From the NCBI GenBank assembly GCA_028694645.1, contig JAQVKM010000001.1:1-64000 (forward strand): a stretch of 64,000 bases of DNA, given 5' to 3'. The stretch is from Bacilli bacterium (GTDB lineage Bacteria > Bacillota_I > Bacilli_A > RF39 > UBA660). Positions 1-64,000 of the stretch are shown here, in pieces. Made by a program: the position numbers and the translations under genes. The first letter of the stretch is position 1; each line of letters starts with the position of its first letter. Below the pieces are notes generated by a model. That model did not search any database. It worked only from the letters and a program-made list of their open reading frames with translations, and was not told where the DNA came from.

Positions 1-1
1 A

Positions 2-172
2 ATTATTTGTAATAAAGTATCTAGTCTATGTATAAAAGTAGATGACGAATTAAATAATATGAGAGTACAATTTGCTCTTATTTCAAGTTCTGATTCTAGT
101 ATACCTGTATATGTTGTACCAACAAATGAAGAATTAATGATAGCTATGGATACTCTTGAATTAATAAAATAG
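2..172 (+). CDS. 3' end of an upstream CDS (partial, 56 aa visible)
   Basis: Open frame from the window edge to TAG at 170-172 (...FALISSSDSSIPVYVVPTNEELMIAMDTLELIK*), just before the nrnA-like start. Confidence 0.5.
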   Translation: MICNKVSSLCIKVDDELNNMRVQFALISSSDSSIPVYVVPTNEELMIAMDTLELIK

Positions 173-185
173 GAAGTGTGATAAA

Positions 186-1148
186 ATGTGTAATAAAATA
201 TTCCGTAAAATTTATAAGCAAATAAAAAAATATGATACAATCGTTATAGCTAGACATGTTGGAGCAGATCCAGATGCTTTAGGAAGTACATTAGGACTTA
301 GAGATATAATTAAAGCGACATTTCCTTTAAAAAAAGTTTATACTGTCGGTTATCCAGCAAGTAAATTTAGATATTTAGGCGAGTTAGATAAATTCAGTGA
401 AGAAATGTACAATGATTCGCTACTTATAGTCTTAGATACACCAGATAGAAAAAGAATAGATGGTGTAGATGTTGATAGATTTAATTATTCTATTAAAATT
501 GATCACCATCCATTTGTAGATAGTACCTGTGATTTAGAGTGGATTGACCAAACAGCTAGCAGTGCTTCGCAAATGATAATGGAATTAACATTTAAAACAA
601 AATTGAAAATGACTCCTGAAGCAGGAGAAAAATTGTTTATAGGATTAGTAGCAGATACAAATAGATTTTTGTTTTATTACACAACTTCTAAAACATTTGA
701 TTTAGTTTCTAGATTAATTAAAGAAACTAAAATAGATTTTTCTAAATTATATGATAATTTATATCTACGTCCCTTTAGAGAGATTAGATTTGAAGGATTT
801 ATAGCACATAACTTAAAAATAACTGAAAATGGTTTTGGCTATTTAAATATTACTGAAGATATACTTGAAAAATATGATGTTGATGCAGCTACAGCAGGAA
901 ATATGGTTAATAATTTTAACTATATTAATGAGGTATTGGCATGGGGAATATTTTCATATGATAAAAACAATAATAATATAAGAGGTTCAATTAGATCAAG
1001 AGGACCTATTATAAATGAAGTTGCGAGCAATTATAATGGTGGAGGCCATATATATGCAAGTGGGGTAAGATTAAATGATTTTGATCAAGTAGACTCTTTA
1101 ATAGCAGACTTAGATAAAGTTTGTAAAGAATATAAAGAAAAATTATAA
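186..1148 (+). CDS. nrnA: DHH/DHHA1-family phosphoesterase (NrnA-like oligoribonuclease/pAp phosphatase)
   Basis: HVGADPDALGS, DHHPF and C-terminal GGGHIYASG motifs. Confidence 0.85.
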   Translation: MCNKIFRKIYKQIKKYDTIVIARHVGADPDALGSTLGLRDIIKATFPLKKVYTVGYPASKFRYLGELDKFSEEMYNDSLLIVLDTPDRKRIDGVDVDRFNYSIKIDHHPFVDSTCDLEWIDQTASSASQMIMELTFKTKLKMTPEAGEKLFIGLVADTNRFLFYYTTSKTFDLVSRLIKETKIDFSKLYDNLYLRPFREIRFEGFIAHNLKITENGFGYLNITEDILEKYDVDAATAGNMVNNFNYINEVLAWGIFSYDKNNNNIRGSIRSRGPIINEVASNYNGGGHIYASGVRLNDFDQVDSLIADLDKVCKEYKEKL

Positions 1149-1532
1149 ATTAGGATTTTTTATATCTGCTATAATACTTTCATTATTTGAAACAAAAAGG
1201 GAATAAAGAGCTAATATAGCAGCTATAGTAGTTAATAAAGAAGCAAGTATTTGTAAATCAAAAGAATCTGTTGATTCTTTTTTTATATATGCCATCTCTT
1301 TATTAATGTATGATGAATATAAAAAACCAAAAGAAACAATTAAAAATGTAATGCGATTTATTAGTATTAAATATTTTTCTGTTTCATCATCAAATATAGA
1401 TTCTTGATTTGATAATTTTAATTTTTCATTATAAGTTAACAATAAAGATATAAATAAACTAATTATTAAAATAATAGTAGCATACAATTGAATGTCAATT
1501 AATGAGTTCTCATTTTTATTTATGTTATTCAT
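1143..1532 (-). CDS. small membrane protein, unknown function
   Basis: 129-aa ORF with hydrophobic segments, convergent with nrnA. Confidence 0.5.
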   Translation of the reverse strand: MNNINKNENSLIDIQLYATIILIISLFISLLLTYNEKLKLSNQESIFDDETEKYLILINRITFLIVSFGFLYSSYINKEMAYIKKESTDSFDLQILASLLTTIAAILALYSLFVSNNESIIADIKNPNL

Positions 1533-1633
1533 AATAAATTATATTAATTATCGACTTATAATATAAGTATATAAACTTGATTAAATTACTTTTTTAATAT
1601 ATAATTATAATAGTTATAAAAGGAGAAAAAATT

Positions 1634-2269
1634 ATGAAAAAAACTTTATTGTCTTTATTAATAATGATAATTATTTTTATAGGTATAGATAATGTTAGTG
1701 CTGCATCTTGTTATATGTGTGGAAATACAGGCAATGCAACTTATACATGGGCTGATGATAATCCAAATACAAATAGTTGTAGTGTTGTATCTAAAACACA
1801 AGAAGAATGTAGTGGTACATATTCGGCATATGCTTGTTATATGTGTGGTGGTTCTAACAACGCAACATATACTTGGACAACAAGTAACCCAAATGCAAAT
1901 AGCTGCAGCAAAGTAAATAAAACACAAGAAGAATGCAGTGGAAGTTCATCATATAAAAAAGTAACTTGCGGAGCCAAAACAGAAGTTCCAGCAGCTTTAC
2001 CTGTCTTAGTAAAGAATTTTATAAATGCTCTAAAAATTTTAGTACCAGTAATATTAATAATTTTTGGAATGTTAGATTTTGCAAAAGCCTCTATGTCTGG
2101 AGATGACAAAGGTATAAGTGAATCAAGAAACAAGTTTATTAAAAGAACTATTGCAGCAGTAATAGTATTTCTAGTAGTAACATTTGTTCAACTTGGATTT
2201 AGTGTTTTGGGTGATAAAGGTAGTGAAGCAATAGCTTGTGTAGATTGTTTTATTAATGGAAATTGCTAG
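1634..2269 (+). CDS. secreted/membrane protein with two Cys-rich tandem repeats and a VirB2/TrbC-like two-helix C-terminus
   Basis: Signal peptide; CYMCG...QEECSG repeated twice; hydrophobic C-terminal pair; RBS aaaggagaa. Confidence 0.7.
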   Translation: MKKTLLSLLIMIIIFIGIDNVSAASCYMCGNTGNATYTWADDNPNTNSCSVVSKTQEECSGTYSAYACYMCGGSNNATYTWTTSNPNANSCSKVNKTQEECSGSSSYKKVTCGAKTEVPAALPVLVKNFINALKILVPVILIIFGMLDFAKASMSGDDKGISESRNKFIKRTIAAVIVFLVVTFVQLGFSVLGDKGSEAIACVDCFINGNC

Positions 2270-2338
2270 TTTTTTGACAAAAAACATATATAATGGTATA
2301 ATTTTTTACATCGCGAATTTTTGAAAAAAGGTGATTAA

Positions 2339-2920
2339 ATGAAAGTAAATAAAGTAGAACTTACGATAAGTGCAGTTAGAAGAAGTCAATATCCTACTGA
2401 TAACAAGCCAGAGTTTTTGCTTGTAGGAAAATCAAATGTGGGAAAAAGCAGTTTTATTAATACATTAATAAATAGAAAAAATTTAGCTCGTACTTCATCA
2501 ACTCCAGGAAAAACACAAACGATTAATTTTTATCTTGTAAATGAGGAATTTTACTTGGTTGATGCTCCAGGATATGGTTTTGCTAAACTAGGACAAGCTA
2601 AAAAGAAAAAATTTGGTTTAATGATGGAAGACTATTTGACAAATAGAGAGAATTTAAAACAAGTATTTATGTTAATTGATTTTAGACATAAACCATCATC
2701 AGATGATAAGATGATGTATGAATTTTTAAAACACTATCAAATTCCAGTTACAATTGTAGCTACAAAATCTGATAAAGTTGGAATAACTAAACATCAAACA
2801 CAAAGAAGTTTAATATTAAAAGAGTTTGATTTAGTAGTTGGCGATGACTTTGTTGTTTTTTCTAATGTAACTAAAAATGGTAAAAGAGAAATACAAGAAA
2901 AAATTGAAAGAATAATTTAG
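2339..2920 (+). CDS. engB: ribosome biogenesis GTPase YsxC/EngB
   Basis: GKSNVGKSSFIN (G1), DAPGYGFA (G3), TKSDK (G4). Confidence 0.93.
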   Translation: MKVNKVELTISAVRRSQYPTDNKPEFLLVGKSNVGKSSFINTLINRKNLARTSSTPGKTQTINFYLVNEEFYLVDAPGYGFAKLGQAKKKKFGLMMEDYLTNRENLKQVFMLIDFRHKPSSDDKMMYEFLKHYQIPVTIVATKSDKVGITKHQTQRSLILKEFDLVVGDDFVVFSNVTKNGKREIQEKIERII

Positions 2921-2954
2921 CTCACTTATTATAAAATAACATATCTTATAATAG

Positions 2955-3428
2955 GTGATTATTTTGAAATTTATTAGAAATAATGAAAATATAAGTATAT
3001 TTGTAAGTAATGATTATTTACAATTTGATGAATCAAAAATTGAAAATTATCTTATGGAGATTTTTAATAAATTAAAAAAATTCTATTTTATTAAAATTAT
3101 TGGTTATTATCATATTAATTTATATATTGATAAACTATTTGGAATAATAATTGATATGTTTAAAGAGACTGATGACTATGATGATGAAAATCAAATAGAT
3201 ATGGAAATAAAAATATTTAATGATTCATTTTTATATAAAATAGAAGATAATAGTTATTTTGAGTTAAATAATGAAAATATAATATTATATTTTTATGAAA
3301 ATAATATATACGTAAATATTATAAATGAGCTAGATAATAAATTAATGATTAACATATTAGAACATAGTACAATATGTTATAAAGATAATAATAAAATTAT
3401 AAATTATGGAAAAATAATTAAAATATAA
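2955..3428 (+). CDS. hypothetical protein between engB and der
   Basis: 157-aa ORF with GTG start and RBS-like ATAGGTG context. Confidence 0.5.
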   Translation: MIILKFIRNNENISIFVSNDYLQFDESKIENYLMEIFNKLKKFYFIKIIGYYHINLYIDKLFGIIIDMFKETDDYDDENQIDMEIKIFNDSFLYKIEDNSYFELNNENIILYFYENNIYVNIINELDNKLMINILEHSTICYKDNNKIINYGKIIKI

Positions 3429-3459
3429 TTTATATTTTTTTTTTGAAAGGTGGTTTAAT

Positions 3460-4776
3460 ATGAAAAAACCAGTTGTTGCCCTAATAGGAAGACCAAATGT
3501 AGGAAAATCAACAATATTTAATAAATTGGTAGGAAAAAAAATATCAATTATTGAAGATACCCCAGGAGTTACTAGAGATAGAATATATGGCAATGTTAGT
3601 TATAAAGATTATAAATTTCATTTGATTGACACAGGTGGAATAGATTTATCAGAACAATCATTTAATAATGAAATAAAAATGCAAGTTGAATTGGCTATAG
3701 ATGAGGCTGATGTAATTGTTTTTGTTGTTGATGGTAAAGAAGGTTTAACTAGTAATGATTATGAAGTAAAAAATATGTTAATTAAAACAAATAAGAAAGT
3801 TATAATAGCTATTAATAAAGTTGATCATAAAGCATCACGAGATAATATTTATGATTTTTATGTTTTAGGATTTGATAATTATATTCAAGTCAGCGGAGAA
3901 CAAAACATAGGAATATCAGATTTATTAGATGAAATAACTAAAGATTTTAATAAAATTGAAACAGAAGAATATCCTGAAGATGTTATTAGATTTTCAATAA
4001 TAGGAAGACCAAATGTAGGAAAAAGTTCACTAGCTAATGCTATTTTAAATGAAGAAAAATTAATAGTTTCAGATATAGCAGGAACAACAAGAGATTCTAT
4101 AGATACACCGTTTACTTATCATGGAAAAGAACTTGTTGTTATAGATACAGCAGGAATGCGTAAACGAGGTAAAATATATGAAAATATAGAAAGATATAGT
4201 TTACTTAGATCAATGAAAGCTATAGATAGATCTGATGTATGTTTAATTGTTATAAATGCTGAAGAGGGTATAATAGAGCATGATAAACACATTGCAGGAT
4301 ATGCACTTGAAGCTGGCAAATCAATTGTTATCGTCGTAAACAAATGGGATGTAATTGATAATAAAGATGAAGAAATGAAAAAATTTAAAACATTAATTAA
4401 AAGTGAATTTGCTTTTATTGATTATGCGCCAATTGTTTTCTTGTCAGCTTTAACTAAAAAAAGAATTCATACTTTAATACCAGAAGTTATTAAAGTGTAT
4501 GAAAATTCTAGAAGAGAAATTAAAACAAGCATATTGAATGATGTTATAATGGAAGCATATAATTTGAATCCGCCTCCATCATATAAAGGTAAAAGATTGA
4601 AAATATATTTTTCTAATCAAGCAGGAATGATGCCTCCAAAATTTAACATTCAAGTTAATAGTAAAGGATTAATCCACTTTTCTTATGAAAGATATTTAGA
4701 AAACAAAATAAGAGAATCTTTTGATTTTGAAGGGGTACCTATTATTTTACAATTTAAAAACAAAGGAGAACAATAA
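3460..4776 (+). CDS. der: ribosome-associated GTPase Der (EngA)
   Basis: Two G domains (GRPNVGKST and GRPNVGKSS), DTGG/DTAG, C-terminal KH-like domain. Confidence 0.95.
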   Translation: MKKPVVALIGRPNVGKSTIFNKLVGKKISIIEDTPGVTRDRIYGNVSYKDYKFHLIDTGGIDLSEQSFNNEIKMQVELAIDEADVIVFVVDGKEGLTSNDYEVKNMLIKTNKKVIIAINKVDHKASRDNIYDFYVLGFDNYIQVSGEQNIGISDLLDEITKDFNKIETEEYPEDVIRFSIIGRPNVGKSSLANAILNEEKLIVSDIAGTTRDSIDTPFTYHGKELVVIDTAGMRKRGKIYENIERYSLLRSMKAIDRSDVCLIVINAEEGIIEHDKHIAGYALEAGKSIVIVVNKWDVIDNKDEEMKKFKTLIKSEFAFIDYAPIVFLSALTKKRIHTLIPEVIKVYENSRREIKTSILNDVIMEAYNLNPPPSYKGKRLKIYFSNQAGMMPPKFNIQVNSKGLIHFSYERYLENKIRESFDFEGVPIILQFKNKGEQ

Positions 4777-4800
4777 AAAGCACATAAATGTGCTTTTTAT
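4775..4800. terminator. bidirectional terminator between der and spoIVA
   Basis: AAAAAGCACATAAATGTGCTTTTT hairpin between convergent genes. Confidence 0.8.
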
Positions 4801-6272
4801 AATACAATAGCAAATAAATTTCCAGAACCTCTATTAACTAATTTTGTTAAAGTTTGACTTAGTTTAAATCTAGCATTTTCAGGTAATAAAGATAATTTGG
4901 CTTGTATTCCTTCTTTTACAATAACATCTAAACTACGACCAAATATTTCACTTTTCCATATGTTGTCAGGATTTATATCGTAATCTCGCATTAAATAATT
5001 AATTAATTCTTTACTTTGAATTTCAGAACCAATAATTGGCTCAAAAGTTGATTCTACATCTACTCTTATCATGTGTATTGATGGAGCAACAGCTTTCAAC
5101 TTTATTCCATATCGACTTCCTTGTTTAATTATTTCTGGAGTATCTAATTTCATATCAAGCAAAGTAGGTGAAGCTACTCCATAACCTGTTTGTTTTACCA
5201 TTTTTAATGCTGTTTTGATTTGATCATATTCCATCCTAGATTCTTGATAATCTTGAAATAATTTGAGTAAATCTGCTTTGTTAGAAATTTCACAACCAAT
5301 TATTTCTTTTAAAATTGCATCATATAAATTATCTGGAGCTTCTAAATTAATTGTTACAATACCTGTAGATGCATCGACATTAGATAAATAAGCTTTTTTT
5401 ATATATTCAAAATTACTGAAGTGATCTGTTATTAAGTCAACATCTTTTAATTTATCTATTTCAATGACACTTTCTTTTATTTTTTCAATATATCCTTTTT
5501 TTAACCAATTATTTGGACCTAAACAAGCTATCCATTCTGGCATATTAATTTTAACTTCTAATACAGGAAATTCAAATAAAGCTTCTCTTAATACTGAATA
5601 AATGTCTCTTTCTGATATATTTTCAATATTAAGTGGCATAACAGGAACTGCATAATCTTCTTTTAATTTTTCGGCTAATCTTTCTGTTTCTGGTAACATT
5701 GGATGAGTAGAATTTAATACAACAATAAAAGGTTTACCTATTTCTTTTAATTCATCAATAACTCTTTTTTCAGCTTCGACATAATTTGATCTTGGTATTT
5801 CAGTAAAAGAACCATCTGTTGTGATAACTATACCAATTGAAGAATGATCTCGAATTACTTTTTCAGTACCGATTTCAGCAGCTTCAACAAATGGTATTTG
5901 TTCATCATACCATGGACATTTGACCATTCTTGGGCCATTTTCATCTTCATAACCTTTACAACCGTCTATGACATAACCTACACAATCAATCAATCTAATA
6001 CTTGATTCAAATTGATCAATTTTGATTTTAGCTCCATTACTAGGAACGAATTTCGGTTCAGTTGTCATTATTGTTTTTCCTTGAGCACTTTGTGGTATTT
6101 CATCAAGAGCTCTTTTTTTTTCGTATTCATCTTCAATGTTAGGTACAACAAGATTTTCAATAACTTTCTTAATAAAAGTTGATTTTCCTGTTCTTACAGC
6201 ACCAACAACACCTAAATATATATCTCCACCAGTTCTTGTTGTAATACTTTTTATAATATCTATTTTTTCCAT
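4797..6272 (-). CDS. spoIVA: stage IV sporulation protein A (spore-coat ATPase)
   Basis: DIYLGVVGAVRTGKSTFIKKFIE-type Walker A and full-length SpoIVA-like sequence. Confidence 0.95.
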   Translation of the reverse strand: MEKIDIIKSITTRTGGDIYLGVVGAVRTGKSTFIKKVIENLVVPNIEDEYEKKRALDEIPQSAQGKTIMTTEPKFVPSNGAKIKIDQFESSIRLIDCVGYVIDGCKGYEDENGPRMVKCPWYDEQIPFVEAAEIGTEKVIRDHSSIGIVITTDGSFTEIPRSNYVEAEKRVIDELKEIGKPFIVVLNSTHPMLPETERLAEKLKEDYAVPVMPLNIENISERDIYSVLREALFEFPVLEVKINMPEWIACLGPNNWLKKGYIEKIKESVIEIDKLKDVDLITDHFSNFEYIKKAYLSNVDASTGIVTINLEAPDNLYDAILKEIIGCEISNKADLLKLFQDYQESRMEYDQIKTALKMVKQTGYGVASPTLLDMKLDTPEIIKQGSRYGIKLKAVAPSIHMIRVDVESTFEPIIGSEIQSKELINYLMRDYDINPDNIWKSEIFGRSLDVIVKEGIQAKLSLLPENARFKLSQTLTKLVNRGSGNLFAIVL

Positions 6273-6335
6273 TTAATCCCTACTTTCTCAAAACTTAGTT
6301 AAATATATTATTATTAGATAGGGAATATGTATAAT

Positions 6336-6581
6336 TTATAACATTTTATCTAAATTTTTAGGAACTTTATCATTTTTAATAGCTTGAATTATTTTTTCTT
6401 CTTTTTCATTAGTAACTTCTTTGCCAGTTAATTTAGATAAATCATGGATTATTTCGCGCAATGTACCTTCATTTTTTAAGTCAGATTGCTGTAATTTTGA
6501 TGCTAAAGACAAAATATCGTTCTTACTAACATTGGTTTTTTTTTGAATTTTATCAAAAAAATTGTCTGAAAAACTAACCAT
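6336..6581 (-). CDS. SpoVIF-like small sporulation protein
   Basis: FFDKIQKKTNVSKNDILSLASKLQ...KNDKVPKNLDKML resembles the stage VI sporulation protein F family. Confidence 0.6.
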   Translation of the reverse strand: MVSFSDNFFDKIQKKTNVSKNDILSLASKLQQSDLKNEGTLREIIHDLSKLTGKEVTNEKEEKIIQAIKNDKVPKNLDKML

Positions 6582-6962
6582 AAAACGACCTCCTAAATTA
6601 GTATATGATTATATTTAAAATAAGTTAATATAACGAAAAGCAAAAAAAGCAAAAAAACAAAAAAACAAGAAATTAAAAAAATAACTTTTCACACTTTTTT
6701 AAAAAAAACATAAAAAATAAAATTTTAAAATATAATTTTTTCTTGTAAAATAAAGGAAAAATGTAAAAACAGAAAAATCAAAAAATCAAAAAAATAAAAA
6801 AAGTAAAAAAATGTAAATTTTAAAAAATGAAATTTCTTTAAAAATAAAGAAAAAAACGTATCATCGAACATATTTTCGTAAAAACTTTTTTAAAATGTAT
6901 TGACAAGGTATATTCTTTGAGGTAAGATTGATTTATAAGATAGACGGAGGGTGAGTTAAAAA

Positions 6963-9263
6963 ATGGGAAAAGAATTAACTTTAGAAAATTTAAGTGTAAT
7001 TAAAAGAAATGGTAAAAAAGTTGATTTTGATGGAGCTAAAATAGCTTTAGCTATAAAAAAAGGCTTTGATAGCATAGAAATAGATGATGATGAAAATAAT
7101 AGTTATTCATATTCTGAAGAAGATATAAGAAAAATATATCAAGCTGTTATAAAAAGAATAGAAAAAGAATATGAAGAAAAAATTAAAATAGAAGAAATTC
7201 AAGATATGATTGAAGAAGAATTGAGAAAACAAGGATATCAAGATGTTTACAAATCTTTTTCAGAATATAGAGAAAGAAGAAATCAATCAAGAAATTTATT
7301 CTTTGATGAGAAAAAAACACATAAGTTTTTAAAATCAATTGAAGGATTAGGATTAAAATCAGCTAATGAAGATAATTCTAAAAGAGAAAATGCTAATGTA
7401 GATGGCGATACAGCCATGGGAACAATGCTACAATATGGCTCAACAATATCTAAAGAATTTGCTAAATCATATTTAATGAAAAAAAGATATTCTGATGCAC
7501 ATGATTCTGGTGATATTCATATTCATGACATGGATTTTCTTCCAATGGGAACAACAACTTGTATGCAAATAGAATTAGATAAACTTTATAAAAATGGTTT
7601 TTCAACAGGACATGGGCATTTAAGAGCTCCAAACGATATAGCTTCTTATTCAGCTTTAGCTGCTATAGCTATTCAATCAAACCAAAATGATCAACATGGC
7701 GGACAAAGTGTTCCAGCTTTTGATTATTACATGGCTCCAGGAGTTTTAAAAACATTTAAAAAACTATTTAAGCAACAATTATTTGATATATTAGATTATG
7801 AAGATTTATTAAATTTTATTAGTATTGATAGAATAACTAGAGAAATTGATAAATTAGATTCAATTGAATTTGATATTTCAAAATTTGAACCTATATATAA
7901 AGATTCAAAAAGAATTAAAGATTATTTTATTAAAAGTTATGAAAAAGCTTTACAAAAAACAAATAGAGCAACATATCAAGCAATGGAAGCATTTGTACAT
8001 AATTTAAATACAATGCATTCAAGAGCTGGAGCTCAAGTCCCATTTTCTTCAATTAATTTTGGAACAGATATTACTGCTGAAGGAAGAATGGTTATAAAAA
8101 ACTTTTTATTAGCTACTGACTCTGGATTAGGAAAAGGAGAAACACCAATTTTCCCAGTTTCAATATTCAAAGTAAAAGAAGGAATAAATTATAATAAAAA
8201 CGATAAAAACTATGATTTATTTAAATTGGCATGTAAAGTTTCATCTAAAAGACTTTTCCCAAATTTCTCATTCATAGATGCACCACATAATATACCTTAT
8301 TATAAGAATGGTGATTTTAAAACTGAAGTTGGATATATGGGATGTCGTACAAGAGTAATGAGTGATGTAACTGACTGTAATAATGAAACAACAGGTGGAA
8401 GAGGTAATTTATCTTTTACTTCTATTAACTTACCAAGAATAGCTATTAAAAATGGTATTTGCTTAAAAGAAAGAACAAAAGCAGATATGCAAAATTTTTA
8501 TCAAGATTTAGCTGATATGATGGATTTAGTTAGAGATCAACTTTTAGAAAGATTTGAAATACAATGTAGTAAACATAGTTATAATTTTCCATTTTTACTT
8601 GAACAAGGCGTTTGGACAGATGGAGACAAATTAAAACCAAATGATCGTTTAAGAAAAATATTAAAACATGGAAGTCTAACAATTGGTTTTATTGGGCTTG
8701 CAGAAACATTGAAAGCACTTATTGGTAAACACCATGGTGAAGATGAAGAAGCTCAAAAATTAGGATTAGAAATAATTGAATTTATGAGAAAAAGATGCGA
8801 TGAATATGCAAAAGAATATAAATTGAATTTTACTTTGATAGCAACCCCAGCGGAAGGACTATCTGGAAGATTTGTTGATATAGATAAAGCTATTTATGGC
8901 AAATTAAAAGGAATAACAGATAAAGAATATTATACTAATTCATTTCATATACCAGTATATTATTCAATAGGTATAAAAGAAAAAATAACTAAAGAAGCTC
9001 CATATCATCAATTAACAAATGGAGGACATATAAGTTATATTGAACTAGACGGAAATACCGCTATGAATGTTGAGGCATTTGAAAGTGTAATTAGATTAAT
9101 GAAAGAATCTGGGATTGGTTATGGGGCAATTAATCATCCAGTAGATAGAGATCCTGTTTGTGGATATATTGGGGTTATTGGTGACGTTTGCCCTGGTTGC
9201 GGAAGAAAAGAATTTGATAGTGTTCCACTTGAAAAATTAAATAATTTAGAATGTAGCTGTTAA
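6963..9263 (+). CDS. nrdD: anaerobic ribonucleoside-triphosphate reductase, main chain lacking the C-terminal glycyl-radical segment
   Basis: ATP-cone N-terminus, NrdD core, C-terminal zinc Cys motifs (CGY...CPGCG...CSC); TAA before the radical-site motif. Confidence 0.92.
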   Translation: MGKELTLENLSVIKRNGKKVDFDGAKIALAIKKGFDSIEIDDDENNSYSYSEEDIRKIYQAVIKRIEKEYEEKIKIEEIQDMIEEELRKQGYQDVYKSFSEYRERRNQSRNLFFDEKKTHKFLKSIEGLGLKSANEDNSKRENANVDGDTAMGTMLQYGSTISKEFAKSYLMKKRYSDAHDSGDIHIHDMDFLPMGTTTCMQIELDKLYKNGFSTGHGHLRAPNDIASYSALAAIAIQSNQNDQHGGQSVPAFDYYMAPGVLKTFKKLFKQQLFDILDYEDLLNFISIDRITREIDKLDSIEFDISKFEPIYKDSKRIKDYFIKSYEKALQKTNRATYQAMEAFVHNLNTMHSRAGAQVPFSSINFGTDITAEGRMVIKNFLLATDSGLGKGETPIFPVSIFKVKEGINYNKNDKNYDLFKLACKVSSKRLFPNFSFIDAPHNIPYYKNGDFKTEVGYMGCRTRVMSDVTDCNNETTGGRGNLSFTSINLPRIAIKNGICLKERTKADMQNFYQDLADMMDLVRDQLLERFEIQCSKHSYNFPFLLEQGVWTDGDKLKPNDRLRKILKHGSLTIGFIGLAETLKALIGKHHGEDEEAQKLGLEIIEFMRKRCDEYAKEYKLNFTLIATPAEGLSGRFVDIDKAIYGKLKGITDKEYYTNSFHIPVYYSIGIKEKITKEAPYHQLTNGGHISYIELDGNTAMNVEAFESVIRLMKESGIGYGAINHPVDRDPVCGYIGVIGDVCPGCGRKEFDSVPLEKLNNLECSC

Positions 9264-9276
9264 GGAGGTAGAAATT

Positions 9277-9444
9277 ATGGAAAAAACAGTTGGTGAAGGT
9301 GTAGGATTTGAAAGAATCAGAAGAGTAACAGGATATTTAGCAGGTGATGTTAAAAGATTCAATAATGGAAAAAGAGCTGAAGAAAAAGACCGTGTAAAAC
9401 ACTCTGGCATTAAAGAAGTAATTTCACAAAATAAAGAAAGCTAA
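9277..9444 (+). CDS. 55-aa separately encoded NrdD glycyl-radical domain
   Basis: MEKTVGEGVGFERIRRVTGYLAGDVKRFNNGKRAEEKDRVKHSGIKEVISQNKES; SD TAAGGAGGTAGAAATT-ATG; different frame from nrdD. Confidence 0.85.
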   Translation: MEKTVGEGVGFERIRRVTGYLAGDVKRFNNGKRAEEKDRVKHSGIKEVISQNKES

Positions 9445-9445
9445 T

Positions 9446-10012
9446 ATGAAAATTAGATTAGCTGCTTATTTACAAAGTGATAGCATTGTAGATGGAGAAG
9501 GAATTAGAACAGTTATTTGGACACAAGGATGCCCACACAACTGTTTTGGTTGCCATAATACATGTACGCATGACTTTAAAGCTGGTTTTACTGAAGATAT
9601 AGAAACTATTTGTAAAGATTTATCTTCATTAGAAGGACAAGATGGAATTACTTTTTCAGGAGGTGACCCTCTTTGTCAACCAGAAGCTTGCTTAGCAATA
9701 GCAAAGTTTGCTAAAACAATTAATTTAAATATTTGGTGTTATACGGGATACACTTTTGAAGAATTAATCAAAATGAGTCAAACAAAACCAGTCATATTAG
9801 AATTTTTAAATTATGTTGATGTCTTGATAGATGGCAAATTTGTAATGGCAGAAAAAAGCTTAGATTTAATGTTTAGAGGTTCTAAAAACCAAAGAGTTAT
9901 TGATGTTAAAAAAAGTTTAAAAAATAATAAACCATGTGTAATAAAAAAATATGATTATAAAGAAAACAAAAATGATTATAATTTTGCACATGATAAATAT
10001 TTGTTTGTATAG
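9446..10012 (+). CDS. nrdG: anaerobic ribonucleotide reductase activase (radical SAM)
   Basis: WTQGCPHNCFGCHN radical-SAM CxxxxxxCxxC motif; directly downstream of the glycyl-radical ORF. Confidence 0.92.
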   Translation: MKIRLAAYLQSDSIVDGEGIRTVIWTQGCPHNCFGCHNTCTHDFKAGFTEDIETICKDLSSLEGQDGITFSGGDPLCQPEACLAIAKFAKTINLNIWCYTGYTFEELIKMSQTKPVILEFLNYVDVLIDGKFVMAEKSLDLMFRGSKNQRVIDVKKSLKNNKPCVIKKYDYKENKNDYNFAHDKYLFV

Positions 10013-10036
10013 AATACCTTAGGTATTCTTTTTTTT
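10012..10036 (+). terminator. Rho-independent terminator after nrdG
   Basis: AGAATACCTTAGGTATTCTTTTTTT. Confidence 0.8.
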
Positions 10037-10081
10037 ATGTATTTTGAATTTTTTAAAACATAAAATATAATGGTGAATAAT

Positions 10082-10819
10082 ATGAAAAAAATTCATTTAA
10101 AAAAAAGAAAATTTAAATCTAAATCTAATGTTATTGTAATTATAATTTTAATAATTATGATAAGTATATACATTAGCTTTAGTTTTATAAATAAAAAAAT
10201 AATTCCTGTTTTTATGGATTATGCTGAAAGTGAAGCTAATAAAATAGCTGTTTTAGTTATAAATCAGGCTATTAATGAAGAAATAACTAATAATCTTAAT
10301 ATAGAAGATTTATTTCTAATTATAAAAGATAATAATGGTAATATTAAAAGTATTGATTTTAATCCAATATATGTAAATAAAATGTTAAGTAAAATCAATA
10401 ACAATGTCCAAAATTATTTGTCCAAATTAGAGCAAGGAAAAATAAATCTAGAGAATAATAAATATTATAATAAAAATGATAAATTAAAATCAGGAGTTAT
10501 ATTTGAAATACCAAGTGGGGTTATTTTTAATAATGTTATATTATCTAATATAGGCCCTAAAATACCAGTTAAATTAAATATGATAGGTAATATATCAAGT
10601 AATATTTATACTGATGTTACAGAATATGGAATTAATAATGCTGTTGTAAAAATATTTGTAAATATTCAAATGATGGAACAAGTAATATTACCTTATGTAT
10701 CAAAAAAAATTACAGTTAAATCAGATATTCCAATTGCAATTAAATTAATCCAAGGAGAAATTCCTAATTATTATTTTAATGGAATAAAAAGCTCTAATTT
10801 ATCTATCCCAACTAATTAA
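10082..10819 (+). CDS. sporulation protein YunB-like
   Basis: N-terminal TM, IIPVFMDYAESEANKIA...INQAI and C-terminal QGEIPNYYFNG, typical of YunB. Confidence 0.7.
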   Translation: MKKIHLKKRKFKSKSNVIVIIILIIMISIYISFSFINKKIIPVFMDYAESEANKIAVLVINQAINEEITNNLNIEDLFLIIKDNNGNIKSIDFNPIYVNKMLSKINNNVQNYLSKLEQGKINLENNKYYNKNDKLKSGVIFEIPSGVIFNNVILSNIGPKIPVKLNMIGNISSNIYTDVTEYGINNAVVKIFVNIQMMEQVILPYVSKKITVKSDIPIAIKLIQGEIPNYYFNGIKSSNLSIPTN

Positions 10820-10861
10820 TATTTAAAAAAAATAAATAATATGATATACTTATTTTAGTTA

Positions 10862-11170
10862 TTGAAAAGAGGTATAAATATGAAATATTTATTTATAAAT
10901 GATTTAAAATATGAATTAATTGAAAATTATAAAGATGCATTAAATATTGACGAACTAATAAATAAAATGACTGATTATTTTAATGAATTTGATTATGTAA
11001 TAGGTGATTATTCATATGGTAAATTACGTTTAAAAGGATTTTGTAATAAAGATAATAAAAATTACAAAGATATAAATGATATAAATAATTTAAAAATATA
11101 TATAAATGATTTTTGTGCTTATGATTGTAGATATTTTGTGATAAAAAAAATATCAGACGAAATAATGTAA
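10862..11170 (+). CDS. hypothetical protein
   Basis: 102-aa ORF with GAAAAGAGG RBS. Confidence 0.5.
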   Translation: MKRGINMKYLFINDLKYELIENYKDALNIDELINKMTDYFNEFDYVIGDYSYGKLRLKGFCNKDNKNYKDINDINNLKIYINDFCAYDCRYFVIKKISDEIM

Positions 11171-11234
11171 AATATAGTAAAGTTGCTATATTTTTTTTGA
11201 AAAATAAACTATAATATATATAAGAGGTGTAATA

Positions 11235-13358
11235 GTGGAAGAACAAATAATAGAATTATTAAAAAATAGTGATAAAGCTTTAGCTGTAGACGAAATAATA
11301 GATTTATTACAAAAAGATACTGTAGAAGAATTTAAAGAAACTTTAAAAACTTTAAATAAATTAGAAGATGAACTTAAAATATGTAGAACAAATAAAAACA
11401 AATATATGTTATTCGAAAACAATAATTTAAAAATAGGAACATTAATTGGAACGAAAAAATCATATGGATTTGTTGATATTGAAGGAAATGAAGATGTATT
11501 TATACCTCCAAATGCAATGAATGGAGCTATTCATAATGATAAAGTAATAGTAGAAATTACTAGCAAAAAAGGAATAGATTTAGAAGGACGAATTGTTAGA
11601 ATAGTTGATCGTAAATTAAATAATATGGTTGGAGAAGTTATTGTAAAAAATAATCAAAAAACTGTTGTTTTAGACAATGAAAGAGTTAAATTAAATGTAA
11701 TATTAGATGAAACAAAAGATAAAGGTGCAATGGAAGGCCATAAAGTATATGTCAAAATAACTAATAAAATAGGTGATAATACATATAATGGTGAAGTTAT
11801 AAAAATATTAGGTCATAAAAATGACCCAGGTGTAGATATATTATCAATTGTTTATAAATATGACATCAATGATACTTTTAGTGATGAGGTTATGAATGAA
11901 TTAGATGATATTCCATCTGTTGTTTCACAAGATGAAATCAATAAAAGAAGTAATCATGATCTAAGAAATATGACAATTTTTACAATAGATGGTAAAGACA
12001 CCAAAGATATAGATGATGCTATTTCTATTGAAAAATTAGAAAATGGTCATTATAAATTAGGTGTTCATATAGCTGATGTAAGTCATTATGTAAAAGAAGG
12101 AACAGCTTTATATAAAGAAGCAAGAGATAGAGGAACTAGTGTTTATTTAGCCGATCGCGTTATTCCAATGTTACCTCATAAATTATCTAATGGAATTTGC
12201 TCGTTAAACCCAAATGTTGATAGACTAGCAGTTACATGTATGATGGAAATTGATCAAAAAGGTAATACTGTTGATTATGATATATATGAAAGTGTTATTA
12301 AATCAAATATTCAAATGACTTATGAAAATGTAAATAAAATTCTTGAAGAAAACATAATCCCTGAAGGTTATGAACCTTTTGTAAATGATTTGAAAACAAT
12401 GAAGGAATTAGCTGATATATTACGTCAAATGAAAACAGAAAGAGGATATATAGATTTTGATTTAGATGAATCAAAAATAATTGTTAATGAACTAGGAGAA
12501 GCTGTTGATGTTGTATTAAGAGATAGAGGAACTGGAGAAAAATTAATTGAAGATTTCATGATTGCAGCTAATGAAACAATAGCTACACATGTTTATAATA
12601 TGGAATTTTTACCATTTGTTTATCGTATTCATGGTGAACCAAGCGAAGAAAAAATAACTAGATTTATTAATTATGTAAGTAGTTGTGGTTATACGTTAAC
12701 AGGTAAATTTGATAAAATGTATCCAAGTAGCATGCAAAAGATATTAGATCAATTAAAAGAAAAACCAGAATTCCATATATTTTCATCTTTATTATTAAGA
12801 AGTATGCAAAAAGCTGTATATGATATTAAAAATATAGGACACTTTGGTTTAGGTAGTAAATGTTATACACATTTTACTTCACCAATAAGAAGATTTCCAG
12901 ATACAACAGTACATCGTTTATTACATAAATATTTTGTTGATAACAAAATGGATTCAGATACCATTGATTTTGAAACACAAAATTTATTAGATATAACTGA
13001 ACATTCTTCAAAAAAAGAAAGAGATTCTGTTGATTGTGAAAGAGATGTTGATGATATGAAAAAAGCAGAATATATGCAAAAACATATCGGTGAAAATTTC
13101 ACGGGAATGGTATCAAGTATTATGTCTCGAGGAATGTATGTAGAACTTCCTAATTTAATAGAGGGAAGAGTTTCAATTGAAGATTTAAAAGATGATTATT
13201 ATACATTTGATGAATCTACAATTAGTTTAGTTGGAAATAAAAATAAAAGAGGATATCGCTTAGGAGATATAGTTAATGTAACTGTAAAAGCTGCAAGAAA
13301 AGATTTAGGTGAAATTGATTTTATTATTACAAAAGGACAAAAAGAAGAACAAAAATAA
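11235..13358 (+). CDS. rnr: ribonuclease R
   Basis: RNB domain (TIDGKDTKDIDDAIS...), CSD/S1 domains; next to smpB and ssrA. Confidence 0.95.
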   Translation: MEEQIIELLKNSDKALAVDEIIDLLQKDTVEEFKETLKTLNKLEDELKICRTNKNKYMLFENNNLKIGTLIGTKKSYGFVDIEGNEDVFIPPNAMNGAIHNDKVIVEITSKKGIDLEGRIVRIVDRKLNNMVGEVIVKNNQKTVVLDNERVKLNVILDETKDKGAMEGHKVYVKITNKIGDNTYNGEVIKILGHKNDPGVDILSIVYKYDINDTFSDEVMNELDDIPSVVSQDEINKRSNHDLRNMTIFTIDGKDTKDIDDAISIEKLENGHYKLGVHIADVSHYVKEGTALYKEARDRGTSVYLADRVIPMLPHKLSNGICSLNPNVDRLAVTCMMEIDQKGNTVDYDIYESVIKSNIQMTYENVNKILEENIIPEGYEPFVNDLKTMKELADILRQMKTERGYIDFDLDESKIIVNELGEAVDVVLRDRGTGEKLIEDFMIAANETIATHVYNMEFLPFVYRIHGEPSEEKITRFINYVSSCGYTLTGKFDKMYPSSMQKILDQLKEKPEFHIFSSLLLRSMQKAVYDIKNIGHFGLGSKCYTHFTSPIRRFPDTTVHRLLHKYFVDNKMDSDTIDFETQNLLDITEHSSKKERDSVDCERDVDDMKKAEYMQKHIGENFTGMVSSIMSRGMYVELPNLIEGRVSIEDLKDDYYTFDESTISLVGNKNKRGYRLGDIVNVTVKAARKDLGEIDFIITKGQKEEQK

Positions 13359-13373
13359 AGTAGGTGATTAACT

Positions 13374-13814
13374 ATGATAGAAATTAACAATAGAAAAGCT
13401 AGATTTGATTATGAAATAATTGATACCATTGAAGCTGGAATTGTTTTAACAGGTACAGAAATTAAATCTATTAGACTTGGTAATGCTAATTTAAAAGATA
13501 GTTATGCTATTATAAAAAATAATGAAATATTTTTACTTAACATGCATATTAGTGAATATAAAGAAGGCAATATTTTTAATCATAATGAAACAAGAACAAG
13601 AAAACTTTTGTTACACAAAAAAGAAATATTTAAATTAAGAGATAAATTAGTTTTAGAGGGATTTACTTTAATTCCTTTGAAATTATATTTCAAAAAAAAT
13701 AATGCTAAAATATTATTAGGTTTAGCTAAAGGTAAAAAAAATTATGATAAAAGAGAAGCTATCAAAAAAAGAGATGTTGAATTAGAAATAAAAAAATATA
13801 TTAAATATAATTAA
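13374..13814 (+). CDS. smpB: SsrA-binding protein
   Basis: [29 protein letters not shown]...[10 protein letters not shown]. Confidence 0.95.
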
Positions 13815-13853
13815 TTTGAATTATAACACTTTTTGTGTTATAATTTCATCTAT

Positions 13854-14233
13854 GGGGATGTCAAGGTTTCGACGGAAATGTTGAGCTTTAAACTGCAAGT
13901 GGAAGGTACTCCTTACGTACAAAAAAACAATAAATGCAAACAAAATAAAAACTGCATTTGCTTCAGTATTCAATAGCAATACTGTTGCCTTCGCTTAATT
14001 TAATTTAGGAAATGCAACTTTCTTTAAATCATTTTCTACGTGATTTACTGAGGGTTCGATTTAGTAGAATATATCATTATTTAGCTTAGTAATAATGATG
14101 AAATTTATAAGCTTGCTAAACAATGGATTGTTAGTTATTAACATTGTTTGGGACTTTAATTAACTAACTAAACTTGTAGATGTTTTCTGTTATATGTTTT
14201 CGGACAGGAGTTCAATTCTCCTCATCTCCACCA
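13854..14233 (+). ncRNA. ssrA: transfer-messenger RNA; tag ANKIKTAFASVFNSNTVAFA
   Basis: GGGGATGTCAAGGTTTCGACGG 5' end, 3' GGAGTTCAATTCTCCTCATCTCCACCA; tag frame GCA at 13936 to TAA at 13996-13998. Confidence 0.95.
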
Positions 14234-14328
14234 TATTGATAGGAAACTCGAACTTTTCGAGTATGTATAGAAAATACTAACTAAATTATAGTTGGTATTT
14301 TTTTGTGTACTAGGAAAGAGGGATTAAA

Positions 14329-14601
14329 ATGTTACAAATAGAAACTAAAGAAATTAAAATAAGTGAAGAATTAAAAAGAAAAATAGAAATGATAGGAAGA
14401 TTTACTAATACTAAACCAATAATTAAAAACGGAAGTATTAGAAATATAAAAGGGACTAATATTGCATATGTAGAACCTCATCAAATATTTATAAAAAATA
14501 ATATATATTTGATATATGATGAATCTGATATTGTATTTATAAATAATCTATATAATTCTATTTATTTAAAAGATTTAGAAAATTATATAAAACAAAATTA
14601 A
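14329..14601 (+). CDS. conserved small protein of the ssrA-associated elements (copy 1)
   Basis: Homologous to 21339-21614 and to the N-terminus of 28763-29344. Confidence 0.7.
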   Translation: MLQIETKEIKISEELKRKIEMIGRFTNTKPIIKNGSIRNIKGTNIAYVEPHQIFIKNNIYLIYDESDIVFINNLYNSIYLKDLENYIKQN

Positions 14602-14679
14602 AATCTTGACTTTGATAAGATAAAACTATATTATATAAAACTAGTAAGTGGCAAGTACTGCATTTAGTGGAGGTACATT

Positions 14680-14748
14680 ATGAATAAACCATTAAACAAG
14701 TTAAAACAATATAATAATCAAAGAGGAGTCAAGAGTATTAGTAAATAA
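14680..14748 (+). CDS. putative 22-aa leader peptide upstream of recombinase 1
   Basis: SD TGGAGG; MNKPLNKLKQYNNQRGVKSISK*; its 3' end overlaps a terminator hairpin. Confidence 0.55.
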   Translation: MNKPLNKLKQYNNQRGVKSISK

Positions 14749-14769
14749 TGCTTTTGTCTCCTCTTTTTT
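14721..14769 (+). promoter_or_regulatory. candidate transcription attenuator/terminator before serine recombinase 1
   Basis: AGAGGAGTCAAGAG...CTTTTGTCTCCTCTTTTTTT hairpin between leader ORF and recombinase. Confidence 0.65.
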
Positions 14770-14789
14770 TGATAGAAAGAGGGAAATGA

Positions 14790-16556
<1,767 letters not shown>

Positions 16557-16723
16557 AAAAAGAAAGTCAAAAGACTGTCAAAAATAAATTTGTATATACA
16601 AATAAAAAAGCAATAAATCTTTGATTTATAAGAGTAAAACTTGCTACTAGCAAGTTGTTGTAATACAGAACTTATCCTGATAAAAAGATAACAAAAAATT
16701 CTGCTTTAAAAAGGAGGCTTATT

Positions 16724-17152
16724 TTGAAAGATAATAAAATAACTGTGAGATTTTCTAATGATGAATTAGAAAAAATAAATGAAGTAGCAAAACAAAAAAA
16801 GATTAAAACAGCAACACTAATTAGAAATATAACTTTATCATCACTTACCAATCAAGAATTGCTAAGTGAAAAAGATGAACTAAGAGATTTTATAATTAAA
16901 ACAATTGAAGAATCTAGTGATAAAAAATTAGGAAGAATAATATCATTAATATTTAGAGCAACATCTAAAATAGAAGAAGTATTTGAGCAAAATGATTTAT
17001 TCTATCAAAATACTAGAGATTTCTATAATTGGGAATATGATAAAAAGGAATATATAAATAGAAATTATTATCATCCAATATCAGAACTTGCAATGGAATT
17101 TATTAAAGAAAGAGATGAAGAAAGAATGAAGAATAGAATTAAATCGGATTAG
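16724..17152 (+). CDS. RHH/MobC-like DNA-binding protein
   Basis: KITVRFSNDELEKINEVAKQKKIKTATLIRNITLSSL; paralogue fused in 28763-29344. Confidence 0.65.
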   Translation: MKDNKITVRFSNDELEKINEVAKQKKIKTATLIRNITLSSLTNQELLSEKDELRDFIIKTIEESSDKKLGRIISLIFRATSKIEEVFEQNDLFYQNTRDFYNWEYDKKEYINRNYYHPISELAMEFIKERDEERMKNRIKSD

Positions 17153-17190
17153 TAAAATATCAAAATATTCTATAAAATAATTAAAAACCC

Positions 17191-17219
17191 TTGAAAATTC
17201 GGGGGGGGTATGTTATTAT
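17191..17219 (+). promoter_or_regulatory. DGR target promoter with a G8 tract in the spacer
   Basis: TTGAAA (17191-17196), 17-bp spacer containing GGGGGGGG (17201-17208), extended -10 TGT-TATTAT (17211-17219). Confidence 0.7.
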
Positions 17220-17257
17220 ATTGTTAATCAATAAATTAATAGTAGAGGAGTAAGAAT

Positions 17258-18907
17258 ATGAGTTATTTTAAATTATGTAGTAAAAAGATTGTTGATTTAA
17301 AAAAAACAGGTTTTACATTAATCGAGTTATTAGCAGTAATAGTAATATTAGCAATAATAGCATTAATTGCAACACCAACGATTTTAGGAGTAATAGAAAA
17401 AGCTAAAAAAGGAGCAGCAGAAGCAAGTGCATTAGGTTATATAGATGCAGTAGAAAAGTTATCATTAACTTCATCTTTAAATGGAGATGATTCATTAAAT
17501 GAGGGAACTTATGAAGTACCTACATTAAATTCAAAAGTAGATATAAAAGGAAAAAAACCAACATTAGGTAATGTTACCGTAAATTCTGACGGTGAGGTAA
17601 CGAGTGCGACTCTTGCTATAAATGGTTATAAAGTTAGTTATACTGACTCAATAGCAAAAGTAGTGAGTAGTGAAATTACTGACATGACATATACTGAAAA
17701 TGTATTGAAAGGAACAGATCCAGTCCTAGGTACAGGAATGATACCAGTAACAATAGCAAATGATGGAACAGTAACATATGCTGATGTAAATAAAGAATGG
17801 TATAACTATACAGATAAGAAATGGGCAAACGCAGTAAAATTATCTTCAGGAACATATGCAGTAGGACAAGTTATACCGGAGTCTGCAATACAATCATATT
17901 TTGTGTGGATACCAAGATATAAATATAAAATATTTAATATAGGAAATTATACAAGTGGAATAACAGGAACACCAACTAGTAGTACAAAACAAAGTATAGA
18001 AATAGTATTTGAATCAAAAGATAAAACTGTATCAACAGGAAATACAGTAGGATCATATTTAACTCATCCCGCCTTTACAGCTTTAGATACAAATGGAATC
18101 TGGGTTGGTAAATTTGAAACAGGATATTTAGGTGCAACAACGAAAGAAACAGCTCAAGTAACAAGTTCTGATCAAACTAAAATAATAGTTAAACCTAATG
18201 TATTTAGTTGGAGGAATAATACAATTTATAACATGTTTGTTTCAAGTTATAACTATGATAGAACAAATGATTCTCATATGATGAAAAATACAGAGTGGGG
18301 AGCAGTAGCATATCTTTCACATTCCGTATATGGAATAAATAAAGAAGTAAATATAAATAATAACTCATCATATAAAACAGGGTATAGTGCCTTAACTACA
18401 ACTAATCAAACAACATATCCAGGAACATATGGTGATGGATCAAACTATAATAATGCATATAATACAACAACAGGTTACCTAGCATCAACAACCGGAAATA
18501 TAACAGGAATATATGATATGTCTGGTGGAGCTTGGGAATATATGGCTTCATATATGTTTGGACAACTTGGAAGTAGTGGATTTACTGCTGCTAATATTGC
18601 AACTTATAATTCAAAATATTTTGATATTTATAGTGCTTCAAGTACAATAACAGGTTATAATTACAGAATATTAGGAGATGCGACTGGAGAAATAGGGCCA
18701 TTTTATAGTTATGCAGATGGAGATGGAAGTACAAGATACCATAACAGTTGGTACGCTGACTATTCGTACTTCGTTGAGTCTTCTTACCCTTGGTTCAATC
18801 GAGGCGGTGGTTACTACAGTGGAGTTCTTGCGGGTCAGTTCAATTTCAGTAGGAACACAGGGGCTGTGTACACTAGCGTTGGTTCCCGCCTCGTTCTTGC
18901 AGGCTAA
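17258..18907 (+). CDS. DGR target protein: prepilin-type N-terminus plus FGE-sulfatase/C-type-lectin-like variable domain
   Basis: KTGFTLIELLAVIVILAIIALIATP prepilin motif; C-terminal WYADYSYF...WFNRGGGYYSGVLAG...GSRLVLAG encoded by VR. Confidence 0.92.
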   Translation: MSYFKLCSKKIVDLKKTGFTLIELLAVIVILAIIALIATPTILGVIEKAKKGAAEASALGYIDAVEKLSLTSSLNGDDSLNEGTYEVPTLNSKVDIKGKKPTLGNVTVNSDGEVTSATLAINGYKVSYTDSIAKVVSSEITDMTYTENVLKGTDPVLGTGMIPVTIANDGTVTYADVNKEWYNYTDKKWANAVKLSSGTYAVGQVIPESAIQSYFVWIPRYKYKIFNIGNYTSGITGTPTSSTKQSIEIVFESKDKTVSTGNTVGSYLTHPAFTALDTNGIWVGKFETGYLGATTKETAQVTSSDQTKIIVKPNVFSWRNNTIYNMFVSSYNYDRTNDSHMMKNTEWGAVAYLSHSVYGINKEVNINNNSSYKTGYSALTTTNQTTYPGTYGDGSNYNNAYNTTTGYLASTTGNITGIYDMSGGAWEYMASYMFGQLGSSGFTAANIATYNSKYFDIYSASSTITGYNYRILGDATGEIGPFYSYADGDGSTRYHNSWYADYSYFVESSYPWFNRGGGYYSGVLAGQFNFSRNTGAVYTSVGSRLVLAG

Positions 18908-18911
18908 AATT
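18752..18911 (+). repeat. DGR variable repeat (VR)
   Basis: 160-bp gap-free match to TR 19051-19210 (offset 299); 15 mismatches, 14 at TR adenines. Confidence 0.95.
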
Positions 18912-18924
18912 TCGGAAATTTTAG
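18904..18924. other. inverted repeat overlapping/abutting the VR 3' end (candidate DGR hairpin/cruciform)
   Basis: CTAAAATTTC-G-GAAATTTTAG perfect arms. Confidence 0.75.
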
Positions 18925-18947
18925 TCTAACCCTTTTTCTTTGAATGG

Positions 18948-18981
18948 AGTATGCCCTGCCCCTTTTTAGGCAGGGCATACT
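18948..18981. other. 13-bp perfect stem hairpin between VR and TR
   Basis: AGTATGCCCTGCC-CCTTTTTA-GGCAGGGCATACT. Confidence 0.8.
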
Positions 18982-19050
18982 AAAAATTATGGCATTTATT
19001 TTAAATAAATGTAGGCATTAAACTGTTAAAAAACTAACCCTTTAACTCTT

Positions 19051-19210
19051 TACGCTGACAATTCGAACTTCGTTGACTCTTCTAACCCTTGGTTCAATCG
19101 AGGCGGTAATTACAACAATGGAGTTCTTGCAGGTCAGTTCAATTTCAATAGGAACACAGGAGCTGTGAACACTAACATTGGTTCCCGCCTCGTTCTTGCA
19201 GACTAAAATT
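19051..19210 (+). repeat. DGR template repeat (TR)
   Basis: 160-bp homologue of VR, AAT/AAC-rich at variable codons, between target gene and RT. Confidence 0.95.
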
Positions 19211-19357
19211 ATAAAGTTATATTCTTCATCAATATATAAGTTTAAGGACTTATAAAAGATGCTTATTTTAGAAGTTTAAGGCCTATCTATTTATTAGATA
19301 AAAATATAAATAAAATATTTTGATGAGTAGTAAAATGATGAAAACTAGAATATTTAT

Positions 19358-19386
19358 GCAGTACAACTTTTTTGTTCTGCTTTTTT
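19358..19386 (+). terminator. terminator downstream of TR
   Basis: GCAGTACAACTTTTTTGTTCTGCTTTTTT. Confidence 0.7.
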
Positions 19387-19415
19387 AGTGTTTTACAGAT
19401 TTTGGAGGTATGTTT

Positions 19416-19781
19416 ATGAGTAAAATATACAATGAATATTTAAGATTAAAAGAAATTGATAGTAATAAATTATATTTATTTAAAAGTGGCAAATTTTATA
19501 TATTTGTAGGTGATGATTGTGATTTGATAAATGAATGTGTAGTATTAAAGAAAACCCCTTTTTCAAAAGAAACTTTTAAATGTGGGTTCCCAGTTAATTC
19601 TTTAGAACAATATTTGAGAGTTTTTAGTAATCATAAATTAAATATTCAAGTTGTGGAAGAAATAAGTGATATCGATGAACCAAAAATAGTGCTTGATTTT
19701 ATAAAGGAAATAGATATAGATAATATTACTCCAATGGAAGCAATAATAACTTTGAAAAAATTAAAGGACTTAGTAAGATGA
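19416..19781 (+). CDS. MutS-like DGR accessory protein (MutS domain I plus MutS-like C-terminal tail, no ATPase)
   Basis: YLRLKEIDSNKLYLFKSGKFYIFVGDD...FKCGFPVNSLEQYL resembles MutS domain I; ends ITPMEAIITLKKLKDLVR like MutS C-terminal TPLEALN-L-EL. Confidence 0.75.
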   Translation: MSKIYNEYLRLKEIDSNKLYLFKSGKFYIFVGDDCDLINECVVLKKTPFSKETFKCGFPVNSLEQYLRVFSNHKLNIQVVEEISDIDEPKIVLDFIKEIDIDNITPMEAIITLKKLKDLVR

Positions 19782-20143
19782 ATGATAAAAAGAGTGCAGA
19801 AGATTTAATTATATATAAGCAATATTTAATTTTAATATATTATACGGAGATGATAACTGAAAAATTTCCTAAAAGTCAAAAATTGTCATTAGTAACAAAT
19901 ATTAAAAATAATACATATGATGGTATGAAAAAAATAATACTTGCTTATAAATATTATGAAAAAACTGATAAATTAAAATCACTAAATGAGCTTGATATTA
20001 ACTTAAAAATGCTAAAAGTATTAATTAGAATTTCTTATAAACGAAAATATATAAATAGTAAAAATTATGAAGCTTGGAGTAAAAAAATAAATAATATTGG
20101 TAATTTATTAGGTGGCTGGATTGTATCATGTCTAAAACAATAA
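19778..20143 (+). CDS. avd: Avd-like four-helix-bundle DGR accessory protein
   Basis: 121-aa basic helical protein; ATGA overlap with upstream ORF, overlaps RT start. Confidence 0.8.
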   Translation: MNDKKSAEDLIIYKQYLILIYYTEMITEKFPKSQKLSLVTNIKNNTYDGMKKIILAYKYYEKTDKLKSLNELDINLKMLKVLIRISYKRKYINSKNYEAWSKKINNIGNLLGGWIVSCLKQ

Positions 20144-21165
20144 AAAATATGTTCAATAGTAAACTAACTTTTGAAAAACTTTTACAAGCTCATGAAAGAG
20201 CTAGCATAGGTAAAAAATGTAGAAAAGAAATTATTTTATTTGAAATGGATTTAGAAACTAATATTATAAAAATTCTTAATGATTTAAAAAATAGTAAATA
20301 TAAATTTGGTAATTATAGGGAATTTATAATATATGAACCAAAAGAACGAATAATTAAATCATTACCTTATAAAGATAGAATTGTCCATCAATGGTATATA
20401 AGTGAATTTGTTAAACCTTTTTTCTATCGGAGATTTATTATTGATTCATATGCATGCATAGATAATAGGGGTACTCATAATGCAGTATGTAAAATTCAAA
20501 AATATATGCAAAAAATGAAGAAAAAGTATGATGATTATTATGTTTTAAAATGCGATATTAAGAAATTTTTTTATAGTATTAATAAAGAGATTTTATTTAA
20601 TATAATAAAGGAAAATATCTCAGATAAGAAGTTATTAGAATTAACTAAAAATATATTAAGTACAGAAGATAATAAGGGAATACCAATAGGCAATTATACT
20701 AGTCAATTTTTTGCTAATATATATTTAAATGAACTTGATCATTATATAAAAGAAGAATTATATGTTAAATATTATATTAGATATATGGATGATTTTATTT
20801 TACTAGTGCCTAATAAGGAAATTGCAAATGAATTAAATACCAAAATAAAGGAATTTGTAGAGATAAAATTAGATTTAGAATTAAATAGAAAAACTAAGTA
20901 TTTTCCATCAAAATTTGGTATAGATTTTTGTGGATATAAAATATTTGAAACACATATTTTATTAAGAAAAAGATTTAAGAAGAAGTTTAAAAAAAATATT
21001 ATTTTATGGAATAAACTTTATTATAATAACAAACTAAATTATAATAAAATGAGTATGAGTTTAAATTCATATATAGCTCATTCAAATCACTGTAATAGTT
21101 ATAATTTCAAAAACGAAATATTAAAAAAAATAGAATTTGTAATTGATGATAATTTCAAAATATGA
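20128..21165 (+). CDS. DGR reverse transcriptase
   Basis: YIRYMDDFILLV catalytic box; IGNYTSQFFANIYLNELD DGR-type motif; next to TR. Confidence 0.95.
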   Translation: MSKTIKNMFNSKLTFEKLLQAHERASIGKKCRKEIILFEMDLETNIIKILNDLKNSKYKFGNYREFIIYEPKERIIKSLPYKDRIVHQWYISEFVKPFFYRRFIIDSYACIDNRGTHNAVCKIQKYMQKMKKKYDDYYVLKCDIKKFFYSINKEILFNIIKENISDKKLLELTKNILSTEDNKGIPIGNYTSQFFANIYLNELDHYIKEELYVKYYIRYMDDFILLVPNKEIANELNTKIKEFVEIKLDLELNRKTKYFPSKFGIDFCGYKIFETHILLRKRFKKKFKKNIILWNKLYYNNKLNYNKMSMSLNSYIAHSNHCNSYNFKNEILKKIEFVIDDNFKI

Positions 21166-21240
21166 TAACATTATCGTAGTTAGTATTTACTTACTACCTA
21201 TTTAATATTGCCGAAAGTTGTCGTACTGGTAACTCTAACG

Positions 21241-21245
21241 CACCA
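21241..21245 (+). other. CACCA junction, element 1/element 2 (att-like)
   Basis: Left flank GTCGTACTGGTAACTCTAACG-CACCA matches 32844-32848 context; right flank has hairpin 21256-21276 (AGTCGAA/TTCGACT). Confidence 0.6.
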
Positions 21246-21338
21246 GAGGGAAATTAGTCGAAATAATTATTCGACTTTCAAATATAAAGGTTAATTTCGA
21301 TTAACTTTTTTTTGTGTATTTGAAAGGAGATTGATTAA

Positions 21339-21614
21339 ATGATAAATATAACAAAAGAAAATATAGAAATAGAAGATTCTTTAAATAATAGAATTAAAAG
21401 TATAACAAAGTTTCTAGGAGTAAAATCAAAACTTATAAAAGGTAAATTAATAAGTATAGATAAAACAAATTTAGCTTATATTGAGCCACATAAATTAGAA
21501 GTTAATAATATTACATATTTATTCTTTAATGATTCAACTTTAGTTTATATAAATTCTTTAGAAAACTCTATTGATATAAGTGCTTTAAAAGATTATATAA
21601 AAAGTAAAAACTAA
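21339..21614 (+). CDS. conserved small protein of the ssrA-associated elements (copy 2)
   Basis: Aligns with 14329-14601 (TNLAYIEPHKLEV vs TNIAYVEPHQIFI). Confidence 0.7.
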   Translation: MINITKENIEIEDSLNNRIKSITKFLGVKSKLIKGKLISIDKTNLAYIEPHKLEVNNITYLFFNDSTLVYINSLENSIDISALKDYIKSKN

Positions 21615-21707
21615 TGCCTATAAAAAATGTTGACAAACTTATAATAAAAGTTTATAGTAATAAATCAATGAAGTTGTATTTCCAAAATTAGTAAATGGAG
21701 GGATTAT

Positions 21708-21767
21708 ATGAAAATAAAATTTATTGATTCAAATTATTATATATCAAAGAGGAGTCAAAGGTATTAG
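21708..21767 (+). CDS. putative 19-aa leader peptide upstream of recombinase 2
   Basis: SD ATGGAGGG; MKIKFIDSNYYISKRSQRY*; overlaps hairpin. Confidence 0.5.
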   Translation: MKIKFIDSNYYISKRSQRY

Positions 21768-21796
21768 TTTAACTAGTGCTTTTGACTCCTCTTTTT
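21746..21796 (+). promoter_or_regulatory. candidate attenuator/terminator before serine recombinase 2
   Basis: AAAGAGGAGTCAAAG...CTTTTGACTCCTCTTTTT; homologous to 14721-14769. Confidence 0.65.
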
Positions 21797-21800
21797 GTGA

Positions 21801-23603
<1,803 letters not shown>

Positions 23604-24848
23604 ATGAGTTATGCAATATTTAGAGTAGAACCAATTAATACCTTAAAAGATTTAGGACAAATAGGAGCTCATAATAAAAGATTGAAGGAAGCCTATAAAA
23701 GTAATCCTGATATTAATAAATTTAAATCAAGTGAAAATGTTCAAATAATTGATTGTAATAAAAACCACTATAATTCTTATATGGAATTAGTTAAAGATTA
23801 TAAAGAGCAACATGATAAAAAACAATTAGTGGAAAGAGAAAATAGAAAGAAAACATTTAATCAAATGTTAGATGATTCTAATAGTGTAGTAGCTGATGAA
23901 TTATTATTTACTAGTGATAAAGATTTCTTTAAAAATATGAATAAAGATGAAATTATTAATTGGGCAAATACTTGTATGGAATTTGTTTATGAAGATATTG
24001 GTTATAGTAAAAATCAAATTTTAAATGCAGTAATTCATTTAGATGAAAAAACACCACACTTGCATTGTGTGGTGGTACCATTAATAAAAAAATATGATAA
24101 AAGAAGTAAAGAAGAAAAATGGACTATTTCTAAAAAACAATATATGAAAGATAGAGATTACTTATCTACCTTACAAGATAAATATCATAGTAGAATGGTT
24201 AAAAATGGATATGATTTAGATAGAGGTATTAAAAACTCTGATAATGAACATATTGATATAAAACAATATAAACAAATAACTAAAAAATTAAATTTAGAGA
24301 TAACTAGTAAAAATGAAAAATTAAGTGATGCAATGAGTGATTTGGAAAATAAAATGGAAACTAATAAAGAAACTATTTTTGATAAAGAATTTGTTAAAAT
24401 TAAAAAAGATACTTTTGAATCAATGAATAAAGTTATTAATGAAACAAAAAAAGTAATAGAATTACAACCAAAAATACAAAGAGTTTATAATGAAGTTGAT
24501 GAATATGCAAAATCATATAAGTATTTAGAAGAAGAGAATGAAAATATTAAAAGAGAAGTTGAAATATTAAAGTATAAGAATAACAATTTAGAAAGAGAAA
24601 ATAGTAGGTTAAATAACTATATAGAATCCATTTTAGAAGTAATAAAGAGATTCTTTAGACAAATACTAAAGATAGGAAATAAAGAAGCTAAAAATGAGGC
24701 AGTTAGTGAAATAAAGAATTTTTATGATAAAGAAGATTTTAACAAAGAAGATGTTTATGAAGTATCAAAAGATACTATTAAAGAAGATGAATTATTTAAA
24801 TATGCAGATATTGACAAAAATTATTTTAAGGAGGAGAAGAAATTATAG
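23604..24848 (+). CDS. MobV-type (Mob/Pre) relaxase
   Basis: NAVIHLDEKTPHLHCVVVP relaxase motif; long coiled coil C-terminus. Confidence 0.9.
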   Translation: MSYAIFRVEPINTLKDLGQIGAHNKRLKEAYKSNPDINKFKSSENVQIIDCNKNHYNSYMELVKDYKEQHDKKQLVERENRKKTFNQMLDDSNSVVADELLFTSDKDFFKNMNKDEIINWANTCMEFVYEDIGYSKNQILNAVIHLDEKTPHLHCVVVPLIKKYDKRSKEEKWTISKKQYMKDRDYLSTLQDKYHSRMVKNGYDLDRGIKNSDNEHIDIKQYKQITKKLNLEITSKNEKLSDAMSDLENKMETNKETIFDKEFVKIKKDTFESMNKVINETKKVIELQPKIQRVYNEVDEYAKSYKYLEEENENIKREVEILKYKNNNLERENSRLNNYIESILEVIKRFFRQILKIGNKEAKNEAVSEIKNFYDKEDFNKEDVYEVSKDTIKEDELFKYADIDKNYFKEEKKL

Positions 24849-25052
24849 AAAATGAGCATATTGTAAAATTTATTTGGCTATGTTGTTTAATTTTATTAAA
24901 TAATTCATAATGATTTGAGTCTTTAAAATAATTTTTCATAAAATTAAAAAAATATTCTCCACTTTGCTATTTTAAAAAGTATAATTATTGGTTATTAAAT
25001 AGCTGAAAAATAATTTATATATATTATTTTATAGTAGAAAGGAGAAAATGCA

Positions 25053-25613
25053 ATGAAAAAAATTATTTCTATTATTATATTAGTTATTACATTTATAAGT
25101 TTTGGAATTTTAAATGTTAAAGCTTTAGATTATAATAATCAAATTAAATTTAATTATAGATATAGCAGAGAAATAAATAATTCATGCTATTGGATTAGTA
25201 GTTCTGCATCAGGATTTACTAATAGCATTAATAATGCTGCATATGATTGGGCACATTGGAGTAATCCACTTGTACTGACACCAGTTTCAAGCAGTTACGC
25301 AACGCATATGGATTTTTATGGAAAACCATCATCATATTGGTATCCATATAATGGTGTTCTTGGTGAGACAACGCATTATACATCGAGCGGATCATATATA
25401 TATCCTGATAATGGTAATTGGTTTTATGCAGATATTTATTTAAATAACGATAGTGTATACAATTATCAAGGAACAGCTGCACATGAAATGGGACATGCAT
25501 TAGGATTAGCTCATTGGAATAGCAATCCATATAGTATTATGGCACAATCTAGTACTAGAATAGTTCAAGTTGTACAATCAATTGATAATCAACACTTGAA
25601 TGAAAAATATTAG
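25053..25613 (+). CDS. secreted metzincin-type zinc metalloprotease
   Basis: Signal peptide; HEMGHALGLAH plus downstream Met-turn-like SIMAQ. Confidence 0.88.
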   Translation: MKKIISIIILVITFISFGILNVKALDYNNQIKFNYRYSREINNSCYWISSSASGFTNSINNAAYDWAHWSNPLVLTPVSSSYATHMDFYGKPSSYWYPYNGVLGETTHYTSSGSYIYPDNGNWFYADIYLNNDSVYNYQGTAAHEMGHALGLAHWNSNPYSIMAQSSTRIVQVVQSIDNQHLNEKY

Positions 25614-25628
25614 TTGAAAGGAGAAAAT

Positions 25629-26318
25629 ATGAATAAGAAAATTATTATAGCCTTAGGGTTAATAGCCTTAACCGGAATAACTTATATAAGTATAAATTAT
25701 TTTTCAAAAAGTAATGATGATGAATCATTATCAAATAACACTACTAATTTAAAATATACAGAAAACAAAAACATAATAATAAATCAAGTTTCAGACTTAG
25801 ATATGATATATGACAATTCCAATACTTCTGAATTAGAAGAAAGAAGCGATTTGATTATTATTGGTAAAATAAAAAAAATTGATGGTGCAATAAACTATAA
25901 TGCTGCAAAAAAACAATATATTATGACATCAACAATTGGTACAATAAAAATTAAAAATATAATAAAAGGTAATAATATTGTTTCTAAAAATGATGAAATT
26001 AATTTTGCTAGATTAGGTGGTACAATTAGTATTGCTGAATATGAAAAATCTTTAGAACCAAGACAAATAGTTAGACAAGGATTAGATAAATTAACTGAAG
26101 AAGAAAAAAGAAATTCTTATATTAAGGTATCAATATCAGAAGATATTGAACCTCAAGAAAGCAAGGATTATCTAATATATTTAAAGTATGATGCTGATCT
26201 CGACAGATATGCCATTATTGGCATGGAATATGGTTTAAAAGAATATAATGAAAATAAAAAACTAGTGAAAAATAACAGCACTAATAAATGGGAAGCAATA
26301 AAGTACGAAATAAAATAA
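25629..26318 (+). CDS. membrane-anchored extracellular protein
   Basis: N-terminal TM, RBS AAAGGAG, directly downstream of the metalloprotease. Confidence 0.6.
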   Translation: MNKKIIIALGLIALTGITYISINYFSKSNDDESLSNNTTNLKYTENKNIIINQVSDLDMIYDNSNTSELEERSDLIIIGKIKKIDGAINYNAAKKQYIMTSTIGTIKIKNIIKGNNIVSKNDEINFARLGGTISIAEYEKSLEPRQIVRQGLDKLTEEEKRNSYIKVSISEDIEPQESKDYLIYLKYDADLDRYAIIGMEYGLKEYNENKKLVKNNSTNKWEAIKYEIK

Positions 26319-26451
26319 ATTTCTTAAATAGATTTTTAATATAAAAATCAGGTATAGTAATATACTTGATTTTTTAAATATATTTTTACCGTTTTTTAAA
26401 AAATTGATGTATAATATATATTATATATTAATTTTTTAATTTGTAGAGGGT

Positions 26452-26973
26452 GTGTGCATGCAGATGAATTTAAAAGAAGCTTTATTAAATTTAAATGAAA
26501 ACAGTATTAAATATTTATACGTTAATTATAAGAAGCCAATTTTTTTGTTTGTCTTGGGTATTACAAATAATTATGATCTAAGTGAAGATATAACAGAAGA
26601 AACATTCTTTAGGATAATTAAATATAATAAAAGTTATAATGAAATAAAAAATCCTAAAACTTGGATATTTACAATAGCAAAAAATACAGCATATACTTAT
26701 TTAAAAAAGAATAATGATATATTATTTGAAGACGAAAAATTAGAATATATATTAAATAAACATAATAGTGTAAAAAATGATGATGCCTTAGTTATTGAGG
26801 AATATTTATCATCTTTGACTAAGATTGAAAGAGATATTGTTATTTTGCATATTTTTGGTGGTTTAAATCATAAAGATATATCAAAAGTTCTGGATTTAAA
26901 CCATTCACAAGTAAGAACAAAATATACATATGCTTTAAAAAAACTAAAAGGGAGAATCGGAAAAAATGAGTAG
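26452..26973 (+). CDS. ECF-family RNA polymerase sigma factor
   Basis: Region 2 (DLSEDITEETFFRIIKY) and region 4 (LTKIERDIVILHIFGGLNHKDISKVLDLNHSQVRTKYTYALKKLK). Confidence 0.88.
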   Translation: MCMQMNLKEALLNLNENSIKYLYVNYKKPIFLFVLGITNNYDLSEDITEETFFRIIKYNKSYNEIKNPKTWIFTIAKNTAYTYLKKNNDILFEDEKLEYILNKHNSVKNDDALVIEEYLSSLTKIERDIVILHIFGGLNHKDISKVLDLNHSQVRTKYTYALKKLKGRIGKNE

Positions 26974-27721
26974 TAAAAAATTAAAAAAAATTATCAATGA
27001 TAGTATTAATATTGAATCAAAGGAATTTTTGAGTAATTTATTAAATAATTCCGAAATTAAAAATGTAAGGATAATTAGAAAAGAAAGAACTAAATTAGTT
27101 TTTAGATTTGCTATGTTTATTTTACTTATATCAATATGCTTTATCAATCTAAATAATGATAAGTCGAGAGTTAATAAATTTGACAATAATAAAATTAAAC
27201 ATGATATTATTAATGTTAATAATTTTCCATATGATGTTGATGAGCAAGGTAATTATCCTATATTTGATAATGTAAATGGTATTATATCGCGAAATATTGA
27301 TATAACCAGCATAAATAATCTTTTTAAAGTAAATATTGTTGAAAATAGATTTGCAAATTATTATATTATAAATGAATGCAATTACAGCATGCCTCAAAAT
27401 ACTGTAATTTCTTGTACAGTTAATTTAAATAGTAAAATAAATAGTAATTCTAAAATGCAAATAAAAATGACAAATGGTGCATTTCCTTTATTTGATGATG
27501 AAATAAATGATAAATGGGAAGTTTATATAAAAGAAAACAATTTTCTGATTTCAAAGATCAATGATTTCAACTTAATTATAGTTCAAAATACAAATAATGA
27601 GTTTAATAACTATAAAACAAAATTTATTATAGAAAAAATAGGTATTTCAATTGATTCTTATGACATGAATTTAGAAGAAATAAAGTGTTTGTTGAAAATA
27701 ATAATAAATTCTATAAAATAG
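26966..27721 (+). CDS. membrane protein coupled to ECF sigma factor (putative anti-sigma)
   Basis: Overlaps the sigma gene; single TM (FAMFILLISICFI) with extracytoplasmic domain. Confidence 0.6.
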   Translation: MSSKKLKKIINDSINIESKEFLSNLLNNSEIKNVRIIRKERTKLVFRFAMFILLISICFINLNNDKSRVNKFDNNKIKHDIINVNNFPYDVDEQGNYPIFDNVNGIISRNIDITSINNLFKVNIVENRFANYYIINECNYSMPQNTVISCTVNLNSKINSNSKMQIKMTNGAFPLFDDEINDKWEVYIKENNFLISKINDFNLIIVQNTNNEFNNYKTKFIIEKIGISIDSYDMNLEEIKCLLKIIINSIK

Positions 27722-27828
27722 TAATTATAATTAATTATGTTATTAAATTTCACAATGCTTAAAAAGTGTTAAAAAAATAATTATCAACATATCATTAACT
27801 ATCTTTTGATAACCAAATGAGTAACACA

Positions 27829-27879
27829 CTACGCTATTGGCAGAGCCAATAACGGTGTGCAAATGGGTAGCCCTTTTGA
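27829..27879. other. candidate structured RNA
   Basis: ACACACTACGCTATTGGCAGAGCCAATAACGGTGTGCAAATGGGTAGCCC: nested stems ACAC/GTGT and TATTGGC/GCCAATA plus GGGTAGCCC hairpin in an intergenic gap. Confidence 0.35.
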
Positions 27880-28093
27880 AAACCTATAATGCATAATATT
27901 GCAATTAAAATTATATTTTAAAAAAATAAGTTTTCTCTATTGATAAAGCACATCGCTACTTTCTAAAATGATTGGCAAATCTTTAATATTCTAATTATTT
28001 TTTTGTATATAATTTTTTAAATATTAATAAAATTTTAAAAATATGATATAATTACTTAAAGACAAATATTAATTTGAAAGTGAGTTTAATTTT

Positions 28094-28507
28094 ATGAATA
28101 AAAAAATCACAATAATTTTATCTGTAATAATTTTTGTTGTAACTATTTTTGTAATTATTTTACTCAAAAATAATTATTTAAAAGAAAATGTTATTATACA
28201 TAATAATGAAAGATATGCAAGAATAAAAAAAGATGTTGAATTTGAAATTATAAGATATGTTGAACTTGTTACACCTATATGTGAAAATAATGGTGGTGAA
28301 ATGTTAATAACTCATAAAACTATGGTATATAATGGAGGTTTTGATAAGGAAAAATTGCTAGATGTGGATAATAAATCATACTGTAGTGTCTATGCTTTAT
28401 CAAGTTGTAATGGTGAAAATAAACATACATATAAAATTTATATAAAATGCAATGATTATGAGGATAATGGTTTTGTACAAAGGGATGAACCGTTCACAAA
28501 AAAATAA
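28094..28507 (+). CDS. hypothetical secreted/membrane protein
   Basis: N-terminal TM; 137 aa. Confidence 0.5.
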   Translation: MNKKITIILSVIIFVVTIFVIILLKNNYLKENVIIHNNERYARIKKDVEFEIIRYVELVTPICENNGGEMLITHKTMVYNGGFDKEKLLDVDNKSYCSVYALSSCNGENKHTYKIYIKCNDYEDNGFVQRDEPFTKK

Positions 28508-28663
28508 TAATTTGCAGTGATATAATTCATGTAAGTAAAAAAAATTGTATATAAATGACATAATTAAAAATTGAATAATATATTTTTTATTTAAATTTCA
28601 AAAATGTGATATAATAATCTTAGAAATTAACTAAATAAAATTTCCAAACGTCCTTTACAGGCG

Positions 28664-28668
28664 CACCA
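28664..28668 (+). other. CACCA junction, element 2/element 3 (att-like)
   Basis: CACCATAGTGATTGTTACTCGAACTTTTCGAGTATG... matches the sequence following ssrA. Confidence 0.65.
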
Positions 28669-28762
28669 TAGTGATTGTTACTCGAACTTTTCGAGTATGT
28701 ATAGAAAATACTAACTAAATAAATAGTTGGTATTTTTTTGTGTACTAGGAAAGAGGGATAAT

Positions 28763-29344
28763 ATGTTACAAATAGAAACTAAAGAAATCAAGATAAGTGA
28801 AGATTTAAAAAGAAAAATTGAAATGATAGGAAGATTTACTAATACTAAACCAATAATTAAAAATGGAAGTATTAGAAATATAAAAGGAACTAATATTGCA
28901 TATGTTGAACCTCATCAAATATTTATAAAAGATAATAAAGTAACTGTAAGGTTTTCAAGTGTTGAATTAGAAAAAATAAATGAAGTAGCAAAACAAAAAA
29001 ATATTAAAACAGCAACTTTAATTAGAAATATAACTTTATCATCAATTACAAATCAAGAATTACTAAGTGAAAAAGATGAACTAGGAGATTTTATAATTAA
29101 AACAATTGAAAAATCTAGTGATAAAAAACTAGGTAGAATAATATCATTAATATTTAGAGCGACTTCTAAAATAGAAGAAGTATTTGAACAAAATGATTTA
29201 TTTTATCAAAATACTAGAGATTTTTATAATTGGGAGTATGATAAAAAAGAATATGCTAATAAAAACTATTATCACCCAATATCTGAACTAGCTATGGAAT
29301 TCATTAAAGAAAGAGATGAAGAAAGAATTAAGAATAGTAAGTAA
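28763..29344 (+). pseudogene. chimeric ORF: small element protein N-terminus fused to the RHH/MobC-like protein
   Basis: N-terminus matches 14329 ORF up to EPHQIFIK, then matches 16724 ORF from DNK(I/V)TVRFS; the intervening recombinase is absent. Confidence 0.8.
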
Positions 29345-29460
29345 TAAAAGAAGTAAATCTTATATTAAAATAAAAATATAAATAGAAAGAACCTATTGTT
29401 TGGATATTATTTAATAGAAATTAATGATATAATATTTATAACGAATTACGGAGTGATATT

Positions 29461-31758
29461 ATGGAAGAAAAGAAATTTTTCGAAAGGCTTGATGCAAGAG
29501 ATTACGAAAATTTAGAAAAGGAATTATTACAATAATATAAAAAGTCGAGAGATTTAAATACTAGATATTTTTTGGGTATTTGCTATAGTAAGCAATATTC
29601 TAAGTGGAATGAAGCAGTCACTATTTTTAAGGAATTATTAAATTCTGATTTTAAATATCCAGCTATGTACATTTTTCTTGCAAAACGAAGTAAAAGTAAT
29701 TTAGAAGGCTCGAAATTTATTAAAGAAGGAATAAAAAACTTTGAGGATAATAAGAGTTTAAAGAAAATATTATTATTCTATTTAGAAGATGATGAAAAAG
29801 AAGCTTATTTTTTAGAATTGAAAAATGATATTGATATTACTTTTGATATAGCAATAGAAATGATTAGTATTTATTATTCTAAAAGAGATTATAAAAAAGC
29901 ATTAGAATTATTTGATTATTTAAACGAGGAAGAAAGCCCTAATAAAATTGATTTATATTTTTTAAAAATTGCCATTTCATATTTGGCAAACAAAAAAATT
30001 GATGTAGAAGTTATTAATTCATTTATAGTAAAAGATAATAATAGTTTTTTGGGTTTTATAATTCGGTTAATTGAAATTGATATTGAAAATAATGAAAATA
30101 TATCTAAAAAGCTGATTTCTCAGTTAAATTATATGTCAGAACCTGATAATCCATTTATTGAAATAGTTAACTTTGAAAACGGAAATCATTCATATTTTAG
30201 CATTGATGAATTATTTTATTCAATATTAAAAAAACTGGAAGAAAAATTCACTGATGTGGACATAATAAGAAAGTTAAAATTGATATATGCTTTCCAAGAA
30301 TTATATTTAGCAGATGAAGAAAAAGATGTTAGCAAGACTAGATTAAAAGAAATACAAAAATTAGTAGATGAGGAATTAGAAAAACATAGTGATAAAATAT
30401 TATATTTACAACTGCTTGATATATATATAAAGTTATCAAATAATAAAAAATATTTTGATACTTATATAAAAGCAATAGAAAATTCGCATAATATTGATTA
30501 TATAGATTTATCTGATTTCAATTTAAGTGATTTAGATTATGCTAACAATTATGTGATGCAAAATGTTAAAATTTATGATTTTAATAGTAATAAATATCAA
30601 AGCTTAATTGAAACATTGGTTAAAACTCTTCACAGCCACGAAAAATATTCTGATATTGTAAAATTAATGGATGCAATTGAATATGAAAAATTAGATTATT
30701 TAAAATTTGGATTTGAAATTGCATATTCTTTTAGTAATGATAAAAGAACTGATAAAACCAAAGAAATCTATGAAAGTTATATAATTAAATATCCGAATAG
30801 TGATGCAGCAATAAATAATTTGGGTGTAATATATGAAAAAGAAAGAAATTATGAGAAAGCACTTGAATATTATAAAAAATCTGAAAATATATCACATAGT
30901 GATATTTCTTCGAACAATATAAAGAGATGTGAAGAATTAATGGAACAGTCAAAAAAAGAAATAGATTTGGAACAAAAATCTTTAGAATATTTTAAAGTGG
31001 AAAATATATGGATTATAGATAGAATAAAAAATTTTTATGAAGATGCTGATGAAAAAGGAAATGTGATTTGTCCTTATAAAAGATTGCCAATTATTTTAAA
31101 ATGTAGTGAAGAAAAATCACAAGATGTTCTAAAACAAATGTTAGAAAAAGGATATTTATTTAAAAATAAAAATCACGATTATGACACAAATTCAAGTGTT
31201 TATAAAATTAATTTTAGCATTGCAAAAAGGTTGGATGAGATAAAAGAGGATAACCAACTTATATCTTCATTTACTAGTAATTTAGATAGATTTACGATAG
31301 ATGAGCTTTCAAACATCGAGTATAAAAGAGTAATATCTAAACTTAATGTTATTGGAAAGAATAACCTTAAAGAAATATTTATTAGGGATTATAATGAATT
31401 AGTATTCAATTATTTAACAAATCAACAAAAAACGGTTGTGTTAATGAGTGGCACATTAGTTGAGTTAATATTACTATTTATTTTAAATAAAAAGAAAATT
31501 ACAACTTATAATGTTGGTTCAAAGCAGAAAAAAAGAAAAATAGTTGATATGGATATTACTGAAATGCTAGAAGTGTGTGACAAAGAAAATTTAATTCAAA
31601 AAGCACCACAGAAATTTATGGATGGAATTAAAAATTTTAGAAACTTTATTCATCCAGGTAAAGAGTTGAGAGAAAAAACATTAGAACTTGATAAAACAAC
31701 AATAGAATTATCTTTTAATATTGTAAATTGGTTAATTTTAAACATAAATTTAAAATAA
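29461..31758 (+). CDS. TPR-repeat protein with an in-frame TAA at codon 25 (intact from 29572)
   Basis: SD and ATG at 29461 encode MEEKKFFERLDARDYENLEKELLQ*, same frame continues YKKSRDLNTRYFLGICYSKQ... Confidence 0.6.
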
Positions 31759-31917
31759 TATAAATGTTATAAAAAATAATTTTTTAGAATATTATAATCA
31801 AAATATTTTTTGAAATAATAATATTTTTGATATTTAATAATAGGCTAGTGTGGTAGTGTAAAGAGTTTGACAAAATATAAATATATATTTATAATATGAT
31901 GTAAGAAAGGAGATATT

Positions 31918-32217
31918 ATGGAAAAAGAACACTTAGTTGTTGATTTATATAGAAAGGTTATTTGTTCTTTAACATGTATTGAAAAACGAACAAGTAATGA
32001 TTTAACTAGAAATAAAGCATTAAGTTATATAAATCAATTTATAGATCAATATGATCAATATTTAAATAAAAAAGAATGCTTAAGTTACAATATATCAGAT
32101 TTGATAGATTTTTGTAATGATTGCTATAATGAAGTAGAAGTCTTTGACTATGCTGAAGATGTTGAGTATGGAGTAAAAGAACTTATAAAAAAAGCAAATA
32201 ATGAAAGAGGGCGATAA
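31918..32217 (+). CDS. hypothetical protein
   Basis: 99 aa, RBS AAAGGAG; overlaps next gene start. Confidence 0.55.
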   Translation: MEKEHLVVDLYRKVICSLTCIEKRTSNDLTRNKALSYINQFIDQYDQYLNKKECLSYNISDLIDFCNDCYNEVEVFDYAEDVEYGVKELIKKANNERGR

Positions 32218-32218
32218 A

Positions 32219-32767
32219 ATGGCAAAGGAAACTGAAGGTGGAACTTGGATCAATGTAAATGGTAATGAAGAAAAAGGACATGTTAATATTTATGGCAGTG
32301 ATCCTAAGGAACTTCATGATGAGTCAATTCACATAAATATTGATTATGATAAAAGAACATTCAATATTAACGAAAAATCCGATGGAGAAAAATCGACAAC
32401 TGATTGCAGTTGCTATTTAACTTCAGCATGCATGAAACATTTTCAAGGAGTATTTAATGATAGTTGTGATGAATTAATGACATTAAGATGGTTTAGAGAT
32501 AAATTTGTGTCAAAGGAAGACATAGAACATTATTATATAACAGCGCCAATTATTGTAAGTAGCATTGATTCTCTAGAAGATAATAGTAAAATTTATGATT
32601 ATATTTATGGTCATATTATAAAACCATGTGTCTCTGCAATAAAAAATGGTGATTATGATTTTGCATATGACAGATATAAGAGTAGTGTTGTTGCGTTAGA
32701 AGACGAATTTGCAAAACCTGCTTTAAAAAAAGAACTTGTTAAGTCTTTAAAATTAAAAACAATATAA
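32219..32767 (+). CDS. hypothetical protein with CFI-box-like Cys/LRxFRD motif
   Basis: CSCYLTSACMKHF...CDELMTLRWFRDKFV. Confidence 0.55.
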   Translation: MAKETEGGTWINVNGNEEKGHVNIYGSDPKELHDESIHINIDYDKRTFNINEKSDGEKSTTDCSCYLTSACMKHFQGVFNDSCDELMTLRWFRDKFVSKEDIEHYYITAPIIVSSIDSLEDNSKIYDYIYGHIIKPCVSAIKNGDYDFAYDRYKSSVVALEDEFAKPALKKELVKSLKLKTI

Positions 32768-32843
32768 AAATATATTTTTTTAGTTAATATTTAATTACTA
32801 CTTATTTAATATCGCAAGAGTTGTCATACTGGGAACTCTAACG

Positions 32844-32848
32844 CACCA
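32844..32848 (+). other. CACCA junction, element 3/element 4 (att-like)
   Basis: Left flank matches 21241 junction; right flank CACCATAATGATTGTAAC-hairpin-terminator matches ssrA-proximal copy. Confidence 0.65.
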
Positions 32849-33043
32849 TAATGATTGTAACTTTAACCTTTAGAGTATGTATAGAAAATACTAGCTAAAT
32901 AAATAGTTAGTATTTTTTTATTTGAAAGTAGAAAAATTAAATAATAAATATAACAACAGATAATCATTATATATAGTAAATATATTTTTATTTACATTAA
33001 ACTAATAATATATTATAATATATGACATTAAGAAAAGGCGATT

Positions 33044-33784
33044 ATGATGACTAAAATAGATGAAATAGTAAATAAAACATATTCCAAATATTCTAACACA
33101 CTTGATTTGTATAAGAATATATATAATATCATAACAAAAACTAATGGTAGATATAATAATTTGAATTATGATGTATTATTAAAATTAGTAGATGAAAACA
33201 TAAATATACTAATAAATATGATTGATAACAATGTTTATGAGATAGATGAAATATTGTATTCTTCATTAGAAGTTGTATTATCTTATTTTCTAAGTGATCA
33301 ATATATTAACAGTGGTAGGCTAGGATCTAATTCAAAAAAAAGAATGGAAAAAGTTAGTGAATTAATTAATTTGAAAAATAGATTCACATTAATTAGTAAT
33401 GATAAAAAAGAATATTCTAATGATGAAATTATAAATTCAACTTTCCTTCTAAAAATAGATGATTTTATGAAATTATATAATGGAAAAAATTATGAAATAT
33501 CTAAATATAAAACAGAAGATGAATTAATTGAAGATTTGAATTCTATAGCATATTCTAAATCACCCATAAGGAAAGCTTATATGTGTTTTGTGTTAGAAAA
33601 TATTAAATTACAGATTGAAGAGAATATTTTAAGTAGTGATTTAAAATATTTACTTGATAGAATAAATTTTTATATTGAAGCTAATAAAAATATTGGATTA
33701 CCAGTTATTGATAGAGTATCTTTTATGAAAATTGAAATGATGATCAAAATAAAAGAATATGAAAAGAGCTATGTTAAATCTTAA
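33044..33784 (+). CDS. hypothetical protein
   Basis: 246-aa ORF downstream of the element 4 flank. Confidence 0.5.
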   Translation: MMTKIDEIVNKTYSKYSNTLDLYKNIYNIITKTNGRYNNLNYDVLLKLVDENINILINMIDNNVYEIDEILYSSLEVVLSYFLSDQYINSGRLGSNSKKRMEKVSELINLKNRFTLISNDKKEYSNDEIINSTFLLKIDDFMKLYNGKNYEISKYKTEDELIEDLNSIAYSKSPIRKAYMCFVLENIKLQIEENILSSDLKYLLDRINFYIEANKNIGLPVIDRVSFMKIEMMIKIKEYEKSYVKS

Positions 33785-34304
33785 TATTAAATATAATATT
33801 AAACTAGTGAATTTATAATATATGATTTTTTAGCTAATACTTAATTACTAGTTATTTTGAATAATGATTAATCAACTCTCAAATATAGAAGAATTGAATA
33901 AAATTTTACTTTTAAAGTAGAAAAAAATTGAATAACAATATATATCTAAATAATAATTTAAAACATTTTGAAATTCCTGATATGATTAATTCAATTAAAG
34001 TAAAAAACATTTTGAAAAATACAATATAAATTAATTCTGTGATTCAAAAGAAGAAGTTTTACAACTATATAAAAAAGCATCGGTTAGATAATCATAAAAA
34101 TCATATTACAAGTAATCCAAAAGCAGTCTTAAATATGACTGTTTTTTTGTATATAAAACTTAAAATAATGGAAATAAAATTTATTGATTTTTTTTATTAA
34201 TTTTAAATTTTTTAAATAATGTGATACAATTAATTTGTAAGATAATGTTAGGAGGGGAGATAAATATCATATAAGACAATAAACTAATTATTTAAGGAGG
34301 AAAT

Positions 34305-35078
34305 ATGGAAGAAAAATTCAAAAAATTATTAAATTTCAATAAAATAATGGGATTAATACACTTTATACAATTTATTATAATGTTATTTTTAGCTACTAAT
34401 GTAATACAAAAAATATCACAATTTAAGCCAATGATTACACAAAATTATTTAGCTTATAATATTAAAACACAATCATTAGAACCAGCAGTAAGAAATTTAT
34501 TTGAATTACCTTTTGGTATATTAGTTGCATCATTTTTATTAATTTCAGCTTTAGCACATTTAATTATTTGTTTAAATAGTAAAAAATATGTTGAAGATTT
34601 AAAAAATGGAATAAATAAATTTAGATGGTTTGAATATGCTATTAGTTCATCAATTATGATTGTTTTAATAGCTACTTTATTTGGAGTATATGATATTGCA
34701 TCTTTGATATTAATATTTGCTTCTAATGCAATAATGAATATTTTTGGATTAATAATGGAAGAAATGAATATCAAAACTAAAAAAACAAAATGGGGACCAT
34801 TTATTTATGGAGGAATCATTGGTATAGTTCCTTGGATTACTATTTTATTATATATGTTTGGAACAGGTAATTTTGATTTAGTACCATGGTTTGTATGGGC
34901 AATAATCATAACTTATTTTGTTTTCTTTAGTACATTTCCTATTAACATGTATCTTCAGTATAAAAAAGTTGGAAAATGGAAAGATTATTTATATGGTGAA
35001 AAAATTTATATTATACTAAGTTTAGTAGCTAAAACAGCACTTGCTTGGTTAGTTTTATTTGGAGCAATGCAACCATAA
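34305..35078 (+). CDS. heliorhodopsin
   Basis: RWFEYAISSSIMIVLIA, GIVPW, YLQYKKVGKWKDYLYGEKIYIILSLVAKTALAW (putative retinal lysine in SLVAK). Confidence 0.9.
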   Translation: MEEKFKKLLNFNKIMGLIHFIQFIIMLFLATNVIQKISQFKPMITQNYLAYNIKTQSLEPAVRNLFELPFGILVASFLLISALAHLIICLNSKKYVEDLKNGINKFRWFEYAISSSIMIVLIATLFGVYDIASLILIFASNAIMNIFGLIMEEMNIKTKKTKWGPFIYGGIIGIVPWITILLYMFGTGNFDLVPWFVWAIIITYFVFFSTFPINMYLQYKKVGKWKDYLYGEKIYIILSLVAKTALAWLVLFGAMQP

Positions 35079-35095
35079 TTAAAGGAGAGATGAAA

Positions 35096-36145
35096 ATGAA
35101 TAATATTAAAGTCGTTCAATATGGATGTGGAAAAATGTCTATATATACAATGAGATATGTAGAAGAAAAAGGCGGAACAATTGTTGGAGCAATTGATATT
35201 AATCCAGATGTAATTGGGAAAGATATATCTGAGTTATTAAATTGTGAAAAAAAAGGAGTAACAGTTGTTTCTATTGATAATGCCGAACAAATGTTAAAAG
35301 AAGTAAAACCTGATATATGTATTATTACAACTATGAGTTTGATGAATGATGTTAAAGATGCTTTTATGTTATGTGCTAAATTAGGTATCAATGCTATTAG
35401 TACTTGTGAAGAAGCTTTTTATCCTTTTAATTCATCACCAGTTATTACTAAACAAATAGATGAATTGGCTAAAGCTAATAATTGTACAATAACAGGTAGT
35501 GGATATCAAGATGCTTTTTGGGGAAATTTAATATCTACATTAGCTGGATCAACTCAAAAAATTACAAAAATAAAAGGAAGTTCTTCTTATAATGTAGAAG
35601 ATTATGGAATAGCTCTAGCTAAAGCACATGGAGCAGGACTTGATATAAATGAATTTAATAATCAAATAGCAAGTTCTGATAATATAACAGAAGAACAAAG
35701 AAATGAATTGATTTTAAATGGTCAATTTATGCCAAGTTATATGTGGAATGTTAATGGTTGGTTATGTGATAAACTAGGTTTAACTGTAATATCACAAACA
35801 CAAAAATGTGTTCCTCAAATTAATGAAGAAGATCTTGAATCATCAACTTTAAATATGATTGTTAAAGCCGGTAATGCAACAGGAATGAGTGCTGTTGTAA
35901 CAACAAAAACGGTAGAAGGAATAACAATTGAAACAGAGTGTATTGGTAAGATATATTCAAAAGAAGATTATGATTGCAATAATTGGACAATTTATGGTGA
36001 ACCAGATACAAACTTAATAATTAATCGCCCTGCAACAGTAGAATTAACATGTGCTACTGTTGTTAATAGAATTATGGATGTAATTAATGCTAAACCAGGA
36101 TTTATTCCAACATCACAAATGGGAGAATTAAAATTTATTAAATAA
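35096..36145 (+). CDS. DapB-like NAD(P)-dependent dehydrogenase (2,4-diaminopentanoate dehydrogenase-like)
   Basis: VVQYGCGKMSIYTMRYVEEKGGTIVGAIDINPDVIGKD; SD AAAGGAG before ATG 35096. Confidence 0.75.
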   Translation: MNNIKVVQYGCGKMSIYTMRYVEEKGGTIVGAIDINPDVIGKDISELLNCEKKGVTVVSIDNAEQMLKEVKPDICIITTMSLMNDVKDAFMLCAKLGINAISTCEEAFYPFNSSPVITKQIDELAKANNCTITGSGYQDAFWGNLISTLAGSTQKITKIKGSSSYNVEDYGIALAKAHGAGLDINEFNNQIASSDNITEEQRNELILNGQFMPSYMWNVNGWLCDKLGLTVISQTQKCVPQINEEDLESSTLNMIVKAGNATGMSAVVTTKTVEGITIETECIGKIYSKEDYDCNNWTIYGEPDTNLIINRPATVELTCATVVNRIMDVINAKPGFIPTSQMGELKFIK

Positions 36146-36151
36146 TTATAA

Positions 36152-36184
36152 TTAAAAAGTTAGGATTAAATCCTAACTTTTTTT
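36152..36184. terminator. bidirectional terminator
   Basis: AAAAAGTTAGGATTAAATCCTAACTTTTTTT. Confidence 0.8.
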
Positions 36185-36910
36185 ATTAATATATACTTTT
36201 TCTGAATTACTTTTTTCTTGGAATAAAATTTTATCTTTAAAAACCTTTAGTTTATTTAAAAGTGATAATCTATTATCATCAAATGATTTATTAACTTCAA
36301 AATTTTGACCAGTTATAATAAAATTCCATATTTTATTATTATAATTTATTTTTTCATTAATAATAAAAGAAAAATTATAGTTGTTTATTTTTTGAATTGA
36401 TGTAGTTAAATACTCATTTGGAATTTCTTCTTTTTTCATTTCATAAAAGTAAGCATTTTTAATCATAATTTTATTTAAATTAATGTCATAAATTTCTTCC
36501 ATAATTTGACCATCAAATAATATTTTATTTGTATATTTTTTAAAAATTACTTTTTTATTAATAATATAATTATTTTCTGTTGCTATATGTGCATATGTTT
36601 TAATCTCATCATACTTATTTAATTCATCTTTATTATTACAAGAATTATTTGAATATAACATATTTGTATCATTTTTTTGTTTAATAAAAATCCATATATT
36701 TTTATCATCAAATATTTTAAAATTATCAAATCCATTTTTAATTTTAATAATACAATTATCTTGATCTATATTCATTCCACAAATGAAATCATCTTTTAAT
36801 AATTGTGCTATATGTCTAATTAAACAATGATTATTTTTTATAAATTTTATAATATTATTATTTAAACCAGCTATTTTTAAATAACTTGCTATGGTATTTG
36901 TGTCTCTCAT
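36173..36910 (-). CDS. hypothetical protein
   Basis: 245-aa ORF upstream of recG on the opposite strand. Confidence 0.5.
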   Translation of the reverse strand: MRDTNTIASYLKIAGLNNNIIKFIKNNHCLIRHIAQLLKDDFICGMNIDQDNCIIKIKNGFDNFKIFDDKNIWIFIKQKNDTNMLYSNNSCNNKDELNKYDEIKTYAHIATENNYIINKKVIFKKYTNKILFDGQIMEEIYDINLNKIMIKNAYFYEMKKEEIPNEYLTTSIQKINNYNFSFIINEKINYNNKIWNFIITGQNFEVNKSFDDNRLSLLNKLKVFKDKILFQEKSNSEKVYINKKS

Positions 36911-37130
36911 TTTTACAACCTCTGTTTACTACTAAATTTACGTGTATATATTGTAGCATAAATTTTATATTTTGCAAATTATTTTTTACAAATATTTTAA
37001 AGTATATAAAAAATATATGATATACTTGATTTATAAAGGATATATTAAAATATAGATGTATAATAAGATATAATGATAGTGATATTTGACACACAAACAA
37101 ATGTTTGTTATAATTATTAGGTGGTGAAAT

Positions 37131-39119
37131 ATGGAAACATTAGATAGTATAAAAGGGTTAGGACCTAAAAATATAAAATTATTAAATAAACTTGGAATAT
37201 ATGATATGAAATCTTTAATTGAATTTTATCCATTTCGTTATGATATTTTAAAAAGAAGTGATATTAATACTCTTAATGATAAAGAATTGATAGTTATTGA
37301 TGGATATGTAGAAAGTATTCCTAATGTATTTTATATTAATAAAAAATTAGATAAAATGACTTTTAAAATTAATATAGGTTTAACTATATTAAGTGTAATT
37401 ATTTTTAATAGAGGTTTTTTAAAAAGTAAAATAGGAATAAAAGAAAAGATAACTATTATTGGTAAATATGATAAATTACATAACAGTGTAACAGCTAGTG
37501 ATATAAGATTTGGATTATTAGAAACAGATAAAATTGAGCCAGTTTATCATACTACATATGGAATAAATGGAAAACAGATAAGTAAATATATAGATAATGC
37601 ATTACAACAAAAAATAAGAATTAAAGATTATATTCCAGATTATTTAAAAGAGAAATATAAGTTTAGAAATAAAGAACAAGATATTTATGAAATACATAAA
37701 CCTAATAATCAAAATAATTTAAAAAAATCTTTAAATAGAATTAAATATGAAGAATTATTTTTGTTTATGTTGAAAATGAATTATTTAAAAAACAACAAAA
37801 ATATTAAAATAGGATTAAAAAGAAATGTTGGATTTGAAAAGATAGAAGATTTTATTAATAAATTACCATTTCAGTTAACACAAGATCAATATAAAAGTGT
37901 AAAAGAAATTTATGATAATTTGATTGATGAAAAAAGAATGAATAGATTATTGCAAGGTGATGTTGGAAGTGGTAAAACAATTGTTTCAATAATAAGTATG
38001 TATATTAATTATTTAAGTGGATATCAAAGTGCCTTGATGGCTCCAACTGAAATTCTAGCTACTCAACATTATAATAATATAAAAAAATTATTTGAAGGAT
38101 ATGATATTAAAGTAGCTTTATTAACTGGAAAATTAAAAGCAAAAGAAAAAAAAGAAATTTATGATAAAATCAAAAATAATGAAATTGATTTTATTATAGG
38201 AACACATGCCTTAATATCTAAAGATGTTATCTATAATAACTTAGGTTTAGTAATAACAGATGAACAACACCGTTTTGGGGTTAATCAAAGAGGTAATTTA
38301 AAAAACAAAGGATTAACACCTGATATTTTATATATGAGTGCAACTCCTATACCAAGAACTTATGCTTTAACTTTATATGGTGATATGGATATATCAAATA
38401 TTAAAACAATACCAACAGGTAAAAAAGAAATTATAACAACAATAAAGAAAAATAGTGAAATTAAAGATGTTTTATCGTCAATGTATGAACAATTAAAATT
38501 GAATCATCAAATATATGTAATAGCTCCACTAATAGAAGAAAGTGATAAAATTGATTTAGAAAATGTTACAACATTATCTGATAAAATAAATAAAGCGTTT
38601 GGTAAATACTATAAAATTGGTATTTTACATGGCAAATTAAGTAATCAAGAAAAAGAAGAAGTTATGAACAAATTTCAAAAAAATGAAATCAATATTTTAA
38701 TTAGTACAACGGTAGTTGAGGTTGGTGTAGATGTAAAAAATGCTACTATGATTGTTATATTTGATGCTTTTAGATATGGTTTATCATCATTACATCAATT
38801 AAGAGGAAGAGTAGGTAGAAATGATTTACAATCTTATTGTATTTTAATTAGTAATAATGAAACAGAAAGATTAAAAATATTGACAGAAACAAATGATGGA
38901 TTTAAAATAAGTGAAGAAGATTTCCTTATCAGAGGTAGTGGAGATTTATTTGGTTCTAAACAAAGTGGAGATATGGTCTTTAGAGTGGCTGATTTTAAAA
39001 AAGATTATAAAATTTTGTTAAAAGCTAAAGAAGATAGTGAAGAATTTTTAAATAATGATTTAATAAATAGCAATGTTTTAATAAAAGAATTATTATTTAA
39101 TAATCAAGAATTAAATTAG
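37131..39119 (+). CDS. recG: ATP-dependent DNA helicase RecG
   Basis: LLQGDVGSGKTIVS, DEQHRFGVNQRG, SATPIPRT, QLRGRVGRN. Confidence 0.95.
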   Translation: METLDSIKGLGPKNIKLLNKLGIYDMKSLIEFYPFRYDILKRSDINTLNDKELIVIDGYVESIPNVFYINKKLDKMTFKINIGLTILSVIIFNRGFLKSKIGIKEKITIIGKYDKLHNSVTASDIRFGLLETDKIEPVYHTTYGINGKQISKYIDNALQQKIRIKDYIPDYLKEKYKFRNKEQDIYEIHKPNNQNNLKKSLNRIKYEELFLFMLKMNYLKNNKNIKIGLKRNVGFEKIEDFINKLPFQLTQDQYKSVKEIYDNLIDEKRMNRLLQGDVGSGKTIVSIISMYINYLSGYQSALMAPTEILATQHYNNIKKLFEGYDIKVALLTGKLKAKEKKEIYDKIKNNEIDFIIGTHALISKDVIYNNLGLVITDEQHRFGVNQRGNLKNKGLTPDILYMSATPIPRTYALTLYGDMDISNIKTIPTGKKEIITTIKKNSEIKDVLSSMYEQLKLNHQIYVIAPLIEESDKIDLENVTTLSDKINKAFGKYYKIGILHGKLSNQEKEEVMNKFQKNEINILISTTVVEVGVDVKNATMIVIFDAFRYGLSSLHQLRGRVGRNDLQSYCILISNNETERLKILTETNDGFKISEEDFLIRGSGDLFGSKQSGDMVFRVADFKKDYKILLKAKEDSEEFLNNDLINSNVLIKELLFNNQELN

Positions 39120-39127
39120 GAGAATTT

Positions 39128-39556
39128 ATGAAAAATATAGAAATTAAATATGAATTAATTAGTAAAATAAATAAAAGAAATAAAATAATTAGTTATATTA
39201 AAGAATTTACATGTATAGAATTTATGACAGCATTAATGGTTATGACTTTTTTTATACCAATTTTAAAGAATCATTTATTACTAAAATTATTTGTTTCATC
39301 TATTGCACCTGTTACTATTATAGTAGCATCAAAAGTAACTGTTAAAATATTAAATTTTAAATGTGAACAATTAAAAAATAAAGTAAAGAAAATAGATAAT
39401 ATTATATTGAATAATGAATTAATTAAAGAAAAAAATGAAAAAAAGAAATATGAAAAAGAAGATAGGGATGTTAATAAATTAAATGAATTAATTAAATTAA
39501 GAGAAAGTATATTAAGTAATAGTGATGATATAATACTAGAAAATAAAATTAAATAA
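39128..39556 (+). CDS. hypothetical membrane protein
   Basis: 142 aa with hydrophobic segments; 8 nt downstream of recG. Confidence 0.55.
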   Translation: MKNIEIKYELISKINKRNKIISYIKEFTCIEFMTALMVMTFFIPILKNHLLLKLFVSSIAPVTIIVASKVTVKILNFKCEQLKNKVKKIDNIILNNELIKEKNEKKKYEKEDRDVNKLNELIKLRESILSNSDDIILENKIK

Positions 39557-39676
39557 GATATTAATATTATAGATAAAAAGATTGACTTTTTATCATAAAC
39601 ACTCTATAATTATACTAGCGTGATGATAGTCACGCAAACACTCTTACGAACTAAAGTTGAGAGTGTGCAACCAAAA

Positions 39677-39840
39677 CCCCCTGAGGCGCCGAAAGGCGTC
39701 ATTTTTTTTGAAAAACTTTCAAAATTGATTAATTATTGTAAAATAAGACTAAAAGTTACCAATTTTGTTCATAAATTATAGTTTGAAATAGTACCTAAAT
39801 AGTACCTAGATGTGTAATTTTAGGTACTATTTAGGTACTA
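39677..39840 (+). other. att-like module A
   Basis: CCCCCTGAGGCGCCGAAAGGCGTCATTTTTTTT; TTGTAAAATAAGACTAAAAG at 39736; TAGTACCTAAATAGTACCTA (39789-39808) / TAGGTACTATTTAGGTACTA (39821-39840) inverted pair. Confidence 0.6.
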
Positions 39841-39964
39841 AAATTAGTAAAAAAAAATAAATATTCAATAATAATAGTAATTTTAGATACATTTTTATGC
39901 ATTTTAAGTTAAATCAACTGGTTTTGTTCCATTTATATGATAAAATGTAAATAGGAGTGGTTTT

Positions 39965-41728
39965 ATGAATAGTAGTTTAATAGAAGGATTGGGTATTAAT
40001 AAATTAGAAAATTTTTTGTTAAGAACTAAGAAAATAAATCCAGTAATAAATCAGCGGGATAAATATCCTATTTGGGATGGGGAAATATTAGTATATATAT
40101 CTGAATGTATGGAAAAGAAAAATTTATACTGTAGAATTCCGGTGCAAATAAAATCAGAATTAATGTCTGATGGTAAAAAAGATGAAGAAACGTATTCAGT
40201 AGAAATTTCTGATTTAGAAAAGTATGCAGACGAAGGTGGAGTTTTATTTATAAAAGTATTATATGATGAAAAAAAAGATTTTGGATATTTTTATATGAAA
40301 AATCTTATTAAAGGTGATATAAGAGATATTTTAACTGAAACTAAAATAAATCAAAAATTTAAAACAATTCATTTGAAAGAAATTAATAATGAAAAAAATC
40401 TTTTTACTTTATTTTCAAATTTTAAAATACATAGAGAATTACAAATGCAATTACCAAAACTTATTGATAATAATTTTTGGAAAAGAGATTCAACAATTTA
40501 TACATTTGGTTGTGGTAACATTAACGATATTGTCATTGATGATCAATATGCTTATGCTAAAACAAATCTTAATTCATATGCTTATATTGGAAAAATTAAA
40601 TTTGATCAACTGACAAGAAAACTTAGTATTGAAGTAAGTACGAATAAAGCCAAATATTATAATGTTATAGAACAAAAATATTCTAAAAAAGAAAAAATAA
40701 TTAAAATCAGTGATTATGTGTATTTTGATAATGAATATAAATTGCAAGTCAAAAATAGCATAAATAGGGAAAATTCACTTAGAGAAACGATAAACGATTT
40801 AGAATTTGTTTTAGATTTATATATAAATAAAAACATAAAAATCGGTAATGGACCTGAGATTAATTTTGAATTCGATAATAAGATTATTATAGAAACTCGA
40901 ATCAAACAAATAGAAGCTGATTTGAAATATTTAAAAGGAGCTGCAAATATAATTTCTTCTTTAAATATTCCTATTGAAAGCATTAAAGTAAAAGATGTTG
41001 TTAATGATGAAAAGCTGGTATGCAATATTTATGAAATAATTAGTCAAAAAAACACTGTTAAATTTGATGACATAAATAGCGATACAATAATTAATGTTGT
41101 AGATGTTTTAGGAATTGTCTTTTTAATATATTTTGTAAAAAAAGCAGATGGTAGTTATATAGGTTACAATTTTTTGAAAGATGATTATGTATATAATAAC
41201 TTTTCTTTAGAATTAGATGAAACTGTTCAACTTAGTCGATATTTTGGATTAAAAAGTGATATTTTAGGAAAAATAATATTTGATTCAGAAATCATTATTA
41301 GCGAGATTAAAAATTGTACTAAAAATGAGGTAACAATAATTTATATAAATAATTTGATGTTAGAATTTATAAAGGCTTATGATGAAAATCATAAATTTGA
41401 ATATTTAGATATAGCAAGAAAAATAAATAATATTCTGAGAAAACAACGTGAATATTATTCAGAATCTTTCTATCAGATAAACAGATTTCAAATTTTAAAA
41501 AGAACTAAAGAATTGTTGTCTGAAAATATATATACATTAACAAGAATAAAAGTTAACGAAAAAGATAATAATGTATGTGTTTGTTGCTGTTGTATATTAC
41601 TAGAGCAGTATGAAGAGTTTGTAATTTATTTTGAACAATTAGATATCGAAACTAAAGAGACATTTAAGAACTGGGCAATATATAATTTGATTCCCAAAGA
41701 GATAAATTTGCACAAATACAATAAATAG
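39965..41728 (+). CDS. hypothetical protein, 587 aa
   Basis: Long ORF with RBS; no family recognised. Confidence 0.6.
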   Translation: MNSSLIEGLGINKLENFLLRTKKINPVINQRDKYPIWDGEILVYISECMEKKNLYCRIPVQIKSELMSDGKKDEETYSVEISDLEKYADEGGVLFIKVLYDEKKDFGYFYMKNLIKGDIRDILTETKINQKFKTIHLKEINNEKNLFTLFSNFKIHRELQMQLPKLIDNNFWKRDSTIYTFGCGNINDIVIDDQYAYAKTNLNSYAYIGKIKFDQLTRKLSIEVSTNKAKYYNVIEQKYSKKEKIIKISDYVYFDNEYKLQVKNSINRENSLRETINDLEFVLDLYINKNIKIGNGPEINFEFDNKIIIETRIKQIEADLKYLKGAANIISSLNIPIESIKVKDVVNDEKLVCNIYEIISQKNTVKFDDINSDTIINVVDVLGIVFLIYFVKKADGSYIGYNFLKDDYVYNNFSLELDETVQLSRYFGLKSDILGKIIFDSEIIISEIKNCTKNEVTIIYINNLMLEFIKAYDENHKFEYLDIARKINNILRKQREYYSESFYQINRFQILKRTKELLSENIYTLTRIKVNEKDNNVCVCCCCILLEQYEEFVIYFEQLDIETKETFKNWAIYNLIPKEINLHKYNK

Positions 41729-41749
41729 TATATAATCTATTTATTAATT

Positions 41750-41955
41750 AAATCGTGATCAATTTGAAGTAGTTTTTAAATTAATTTAAAGAGAGTCATT
41801 GTTAAGTGTAAAATGACAATTGTTTAAAAATGAATTACGTTTTGTGAATTTAATTCGTATTACTACGTTATAAGTTTAGAGTGATAGTTATAATAACTAT
41901 AAAAAAGATGGTACCACGGGTTATCTCGTTCTTTTAGAACAGATAATTCGTGTTT
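41750..41955 (+). promoter_or_regulatory. T-box leader (tRNA-Tyr)
   Basis: AAGATGGTACCACGGG T-box antiterminator sequence, then GGGTTATCTCGTTC...GAACAGATAATTCGTGTTTTTT terminator upstream of tyrS. Confidence 0.88.
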
Positions 41956-42031
41956 TTTGTATAAAGGAGGTGGTTTTATGGATAGTGATTATTATTATAG
42001 TAGAAAAACAAACATGAGAGGAGATAATAAT

Positions 42032-43258
42032 ATGAATTGTTTTGAAACATTAAAAAGTAGAGGTTATATATACCAAACTACACATGAAGATGAAATTAAA
42101 AAATTATTAAATGGAGAACCTATAACTTTCTATCTTGGGATAGATCCAACAGCAGATAGTTTACATATAGGGCACTTCTTTGCTTTAACTATGGCAAGAT
42201 GGTTACAAGACTTTGGACATAAAGCCATTATCTTAGTAGGAGGTGCTACAGCTTTAATAGGAGATCCTACAGGTAAGTCAGATATGAGAAGTATGTTAAC
42301 TATTGAACAAGTAGAACATAATAAAAAAGAAGTAAAGGAATTAGTAAAAAGGTTTGTTAAGGAAGATACTTTAATAGTAGATAATAGCACATGGTTTAAA
42401 GGAAGAGAATATGTAGATTTTATGAGAGATATTGGAATTCATTTCAATGTTAATAAAATGCTAGCAACAGATGTATATAAAAATAGACTTCAAAATGGAG
42501 GGTTAACATTCTTAGAAATGGGATATATGTTAATGCAAGCATTTGATTTTACATTCCTAAATAATAATAATGATTGTATATTACAAATAGGTGGTTCTGA
42601 TCAATGGGCTAATATTGTAGCTGGAGTTGATCTAGGAAGAAAACTAAATAATAAAGAAAATAAGGAAGTGGAAGTTTTATTTGGTTTAACTTGTCCATTA
42701 CTAGTTAAAGCAGATGGAGAAAAGATGGGGAAAACTTCTAGTGGTACTTTATGGGTATCAAGAGAAAAGACAGATAGTTATGATTTTTATCAAGCATTTG
42801 TAAATTCATTTGACGAAGATGTAGAAAGGCTTTTATCTTTTTTTACTAGATTAGAAATAGAAGATATTAAAAGATTATGTAAAGAAGATATAGTGGATGC
42901 TAAAAAGCTAATGGCTTTTGAAGTAACTAAATTAGTTCATGGAGAAGAAGAGGCAAATAAAGTAAAGAAAATATCAGACGATATATTTAGTGGTACAGGA
43001 AGTTCTGAAAATATGCCATTTTTTAAATTAGAAAATTTTGAAGAACAAAATATATTAGATTTTTTAAATTGTATAGGAATAGTTTCATCAAAAAGTGAAG
43101 CAAGAAGATTAGTAGAACAAAATGGTATATCAATTAATAAAATTAAAGTAAATGATATAGATAGAAAAATAACTATATCTGATTTCATTGATGGAGAATT
43201 AATTGTACAAAAAGGTAAAAAGGTGTTTTTAAAAGTAACAATTGAAAGTGAAAATTAG
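42032..43258 (+). CDS. tyrS: tyrosyl-tRNA synthetase
   Basis: GIDPTADSLHIGHFFAL (HIGH), QIGGSDQWANI, KMGKTSSG; S4-like C-terminus. The ORF opens at 41957; ATG 42032 follows AGAGGAG. Confidence 0.93.
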   Translation: MNCFETLKSRGYIYQTTHEDEIKKLLNGEPITFYLGIDPTADSLHIGHFFALTMARWLQDFGHKAIILVGGATALIGDPTGKSDMRSMLTIEQVEHNKKEVKELVKRFVKEDTLIVDNSTWFKGREYVDFMRDIGIHFNVNKMLATDVYKNRLQNGGLTFLEMGYMLMQAFDFTFLNNNNDCILQIGGSDQWANIVAGVDLGRKLNNKENKEVEVLFGLTCPLLVKADGEKMGKTSSGTLWVSREKTDSYDFYQAFVNSFDEDVERLLSFFTRLEIEDIKRLCKEDIVDAKKLMAFEVTKLVHGEEEANKVKKISDDIFSGTGSSENMPFFKLENFEEQNILDFLNCIGIVSSKSEARRLVEQNGISINKIKVNDIDRKITISDFIDGELIVQKGKKVFLKVTIESEN

Positions 43259-43267
43259 AATTATTTT

Positions 43268-43490
43268 TAGGTACTAATTAGGTACTAAAAAGTCAAATAA
43301 TAGTTAAAAATAGATGAAGAATTATGAAAAAAAATAATAAAAAATGATTGTAAAACAAAAGATTTTAATAATTTTAGAAAAAAAAGAAAACAAATAAAAG
43401 TCCCCCTGAAGAGAGCGCAAGCTCTCATTTTTGTTGTAATATAAGAGCTAAAACGATTTTGATAAATTTTAGATGCTATTTTAGATGCTA
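43268..43490 (+). other. att-like module B
   Basis: TAGGTACTAATTAGGTACTA (43268-43287); CCCCCTGAAGAGAGCGCAAGCTCTCATTTTT; TTGTAATATAAGAGCTAAAA at 43434; TAGATGCTATTTTAGATGCTA (43470-43490). Confidence 0.65.
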
Positions 43491-43613
43491 TAATTTCAAT
43501 ATTAGTCATTTTTATTTTAATTATTATTTAATTATTATCAATTGTACAATATTGATAACAACTACTACTTTTAAATAAAAAAATGTGCTATAATATAAAT
43601 AATAGGTGATGGC

Positions 43614-44468
43614 ATGAAAAAGTATGATATAAAACAAAATAAAAAAGATTTTTGGTTTTTAGAAAATACTACAACTATGAAAGGTACCAGACCAAAACGT
43701 ATTGTTAAAGATTTTCTAAACAGAAAAGCTATCTTTAAATATGAGCATCCTGAATATATATGCAGCGAGGCATGTTCAGAAAAAATAAGCTACGAGATAG
43801 CAAAAGTGCTTAATTATAATTGTGCAGAAATAGAATTTGGTAAAGACGAAGATGGTAAATTAGGAATATTAAATTATATTTTTCTGGATGTAAATAAAAT
43901 TGAACATATTGATGCTGTTTCTTATTTAAATAGAAATAATGATGATAGATCAAAATTTTATACTATTTCAAATATAAAAAAAAGTTTAGATGATTTAAAT
44001 AAAAACTTATTTTATGAATTTTTAAAAATAATGGTTTTTGATGCTCTGGTTGGTGAACAAGACAGACATGAAGAAAATTGGGGAATTACAAGTATAGATG
44101 GAGAATACTTTTTATCTCCATTGTATGACAATGGTTGTAATTTACTACGAGAATTCAAAGATGAAAAACTTTCTAATAAATATTATAGTAAAGAAAAGTC
44201 TTTTGATGCATATATTTTAAGGAGTAAAACCATAATTTATAAAGAAGATGAAAATACACAATATAGACATTTTGAATTAATAGAGTATTTAAATGAACTA
44301 TATAATGATGAAATTCAAAATGAGCTTAATAAATTAAACAACTTAACTGATGAAATAATTGAGGATATAGTTAATAAAGTTCCAGATGAACTCTTGACTG
44401 ATATCCATAAAGCATATATAATACATTATCTAAAGACAAGACGAAATATATTATTAAATATTAAATGA
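43614..44468 (+). CDS. HipA-like kinase-domain protein
   Basis: MVFDALVGEQDRHEENWGI resembles the HipA-type GNxDRHxxNW catalytic motif; SPLYDNG. Confidence 0.7.
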   Translation: MKKYDIKQNKKDFWFLENTTTMKGTRPKRIVKDFLNRKAIFKYEHPEYICSEACSEKISYEIAKVLNYNCAEIEFGKDEDGKLGILNYIFLDVNKIEHIDAVSYLNRNNDDRSKFYTISNIKKSLDDLNKNLFYEFLKIMVFDALVGEQDRHEENWGITSIDGEYFLSPLYDNGCNLLREFKDEKLSNKYYSKEKSFDAYILRSKTIIYKEDENTQYRHFELIEYLNELYNDEIQNELNKLNNLTDEIIEDIVNKVPDELLTDIHKAYIIHYLKTRRNILLNIK

Positions 44469-44481
44469 ATGGGGTGAAAAT

Positions 44482-45159
44482 ATGAAAAATGAAATGTGGT
44501 TAATTTGGAAAGAACCAATCAGTAGAAGAAGATATATTATCGGAACTTTAACAAATACCGAAAATAGATATACTTTTGTATATACTGATCCAGAACTAAG
44601 TAATGCTCAAGAAAAAGATTTTAAATATTTTCCTGGATTTGAAGATATTAAAAAAATTTATGAAAGTGAAAATTTATTTGCTAATATTAAAACAAGACTT
44701 CCTAATATTGGAAGACCTGATTATTTGGAAATTTTAAATTGTTATAATTTGGAAAAAGATTCTACAGAAATGGAAATTTTAAAAGCTACAAAAGGAAGAT
44801 TATTAACAGATAACTATGAATTTGTCCCAGTTTTCGATAAAAGAAAGATTGAATTTGAGGTAGCAGGCACAAGACATTGTAGTGATTTAGAAGATTGCAA
44901 AAAAATGCTTGAGGTAAATGAAAGATTGTATTTAGAATTAGAACCTGAAAATGAATTTGATGAAAATGCAATTAAAGTTAATTTTAAAAATGAAGGTGTA
45001 ATTTATCATTTAGGTTACGTTCCTAGATACTATAGTAAAGAGTTAGCTGAATTATTAGCAGGAGAATCAAGTTATTCTGCAATGATTCAAAGTTTAAATT
45101 TTGATAGTGAAAATTCTGATGAAAATATAACAGCAACAGTAAAAATGATTTTTAATTAA
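44482..45159 (+). CDS. HIRAN-domain protein
   Basis: FEVAGTRHC...LYLELEPENEFDENAIKVNFKNEGVIYHLGYVPRYYSKELAELL. Confidence 0.75.
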   Translation: MKNEMWLIWKEPISRRRYIIGTLTNTENRYTFVYTDPELSNAQEKDFKYFPGFEDIKKIYESENLFANIKTRLPNIGRPDYLEILNCYNLEKDSTEMEILKATKGRLLTDNYEFVPVFDKRKIEFEVAGTRHCSDLEDCKKMLEVNERLYLELEPENEFDENAIKVNFKNEGVIYHLGYVPRYYSKELAELLAGESSYSAMIQSLNFDSENSDENITATVKMIFN

Positions 45160-45296
45160 TCTTAATGATCCGTTGATAGCTTGTTTTTTTGATTTAAAAA
45201 ATTATTTGTAATTATATTTATGTGATATTATATATTTTGTATTATTAAATGAATAATTGTGCTATATTAAATATGTAGTAATTTGATTAGAAAATG

Positions 45297-45392
45297 TTAT
45301 TCGCTCTCGGATGGCGCGAACAATAAGTTATTCCGAATGATAAATGATAATCGCTTCTAGATAGGCGAGCAACAAATTAATCTAGGTGAAAA
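45297..45392 (+). ncRNA. two tandem H-type pseudoknot repeats
   Basis: Unit 1 stems TTCGC/GCGAA and TCGGA/TCCGA; unit 2 stems TCGC/GCGA and CTAGA/TCTAG; stem 2 covaries between units. Confidence 0.55.
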
Positions 45393-45557
45393 TTAAAAAT
45401 ATATGATACAATATTAGTGCAATAAAAAAAGCAAAACTTTTTGTAAGGACTTCACAATGATGGAGTTCTATTTTTTTTTACAAATTTTTTTTTACAAATT
45501 TTTAAAATTGCTTTTATTTTTAAATATTGAGTGATATAATTGATTTATAGAGGAACA

Positions 45558-45602
45558 GCGCTAGTACAGGCTTAATTATTGAGTTTTGTATTGGCGTTTT
45601 TT
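45558..45602 (+). promoter_or_regulatory. leader terminator/attenuator before the protease gene
   Basis: GCGCTAGTACA...TGTATTGGCGTTTTTT (11-bp stem with wobbles) between a -10-like TATAAT and the SD AGGAGG. Confidence 0.55.
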
Positions 45603-45616
45603 AGTAGGAGGTAACA

Positions 45617-46804
45617 ATGACTATTTTAGAAGATTATTTAAAAAAAATTAATGTTGATAAGTGGGGATATATTGAATTTGAAACTGAGTTAAAAAGTTTA
45701 ATTTCAAGATATAACAAAAATCGTAAAACAAATCTTATCTTATATGTATCTTCATTTAATCCAGTTTTACCATGTGCATTGGAGCAAAAGGATTTTTATT
45801 TTTTAAAGGATTTGCTTGATTCTTTTGAAAAGGGAAGTGATATAGACTTTTATATTGAAACTCCGGGTGGTAATGGAGTGACTGCTGAGGAAATAGTTAG
45901 ATATATAAGAAGTGAATTTAACAAAATTTCATTTGTTATTTGTGGAGAGGCTAAAAGTGCAGGGACAATACTAGCTATGGCTGGGGACGAGATATTAATG
46001 ACTAAAACGGGAAGTTTAGGACCGATTGATGCTCAAATGCCATCAAATAGAGGAATGATATCAGCTTATGACTATATTGATTGGATGAATCAAAAACGAA
46101 AAGAAGCTGAAAAAGAAGGTAAATTGAATCCTGCTGATGTTGTTATATTATCACAAATTACTCCAGGTGAACTTAATGGCGTTACCCATTCCTTGAAATA
46201 TGCAGAGGATTTAGTAAAAGAATGGTTATTTAAATATAAGTTTAAAGATTGGAATGAAACAGAAACTAGAAAGTTACCAGTGTCAGACACTTACAAAAAG
46301 AGAAGAGCTTCAAATATAGCTAAGGCCTTGAGTAATCACAGTAAATGGAGGACTCATGGGAAACCATTGAAAGCTGAAGACTTGGAAAAAATTGGTTTGA
46401 AAATAACTCATATTGATGATGATTGCAATTTAAGTGACATTGTATATAGAATAAATGTTGTTTGTAGATTAATGTTTAGTATGAGTAATACATATAAGTT
46501 GTTCTGTACTGAAAAAGGAACTCTATCTCTAAATGCACAACCATCAGCTCCACAACAAAATGTACCTCTTACACAACAATTTCCGGCTGTTATAGATATC
46601 AATCATAATTGTCCAAAGTGTAATAAAAGTGTTGTTTTATATGCAAAATTAATTGATAATCCACAAATAGATGTAGATATGCTTTCAAACGGGAAAATAG
46701 CTTTTCCAAAAAACAATATATTTAAATGTGATTGTGGTTATGAATCAAATCTTCAAGGAATAAGAAGTGACATTGAAAGGCAATTTGGCAAAAAAGTATT
46801 ATAA
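45617..46804 (+). CDS. SDH/SppA-class (Clp-fold) serine protease with C-terminal zinc-ribbon-like motif
   Basis: ETPGGNGVTAEEIVRYIR, CGEAKSAGTILAMAGDEI, GSLGPIDAQ; CPKC...CDCG. Confidence 0.8.
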   Translation: MTILEDYLKKINVDKWGYIEFETELKSLISRYNKNRKTNLILYVSSFNPVLPCALEQKDFYFLKDLLDSFEKGSDIDFYIETPGGNGVTAEEIVRYIRSEFNKISFVICGEAKSAGTILAMAGDEILMTKTGSLGPIDAQMPSNRGMISAYDYIDWMNQKRKEAEKEGKLNPADVVILSQITPGELNGVTHSLKYAEDLVKEWLFKYKFKDWNETETRKLPVSDTYKKRRASNIAKALSNHSKWRTHGKPLKAEDLEKIGLKITHIDDDCNLSDIVYRINVVCRLMFSMSNTYKLFCTEKGTLSLNAQPSAPQQNVPLTQQFPAVIDINHNCPKCNKSVVLYAKLIDNPQIDVDMLSNGKIAFPKNNIFKCDCGYESNLQGIRSDIERQFGKKVL

Positions 46805-46853
46805 AAAGTTGTTAAAATTTTAAAAATAGAATATAATAAATATAGGAGGCGTT

Positions 46854-47036
46854 ATGGAAAGAAAAAAAGTTAAAGCATTTTCTTCTAACACCAATAAAAA
46901 AGAAAACAATATGATAGAATTTTTGAAAGATGTAAAAAATGGTAAATATGCAAACGATAAAGTAAAACCAGATTTAAGAATATCATCATATGTTAGCAAT
47001 AATTCACAAGTAGTTTATAATTATGGTGTTAGATAA
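46854..47036 (+). CDS. small hypothetical protein
   Basis: 60 aa with RBS GGAGG. Confidence 0.4.
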   Translation: MERKKVKAFSSNTNKKENNMIEFLKDVKNGKYANDKVKPDLRISSYVSNNSQVVYNYGVR

Positions 47037-47042
47037 TTAATA

Positions 47043-47066
47043 TAAGGTACTTAAGGTACCTTTTTA
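47043..47066 (+). terminator. Rho-independent terminator
   Basis: AAGGTACTTAAGGTACCTTTTTATT. Confidence 0.65.
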
Positions 47067-47109
47067 TTATCTATACAATTTTGTTAAAAATCAAAAAGAA
47101 CCTAGTCCA

Positions 47110-48264
47110 TCAAAGGACTAGACTCTTTTCTTCTATTTCTTCATATTTCTCATTTTGTTGTTCAATAATATTAACAATAGTATCTAGTCTATTTTGATAC
47201 ATATGTGAATAAGTATTAAGAGTTTCATCTATTTTAGTATGACCTAAATATTTAGCTACTAAAGTTATATTAGCTCCACTGTCTATTAGCAGAGAAGCAC
47301 AACTATGTCTAAAATCATGAAGTCTTATATATTTAACTCCAGCTAAATTAATATTTCTTTTCTTCCTTTCAATTAACGTTGTATTAGCAAGAGGATTAAT
47401 ATCTCCAAATATATACCAATCATTATTAAAGTTTTTATATTTGGAATCTTCTAAATATAGTTTATCTAAATTATCTAATAAGAATTTAGGAATAGGTAAG
47501 GTTCTATAACTACTCATTGTTTTAGGACTAGTAAGAGTCCAACTATTACCAGTCTTTTCATCTTTAACACACACTACATTTTTATTAACAGTTAAAGTAC
47601 CTCTATTAAAATTAATATCATTCCAAGTTAAACCTCTTATTTCTCCTTTTCTAAGACCACAATAAAAAAGTGTTTGAAATAAACACCTATATTTAAAATT
47701 ATCTTCAACAGCTAGAAATTTATGAAATTCATCAATAGTAAAAAACTTCATTTCTTTTTTTCTTTCATTAGGATTATTGAAATTAGTCATTTTATTATAA
47801 ACACTATTAAAATTAATTTCATACCATTTAGTACCATAATTCATAATAGCTTTTAAATATTTATATATAGTATTTTTATATCTAGTAGAGAAGTGATCTT
47901 GATTAACTGTTTTCTTCCACATTTCATAATGTCTTATATTAAACTCAGCTACTTTAATATTTTCAATAGGAGTAATAAACTTTCTCATTCTTCTGTAATT
48001 TAATAAAGTAGTAGCTTTTACTTTATCTTTTTGATATTCATAGTGAGAGTCTACTAAATCATTAAAAGTAATATCACTATAATTGAATTGATCTTGTACT
48101 TTTAATCTAAACTGTGTTTCAGCATCATATGCTTCTTTTCTAGAAGCATATTTTTTTGAATTAAATCTTTTATTATTTCCATCTATATCTTTATAGTAAC
48201 AATCAAATACCCAGCTTCTTTTATCTTTAGTCCACTGTTTTTTAGGAACTTGTCTTATTGTCAA
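47110..48264 (-). CDS. tyrosine recombinase/integrase
   Basis: GLRKGEIRGLTWNDI, LHDFRHSCASLLIDSG, YLGHTKIDETLNTYSH. Confidence 0.93.
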   Translation of the reverse strand: MTIRQVPKKQWTKDKRSWVFDCYYKDIDGNNKRFNSKKYASRKEAYDAETQFRLKVQDQFNYSDITFNDLVDSHYEYQKDKVKATTLLNYRRMRKFITPIENIKVAEFNIRHYEMWKKTVNQDHFSTRYKNTIYKYLKAIMNYGTKWYEINFNSVYNKMTNFNNPNERKKEMKFFTIDEFHKFLAVEDNFKYRCLFQTLFYCGLRKGEIRGLTWNDINFNRGTLTVNKNVVCVKDEKTGNSWTLTSPKTMSSYRTLPIPKFLLDNLDKLYLEDSKYKNFNNDWYIFGDINPLANTTLIERKKRNINLAGVKYIRLHDFRHSCASLLIDSGANITLVAKYLGHTKIDETLNTYSHMYQNRLDTIVNIIEQQNEKYEEIEEKSLVL

Positions 48265-48279
48265 TTTATCACTTCCAAT

Positions 48280-49599
48280 CTATATTTTGATATCATATTT
48301 ATCCTCATCATATTCTTTTTCTATATCGTATTTATCTTCTTCATCAATAATTTCTTCTTTTATTAAATCGATATATACTTTATTATAATTGTAATCTATA
48401 CTAAGTAATTTTTGTTTAAAGTGATTTATAAATTTATCCCATTTGTATTTAAAATCATTAATAGTATTTTCTAACTTTAAATTAATTTTTTTAAGATAAG
48501 TATTTTCTTTTATATATTTATTTAAGTCATTATTCAAATTATTTATTTGGATATTTTTATTATTAACATTATTAGTTAAATCTTCTATATCTGTTTCTAC
48601 TTTATATAGATTATTACTTAACTTATTTAGTTTCTTTATATTTGAATTGTTATTAATAACATCATCTATAAAAGTTATAATTCTTTTTTTCTCATGTAGA
48701 GTCATAACATATCCATTAGCTTTCATATTAACTCCTAAATCTTCTAAAAAAGTTTTTATTTCTTTTGAACTTTCTTCTAATAATTTAGTTTGATTAGTAA
48801 CAAAATCTAATTTATTTTTATTTTTATTAAACTCTTTTTTTAAGTCATTATAATTTTTCATATCTTTAACATTTATGTCATAGTTTCTACCTAGTTCTTT
48901 ATCTTTTAAAATATTATTTAATGAATATATTTTGTTAAATGAATCAATACATTTGATTCTCATTTTATCTTGAATATTAGATAAAGACTCTTTAGTAAAT
49001 ATTGTTGTTTTACCAACTTGTTTAATCATTCCGTTTTTATTACCATCTTTTACAGGAACTCCTATAATGTGTAGGTGAGGGGATGATTCATCTAAATGAA
49101 CAGTAGCATTAGCTATTTTAAAAGCAGGTACTACTGTTTTTAAATCTTTTATTTGGTCTTTAAATACTTGAATCATTTTAGTTTTAAATTCATCTTCTTT
49201 ATTACTCCAGTAATTAATATCTCCTAGTTCTATTATTATTTCACAAGCTAAATCTGATTTATTATTTTGACTTATATGATCAAAGTAATTAATTATTTTT
49301 CTATCATTTCTAGTTTGTCTTTCATTATATTCTAGTCTGGCATCTTCAAATTCTTTTTTATATAATTCTTTAACATCTTTAACTAAATCATCAGTTCCTT
49401 CTATAACAATAATACCTTGATTATTACCTTCATATAGTCTTAAATTATGATTACTTACTGTAGATAAACCTCTACTATTTTGAATAGCGTTATTAGTAAA
49501 AGAAGATTTATTAGATGCATTTTCTTTAGCACTATTTCTAGCTCTATTTGTTTTATTTTTATCACTCCCTAAATGGAATGAGTATGATAATGTTTCTAT
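48280..49599 (-). CDS. MobV-type relaxase; open frame extends about 141 codons upstream of first canonical start (49176) to a possible ATA start
   Basis: NATVHLDESSPHLHIIGVPV; upstream in-frame ETLSYSFHLGSDKNKTNRARNSAKENASN... without stops. Confidence 0.8.
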   Translation of the reverse strand: METLSYSFHLGSDKNKTNRARNSAKENASNKSSFTNNAIQNSRGLSTVSNHNLRLYEGNNQGIIVIEGTDDLVKDVKELYKKEFEDARLEYNERQTRNDRKIINYFDHISQNNKSDLACEIIIELGDINYWSNKEDEFKTKMIQVFKDQIKDLKTVVPAFKIANATVHLDESSPHLHIIGVPVKDGNKNGMIKQVGKTTIFTKESLSNIQDKMRIKCIDSFNKIYSLNNILKDKELGRNYDINVKDMKNYNDLKKEFNKNKNKLDFVTNQTKLLEESSKEIKTFLEDLGVNMKANGYVMTLHEKKRIITFIDDVINNNSNIKKLNKLSNNLYKVETDIEDLTNNVNNKNIQINNLNNDLNKYIKENTYLKKINLKLENTINDFKYKWDKFINHFKQKLLSIDYNYNKVYIDLIKEEIIDEEDKYDIEKEYDEDKYDIKI

Positions 49600-49658
49600 A
49601 TTATCAATCCTTTCTTTTGTAATTTTGTTAGTATAAAATATACTGACTAAATTTATAA

Positions 49659-49700
49659 CCCCCTATGTATTTTGACACGTTGTATCAAAATAGGTGGGTT
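49659..49700. other. candidate oriT/replication-associated inverted repeat
   Basis: ATTTTGA-CACGTTGTA-TCAAAAT within ACCCCCTATGT...AGGTGGGTT, just upstream of the mob gene. Confidence 0.35.
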
Positions 49701-49744
49701 AACTAAATAAAAAAAACTATAAAATTTTATAGTTCCTTGTTACT

Positions 49745-50695
49745 TTAACTTTCATAATCAGGTTCTATATATTTAACAAAAAAACCTCTTTCTAAAGAGG
49801 TTCTATAAAATTCAATATGTAGTCCTTGTTTTTGCAAGTTTACTATGTTATTTTTAATTAATCTAGTGAACTTAGTTGGTGTGATTTTAAGCTGTAGTTT
49901 AGCTGTTAATTCAGCACTAGTAGTTTTATATTCTTTATTAATAATAGAGTAGTTTAAAAGAATTATTAAGTTATAATCTAGATCATCTGTATAATCTTCT
50001 TTATTTAATTCAAATACTAAATTTTTATTTCTAGTTAAACTTATTTCTTTACTTTCAAAGTCTCTACTTTCTATATATAAAGTAAATTTATCTTTAATAA
50101 TATTATCTTGTATTAATACAAATTTACCATCTACTGATGTATCTATAGCAGTACTACCTAGTGATAATCCTTGTTTATTTAAGTGATGTACAAATAAAAT
50201 AGTTAAGTTATATTTATCACATATACTTCTAAGTTTTGGTAATGCTTTTTGTCCCATATCTTGATAACTATTTATATCATATGCTACACCTAAATTAATT
50301 CCATATAGCATATCTAATATAATTAATTTACCATTCTTGTTTCTAGCAAAATCTTGAATATCTATTTCTAAATCCATTAAATTTATATTACTTGAATCTA
50401 TAGCTCTTTCTACAAAGTAAAAGTTTTTATCATTAAACTTTATATCCATTTTATTTATTCTATCTAGTAATTGACTAGAACTTACTTCTGTACTTACATA
50501 TAAAACAGGATAGGGGATAACTTTATTTTCTAGAAAGTTTTTATTATTACTTAAAGAATCTGCTAGTTGTAAAGCCAGTAATGATTTACCAACTTTAGCT
50601 TTAGCTAGTAAGCAATATAATCCAGGTGATTTAATCATATTATCTACTAATATTTCTTTTTCTTTTACTTGTTTTATTTCTGATATTGTTTTCAT
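49745..50695 (-). CDS. RepA/DnaB-like RecA-fold ATPase
   Basis: LLAKAKVGKSLLALQLADSL Walker A; LIILDMLYG Walker B; FVHHLNKQG. Confidence 0.75.
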   Translation of the reverse strand: MKTISEIKQVKEKEILVDNMIKSPGLYCLLAKAKVGKSLLALQLADSLSNNKNFLENKVIPYPVLYVSTEVSSSQLLDRINKMDIKFNDKNFYFVERAIDSSNINLMDLEIDIQDFARNKNGKLIILDMLYGINLGVAYDINSYQDMGQKALPKLRSICDKYNLTILFVHHLNKQGLSLGSTAIDTSVDGKFVLIQDNIIKDKFTLYIESRDFESKEISLTRNKNLVFELNKEDYTDDLDYNLIILLNYSIINKEYKTTSAELTAKLQLKITPTKFTRLIKNNIVNLQKQGLHIEFYRTSLERGFFVKYIEPDYES

Positions 50696-50940
50696 TACAT
50701 ACCAAATCTTTTTTCTAAAGTCATATCTCTTAAATATTCAATATCTATTTTTAAATAGTTAACTACTTCTTTCATTGGAACAAATTGTTTAGGTATAAAA
50801 TAACCTTCATCAATTAGTTTGTTTGATATTTCACTTTTAATTTTTAATGCACTATTTCTTCCTATTTGAGCTAGTTGCATTATATCTTTTAAGTCACACC
50901 ATTGTTTTGAAATAATGTTTAGAGTTTCTTCTGCACTCAT
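50695..50940 (-). CDS. small DNA-binding/excisionase-like protein
   Basis: 81 aa; DIMQLAQIGRNSALKIKSEI helix-turn-helix-like; coupled to ATPase gene. Confidence 0.5.
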   Translation of the reverse strand: MSAEETLNIISKQWCDLKDIMQLAQIGRNSALKIKSEISNKLIDEGYFIPKQFVPMKEVVNYLKIDIEYLRDMTLEKRFGM

Positions 50941-51170
50941 TAAATTCCTCCTTTGTTTTTTAACTTTTCAATATCTTTATACATTTGATATAAAGTTTTT
51001 TTGTCTTTGATTAACGTTTCTATATTAGCTTCACAGCACATATCAATGTTATATTTTTCTATAACATCATCAGTATCTGTATTTGTTAGTTCAGCTAATG
51101 TATAAATAGCTTCTATAATGTCATCATCAACTTGATAGCATGAACTATTTAATATATCTATCCATCTCAT
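50940..51170 (-). CDS. small hypothetical protein
   Basis: 76 aa, overlaps the next gene; RBS present. Confidence 0.5.
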   Translation of the reverse strand: MRWIDILNSSCYQVDDDIIEAIYTLAELTNTDTDDVIEKYNIDMCCEANIETLIKDKKTLYQMYKDIEKLKNKGGI

Positions 51171-51326
51171 AATTTACCTCCTTTCTAGCATAAAAAAACT
51201 CACAAGTTATTTGTGAGCATAAAAAAATGATATAAACTTGCACAGTTACATCATTTTACTATATTGTAACACTTGACTTAGGATATACAACCCTAAGTTT
51301 TTCCTTAATTTTTCCTAAAAAATTAT

Positions 51327-51824
51327 TTAGATCATATTTTTAAAATCAAATATTCTATCAGCTATATCTAATGCTTCTGATAATTTTACTACAGCACTTT
51401 TTTTAACAATATTATATTTATTTTTATATAATCTGGTTTCATTCATAATATCATCATCAGTATAGTTATGCATTATAGAATTAATTGTAATAAATCGTTC
51501 TGTATAATTTAACTTATTAATTGAGTGTATGAATTTATAAAGTAGAGGATAGGCTATATCAATATCAGTAAGATAGTAACTGATATTTAATGTAGGAATA
51601 TAATAATCGTTTGTTTTTTCATCATAATTAGATTTAGATTTAATTTTATATTTTTCATCATGAACAATATTAAAGTCATTAAGTTCATCAAATTTAATTC
51701 TAACTAAGTTAATAATTTCATTAATAAAAGTAATTCTTTTCTTTAATTTAATATAGTTATATTTTTTAACAACTTCTTCACTTAAACAATTAGATAAATC
51801 TTCTAAAGAATGATTATAGTTCAT
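51327..51824 (-). CDS. hypothetical protein of the integrase/mob element
   Basis: 165-aa ORF. Confidence 0.5.
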   Translation of the reverse strand: MNYNHSLEDLSNCLSEEVVKKYNYIKLKKRITFINEIINLVRIKFDELNDFNIVHDEKYKIKSKSNYDEKTNDYYIPTLNISYYLTDIDIAYPLLYKFIHSINKLNYTERFITINSIMHNYTDDDIMNETRLYKNKYNIVKKSAVVKLSEALDIADRIFDFKNMI

Positions 51825-51847
51825 GAATACCCCCTAAATACTCAAAA

Positions 51848-51877
51848 AGAGCATATGAAACTAAGCTCATATGCTCT
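51848..51877. terminator. perfect hairpin between element and R-M locus
   Basis: AGAGCATATGA-AACTAAGC-TCATATGCTCT. Confidence 0.7.
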
Positions 51878-52105
51878 ATAAATAATACTACTCATAGAAG
51901 ATATGAGCTTGCTTGTTTTATATAATAACATAAATTATAAAAATTGCAACGTAATTTAGTTAAAAAGCTTATTTTAGATAGTATTGTGTGTTATAATTTA
52001 TTTATATAAAAGCAGTAAAATAGACAAATAATGACATTATGACATTTTGTTTTTAGGGGTACCTATAATTTAACTGTCATTGTGTCATACGATGGAGGAG
52101 ATAAA

Positions 52106-53677
52106 ATGAGCAACAAAAAAGAACAAGAAAGAGATGAATTACACAGAACTATTTGGAAAATTGCTAATGACCTAAGAGGTTCAATAGATGGATGGGATTT
52201 TAAACAATATGTTTTAGGATTATTACTTTATAGATTTATTTCAGAAAATTTAGAAGAATATTTAAATAACGAAGAACATAATGCAGGTAATAGAGATTTT
52301 GATTATTCTAGGATTACTGATGAACAAGCAGAGTTCGGTAGAAAAGATACTCTAGAAGAAAAAGGTTTCTATATATTGCCAAGTGAACTTTTTGTGAATG
52401 TTAGAAAAAACGCCAAAAATGATTCTGATTTAAATATAACTTTAAATACTATATTTAATAATATTGAAAATTCAGCTAAAGGAACTGCTTCTGAAAAAGA
52501 TATGAAAGGTTTATTTGCTGACTTAGATGTTAATAGTCCGAAATTAGGAAATACAGTTAAAGAAAGAAATGAAAAATTAGTTAAGTTACTAGATTCAATA
52601 GGAGAATTAGGACTAGGTAATTATGGAGATAATACTATAGATGCATTTGGAGATGCATATGAGTTTCTGATGACTATGTATGCTTCTAATGCAGGTAAAT
52701 CTGGAGGAGAATTCTTTACACCTCAAGAAGTTGGAGAATTGCTTGCTAGAATAACTTTAATTGGTAAAACAGAAGTAAATAGAGTTTATGATCCAGCTTG
52801 TGGTTCAGGATCTTTACTTTTGAAATTTGCTAAAGTTTTAGGAAAAGAAAATGTTAAACAAGGTTTTTATGGTCAAGAAATAAATTTGACAACTTATAAT
52901 TTATGTAGAATAAATATGTTTTTACATAATATAAATTATGATAAATTTAATATTGAAAGAGGAGATACTCTAACTGATCCAAAACATTGGGATTGTGAGC
53001 CATTTGATGCAATAGTATCAAATCCACCATATTCAATTAAATGGGCAGGTAAGTCAAATCCATTATTAATAAATGATCCAAGATATGCTCCAGCTGGTGT
53101 ATTAGCTCCTGAATCTAAAGCTGATTTAGCTTTTACTATGCATATGGTATCTTGGTTAGCACAAAACGGAACAGCAGCAATAGTTGAGTTTCCTGGAGTA
53201 CTTTATAGAAGTGGTGCAGAACAAAAAATAAGAAAATATTTAGTAGATAATAATTTTGTTGAAGCAGTTATTCAACTTCCTAGTGATTTATTTTTTGGAA
53301 CTAGTATAGCTACTTGTATAATAGTTATTAAGAAAAGTAAAATTGATAATAATATTTTATTTATTAACGCTTCAGATGAATTTGTAAGAAACACTAACAA
53401 AAACAAATTATCAGATGACAATATTAGTAATATTATTGATTTACTAAAAAACAGAGTAAATATAGATAATAAATGTTATTTAGCTAATTATGATGAAGTC
53501 AAAGAAAATGATTATAATATATCTGTTAATTCCTATTTAAAAATAGATAGTGAACAAGAAGAAGTCGATATAAAAGAATTGAATAAAAATATAGAAGAAA
53601 TAGTATCTAGACAAAGAAAAATAAGAACAGAATTAGATAAAATTATATTAGAATTAGAGGCTGATTCTAATGAATAA
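52106..53677 (+). CDS. hsdM: type I restriction-modification methyltransferase subunit
   Basis: GGEFFTPQEVGELLARI, VYDPACGSGSLLL, IVSNPPYS. Confidence 0.95.
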   Translation: MSNKKEQERDELHRTIWKIANDLRGSIDGWDFKQYVLGLLLYRFISENLEEYLNNEEHNAGNRDFDYSRITDEQAEFGRKDTLEEKGFYILPSELFVNVRKNAKNDSDLNITLNTIFNNIENSAKGTASEKDMKGLFADLDVNSPKLGNTVKERNEKLVKLLDSIGELGLGNYGDNTIDAFGDAYEFLMTMYASNAGKSGGEFFTPQEVGELLARITLIGKTEVNRVYDPACGSGSLLLKFAKVLGKENVKQGFYGQEINLTTYNLCRINMFLHNINYDKFNIERGDTLTDPKHWDCEPFDAIVSNPPYSIKWAGKSNPLLINDPRYAPAGVLAPESKADLAFTMHMVSWLAQNGTAAIVEFPGVLYRSGAEQKIRKYLVDNNFVEAVIQLPSDLFFGTSIATCIIVIKKSKIDNNILFINASDEFVRNTNKNKLSDDNISNIIDLLKNRVNIDNKCYLANYDEVKENDYNISVNSYLKIDSEQEEVDIKELNKNIEEIVSRQRKIRTELDKIILELEADSNE

Positions 53678-54839
53678 GATAGATAAATTAATAAAAGAGA
53701 TGTGTCCTAATGGTGTTGAGTACAAGAAGTTAGGTGAAATATCTAAATCTCTAAAAAAAGGAACTTTAAAAATAACAGAGTTACTAGAAGTGGGATACCC
53801 AGTAATTAATTCAGGTCGAACTTTATATGGTTATTATGATGAATATAATAATATTGGACCAGCATTTACTTTTGCTGCAAGAGGCGAATATGCAGGTTAT
53901 GTTAATTTTTTTGAAGGGAAATTTTGGGCTGGAGGACTATGCTATCCATATGTTTCAATGGATGAAGACAAATACAGGTCAAGATATATATATTATTTTT
54001 TAAAAAATAAAGAAAAATTTATTAGGAAAACTATTGTTTCTGATGGAAGTATTCCAGCTCTAAATAAATCAGATGTTGAAAATATTAAAATTCCAATTCC
54101 TCCTATAGAAATTCAAAATGAAATAGTTAATATATTAGATAAATTTGTTGAGCTAGAGGCGGAGCTAGAGGCGGAGCTAGAGGCGAGAAAGAAACAATAT
54201 TATTTTTATAATGAGAAAATATTTAAGTTATCAAAAAATATTAAATATTGTAGTTTGAACGAAATATGCACTTATGTTGATTATCGAGGAAAGACTCCAA
54301 AAAAAACCAATCACGGAATATTTTTGGTAACTGCAAAAAATATAAAAAAAGGATATATAGATTATAATTCATCAAAGGAATACATAGATGTTGATGATTT
54401 TAAAACTGTTATGCGCAGAGGAAAAGCTGAAATAGGTGATATTTTATTTACAACTGAAGCACCATGTGGTAATGTTGCTCAAGTTGATAGAGATGATATA
54501 GCTCTGGCACAAAGAGTAATTAAGTTTAGAACTAATACTGAATTTTTGAGTAATTCTTATTTGAAATTTGTTTTATTATCAAAACAATTTCAAACTGAAC
54601 TATCAAGAATATCAACAGGTGCCACAGTAAAAGGAGTTAAAGGCAGTAAATTACATAAGATGAAAATTCCTGTTCCTTCTCTTGAAGAACAAGAATATAT
54701 AGTAAATATACTAAATAAATTTGATAAATTAGTTAATGACATTAAAGAAGGTTTGCCTGCAGAAATTGAATTGCGTAGAAAACAATATGAATATTATAGA
54801 AATAAATTATTAAGTTTTGAGGAGGTGTATTATGACTAA
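53670..54839 (+). CDS. hsdS: type I restriction-modification specificity subunit
   Basis: Two target-recognition half-domains; conserved IPIPPIEIQNEIVNILDKF and IPVPSLEEQEYIVNILNKFD segments. Confidence 0.93.
   Translation: MNKIDKLIKEMCPNGVEYKKLGEISKSLKKGTLKITELLEVGYPVINSGRTLYGYYDEYNNIGPAFTFAARGEYAGYVNFFEGKFWAGGLCYPYVSMDEDKYRSRYIYYFLKNKEKFIRKTIVSDGSIPALNKSDVENIKIPIPPIEIQNEIVNILDKFVELEAELEAELEARKKQYYFYNEKIFKLSKNIKYCSLNEICTYVDYRGKTPKKTNHGIFLVTAKNIKKGYIDYNSSKEYIDVDDFKTVMRRGKAEIGDILFTTEAPCGNVAQVDRDDIALAQRVIKFRTNTEFLSNSYLKFVLLSKQFQTELSRISTGATVKGVKGSKLHKMKIPVPSLEEQEYIVNILNKFDKLVNDIKEGLPAEIELRRKQYEYYRNKLLSFEEVYYD
54150..54185 (+). repeat. 3 x 12-bp tandem repeat in hsdS central linker
   Basis: GAGCTAGAGGCG repeated three times, encoding ELEA x3. 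Confidence 0.95.
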
Positions 54840-57800
54840 TATAAATATAATATCTGAAAATGATAATTCAACTGTTATAAGTGAGTATAAGGGATTAAAT
54901 GATAGATATAAAAGTTATCAAAGTGAAGATGCTTTAGAACAAGAATTTATTAAAACACTACAAGGACAATCATATGAATATTTAAAAATTAATAGTGAAG
55001 AGGAATTAATAAGTAATTTAAGAAAACAATTAGAAAAATTAAATAATTATAATTTTAGTGATAATGAATGGAATTATTTATTCAATAATATTTTAACTAA
55101 TAGTAATAATGGTATATTAGAAAAAACTAGAATTATTCAAGAAGATTATATTCAAACTATTGATTTAGATAACGGAGATAAAAAAAATATTTATTTAATT
55201 GATAAAAATAATGTTCATAATAATTATTTACAAGTAATAAATCAATATGAGAGTACTGGAAATAGAGATAATAGATATGATGTAACAGTTTTAGTAAATG
55301 GTTTTCCTATGATACATATAGAACTAAAAAGAAGAGGAATTGATATTAGAGAAGCTTTTAATCAAATTAATAGATATCAAAGAGATTCTTTTTGGGCAGG
55401 TAGTGGACTATATGAATATATTCAAATATTTGTAATAAGTAATGGAACTTATACTAAGTATTACTCAAATACAACAAGAGATTTACACCTTAAAACAAGT
55501 TCTAAAAAAGCAGCTAATACTTTTGAATTTACTTCATATTGGGCTGATCAACATAATAATGCAATTATTGATTTAATAGATTTTACAAATACATTTTTTG
55601 CTAAACATACAATATTAAACATTATATCTAAATATTGTATTTTCACATCAGATGATACTTTATTAGTAATGAGACCTTATCAAATAGTAGCTGCAGAAAA
55701 AATAATAAATAAAATTGAAATAGCTCATAATTATAAATTCTTTGGTAGTATTAAGGCTGGAGGATATGTATGGCATACAACAGGAAGTGGTAAAACACTA
55801 ACTAGTTTTAAAGCTTCTCAAATAGCTAGTAAATTAGATTTTATTAATAAAGTAATATTTGTTGTAGATAGAAAAGATTTAGATTATCAAACAATGAAAG
55901 AATATGATAAATTTAAAAAAGGAGCAGCTAACTCTAATATAAGTACTAAAGTGCTAGAAGAACAATTAAGAGATGCTGATTCTAAAATAATAATTACAAC
56001 AATACAAAAATTGGATAACTTTATTAAGAAAAATCCAAATCATGAAGTATTTGAAAAACAAGTAGTATTTATATTTGATGAATGTCATAGATCACAATTT
56101 GGTGATATGCATAAAAATATTATAAAAAAATTTAATAAATATTATATATTTGGATTTACAGGAACACCTATATTTGCTGAAAATTGCAAAACAACTAAAG
56201 GTATAATGCAAACAACAGAACAAGTATTTGGAGATAAACTTCATACTTATACAATTGTTAATGCTATAAATGATAAGAATGTATTACCATTTAGATATGA
56301 ATATATTAAAACAATTAAAATGGAAGATAACGTTAATGATGAAAAAGTTAATGCTATAGATACAGAAAAAGTATTAGCTTCACCAGAAAGAATTAATTTA
56401 ATAACAAATTATATAATAGATCATTTTAGTACTAAAACAAAGACAAATGAGTCTTATGTTCATAATGCTTTAAACAACGTAATAGAAGTAGCTAAAAACA
56501 ATAAAACAAAAGAAGATAAAAGTAAACGTAATATAAATGGATTCAATTCTATATTTGCAGTATCTTCTATTGAAATGGCTAAGAAATATTATGAATCATT
56601 TAAAAATAATCCAACTCATAATTTGAAAGTAGCACTAATATATAGTTTTGGAGCTAACGATGAATTAGTTGATGGATTAGAAGATGAAAATTCTGAATCA
56701 ACGGAAAATTTAAATAAAAGTGATCGTGATTTTTTAGATATAGCTATAAAAGATTATAATGAAATTTATGGAACAAGTTATGATACTTCAAGTGATAAAT
56801 TTCAAAATTATTATAAAGATGTATCACTTAGAATGAAGAATAAAGAAATAGATATTTTAATAGTTGCTAATATGTTCTTAACTGGATTTGATGCAACAAC
56901 ATTAAATACATTATGGGTAGATAAAAACTTAAAATATCATGGTTTAATACAAGCTTTTTCTAGAACTAATAGAATATTAAATTCTGTTAAGACTTATGGT
57001 AATATAGTTTGTTTTAGAAATTTAGAAAAAGATTTAAATGAAGCTTTAGCTTTGTTTGGAGATTCTAATGCTTCTAGTATTGTTTTACTTAAAACTTATG
57101 ATGAGTATTACAATGGTTATGAAGATAAAGGTAATACTTTTGTTGGATATAAAAATTTAGTTGAAGAATTAAAAGAGAAATATCCAACAGGTGAATTAAT
57201 AATGGGTGAAACTAATCAAAAAGAATTTATAAAATTATATGGAATAGTTTTAAAAACGATTAATATATTATCTTCATTTGATAGATTTGAAACAGATACA
57301 TTATTAAATAAGAGAGAAGTTCAAGATTATCATTCAATGTATATCGATTTGTATAACCATTATAGAAATGTTGATAAAGGTGATAAAGTTGATATAACAG
57401 ACGACATAGTATTTGAAATGGAACTTGTAAAACAAATCGAAGTTAATATTGATTATATTTTAACTTTAATTCAAAAGTATCATGAAAGTAATATGAAAGA
57501 TAAAGAAATATTGATTACTGTAAATAAAGCCATCATGGCAAGTCCGGATTTAAGAAACAAAAAAGATCTTATTGAGGAATTTATTAATTCAATAAATGGA
57601 TCAACAGATATATATTTAGATTTTGCTAGTTTTATGAATAGTAAGAAAAAAGAAGAATTAGATAAAATTATAGTTGAAGAAAATTTAAATAAAGATGAAA
57701 CTTATAATTTTATTAGAAAAGCATTTGAAAATGGAAGTGTAGAAACAAATGGTACAGAAGTATCAACAATACTTCCACCTATGTCAAGATTTTCTATGAA

Positions 57801-57891
57801 TGATGATAGATTTAATAAAAAGAAAAAAGTATTAGATAGATTAATGGATTTCTTTGATAAATTCTTTAGTATATCTAGTGACAAATTGTAG
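54832..57891 (+). CDS. hsdR: type I restriction endonuclease subunit
   Basis: PMIHIELKRRG nuclease motif; WHTTGSGKTLTSF, DECHRSQ, GFTGTPIF helicase motifs. Confidence 0.95.
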   Translation: MTNINIISENDNSTVISEYKGLNDRYKSYQSEDALEQEFIKTLQGQSYEYLKINSEEELISNLRKQLEKLNNYNFSDNEWNYLFNNILTNSNNGILEKTRIIQEDYIQTIDLDNGDKKNIYLIDKNNVHNNYLQVINQYESTGNRDNRYDVTVLVNGFPMIHIELKRRGIDIREAFNQINRYQRDSFWAGSGLYEYIQIFVISNGTYTKYYSNTTRDLHLKTSSKKAANTFEFTSYWADQHNNAIIDLIDFTNTFFAKHTILNIISKYCIFTSDDTLLVMRPYQIVAAEKIINKIEIAHNYKFFGSIKAGGYVWHTTGSGKTLTSFKASQIASKLDFINKVIFVVDRKDLDYQTMKEYDKFKKGAANSNISTKVLEEQLRDADSKIIITTIQKLDNFIKKNPNHEVFEKQVVFIFDECHRSQFGDMHKNIIKKFNKYYIFGFTGTPIFAENCKTTKGIMQTTEQVFGDKLHTYTIVNAINDKNVLPFRYEYIKTIKMEDNVNDEKVNAIDTEKVLASPERINLITNYIIDHFSTKTKTNESYVHNALNNVIEVAKNNKTKEDKSKRNINGFNSIFAVSSIEMAKKYYESFKNNPTHNLKVALIYSFGANDELVDGLEDENSESTENLNKSDRDFLDIAIKDYNEIYGTSYDTSSDKFQNYYKDVSLRMKNKEIDILIVANMFLTGFDATTLNTLWVDKNLKYHGLIQAFSRTNRILNSVKTYGNIVCFRNLEKDLNEALALFGDSNASSIVLLKTYDEYYNGYEDKGNTFVGYKNLVEELKEKYPTGELIMGETNQKEFIKLYGIVLKTINILSSFDRFETDTLLNKREVQDYHSMYIDLYNHYRNVDKGDKVDITDDIVFEMELVKQIEVNIDYILTLIQKYHESNMKDKEILITVNKAIMASPDLRNKKDLIEEFINSINGSTDIYLDFASFMNSKKKEELDKIIVEENLNKDETYNFIRKAFENGSVETNGTEVSTILPPMSRFSMNDDRFNKKKKVLDRLMDFFDKFFSISSDKL

Positions 57892-57974
57892 AATAGTGGT
57901 ATAATTTAATTAACATAGAGCAGTATTTCATAATTAAAATGAGATATGCTCTTTTTTAGTAGTAGAGGTGAAAA

Positions 57975-59243
57975 ATGTTGAAAATATCCGAATTAAATCC
58001 ATTTTCAGATTTTAATTTTAATAGAGACCCAGGTTTGTTTGCATGTATTGGTAATAATAGTGGAATCAATTCTGAAGAAAGAGATTCTATAATTGCTGAT
58101 GGTTACAGAACAAATGCAAAATTATTATTCGAGGCGATTAAATCAGGAAAAGAATTTCAAGATACTTGTGTTTACCCATTGTTTTTCTCGTGCCGTCATT
58201 CAATAGAATTATCTTTAAAATTAATTATTAGTAAACTTTTAAAAATATATATAATGCGCAATAATCTTGAAAATGATGATGATTTTTGTCGTGAAATAAG
58301 AAAAATTCTTATATCTCATTCAATAAAAGAATTAGTAGATTCTTTTAAGCAATTTCAAAGTTTTGATGCTGATATAAAGGAAACTTTCGATGAATTAGAT
58401 GATTTTGAGTTATATATCAGAGATTACTTCTTTGATGTTGAAGCTGATGCATTTCGATATACATATAAAAATGATAAATTAACAGTAAATCTTTGCGACA
58501 AAAGATTACTGCATATTGGAATACTCTATACTAAATATGAAACTCTCATTAAGCAATTAGATTATTATTACTCTTATTTTTGTAGTTTATTATATGGGCA
58601 ATATGCTACTGGAACATATACTAAAAAGTTATCTCGTGAACAATTAAAAAAAATTTCAATTATGATAGATATAAATAATTTGGATACTTTTGATGAAATA
58701 AAAGAAAAAATAATTACTGAATATAACTTGAGTAGAAATGATTTTTCAAAGGCTTTAGATGTAATAAAAAAACACAGGGAATTTTCATCAAACATTGGAA
58801 GAGAAATAAAATTTGGAGATATTAAAGAAAAAACTATAAAAGAACTGGTTTATTTAATAAATTTAGTAAATAAGATAAGAGAAATAGAACCATTAAAAAA
58901 AGATTCTATTTTAGAATTAGATCAGTATACTGAGGAAAATAAAATTTTAAAAGAAAAGTTAGAAAATGAATTAGAAGAAAAAGCCAATAATTTATTTAAT
59001 AAACTTAAGCGAAGTGAAATTAACGAACTTTTATCTTTTTATGAAATAAATTTGCCATCAAATTATTATTCTGAAGACCTAGATATGATATTAAAATATT
59101 GGCAAGAAATTGGACAATTAAATAATAATTATATTATATCAAAACTTTGTTTTTCTACTGATTTTAAATCTGCGTTTAAAAAATGTGGGCAAGAAACTTA
59201 TCTAGAATGGTTTGAAAAATATTTGCAATTATCAGATATTTAA
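57975..59243 (+). CDS. hypothetical protein downstream of hsdR
   Basis: 422-aa ORF; FFSCRHSIELSLKLIISKLL; same strand as R-M genes. Confidence 0.6.
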   Translation: MLKISELNPFSDFNFNRDPGLFACIGNNSGINSEERDSIIADGYRTNAKLLFEAIKSGKEFQDTCVYPLFFSCRHSIELSLKLIISKLLKIYIMRNNLENDDDFCREIRKILISHSIKELVDSFKQFQSFDADIKETFDELDDFELYIRDYFFDVEADAFRYTYKNDKLTVNLCDKRLLHIGILYTKYETLIKQLDYYYSYFCSLLYGQYATGTYTKKLSREQLKKISIMIDINNLDTFDEIKEKIITEYNLSRNDFSKALDVIKKHREFSSNIGREIKFGDIKEKTIKELVYLINLVNKIREIEPLKKDSILELDQYTEENKILKEKLENELEEKANNLFNKLKRSEINELLSFYEINLPSNYYSEDLDMILKYWQEIGQLNNNYIISKLCFSTDFKSAFKKCGQETYLEWFEKYLQLSDI

Positions 59244-59442
59244 TTTGTCAAAGGTATTAAGTTGCAAAAATTTGAAATAATTTATCTAAATAAAAAATAG
59301 CATTTAAATACCATTTAGATGCTATTTTTGTTAAATTTGAGTAAAATTCACTAAATTTAGGTAAACCATAATAATTAATTTAGCCCTTATTTTATAAAGG
59401 TTTTATTGCTTTTTAAACAATTTAAAATATGCTGCTTATGCG

Positions 59443-59533
59443 CCCCCTGAAGGAGCACTATGTGCTCTCATTTTTGTTGTAATATAAGGGTAAAATGGAT
59501 TATATAAAAAAATGGATGCTATTTTAGATGCTA
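59443..59533 (+). other. att-like module C
   Basis: CCCCCTGAAGGAGCACTATGTGCTCTCATTTTT; TTGTAATATAAGGGTAAAAT at 59477; TGGATGCTATTTTAGATGCTA (59513-59533); left arm-like TAGCAT...TAGATGCTA at 59295-59329. Confidence 0.65.
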
Positions 59534-59544
59534 TAATTGTAAAA

Positions 59545-59598
59545 AAATAGAAAATGTAGTATAAATAGAAAATGTAGTATAAATAGAAAATGTAGATA
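59545..59598 (+). repeat. three 18-bp direct repeats
   Basis: AAATAGAAAATGTAGTAT x2 plus a third diverged at its end (..GTAGATA). Confidence 0.8.
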
Positions 59599-59663
59599 AA
59601 TAATTGTTGACTATATAAAAAAATGTGATATTATATATGTAGCTTTAAGGAGTTGGTGATATT

Positions 59664-59765
59664 ATGAATGAAGTAGTACGTCACATAATGAATTATGGAA
59701 TAGATTTAAATATAAAGAAGTGTTTTTGTGCCCAAAAAATTGGTACAGGCACTTCTTTTTTGTAG
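59664..59765 (+). CDS. 33-aa leader peptide upstream of GNAT
   Basis: SD AAGGAG; MNEVVRHIMNYGIDLNIKKCFCAQKIGTGTSFL*; 3' half lies in a terminator-like hairpin (59715-59757). Confidence 0.65.
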   Translation: MNEVVRHIMNYGIDLNIKKCFCAQKIGTGTSFL

Positions 59766-59773
59766 GAGGAAAT

Positions 59774-60271
59774 ATGAATTTTGAGTATATTGAAAAAAGT
59801 GATTATCTATTAAATAAAGAAAAATATATTGATCTTATTAAAGAAATGTTCAGAGGAGATACAAATAAATTGGCAAATGAAAATGAAATTGAGAATCATT
59901 TAGATTTTATATTTTCAAAACAATTTAGTAACAATGCTTTTTTAGTATTACAAATTGAGGATAACAAATTAATTTCAATGATAAATTTTTTTGAATATAA
60001 TAATTGTTTAAATGAATGGTGTTTATTCTCTTTGTTTACAAATAGAAACTTTAGAAAACAGGGTTATGGTGAAAAAACTATGTTATTTGCCATTTCAAAA
60101 TTAAAAAAATATAAGTGCACAAAATTAATATCAGGTATAGAAGGTGAAAATATTCCATCTATTAAACTACATGAAAAAGTCGGATTTAAATACGCAAATT
60201 GTAATTGGGACGAATTGGCATCTGGTTTTCCAGAAAATCATTTGGGATATATTTATAATTTTGAAAAATAA
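59774..60271 (+). CDS. GNAT-family N-acetyltransferase
   Basis: NRNFRKQGYGEKTMLFAISKLKKYKCTKLISGIEGENIPSIKLHEKVGFKY. Confidence 0.85.
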   Translation: MNFEYIEKSDYLLNKEKYIDLIKEMFRGDTNKLANENEIENHLDFIFSKQFSNNAFLVLQIEDNKLISMINFFEYNNCLNEWCLFSLFTNRNFRKQGYGEKTMLFAISKLKKYKCTKLISGIEGENIPSIKLHEKVGFKYANCNWDELASGFPENHLGYIYNFEK

Positions 60272-60291
60272 TTATAATAGGAGGATAGTAT

Positions 60292-60372
60292 ATGAATAAA
60301 TCAAAATATTTTCATCATATAAAAATTAACGAAAATATATATGCTGTATTTAATTCATTAAAAGTTAATTAA
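60292..60372 (+). pseudogene. truncated N-terminus of a radical SAM/SPASM-like protein
   Basis: MNKSKYFHHIKINENIYAVFNSLKVN* resembles the start of radical SAM peptide maturases, then stops. Confidence 0.5.
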
Positions 60373-60536
60373 TAATGGAACATCTAGTTATGGTTCAGCA
60401 TTTGATAATGCTGATGAAATATATTTAGCATTTGGATATTCTAGATACTAATTAATATTTTATTGTATTGGAAAATGGGTTAACATTTTAAAATAGAATA
60501 TTTGCCTTTTTTAATTATTAAAAAGTGGAGGAATGA

Positions 60537-60851
60537 ATGAAAAAAATTTTATTAATATCTACAATATTTGTAGGGATATTAATTGTATTAATTGGATATA
60601 AAAATTTTCAGAAACCAGTGAGTTATGATGATTTAAGTAAAATAAATAATAAAATAATTGAATATTTTTCAACAAAGACTACGTTAGATGATAATTTTTG
60701 TTTTAATTATATAGATGAAAAAAATAATATAGTTATCGTTGGTCTATTAGACAATAGCAAAGAACAACAAAATAATTTTAAAAAGAACATTATTAATTCA
60801 AAGCATATTAAATTTGTACAAGGGTCTAAGAATATTAATGTTCAAAAATAA
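60537..60851 (+). CDS. small membrane-anchored hypothetical protein
   Basis: N-terminal TM; RBS GTGGAGG. Confidence 0.55.
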   Translation: MKKILLISTIFVGILIVLIGYKNFQKPVSYDDLSKINNKIIEYFSTKTTLDDNFCFNYIDEKNNIVIVGLLDNSKEQQNNFKKNIINSKHIKFVQGSKNINVQK

Positions 60852-60961
60852 CTAGATGATAAAATTTTTGTAATTAATATATAGAAAAGTGCAAGTAATA
60901 CAATTTAATCTTTTTCAAAATTAAAGTACAAAAATAGTACTTTCTATGGTAAAGAAAATTT

Positions 60962-61178
60962 TAGGTAGCAAAAAGAACTCATAATGCTTTAGGTAGCATT
61001 TAGGTAGCATTGCTACCTATTTTTTATAAATAATAGTATTGAGTTAAAATGAAAAATACTATATTTTATAGGGGAAAAATGAATTTTATTGACTTTAGAA
61101 AGTGTTTTGAAGCAGCCCCCAGAAGACCACTATTAATTAGTGGTCATTTTTTTGTCTTGTTTTATAATGGTAAAACAG
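60962..61178 (+). other. att-like module D
   Basis: TAGGTAGCATTTAGGTAGCATTGCTACCTA (60990-61019); CCCCCAGAAGACCACTATTAATTAGTGGTCATTTTTTT; TTGTTTTATAATGGTAAAACAG at 61157. Confidence 0.6.
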
Positions 61179-61323
61179 GATTTTAAATAATTAAATTAAT
61201 TTTTATGTACCAAAATCATATAAAAATCAAATCTAATTATTAAATCTTTATTTTAAGTAGTATACGTGTTATAATAGTATACATTTAAGCAAATCTAACA
61301 ATTAAAATATTGATGTGGGTGAT

Positions 61324-63609
61324 AAAATGAAAAGAATAAATAATATTACAAAAGACGAATTAAATAAATTATATAATCTAAGTAAATTAAATCCAATGAT
61401 AAAAGAAGATTATGAATTTGAAAAGTGGTTATTAGAATTTGAAAAAAATATAGCTATAGGTAAAAATTTGAATGGTGCTATATTTGATAAACATTACATA
61501 TTAGATGATAACGTTTTAATATTAAAAGAATCAGAATGTTTATCAATTAATCCCTTACCATTTGAAAATGATAAACAAAAAATGAGCGATATATCAAAAA
61601 AAACTTCTTTACTAATTATGAACAATAAAATTGGAACAATTATTATAAAAGACATGATAATAGACAATAATTTTATATTTGATAACCTTAGTGCTTATAA
61701 GGTTAAGTTTGTGAATTGTTACTTTATAGATAATTTTGTGTTCAATTTTAATTTTGTACAAACATTGGAATTTTTATATTGTAGTCTACCTAATTTTAAT
61801 ATATTTAGTAATATTAACGTATCCGAATTAATAATATCACGTTCTAAATTTAGACAAGATAGTACAAAGTTTAATAAAATTAATGCTAAAGACATTATTA
61901 TTAAAAGTACAAATTTAAATTACAAACATTTATTCTATATATCAAGTTTTGAATACTTAGAAAATTTAGAAATTAGTAATAAGGTGTTTAATGATTCAGA
62001 TATAATTATGCTTGATCAAATAGCTCCTGTTTTAAAAAAAGCTAGATTGAATATAGTTCTTAAAGACTTGAATACATTTGAAAAAATAAACCCAATGGTA
62101 TATTTTACTTATCCATTTAAATATGATGAAGTAGAAACATTTAATACAGACTATGAGTTTGTATCAAATTCCGAAATTAGGTATAAGCTAACTGATTTGG
62201 ATGAAAGAACAAAAATAATAGAAAATATTGAATTATCCATCGATAGTGTATATAAAAATAAAGCATATAAAAATTTAAAATCAAGGGAAATATTTCATGA
62301 AGAAATTGATAATAATATAGAAAAATATAAATTAGATAATAATAAAGATAGACTTTTAGAACTTATAATATTATCTCTAAATAGTCTTGAAGAAAACATC
62401 ATAAAAGATAATATTGATGAAGATACTAAAAGACTTCTTTTATTAGAAATTAAAAATTTTGAAAATAATACAAAAAGGTTAGAAAGATGTTTAATGTTTA
62501 ATTCTTTTAGTAGTCAATTACATATAGAACTGGATTTTATATTTAAACATTTATATAATAATTTAAGTGATATGAATTTTTTTGCTCAAAAAGAAAATTA
62601 TAGAAGTGTAAATAAAGATGGTAGTGTAATAAATCCATTATATATTGATAAATCAATTGAAAGAATGGAAAAGGTATTGAATGATTTTAAAAATAAGAAA
62701 AAAACAACTTTTGATTTTTTTGATATTTTATCAATAACAGAATTGAATCTTTCATTTATGTATATATTTAAAAGAAAAAGAAACTTTAATTTTTATAAAA
62801 ATATAACTTTAAATAAAAAAGAGTTAGAATTTATAACACCAGCTATTAAAAATGAACTAATAAGTGGGGATAAACTACTCGAAACTTTTAATATAAATAA
62901 AAATGTTAAAAATTTAGGAATAATATTACCATATTGTGAAAACAATGTATTTAAAGATTATATGGAAATAATAAATTTGGATGCTAGTTTTGAAAAAAGT
63001 AAACTTTTTGAATTGAAACAAGTTATGAAATATTTAACAACAAAGCAAATACCTAAAACTAAACATGAGATTATGGTATCAAGTTGTAGTCTTGATAAAT
63101 ATAGAGATGTCAATGAAAATTTAAAAAAATATAAAAACAGAACAACTAGATTATCAAAATTTATGGAAATTTATGGAAATGATGATGAATATAATATTGA
63201 AGATTATAAATTGTATTTAAAAAATTATAGATGTCTTAACGAAAATATAATATACACAAAAATTTGTTTAAGTATAATGTATGAAAATAAAGAAAAATTA
63301 TTTAAATTAACTGCTGAAGATTATGAAAATATAAAGAAGACTATCAATGATAAGTATAGTTATAGACAATATAATATGGAATTATTTTATTACTATGAAT
63401 TAATAAATTATATTACAAAAAATTATCCTGATTTTTTAAATAGATATATAAAAACATATTCTATTTTAGAAAATGAAAAGAAACATGTGTTTATATTAGA
63501 ACATTATCATGAAACTAGAAAAGAAGAAATGAAAAAATTGGTAATTGAAGAATTTAATAAATCAAGAACTGATATTGAAGAAAAACAGAAGATGTTGATA
63601 AAAATGTAA
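61324..63609 (+). CDS. large hypothetical protein (about 761 aa)
   Basis: Single long ORF; no family recognised; immediately downstream of module D. Confidence 0.6.
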   Translation, partial: KMKRINNITKDELNKLYNLSKLNPMIKEDYEFEKWLLEFEKNIAIGKNLNGAIFDKHYILDDNVLILKESECLSINPLPFENDKQKMSDISKKTSLLIMNNKIGTIIIKDMIIDNNFIFDNLSAYKVKFVNCYFIDNFVFNFNFVQTLEFLYCSLPNFNIFSNINVSELIISRSKFRQDSTKFNKINAKDIIIKSTNLNYKHLFYISSFEYLENLEISNKVFNDSDIIMLDQIAPVLKKARLNIVLKDLNTFEKINPMVYFTYPFKYDEVETFNTDYEFVSNSEIRYKLTDLDERTKIIENIELSIDSVYKNKAYKNLKSREIFHEEIDNNIEKYKLDNNKDRLLELIILSLNSLEENIIKDNIDEDTKRLLLLEIKNFENNTKRLERCLMFNSFSSQLHIELDFIFKHLYNNLSDMNFFAQKENYRSVNKDGSVINPLYIDKSIERMEKVLNDFKNKKKTTFDFFDILSITELNLSFMYIFKRKRNFNFYKNITLNKKELEFITPAIKNELISGDKLLETFNINKNVKNLGIILPYCENNVFKDYMEIINLDASFEKSKLFELKQVMKYLTTKQIPKTKHEIMVSSCSLDKYRDVNENLKKYKNRTTRLSKFMEIYGNDDEYNIEDYKLYLKNYRCLNENIIYTKICLSIMYENKEKLFKLTAEDYENIKKTINDKYSYRQYNMELFYYYELINYITKNYPDFLNRYIKTYSILENEKKHVFILEHYHETRKEEMKKLVIEEFNKSRTDIEEKQKMLIKM

Positions 63610-63850
63610 TTTATGCATATAAAAATAAAAAGTACTAGTAATAGTACTTTTAAAGTGAGAAAATTTTTAAGCAGCATTTTAGGTGGAAAAAAAATTAATT
63701 ATGATTTATATTTTTATACAAATTAATTACTACTAAAATTTAAAAATCATTATACATAATTAAATAGATTTGTAAATTAATTTAAAAAGAATTATAATTG
63801 ATGCAATAAAAAGAACTTAATAAACGTTATTATATTGAGAGGTGATAAAA

Positions 63851-64000
63851 GTGAAATTAATTAATTTATCAATAAATTCCGGAATAAATGATTCATTGAT
63901 TAATAAGATAGCAAAAGGTAATGCAAAAGCTTTTGATGAGTTATATGAAAAAACGAAAAAAATTGTATTTGGAATAGCTCTATCAATAACTAAATCACCA
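63851..64000 (+). CDS. ECF-type sigma factor, N-terminus (truncated by window end)
   Basis: GTG start; MKLINLSINSGINDSLINKIAKGNAKAFDELYEKTKKIVFGIALSITKSP. Confidence 0.7.
   Translation, partial: MKLINLSINSGINDSLINKIAKGNAKAFDELYEKTKKIVFGIALSITKSP

Follow-up and report, generated by a model that had tools for sequence, protein, structure and literature searches.

In the window (the whole stretch of 64,000 nucleotides that we analysed), the ssrA (tmRNA) gene identified by ARAGORN at 13854–14233 ends in a 3' CCA that is the attachment site of a 7,012-bp serine-recombinase element carrying a DGR, which we call E1 (14234–21245; right end GTTGTCGTACTGGTAACTCTAACGCACCA); ssrA, E1 with its genes and repeats, and the elements E2 and E3 described below are all on the forward strand. 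Between the attachment site and the recombinase gene lies an open reading frame of 90 aa (14329–14601) with homologues in nearly all related elements. The recombinase itself (14790–16556) is a large serine recombinase with Resolvase and Recombinase domains (PF00239, E = 2e-34; PF07508, E = 1e-17) and an RVST motif, and is followed by a NikA-like or ribbon-helix-helix protein, putatively for mobilisation or regulation (16724–17152), whose match to PF21983 (E = 7e-5) is below the cut-off. The DGR then comprises a target gene encoding a 549-aa type IV prepilin (17258–18907), a variable repeat (VR, 18752–18911), a template repeat (TR, 19051–19210), a MutS domain I protein (19410–19781; PF01624, E = 4e-9, over the cut-off), Avd (19778–20143; PF22296 (bAvd), E = 6e-22, and NF033474, both over the cut-off) and a reverse transcriptase (RT, 20128–21165; PF00078; phrog_1423, E = 3e-111; PDB 8ub7, E = 5e-49) with the motifs IGNYTSQ at 187 and YMDD at 219. 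All DGR frames are open and the RT motifs are intact; the MutS_I and Avd genes overlap by 4 bp, and those of Avd and the RT by 16 bp. The PF01624 protein corresponds to MSL, a known DGR accessory (PMC10053308), and the order target–TR–MutS_I–Avd–RT is largely kept among the closest Bacilli loci. (In one relative, L087, the same variable domain occurs in two genes that flank the RT, at 6573–8048 and 10170–12224.)

The VR and TR align without gaps over 160 bp and differ at 15 positions, comprising nine A-to-G changes, five A-to-T changes and one C-to-G change. TR adenines account for 14 of these 15 mismatches; with 44 A among the 160 TR bases, the chance of placing at least 14 of 15 mismatches on A is 3.0e-8 (hypergeometric test), and at non-A sites the two repeats are unlike at only 1 of 116. 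The changes in VR are adenine-directed and mostly non-silent, the variable codons of the target are mainly AAC/AAT, and VR extends 4 bp beyond the target's stop codon (18905–18907). A 9-bp stem is found directly after the VR of E1 and not after its TR; among the loci compared such a stem was equally frequent after VR (8/51) and TR (8/51), and we therefore dropped a hairpin 3' of VR (as in BPP-1) as a general mark.

The original prediction, which had been made from sequence alone, gave these coordinates for the 160-bp repeats and counted 15 mismatches, all but one at TR adenines, and this held exactly. Its claim that MutS-like, Avd and RT genes follow the target in an overlapping operon held in both coordinates and family matches, and its assignment of a DGR-type RT with YMDD and IGxxxSQ motifs was supported by family matches and motifs, without a phylogeny. 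Its overall claim of a complete DGR held as well, the RT, Avd, MSL, TR/VR bias and variable fold each being present. The DGR belongs to a known kind, every testable hallmark being present; ongoing VR variation and retrohoming are inferred only.

The target begins with a prepilin leader (PF07963, E = 2e-6, and TIGR02532, both over the cut-off) and ends in a C-terminal variable domain (residues ~145–549) that an iterated profile search linked to ~50 other open reading frames of DGR loci. A weak model of the full-length target (pLDDT 61.6), for which Foldseek gave no significant match, was superseded by an AlphaFold model of the C-terminal domain alone built from 37 sequences (pLDDT 88.6, pTM 0.92). 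The best solved structures found with this model were the DGR variable proteins TaqVP (E = 2.7e-7, prob 1.00) and BPP-1 Mtd (E = 4e-4). The TM-scores were moderate, at 0.46 and below, and we therefore take the domain to be of the same fold family as TaqVP and Mtd, and not a close match. The earlier claims of a lectin-like variable domain and of a prepilin leader both held, and the pilus assembly genes that had been suggested as a check were found elsewhere in the genome, as homologues of PilB, PilC and PilD. Display at the surface or on a pilus stays an inference; in particular, we have no assembly or display data for a pilus as opposed to a pseudopilus or a membrane-held prepilin. Among relatives the same variable domain sits behind either a prepilin leader or a transmembrane anchor, with about half of the closest relatives bearing a signal or transmembrane anchor in place of the leader, and the leader therefore looks like a swappable display device. 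Separately, the whole genome has 61 prepilin-leader matches in 1.2 Mb, as compared with 4–23 per genome in 24 other members of the family, a strong prepilin expansion.

E1 is present twice. Positions 14234–21245 are 100% identical to positions 143947–150958 of the same contig (C14), where the second copy lies behind tRNA-Leu(tag); including the edge, the identical block spans 14229–21245 and C14:143942–150958. The left borders of the two copies fall directly after the CCA of ssrA and of tRNA-Leu(tag), respectively, the right border is GCACCA in both copies, and both ends are thus at (C)ACCA. The RNA gene stays intact beside the element, which is held between the CCA of that gene and a second CCA. 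The flanks of the copies are unlike and their junctions precise, and the stretch that separates the copies contains no sequence gap (the sole N run of the contig is at C14:164119–164218); an assembly error is therefore unlikely, with the proviso that consensus assembly of this draft genome could conceal small differences between the copies. (That run of 100 N falls within a row of near-identical prepilin genes and is probably a scaffold gap.) In an empty-site check, the sequence to the right of the second copy was found directly behind tRNA-Arg (C19) and tRNA-Gly (C17), with 137 of 142 positions identical. Both copies carry the same VR, and in this consensus there has thus been no diversification since the duplication. 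The original prediction of an ssrA-adjacent mobile element was in this way both upheld and extended: the DGR is cargo of E1, and E1 is duplicated.

At ssrA, E1 heads a tandem row in which every junction is at GCACCA. It is followed by a second serine-recombinase element inserted at the same site, E2 (21246–28668; orf91, recombinase at 21813–23603, Mob_Pre at 23604–24848), and by E3 (28669–32848), a decayed relative of E1 with an orf90–NikA fusion, no remaining recombinase and a right end that is 2 mismatches from that of E1. The cargo of E2 includes a small secreted protein with the zinc-protease motif HEMGHALGLAHW (25053–25613). Profile searches gave no family match for the 90-aa open reading frame of E1, and the 91-aa one at 21339–21614 likewise has none; both lie beside a recombinase, and it is possible that such frames encode a directionality factor. 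With respect to known classes of island, the E1 recombinase did not qualify as the SCC recombinase CcrB (136.5 bits against an NCBIfam equivalog cut-off of 900). E1 meets the Islander-type criterion of insertion at a tRNA/tmRNA 3' end and fails that of a tyrosine integrase, since its recombinase is a serine recombinase.

Of the 145 genomes of the family, 58 encode homologues of the E1 recombinase at an E value of 1e-60 or better. At 28 of 39 distinct recombinase loci a tRNA or tmRNA gene lies 420–680 bp upstream on the same strand, every time with an NCCA end followed by a related left end. Assuming ~45 tRNA genes per genome, ~1.3% of loci would be expected behind a tRNA by chance, and the probability of finding 28 of 39 there is ~1e-44; among the other 11 loci, some are truncated at a contig end or belong to a tandem arrangement. 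The RNA genes used include tmRNA and at least six tRNA species (Leu, Gly, Thr, Met, Phe and Cys). A 2014 survey stated that serine recombinases were not known to target tRNA genes, and the text of a 2022 survey of large serine recombinases does not mention tRNA (later work may exist). This RT was absent from every related recombinase element examined, and no such recombinase adjoined any related DGR examined, so the pairing of DGR and recombinase rests on one genome. Prepilins were likewise absent from the examined elements of relatives, and no prepilins related to the target were found in the viral contigs searched.

The genome contains other prepilins with VRs. A second complete DGR, on C8, has an RT 56% identical to that of E1 and its own prepilin target; its VR and TR differ at 15 positions, of which 14 are TR adenines. 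(Beside the C8 DGR, in locus L042, are STAS (12254–12604), sigma-factor-like (11604–12254) and SpoVA-like (8800–10580) open reading frames, which we read as a sporulation operon in a genome of 1.2 Mb.) An unlinked prepilin gene on C13, without an RT, differs at 13 of 38 TR adenines as compared with 4 of 106 non-A sites (p = 6e-6), and its silent identity is 0.86 in the 3' end versus 0.65 upstream. The TR lineage of E1 wrote the 3' end of this gene, which may be a past target. Paralogues on C9 (two genes), C12 and C18 showed no preference for TR adenines (p = 0.25–1.0) and were rejected as current targets in trans, a role retained for the C13 gene.

Three further prepilins have VR-like, GC-rich 3' ends in otherwise AT-rich genes (C14:152423–153532, C17:106816–107919 and C19:15972–17099; L040, L326 and L050, respectively). 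In these ends, changes at codon positions 1 and 2 outnumber those at position 3 by 69:14, as compared with 225:205 in the gene body (p = 1e-7). A genome screen for such ends returned eight open reading frames, seven of them prepilins, namely the four known VR carriers and the three new ones. No template or RT for the three was found in the assembly, in which contigs C4 and C7 consist of N only. A complete DGR in L117, which is another genome of the family, has a homologous prepilin target (E = 2e-22) with an equally placed VR.

All three of these prepilins lie behind tRNA CCA ends, either directly or after other units. The one on C17 is held in a 1,491-bp unit (C17:106556–108046) that is bordered by two TCCA and ends in the E1 right-end motif with 2 mismatches, and a unit of ~1.3 kb at C14:150959–152293 contains a prepilin without a GC-rich end and has the motif with 3 mismatches. 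The right-end motif occurs at five places in the genome and at none in three shuffled genomes. By inference, the C17 and C14 units appear to be non-autonomous pilin cassettes moved in trans. A bolder reading, for which the balance of evidence currently falls a little short, is that serine recombinases acting at tRNA ends move both whole DGRs and single prepilin cassettes with DGR-written ends.

Taken together, our findings make it very likely that a complete DGR is moved as cargo by a serine-recombinase element; the mobility is read from sequence and the display is inferred. From established DGR biology, the RT–Avd complex would copy TR RNA and misread its adenines; the resulting cDNA would take the place of VR and so randomise chiefly AAC/AAT codons in the C-type-lectin-like domain of the prepilin. 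The PilD of the genome may process the prepilin, and the PilB/PilC machinery may assemble or hold it, such that the variable domain would be exposed outside the cell as an adhesin of changing specificity. The recombinase, in turn, is predicted to recognise the T-arm and CCA that tRNA genes have in common, which would therefore provide one enzyme with many sites.

The alternative that survives best concerns display: it is possible that the target is a membrane-held or pseudopilus protein and no part of a pilus, as in transmembrane-anchored DGR relatives. In favour of this, about half of the closest relatives anchor the same domain by a signal or transmembrane segment; against it, the prepilin leader is conserved and PilB, PilC and PilD are encoded in the genome. 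We consider it unlikely that the DGR is inactive, with a frozen VR and the RT as a passenger. The identical VRs of the two copies and the one C-to-G change off adenine would fit such a view, but the frames are open, the RT motifs are intact, the VR changes are adenine-directed and mainly non-silent, and TR and VR have remained alike at all but 1 of 116 non-A sites. (The VR evidence comes from one genome, the only one representing its genus, without population reads.) Finally, it is very unlikely that the DGR is simply resident where it lies, with an unrelated element as a chance neighbour, and that its second copy is a segmental duplication or an assembly artefact: 100% identity over 7 kb can arise in assembly and the related DGRs of the family lie outside such elements, but CCA marks the exact limits of both copies, each of which adjoins a different RNA gene, no gap lies between them (the sole N run being elsewhere) and the left-end motif is common to the recombinase family.

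The DGR carried by E1 resembles that of Bordetella phage BPP-1 (Brt, Avd and Mtd) in its adenine-biased TR-to-VR changes, its Avd, its C-type-lectin-like domain and its IGxxxSQ-type RT motif (IGSLTSQ in Brt, IGNYTSQ here), and differs from it in its cellular target, prepilin leader, MutS_I accessory and serine-recombinase carrier. Membrane-anchored cellular DGRs (Roux et al. 2021, PMC8144416) also have a surface-anchored variable protein, and the DGR of Treponema denticola (PMC4891356), like this genome, has a leftover or remote target with TR-type changes; unlike either, the system described here has a prepilin leader, a mobile, duplicated DGR and several unlinked prepilin VRs. A pilus component is also a DGR target in the type V tip pilins of Bacteroides (cited in PMC12632263), but those are lipoproteins with an unrelated assembly, whereas the E1 target is a type IV prepilin. 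For the recombinase, the tandem islands at ssrA in Dehalococcoides with the serine recombinase DsiB (PMC3146451) are a partial precedent for serine recombinases at tRNA ends; those islands use a T-loop crossover, 20-bp repeats and ssrA, whereas the E1 family uses a CCA crossover and many tRNAs.

The core of the DGR is already known. The novelty lies in its vehicle, in the presence of that vehicle as two identical copies, in the recombinase family found at tRNA ends and in the units that are candidate pilin cassettes. That mobile elements spread DGRs has long been suspected, and E1 supplies a concrete means of doing so: a compact element whose borders are exact, which is present in two copies and for which an empty site can be compared. 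Contrary to the published statement, our results also point to a large family of serine recombinases with insertion sites at the 3' ends of tRNA genes; for genome engineering, a single enzyme that can use many sites without harm is of interest. The relatives of the host are Bacilli that have not been cultured, and animal guts are the source of many of them (as judged from sample names), and our findings extend DGR targets to type IV prepilins of host-associated Bacilli with very small genomes. If the bolder reading of the cassettes were true, one small chromosome would gather and spread several self-diversifying pilins.
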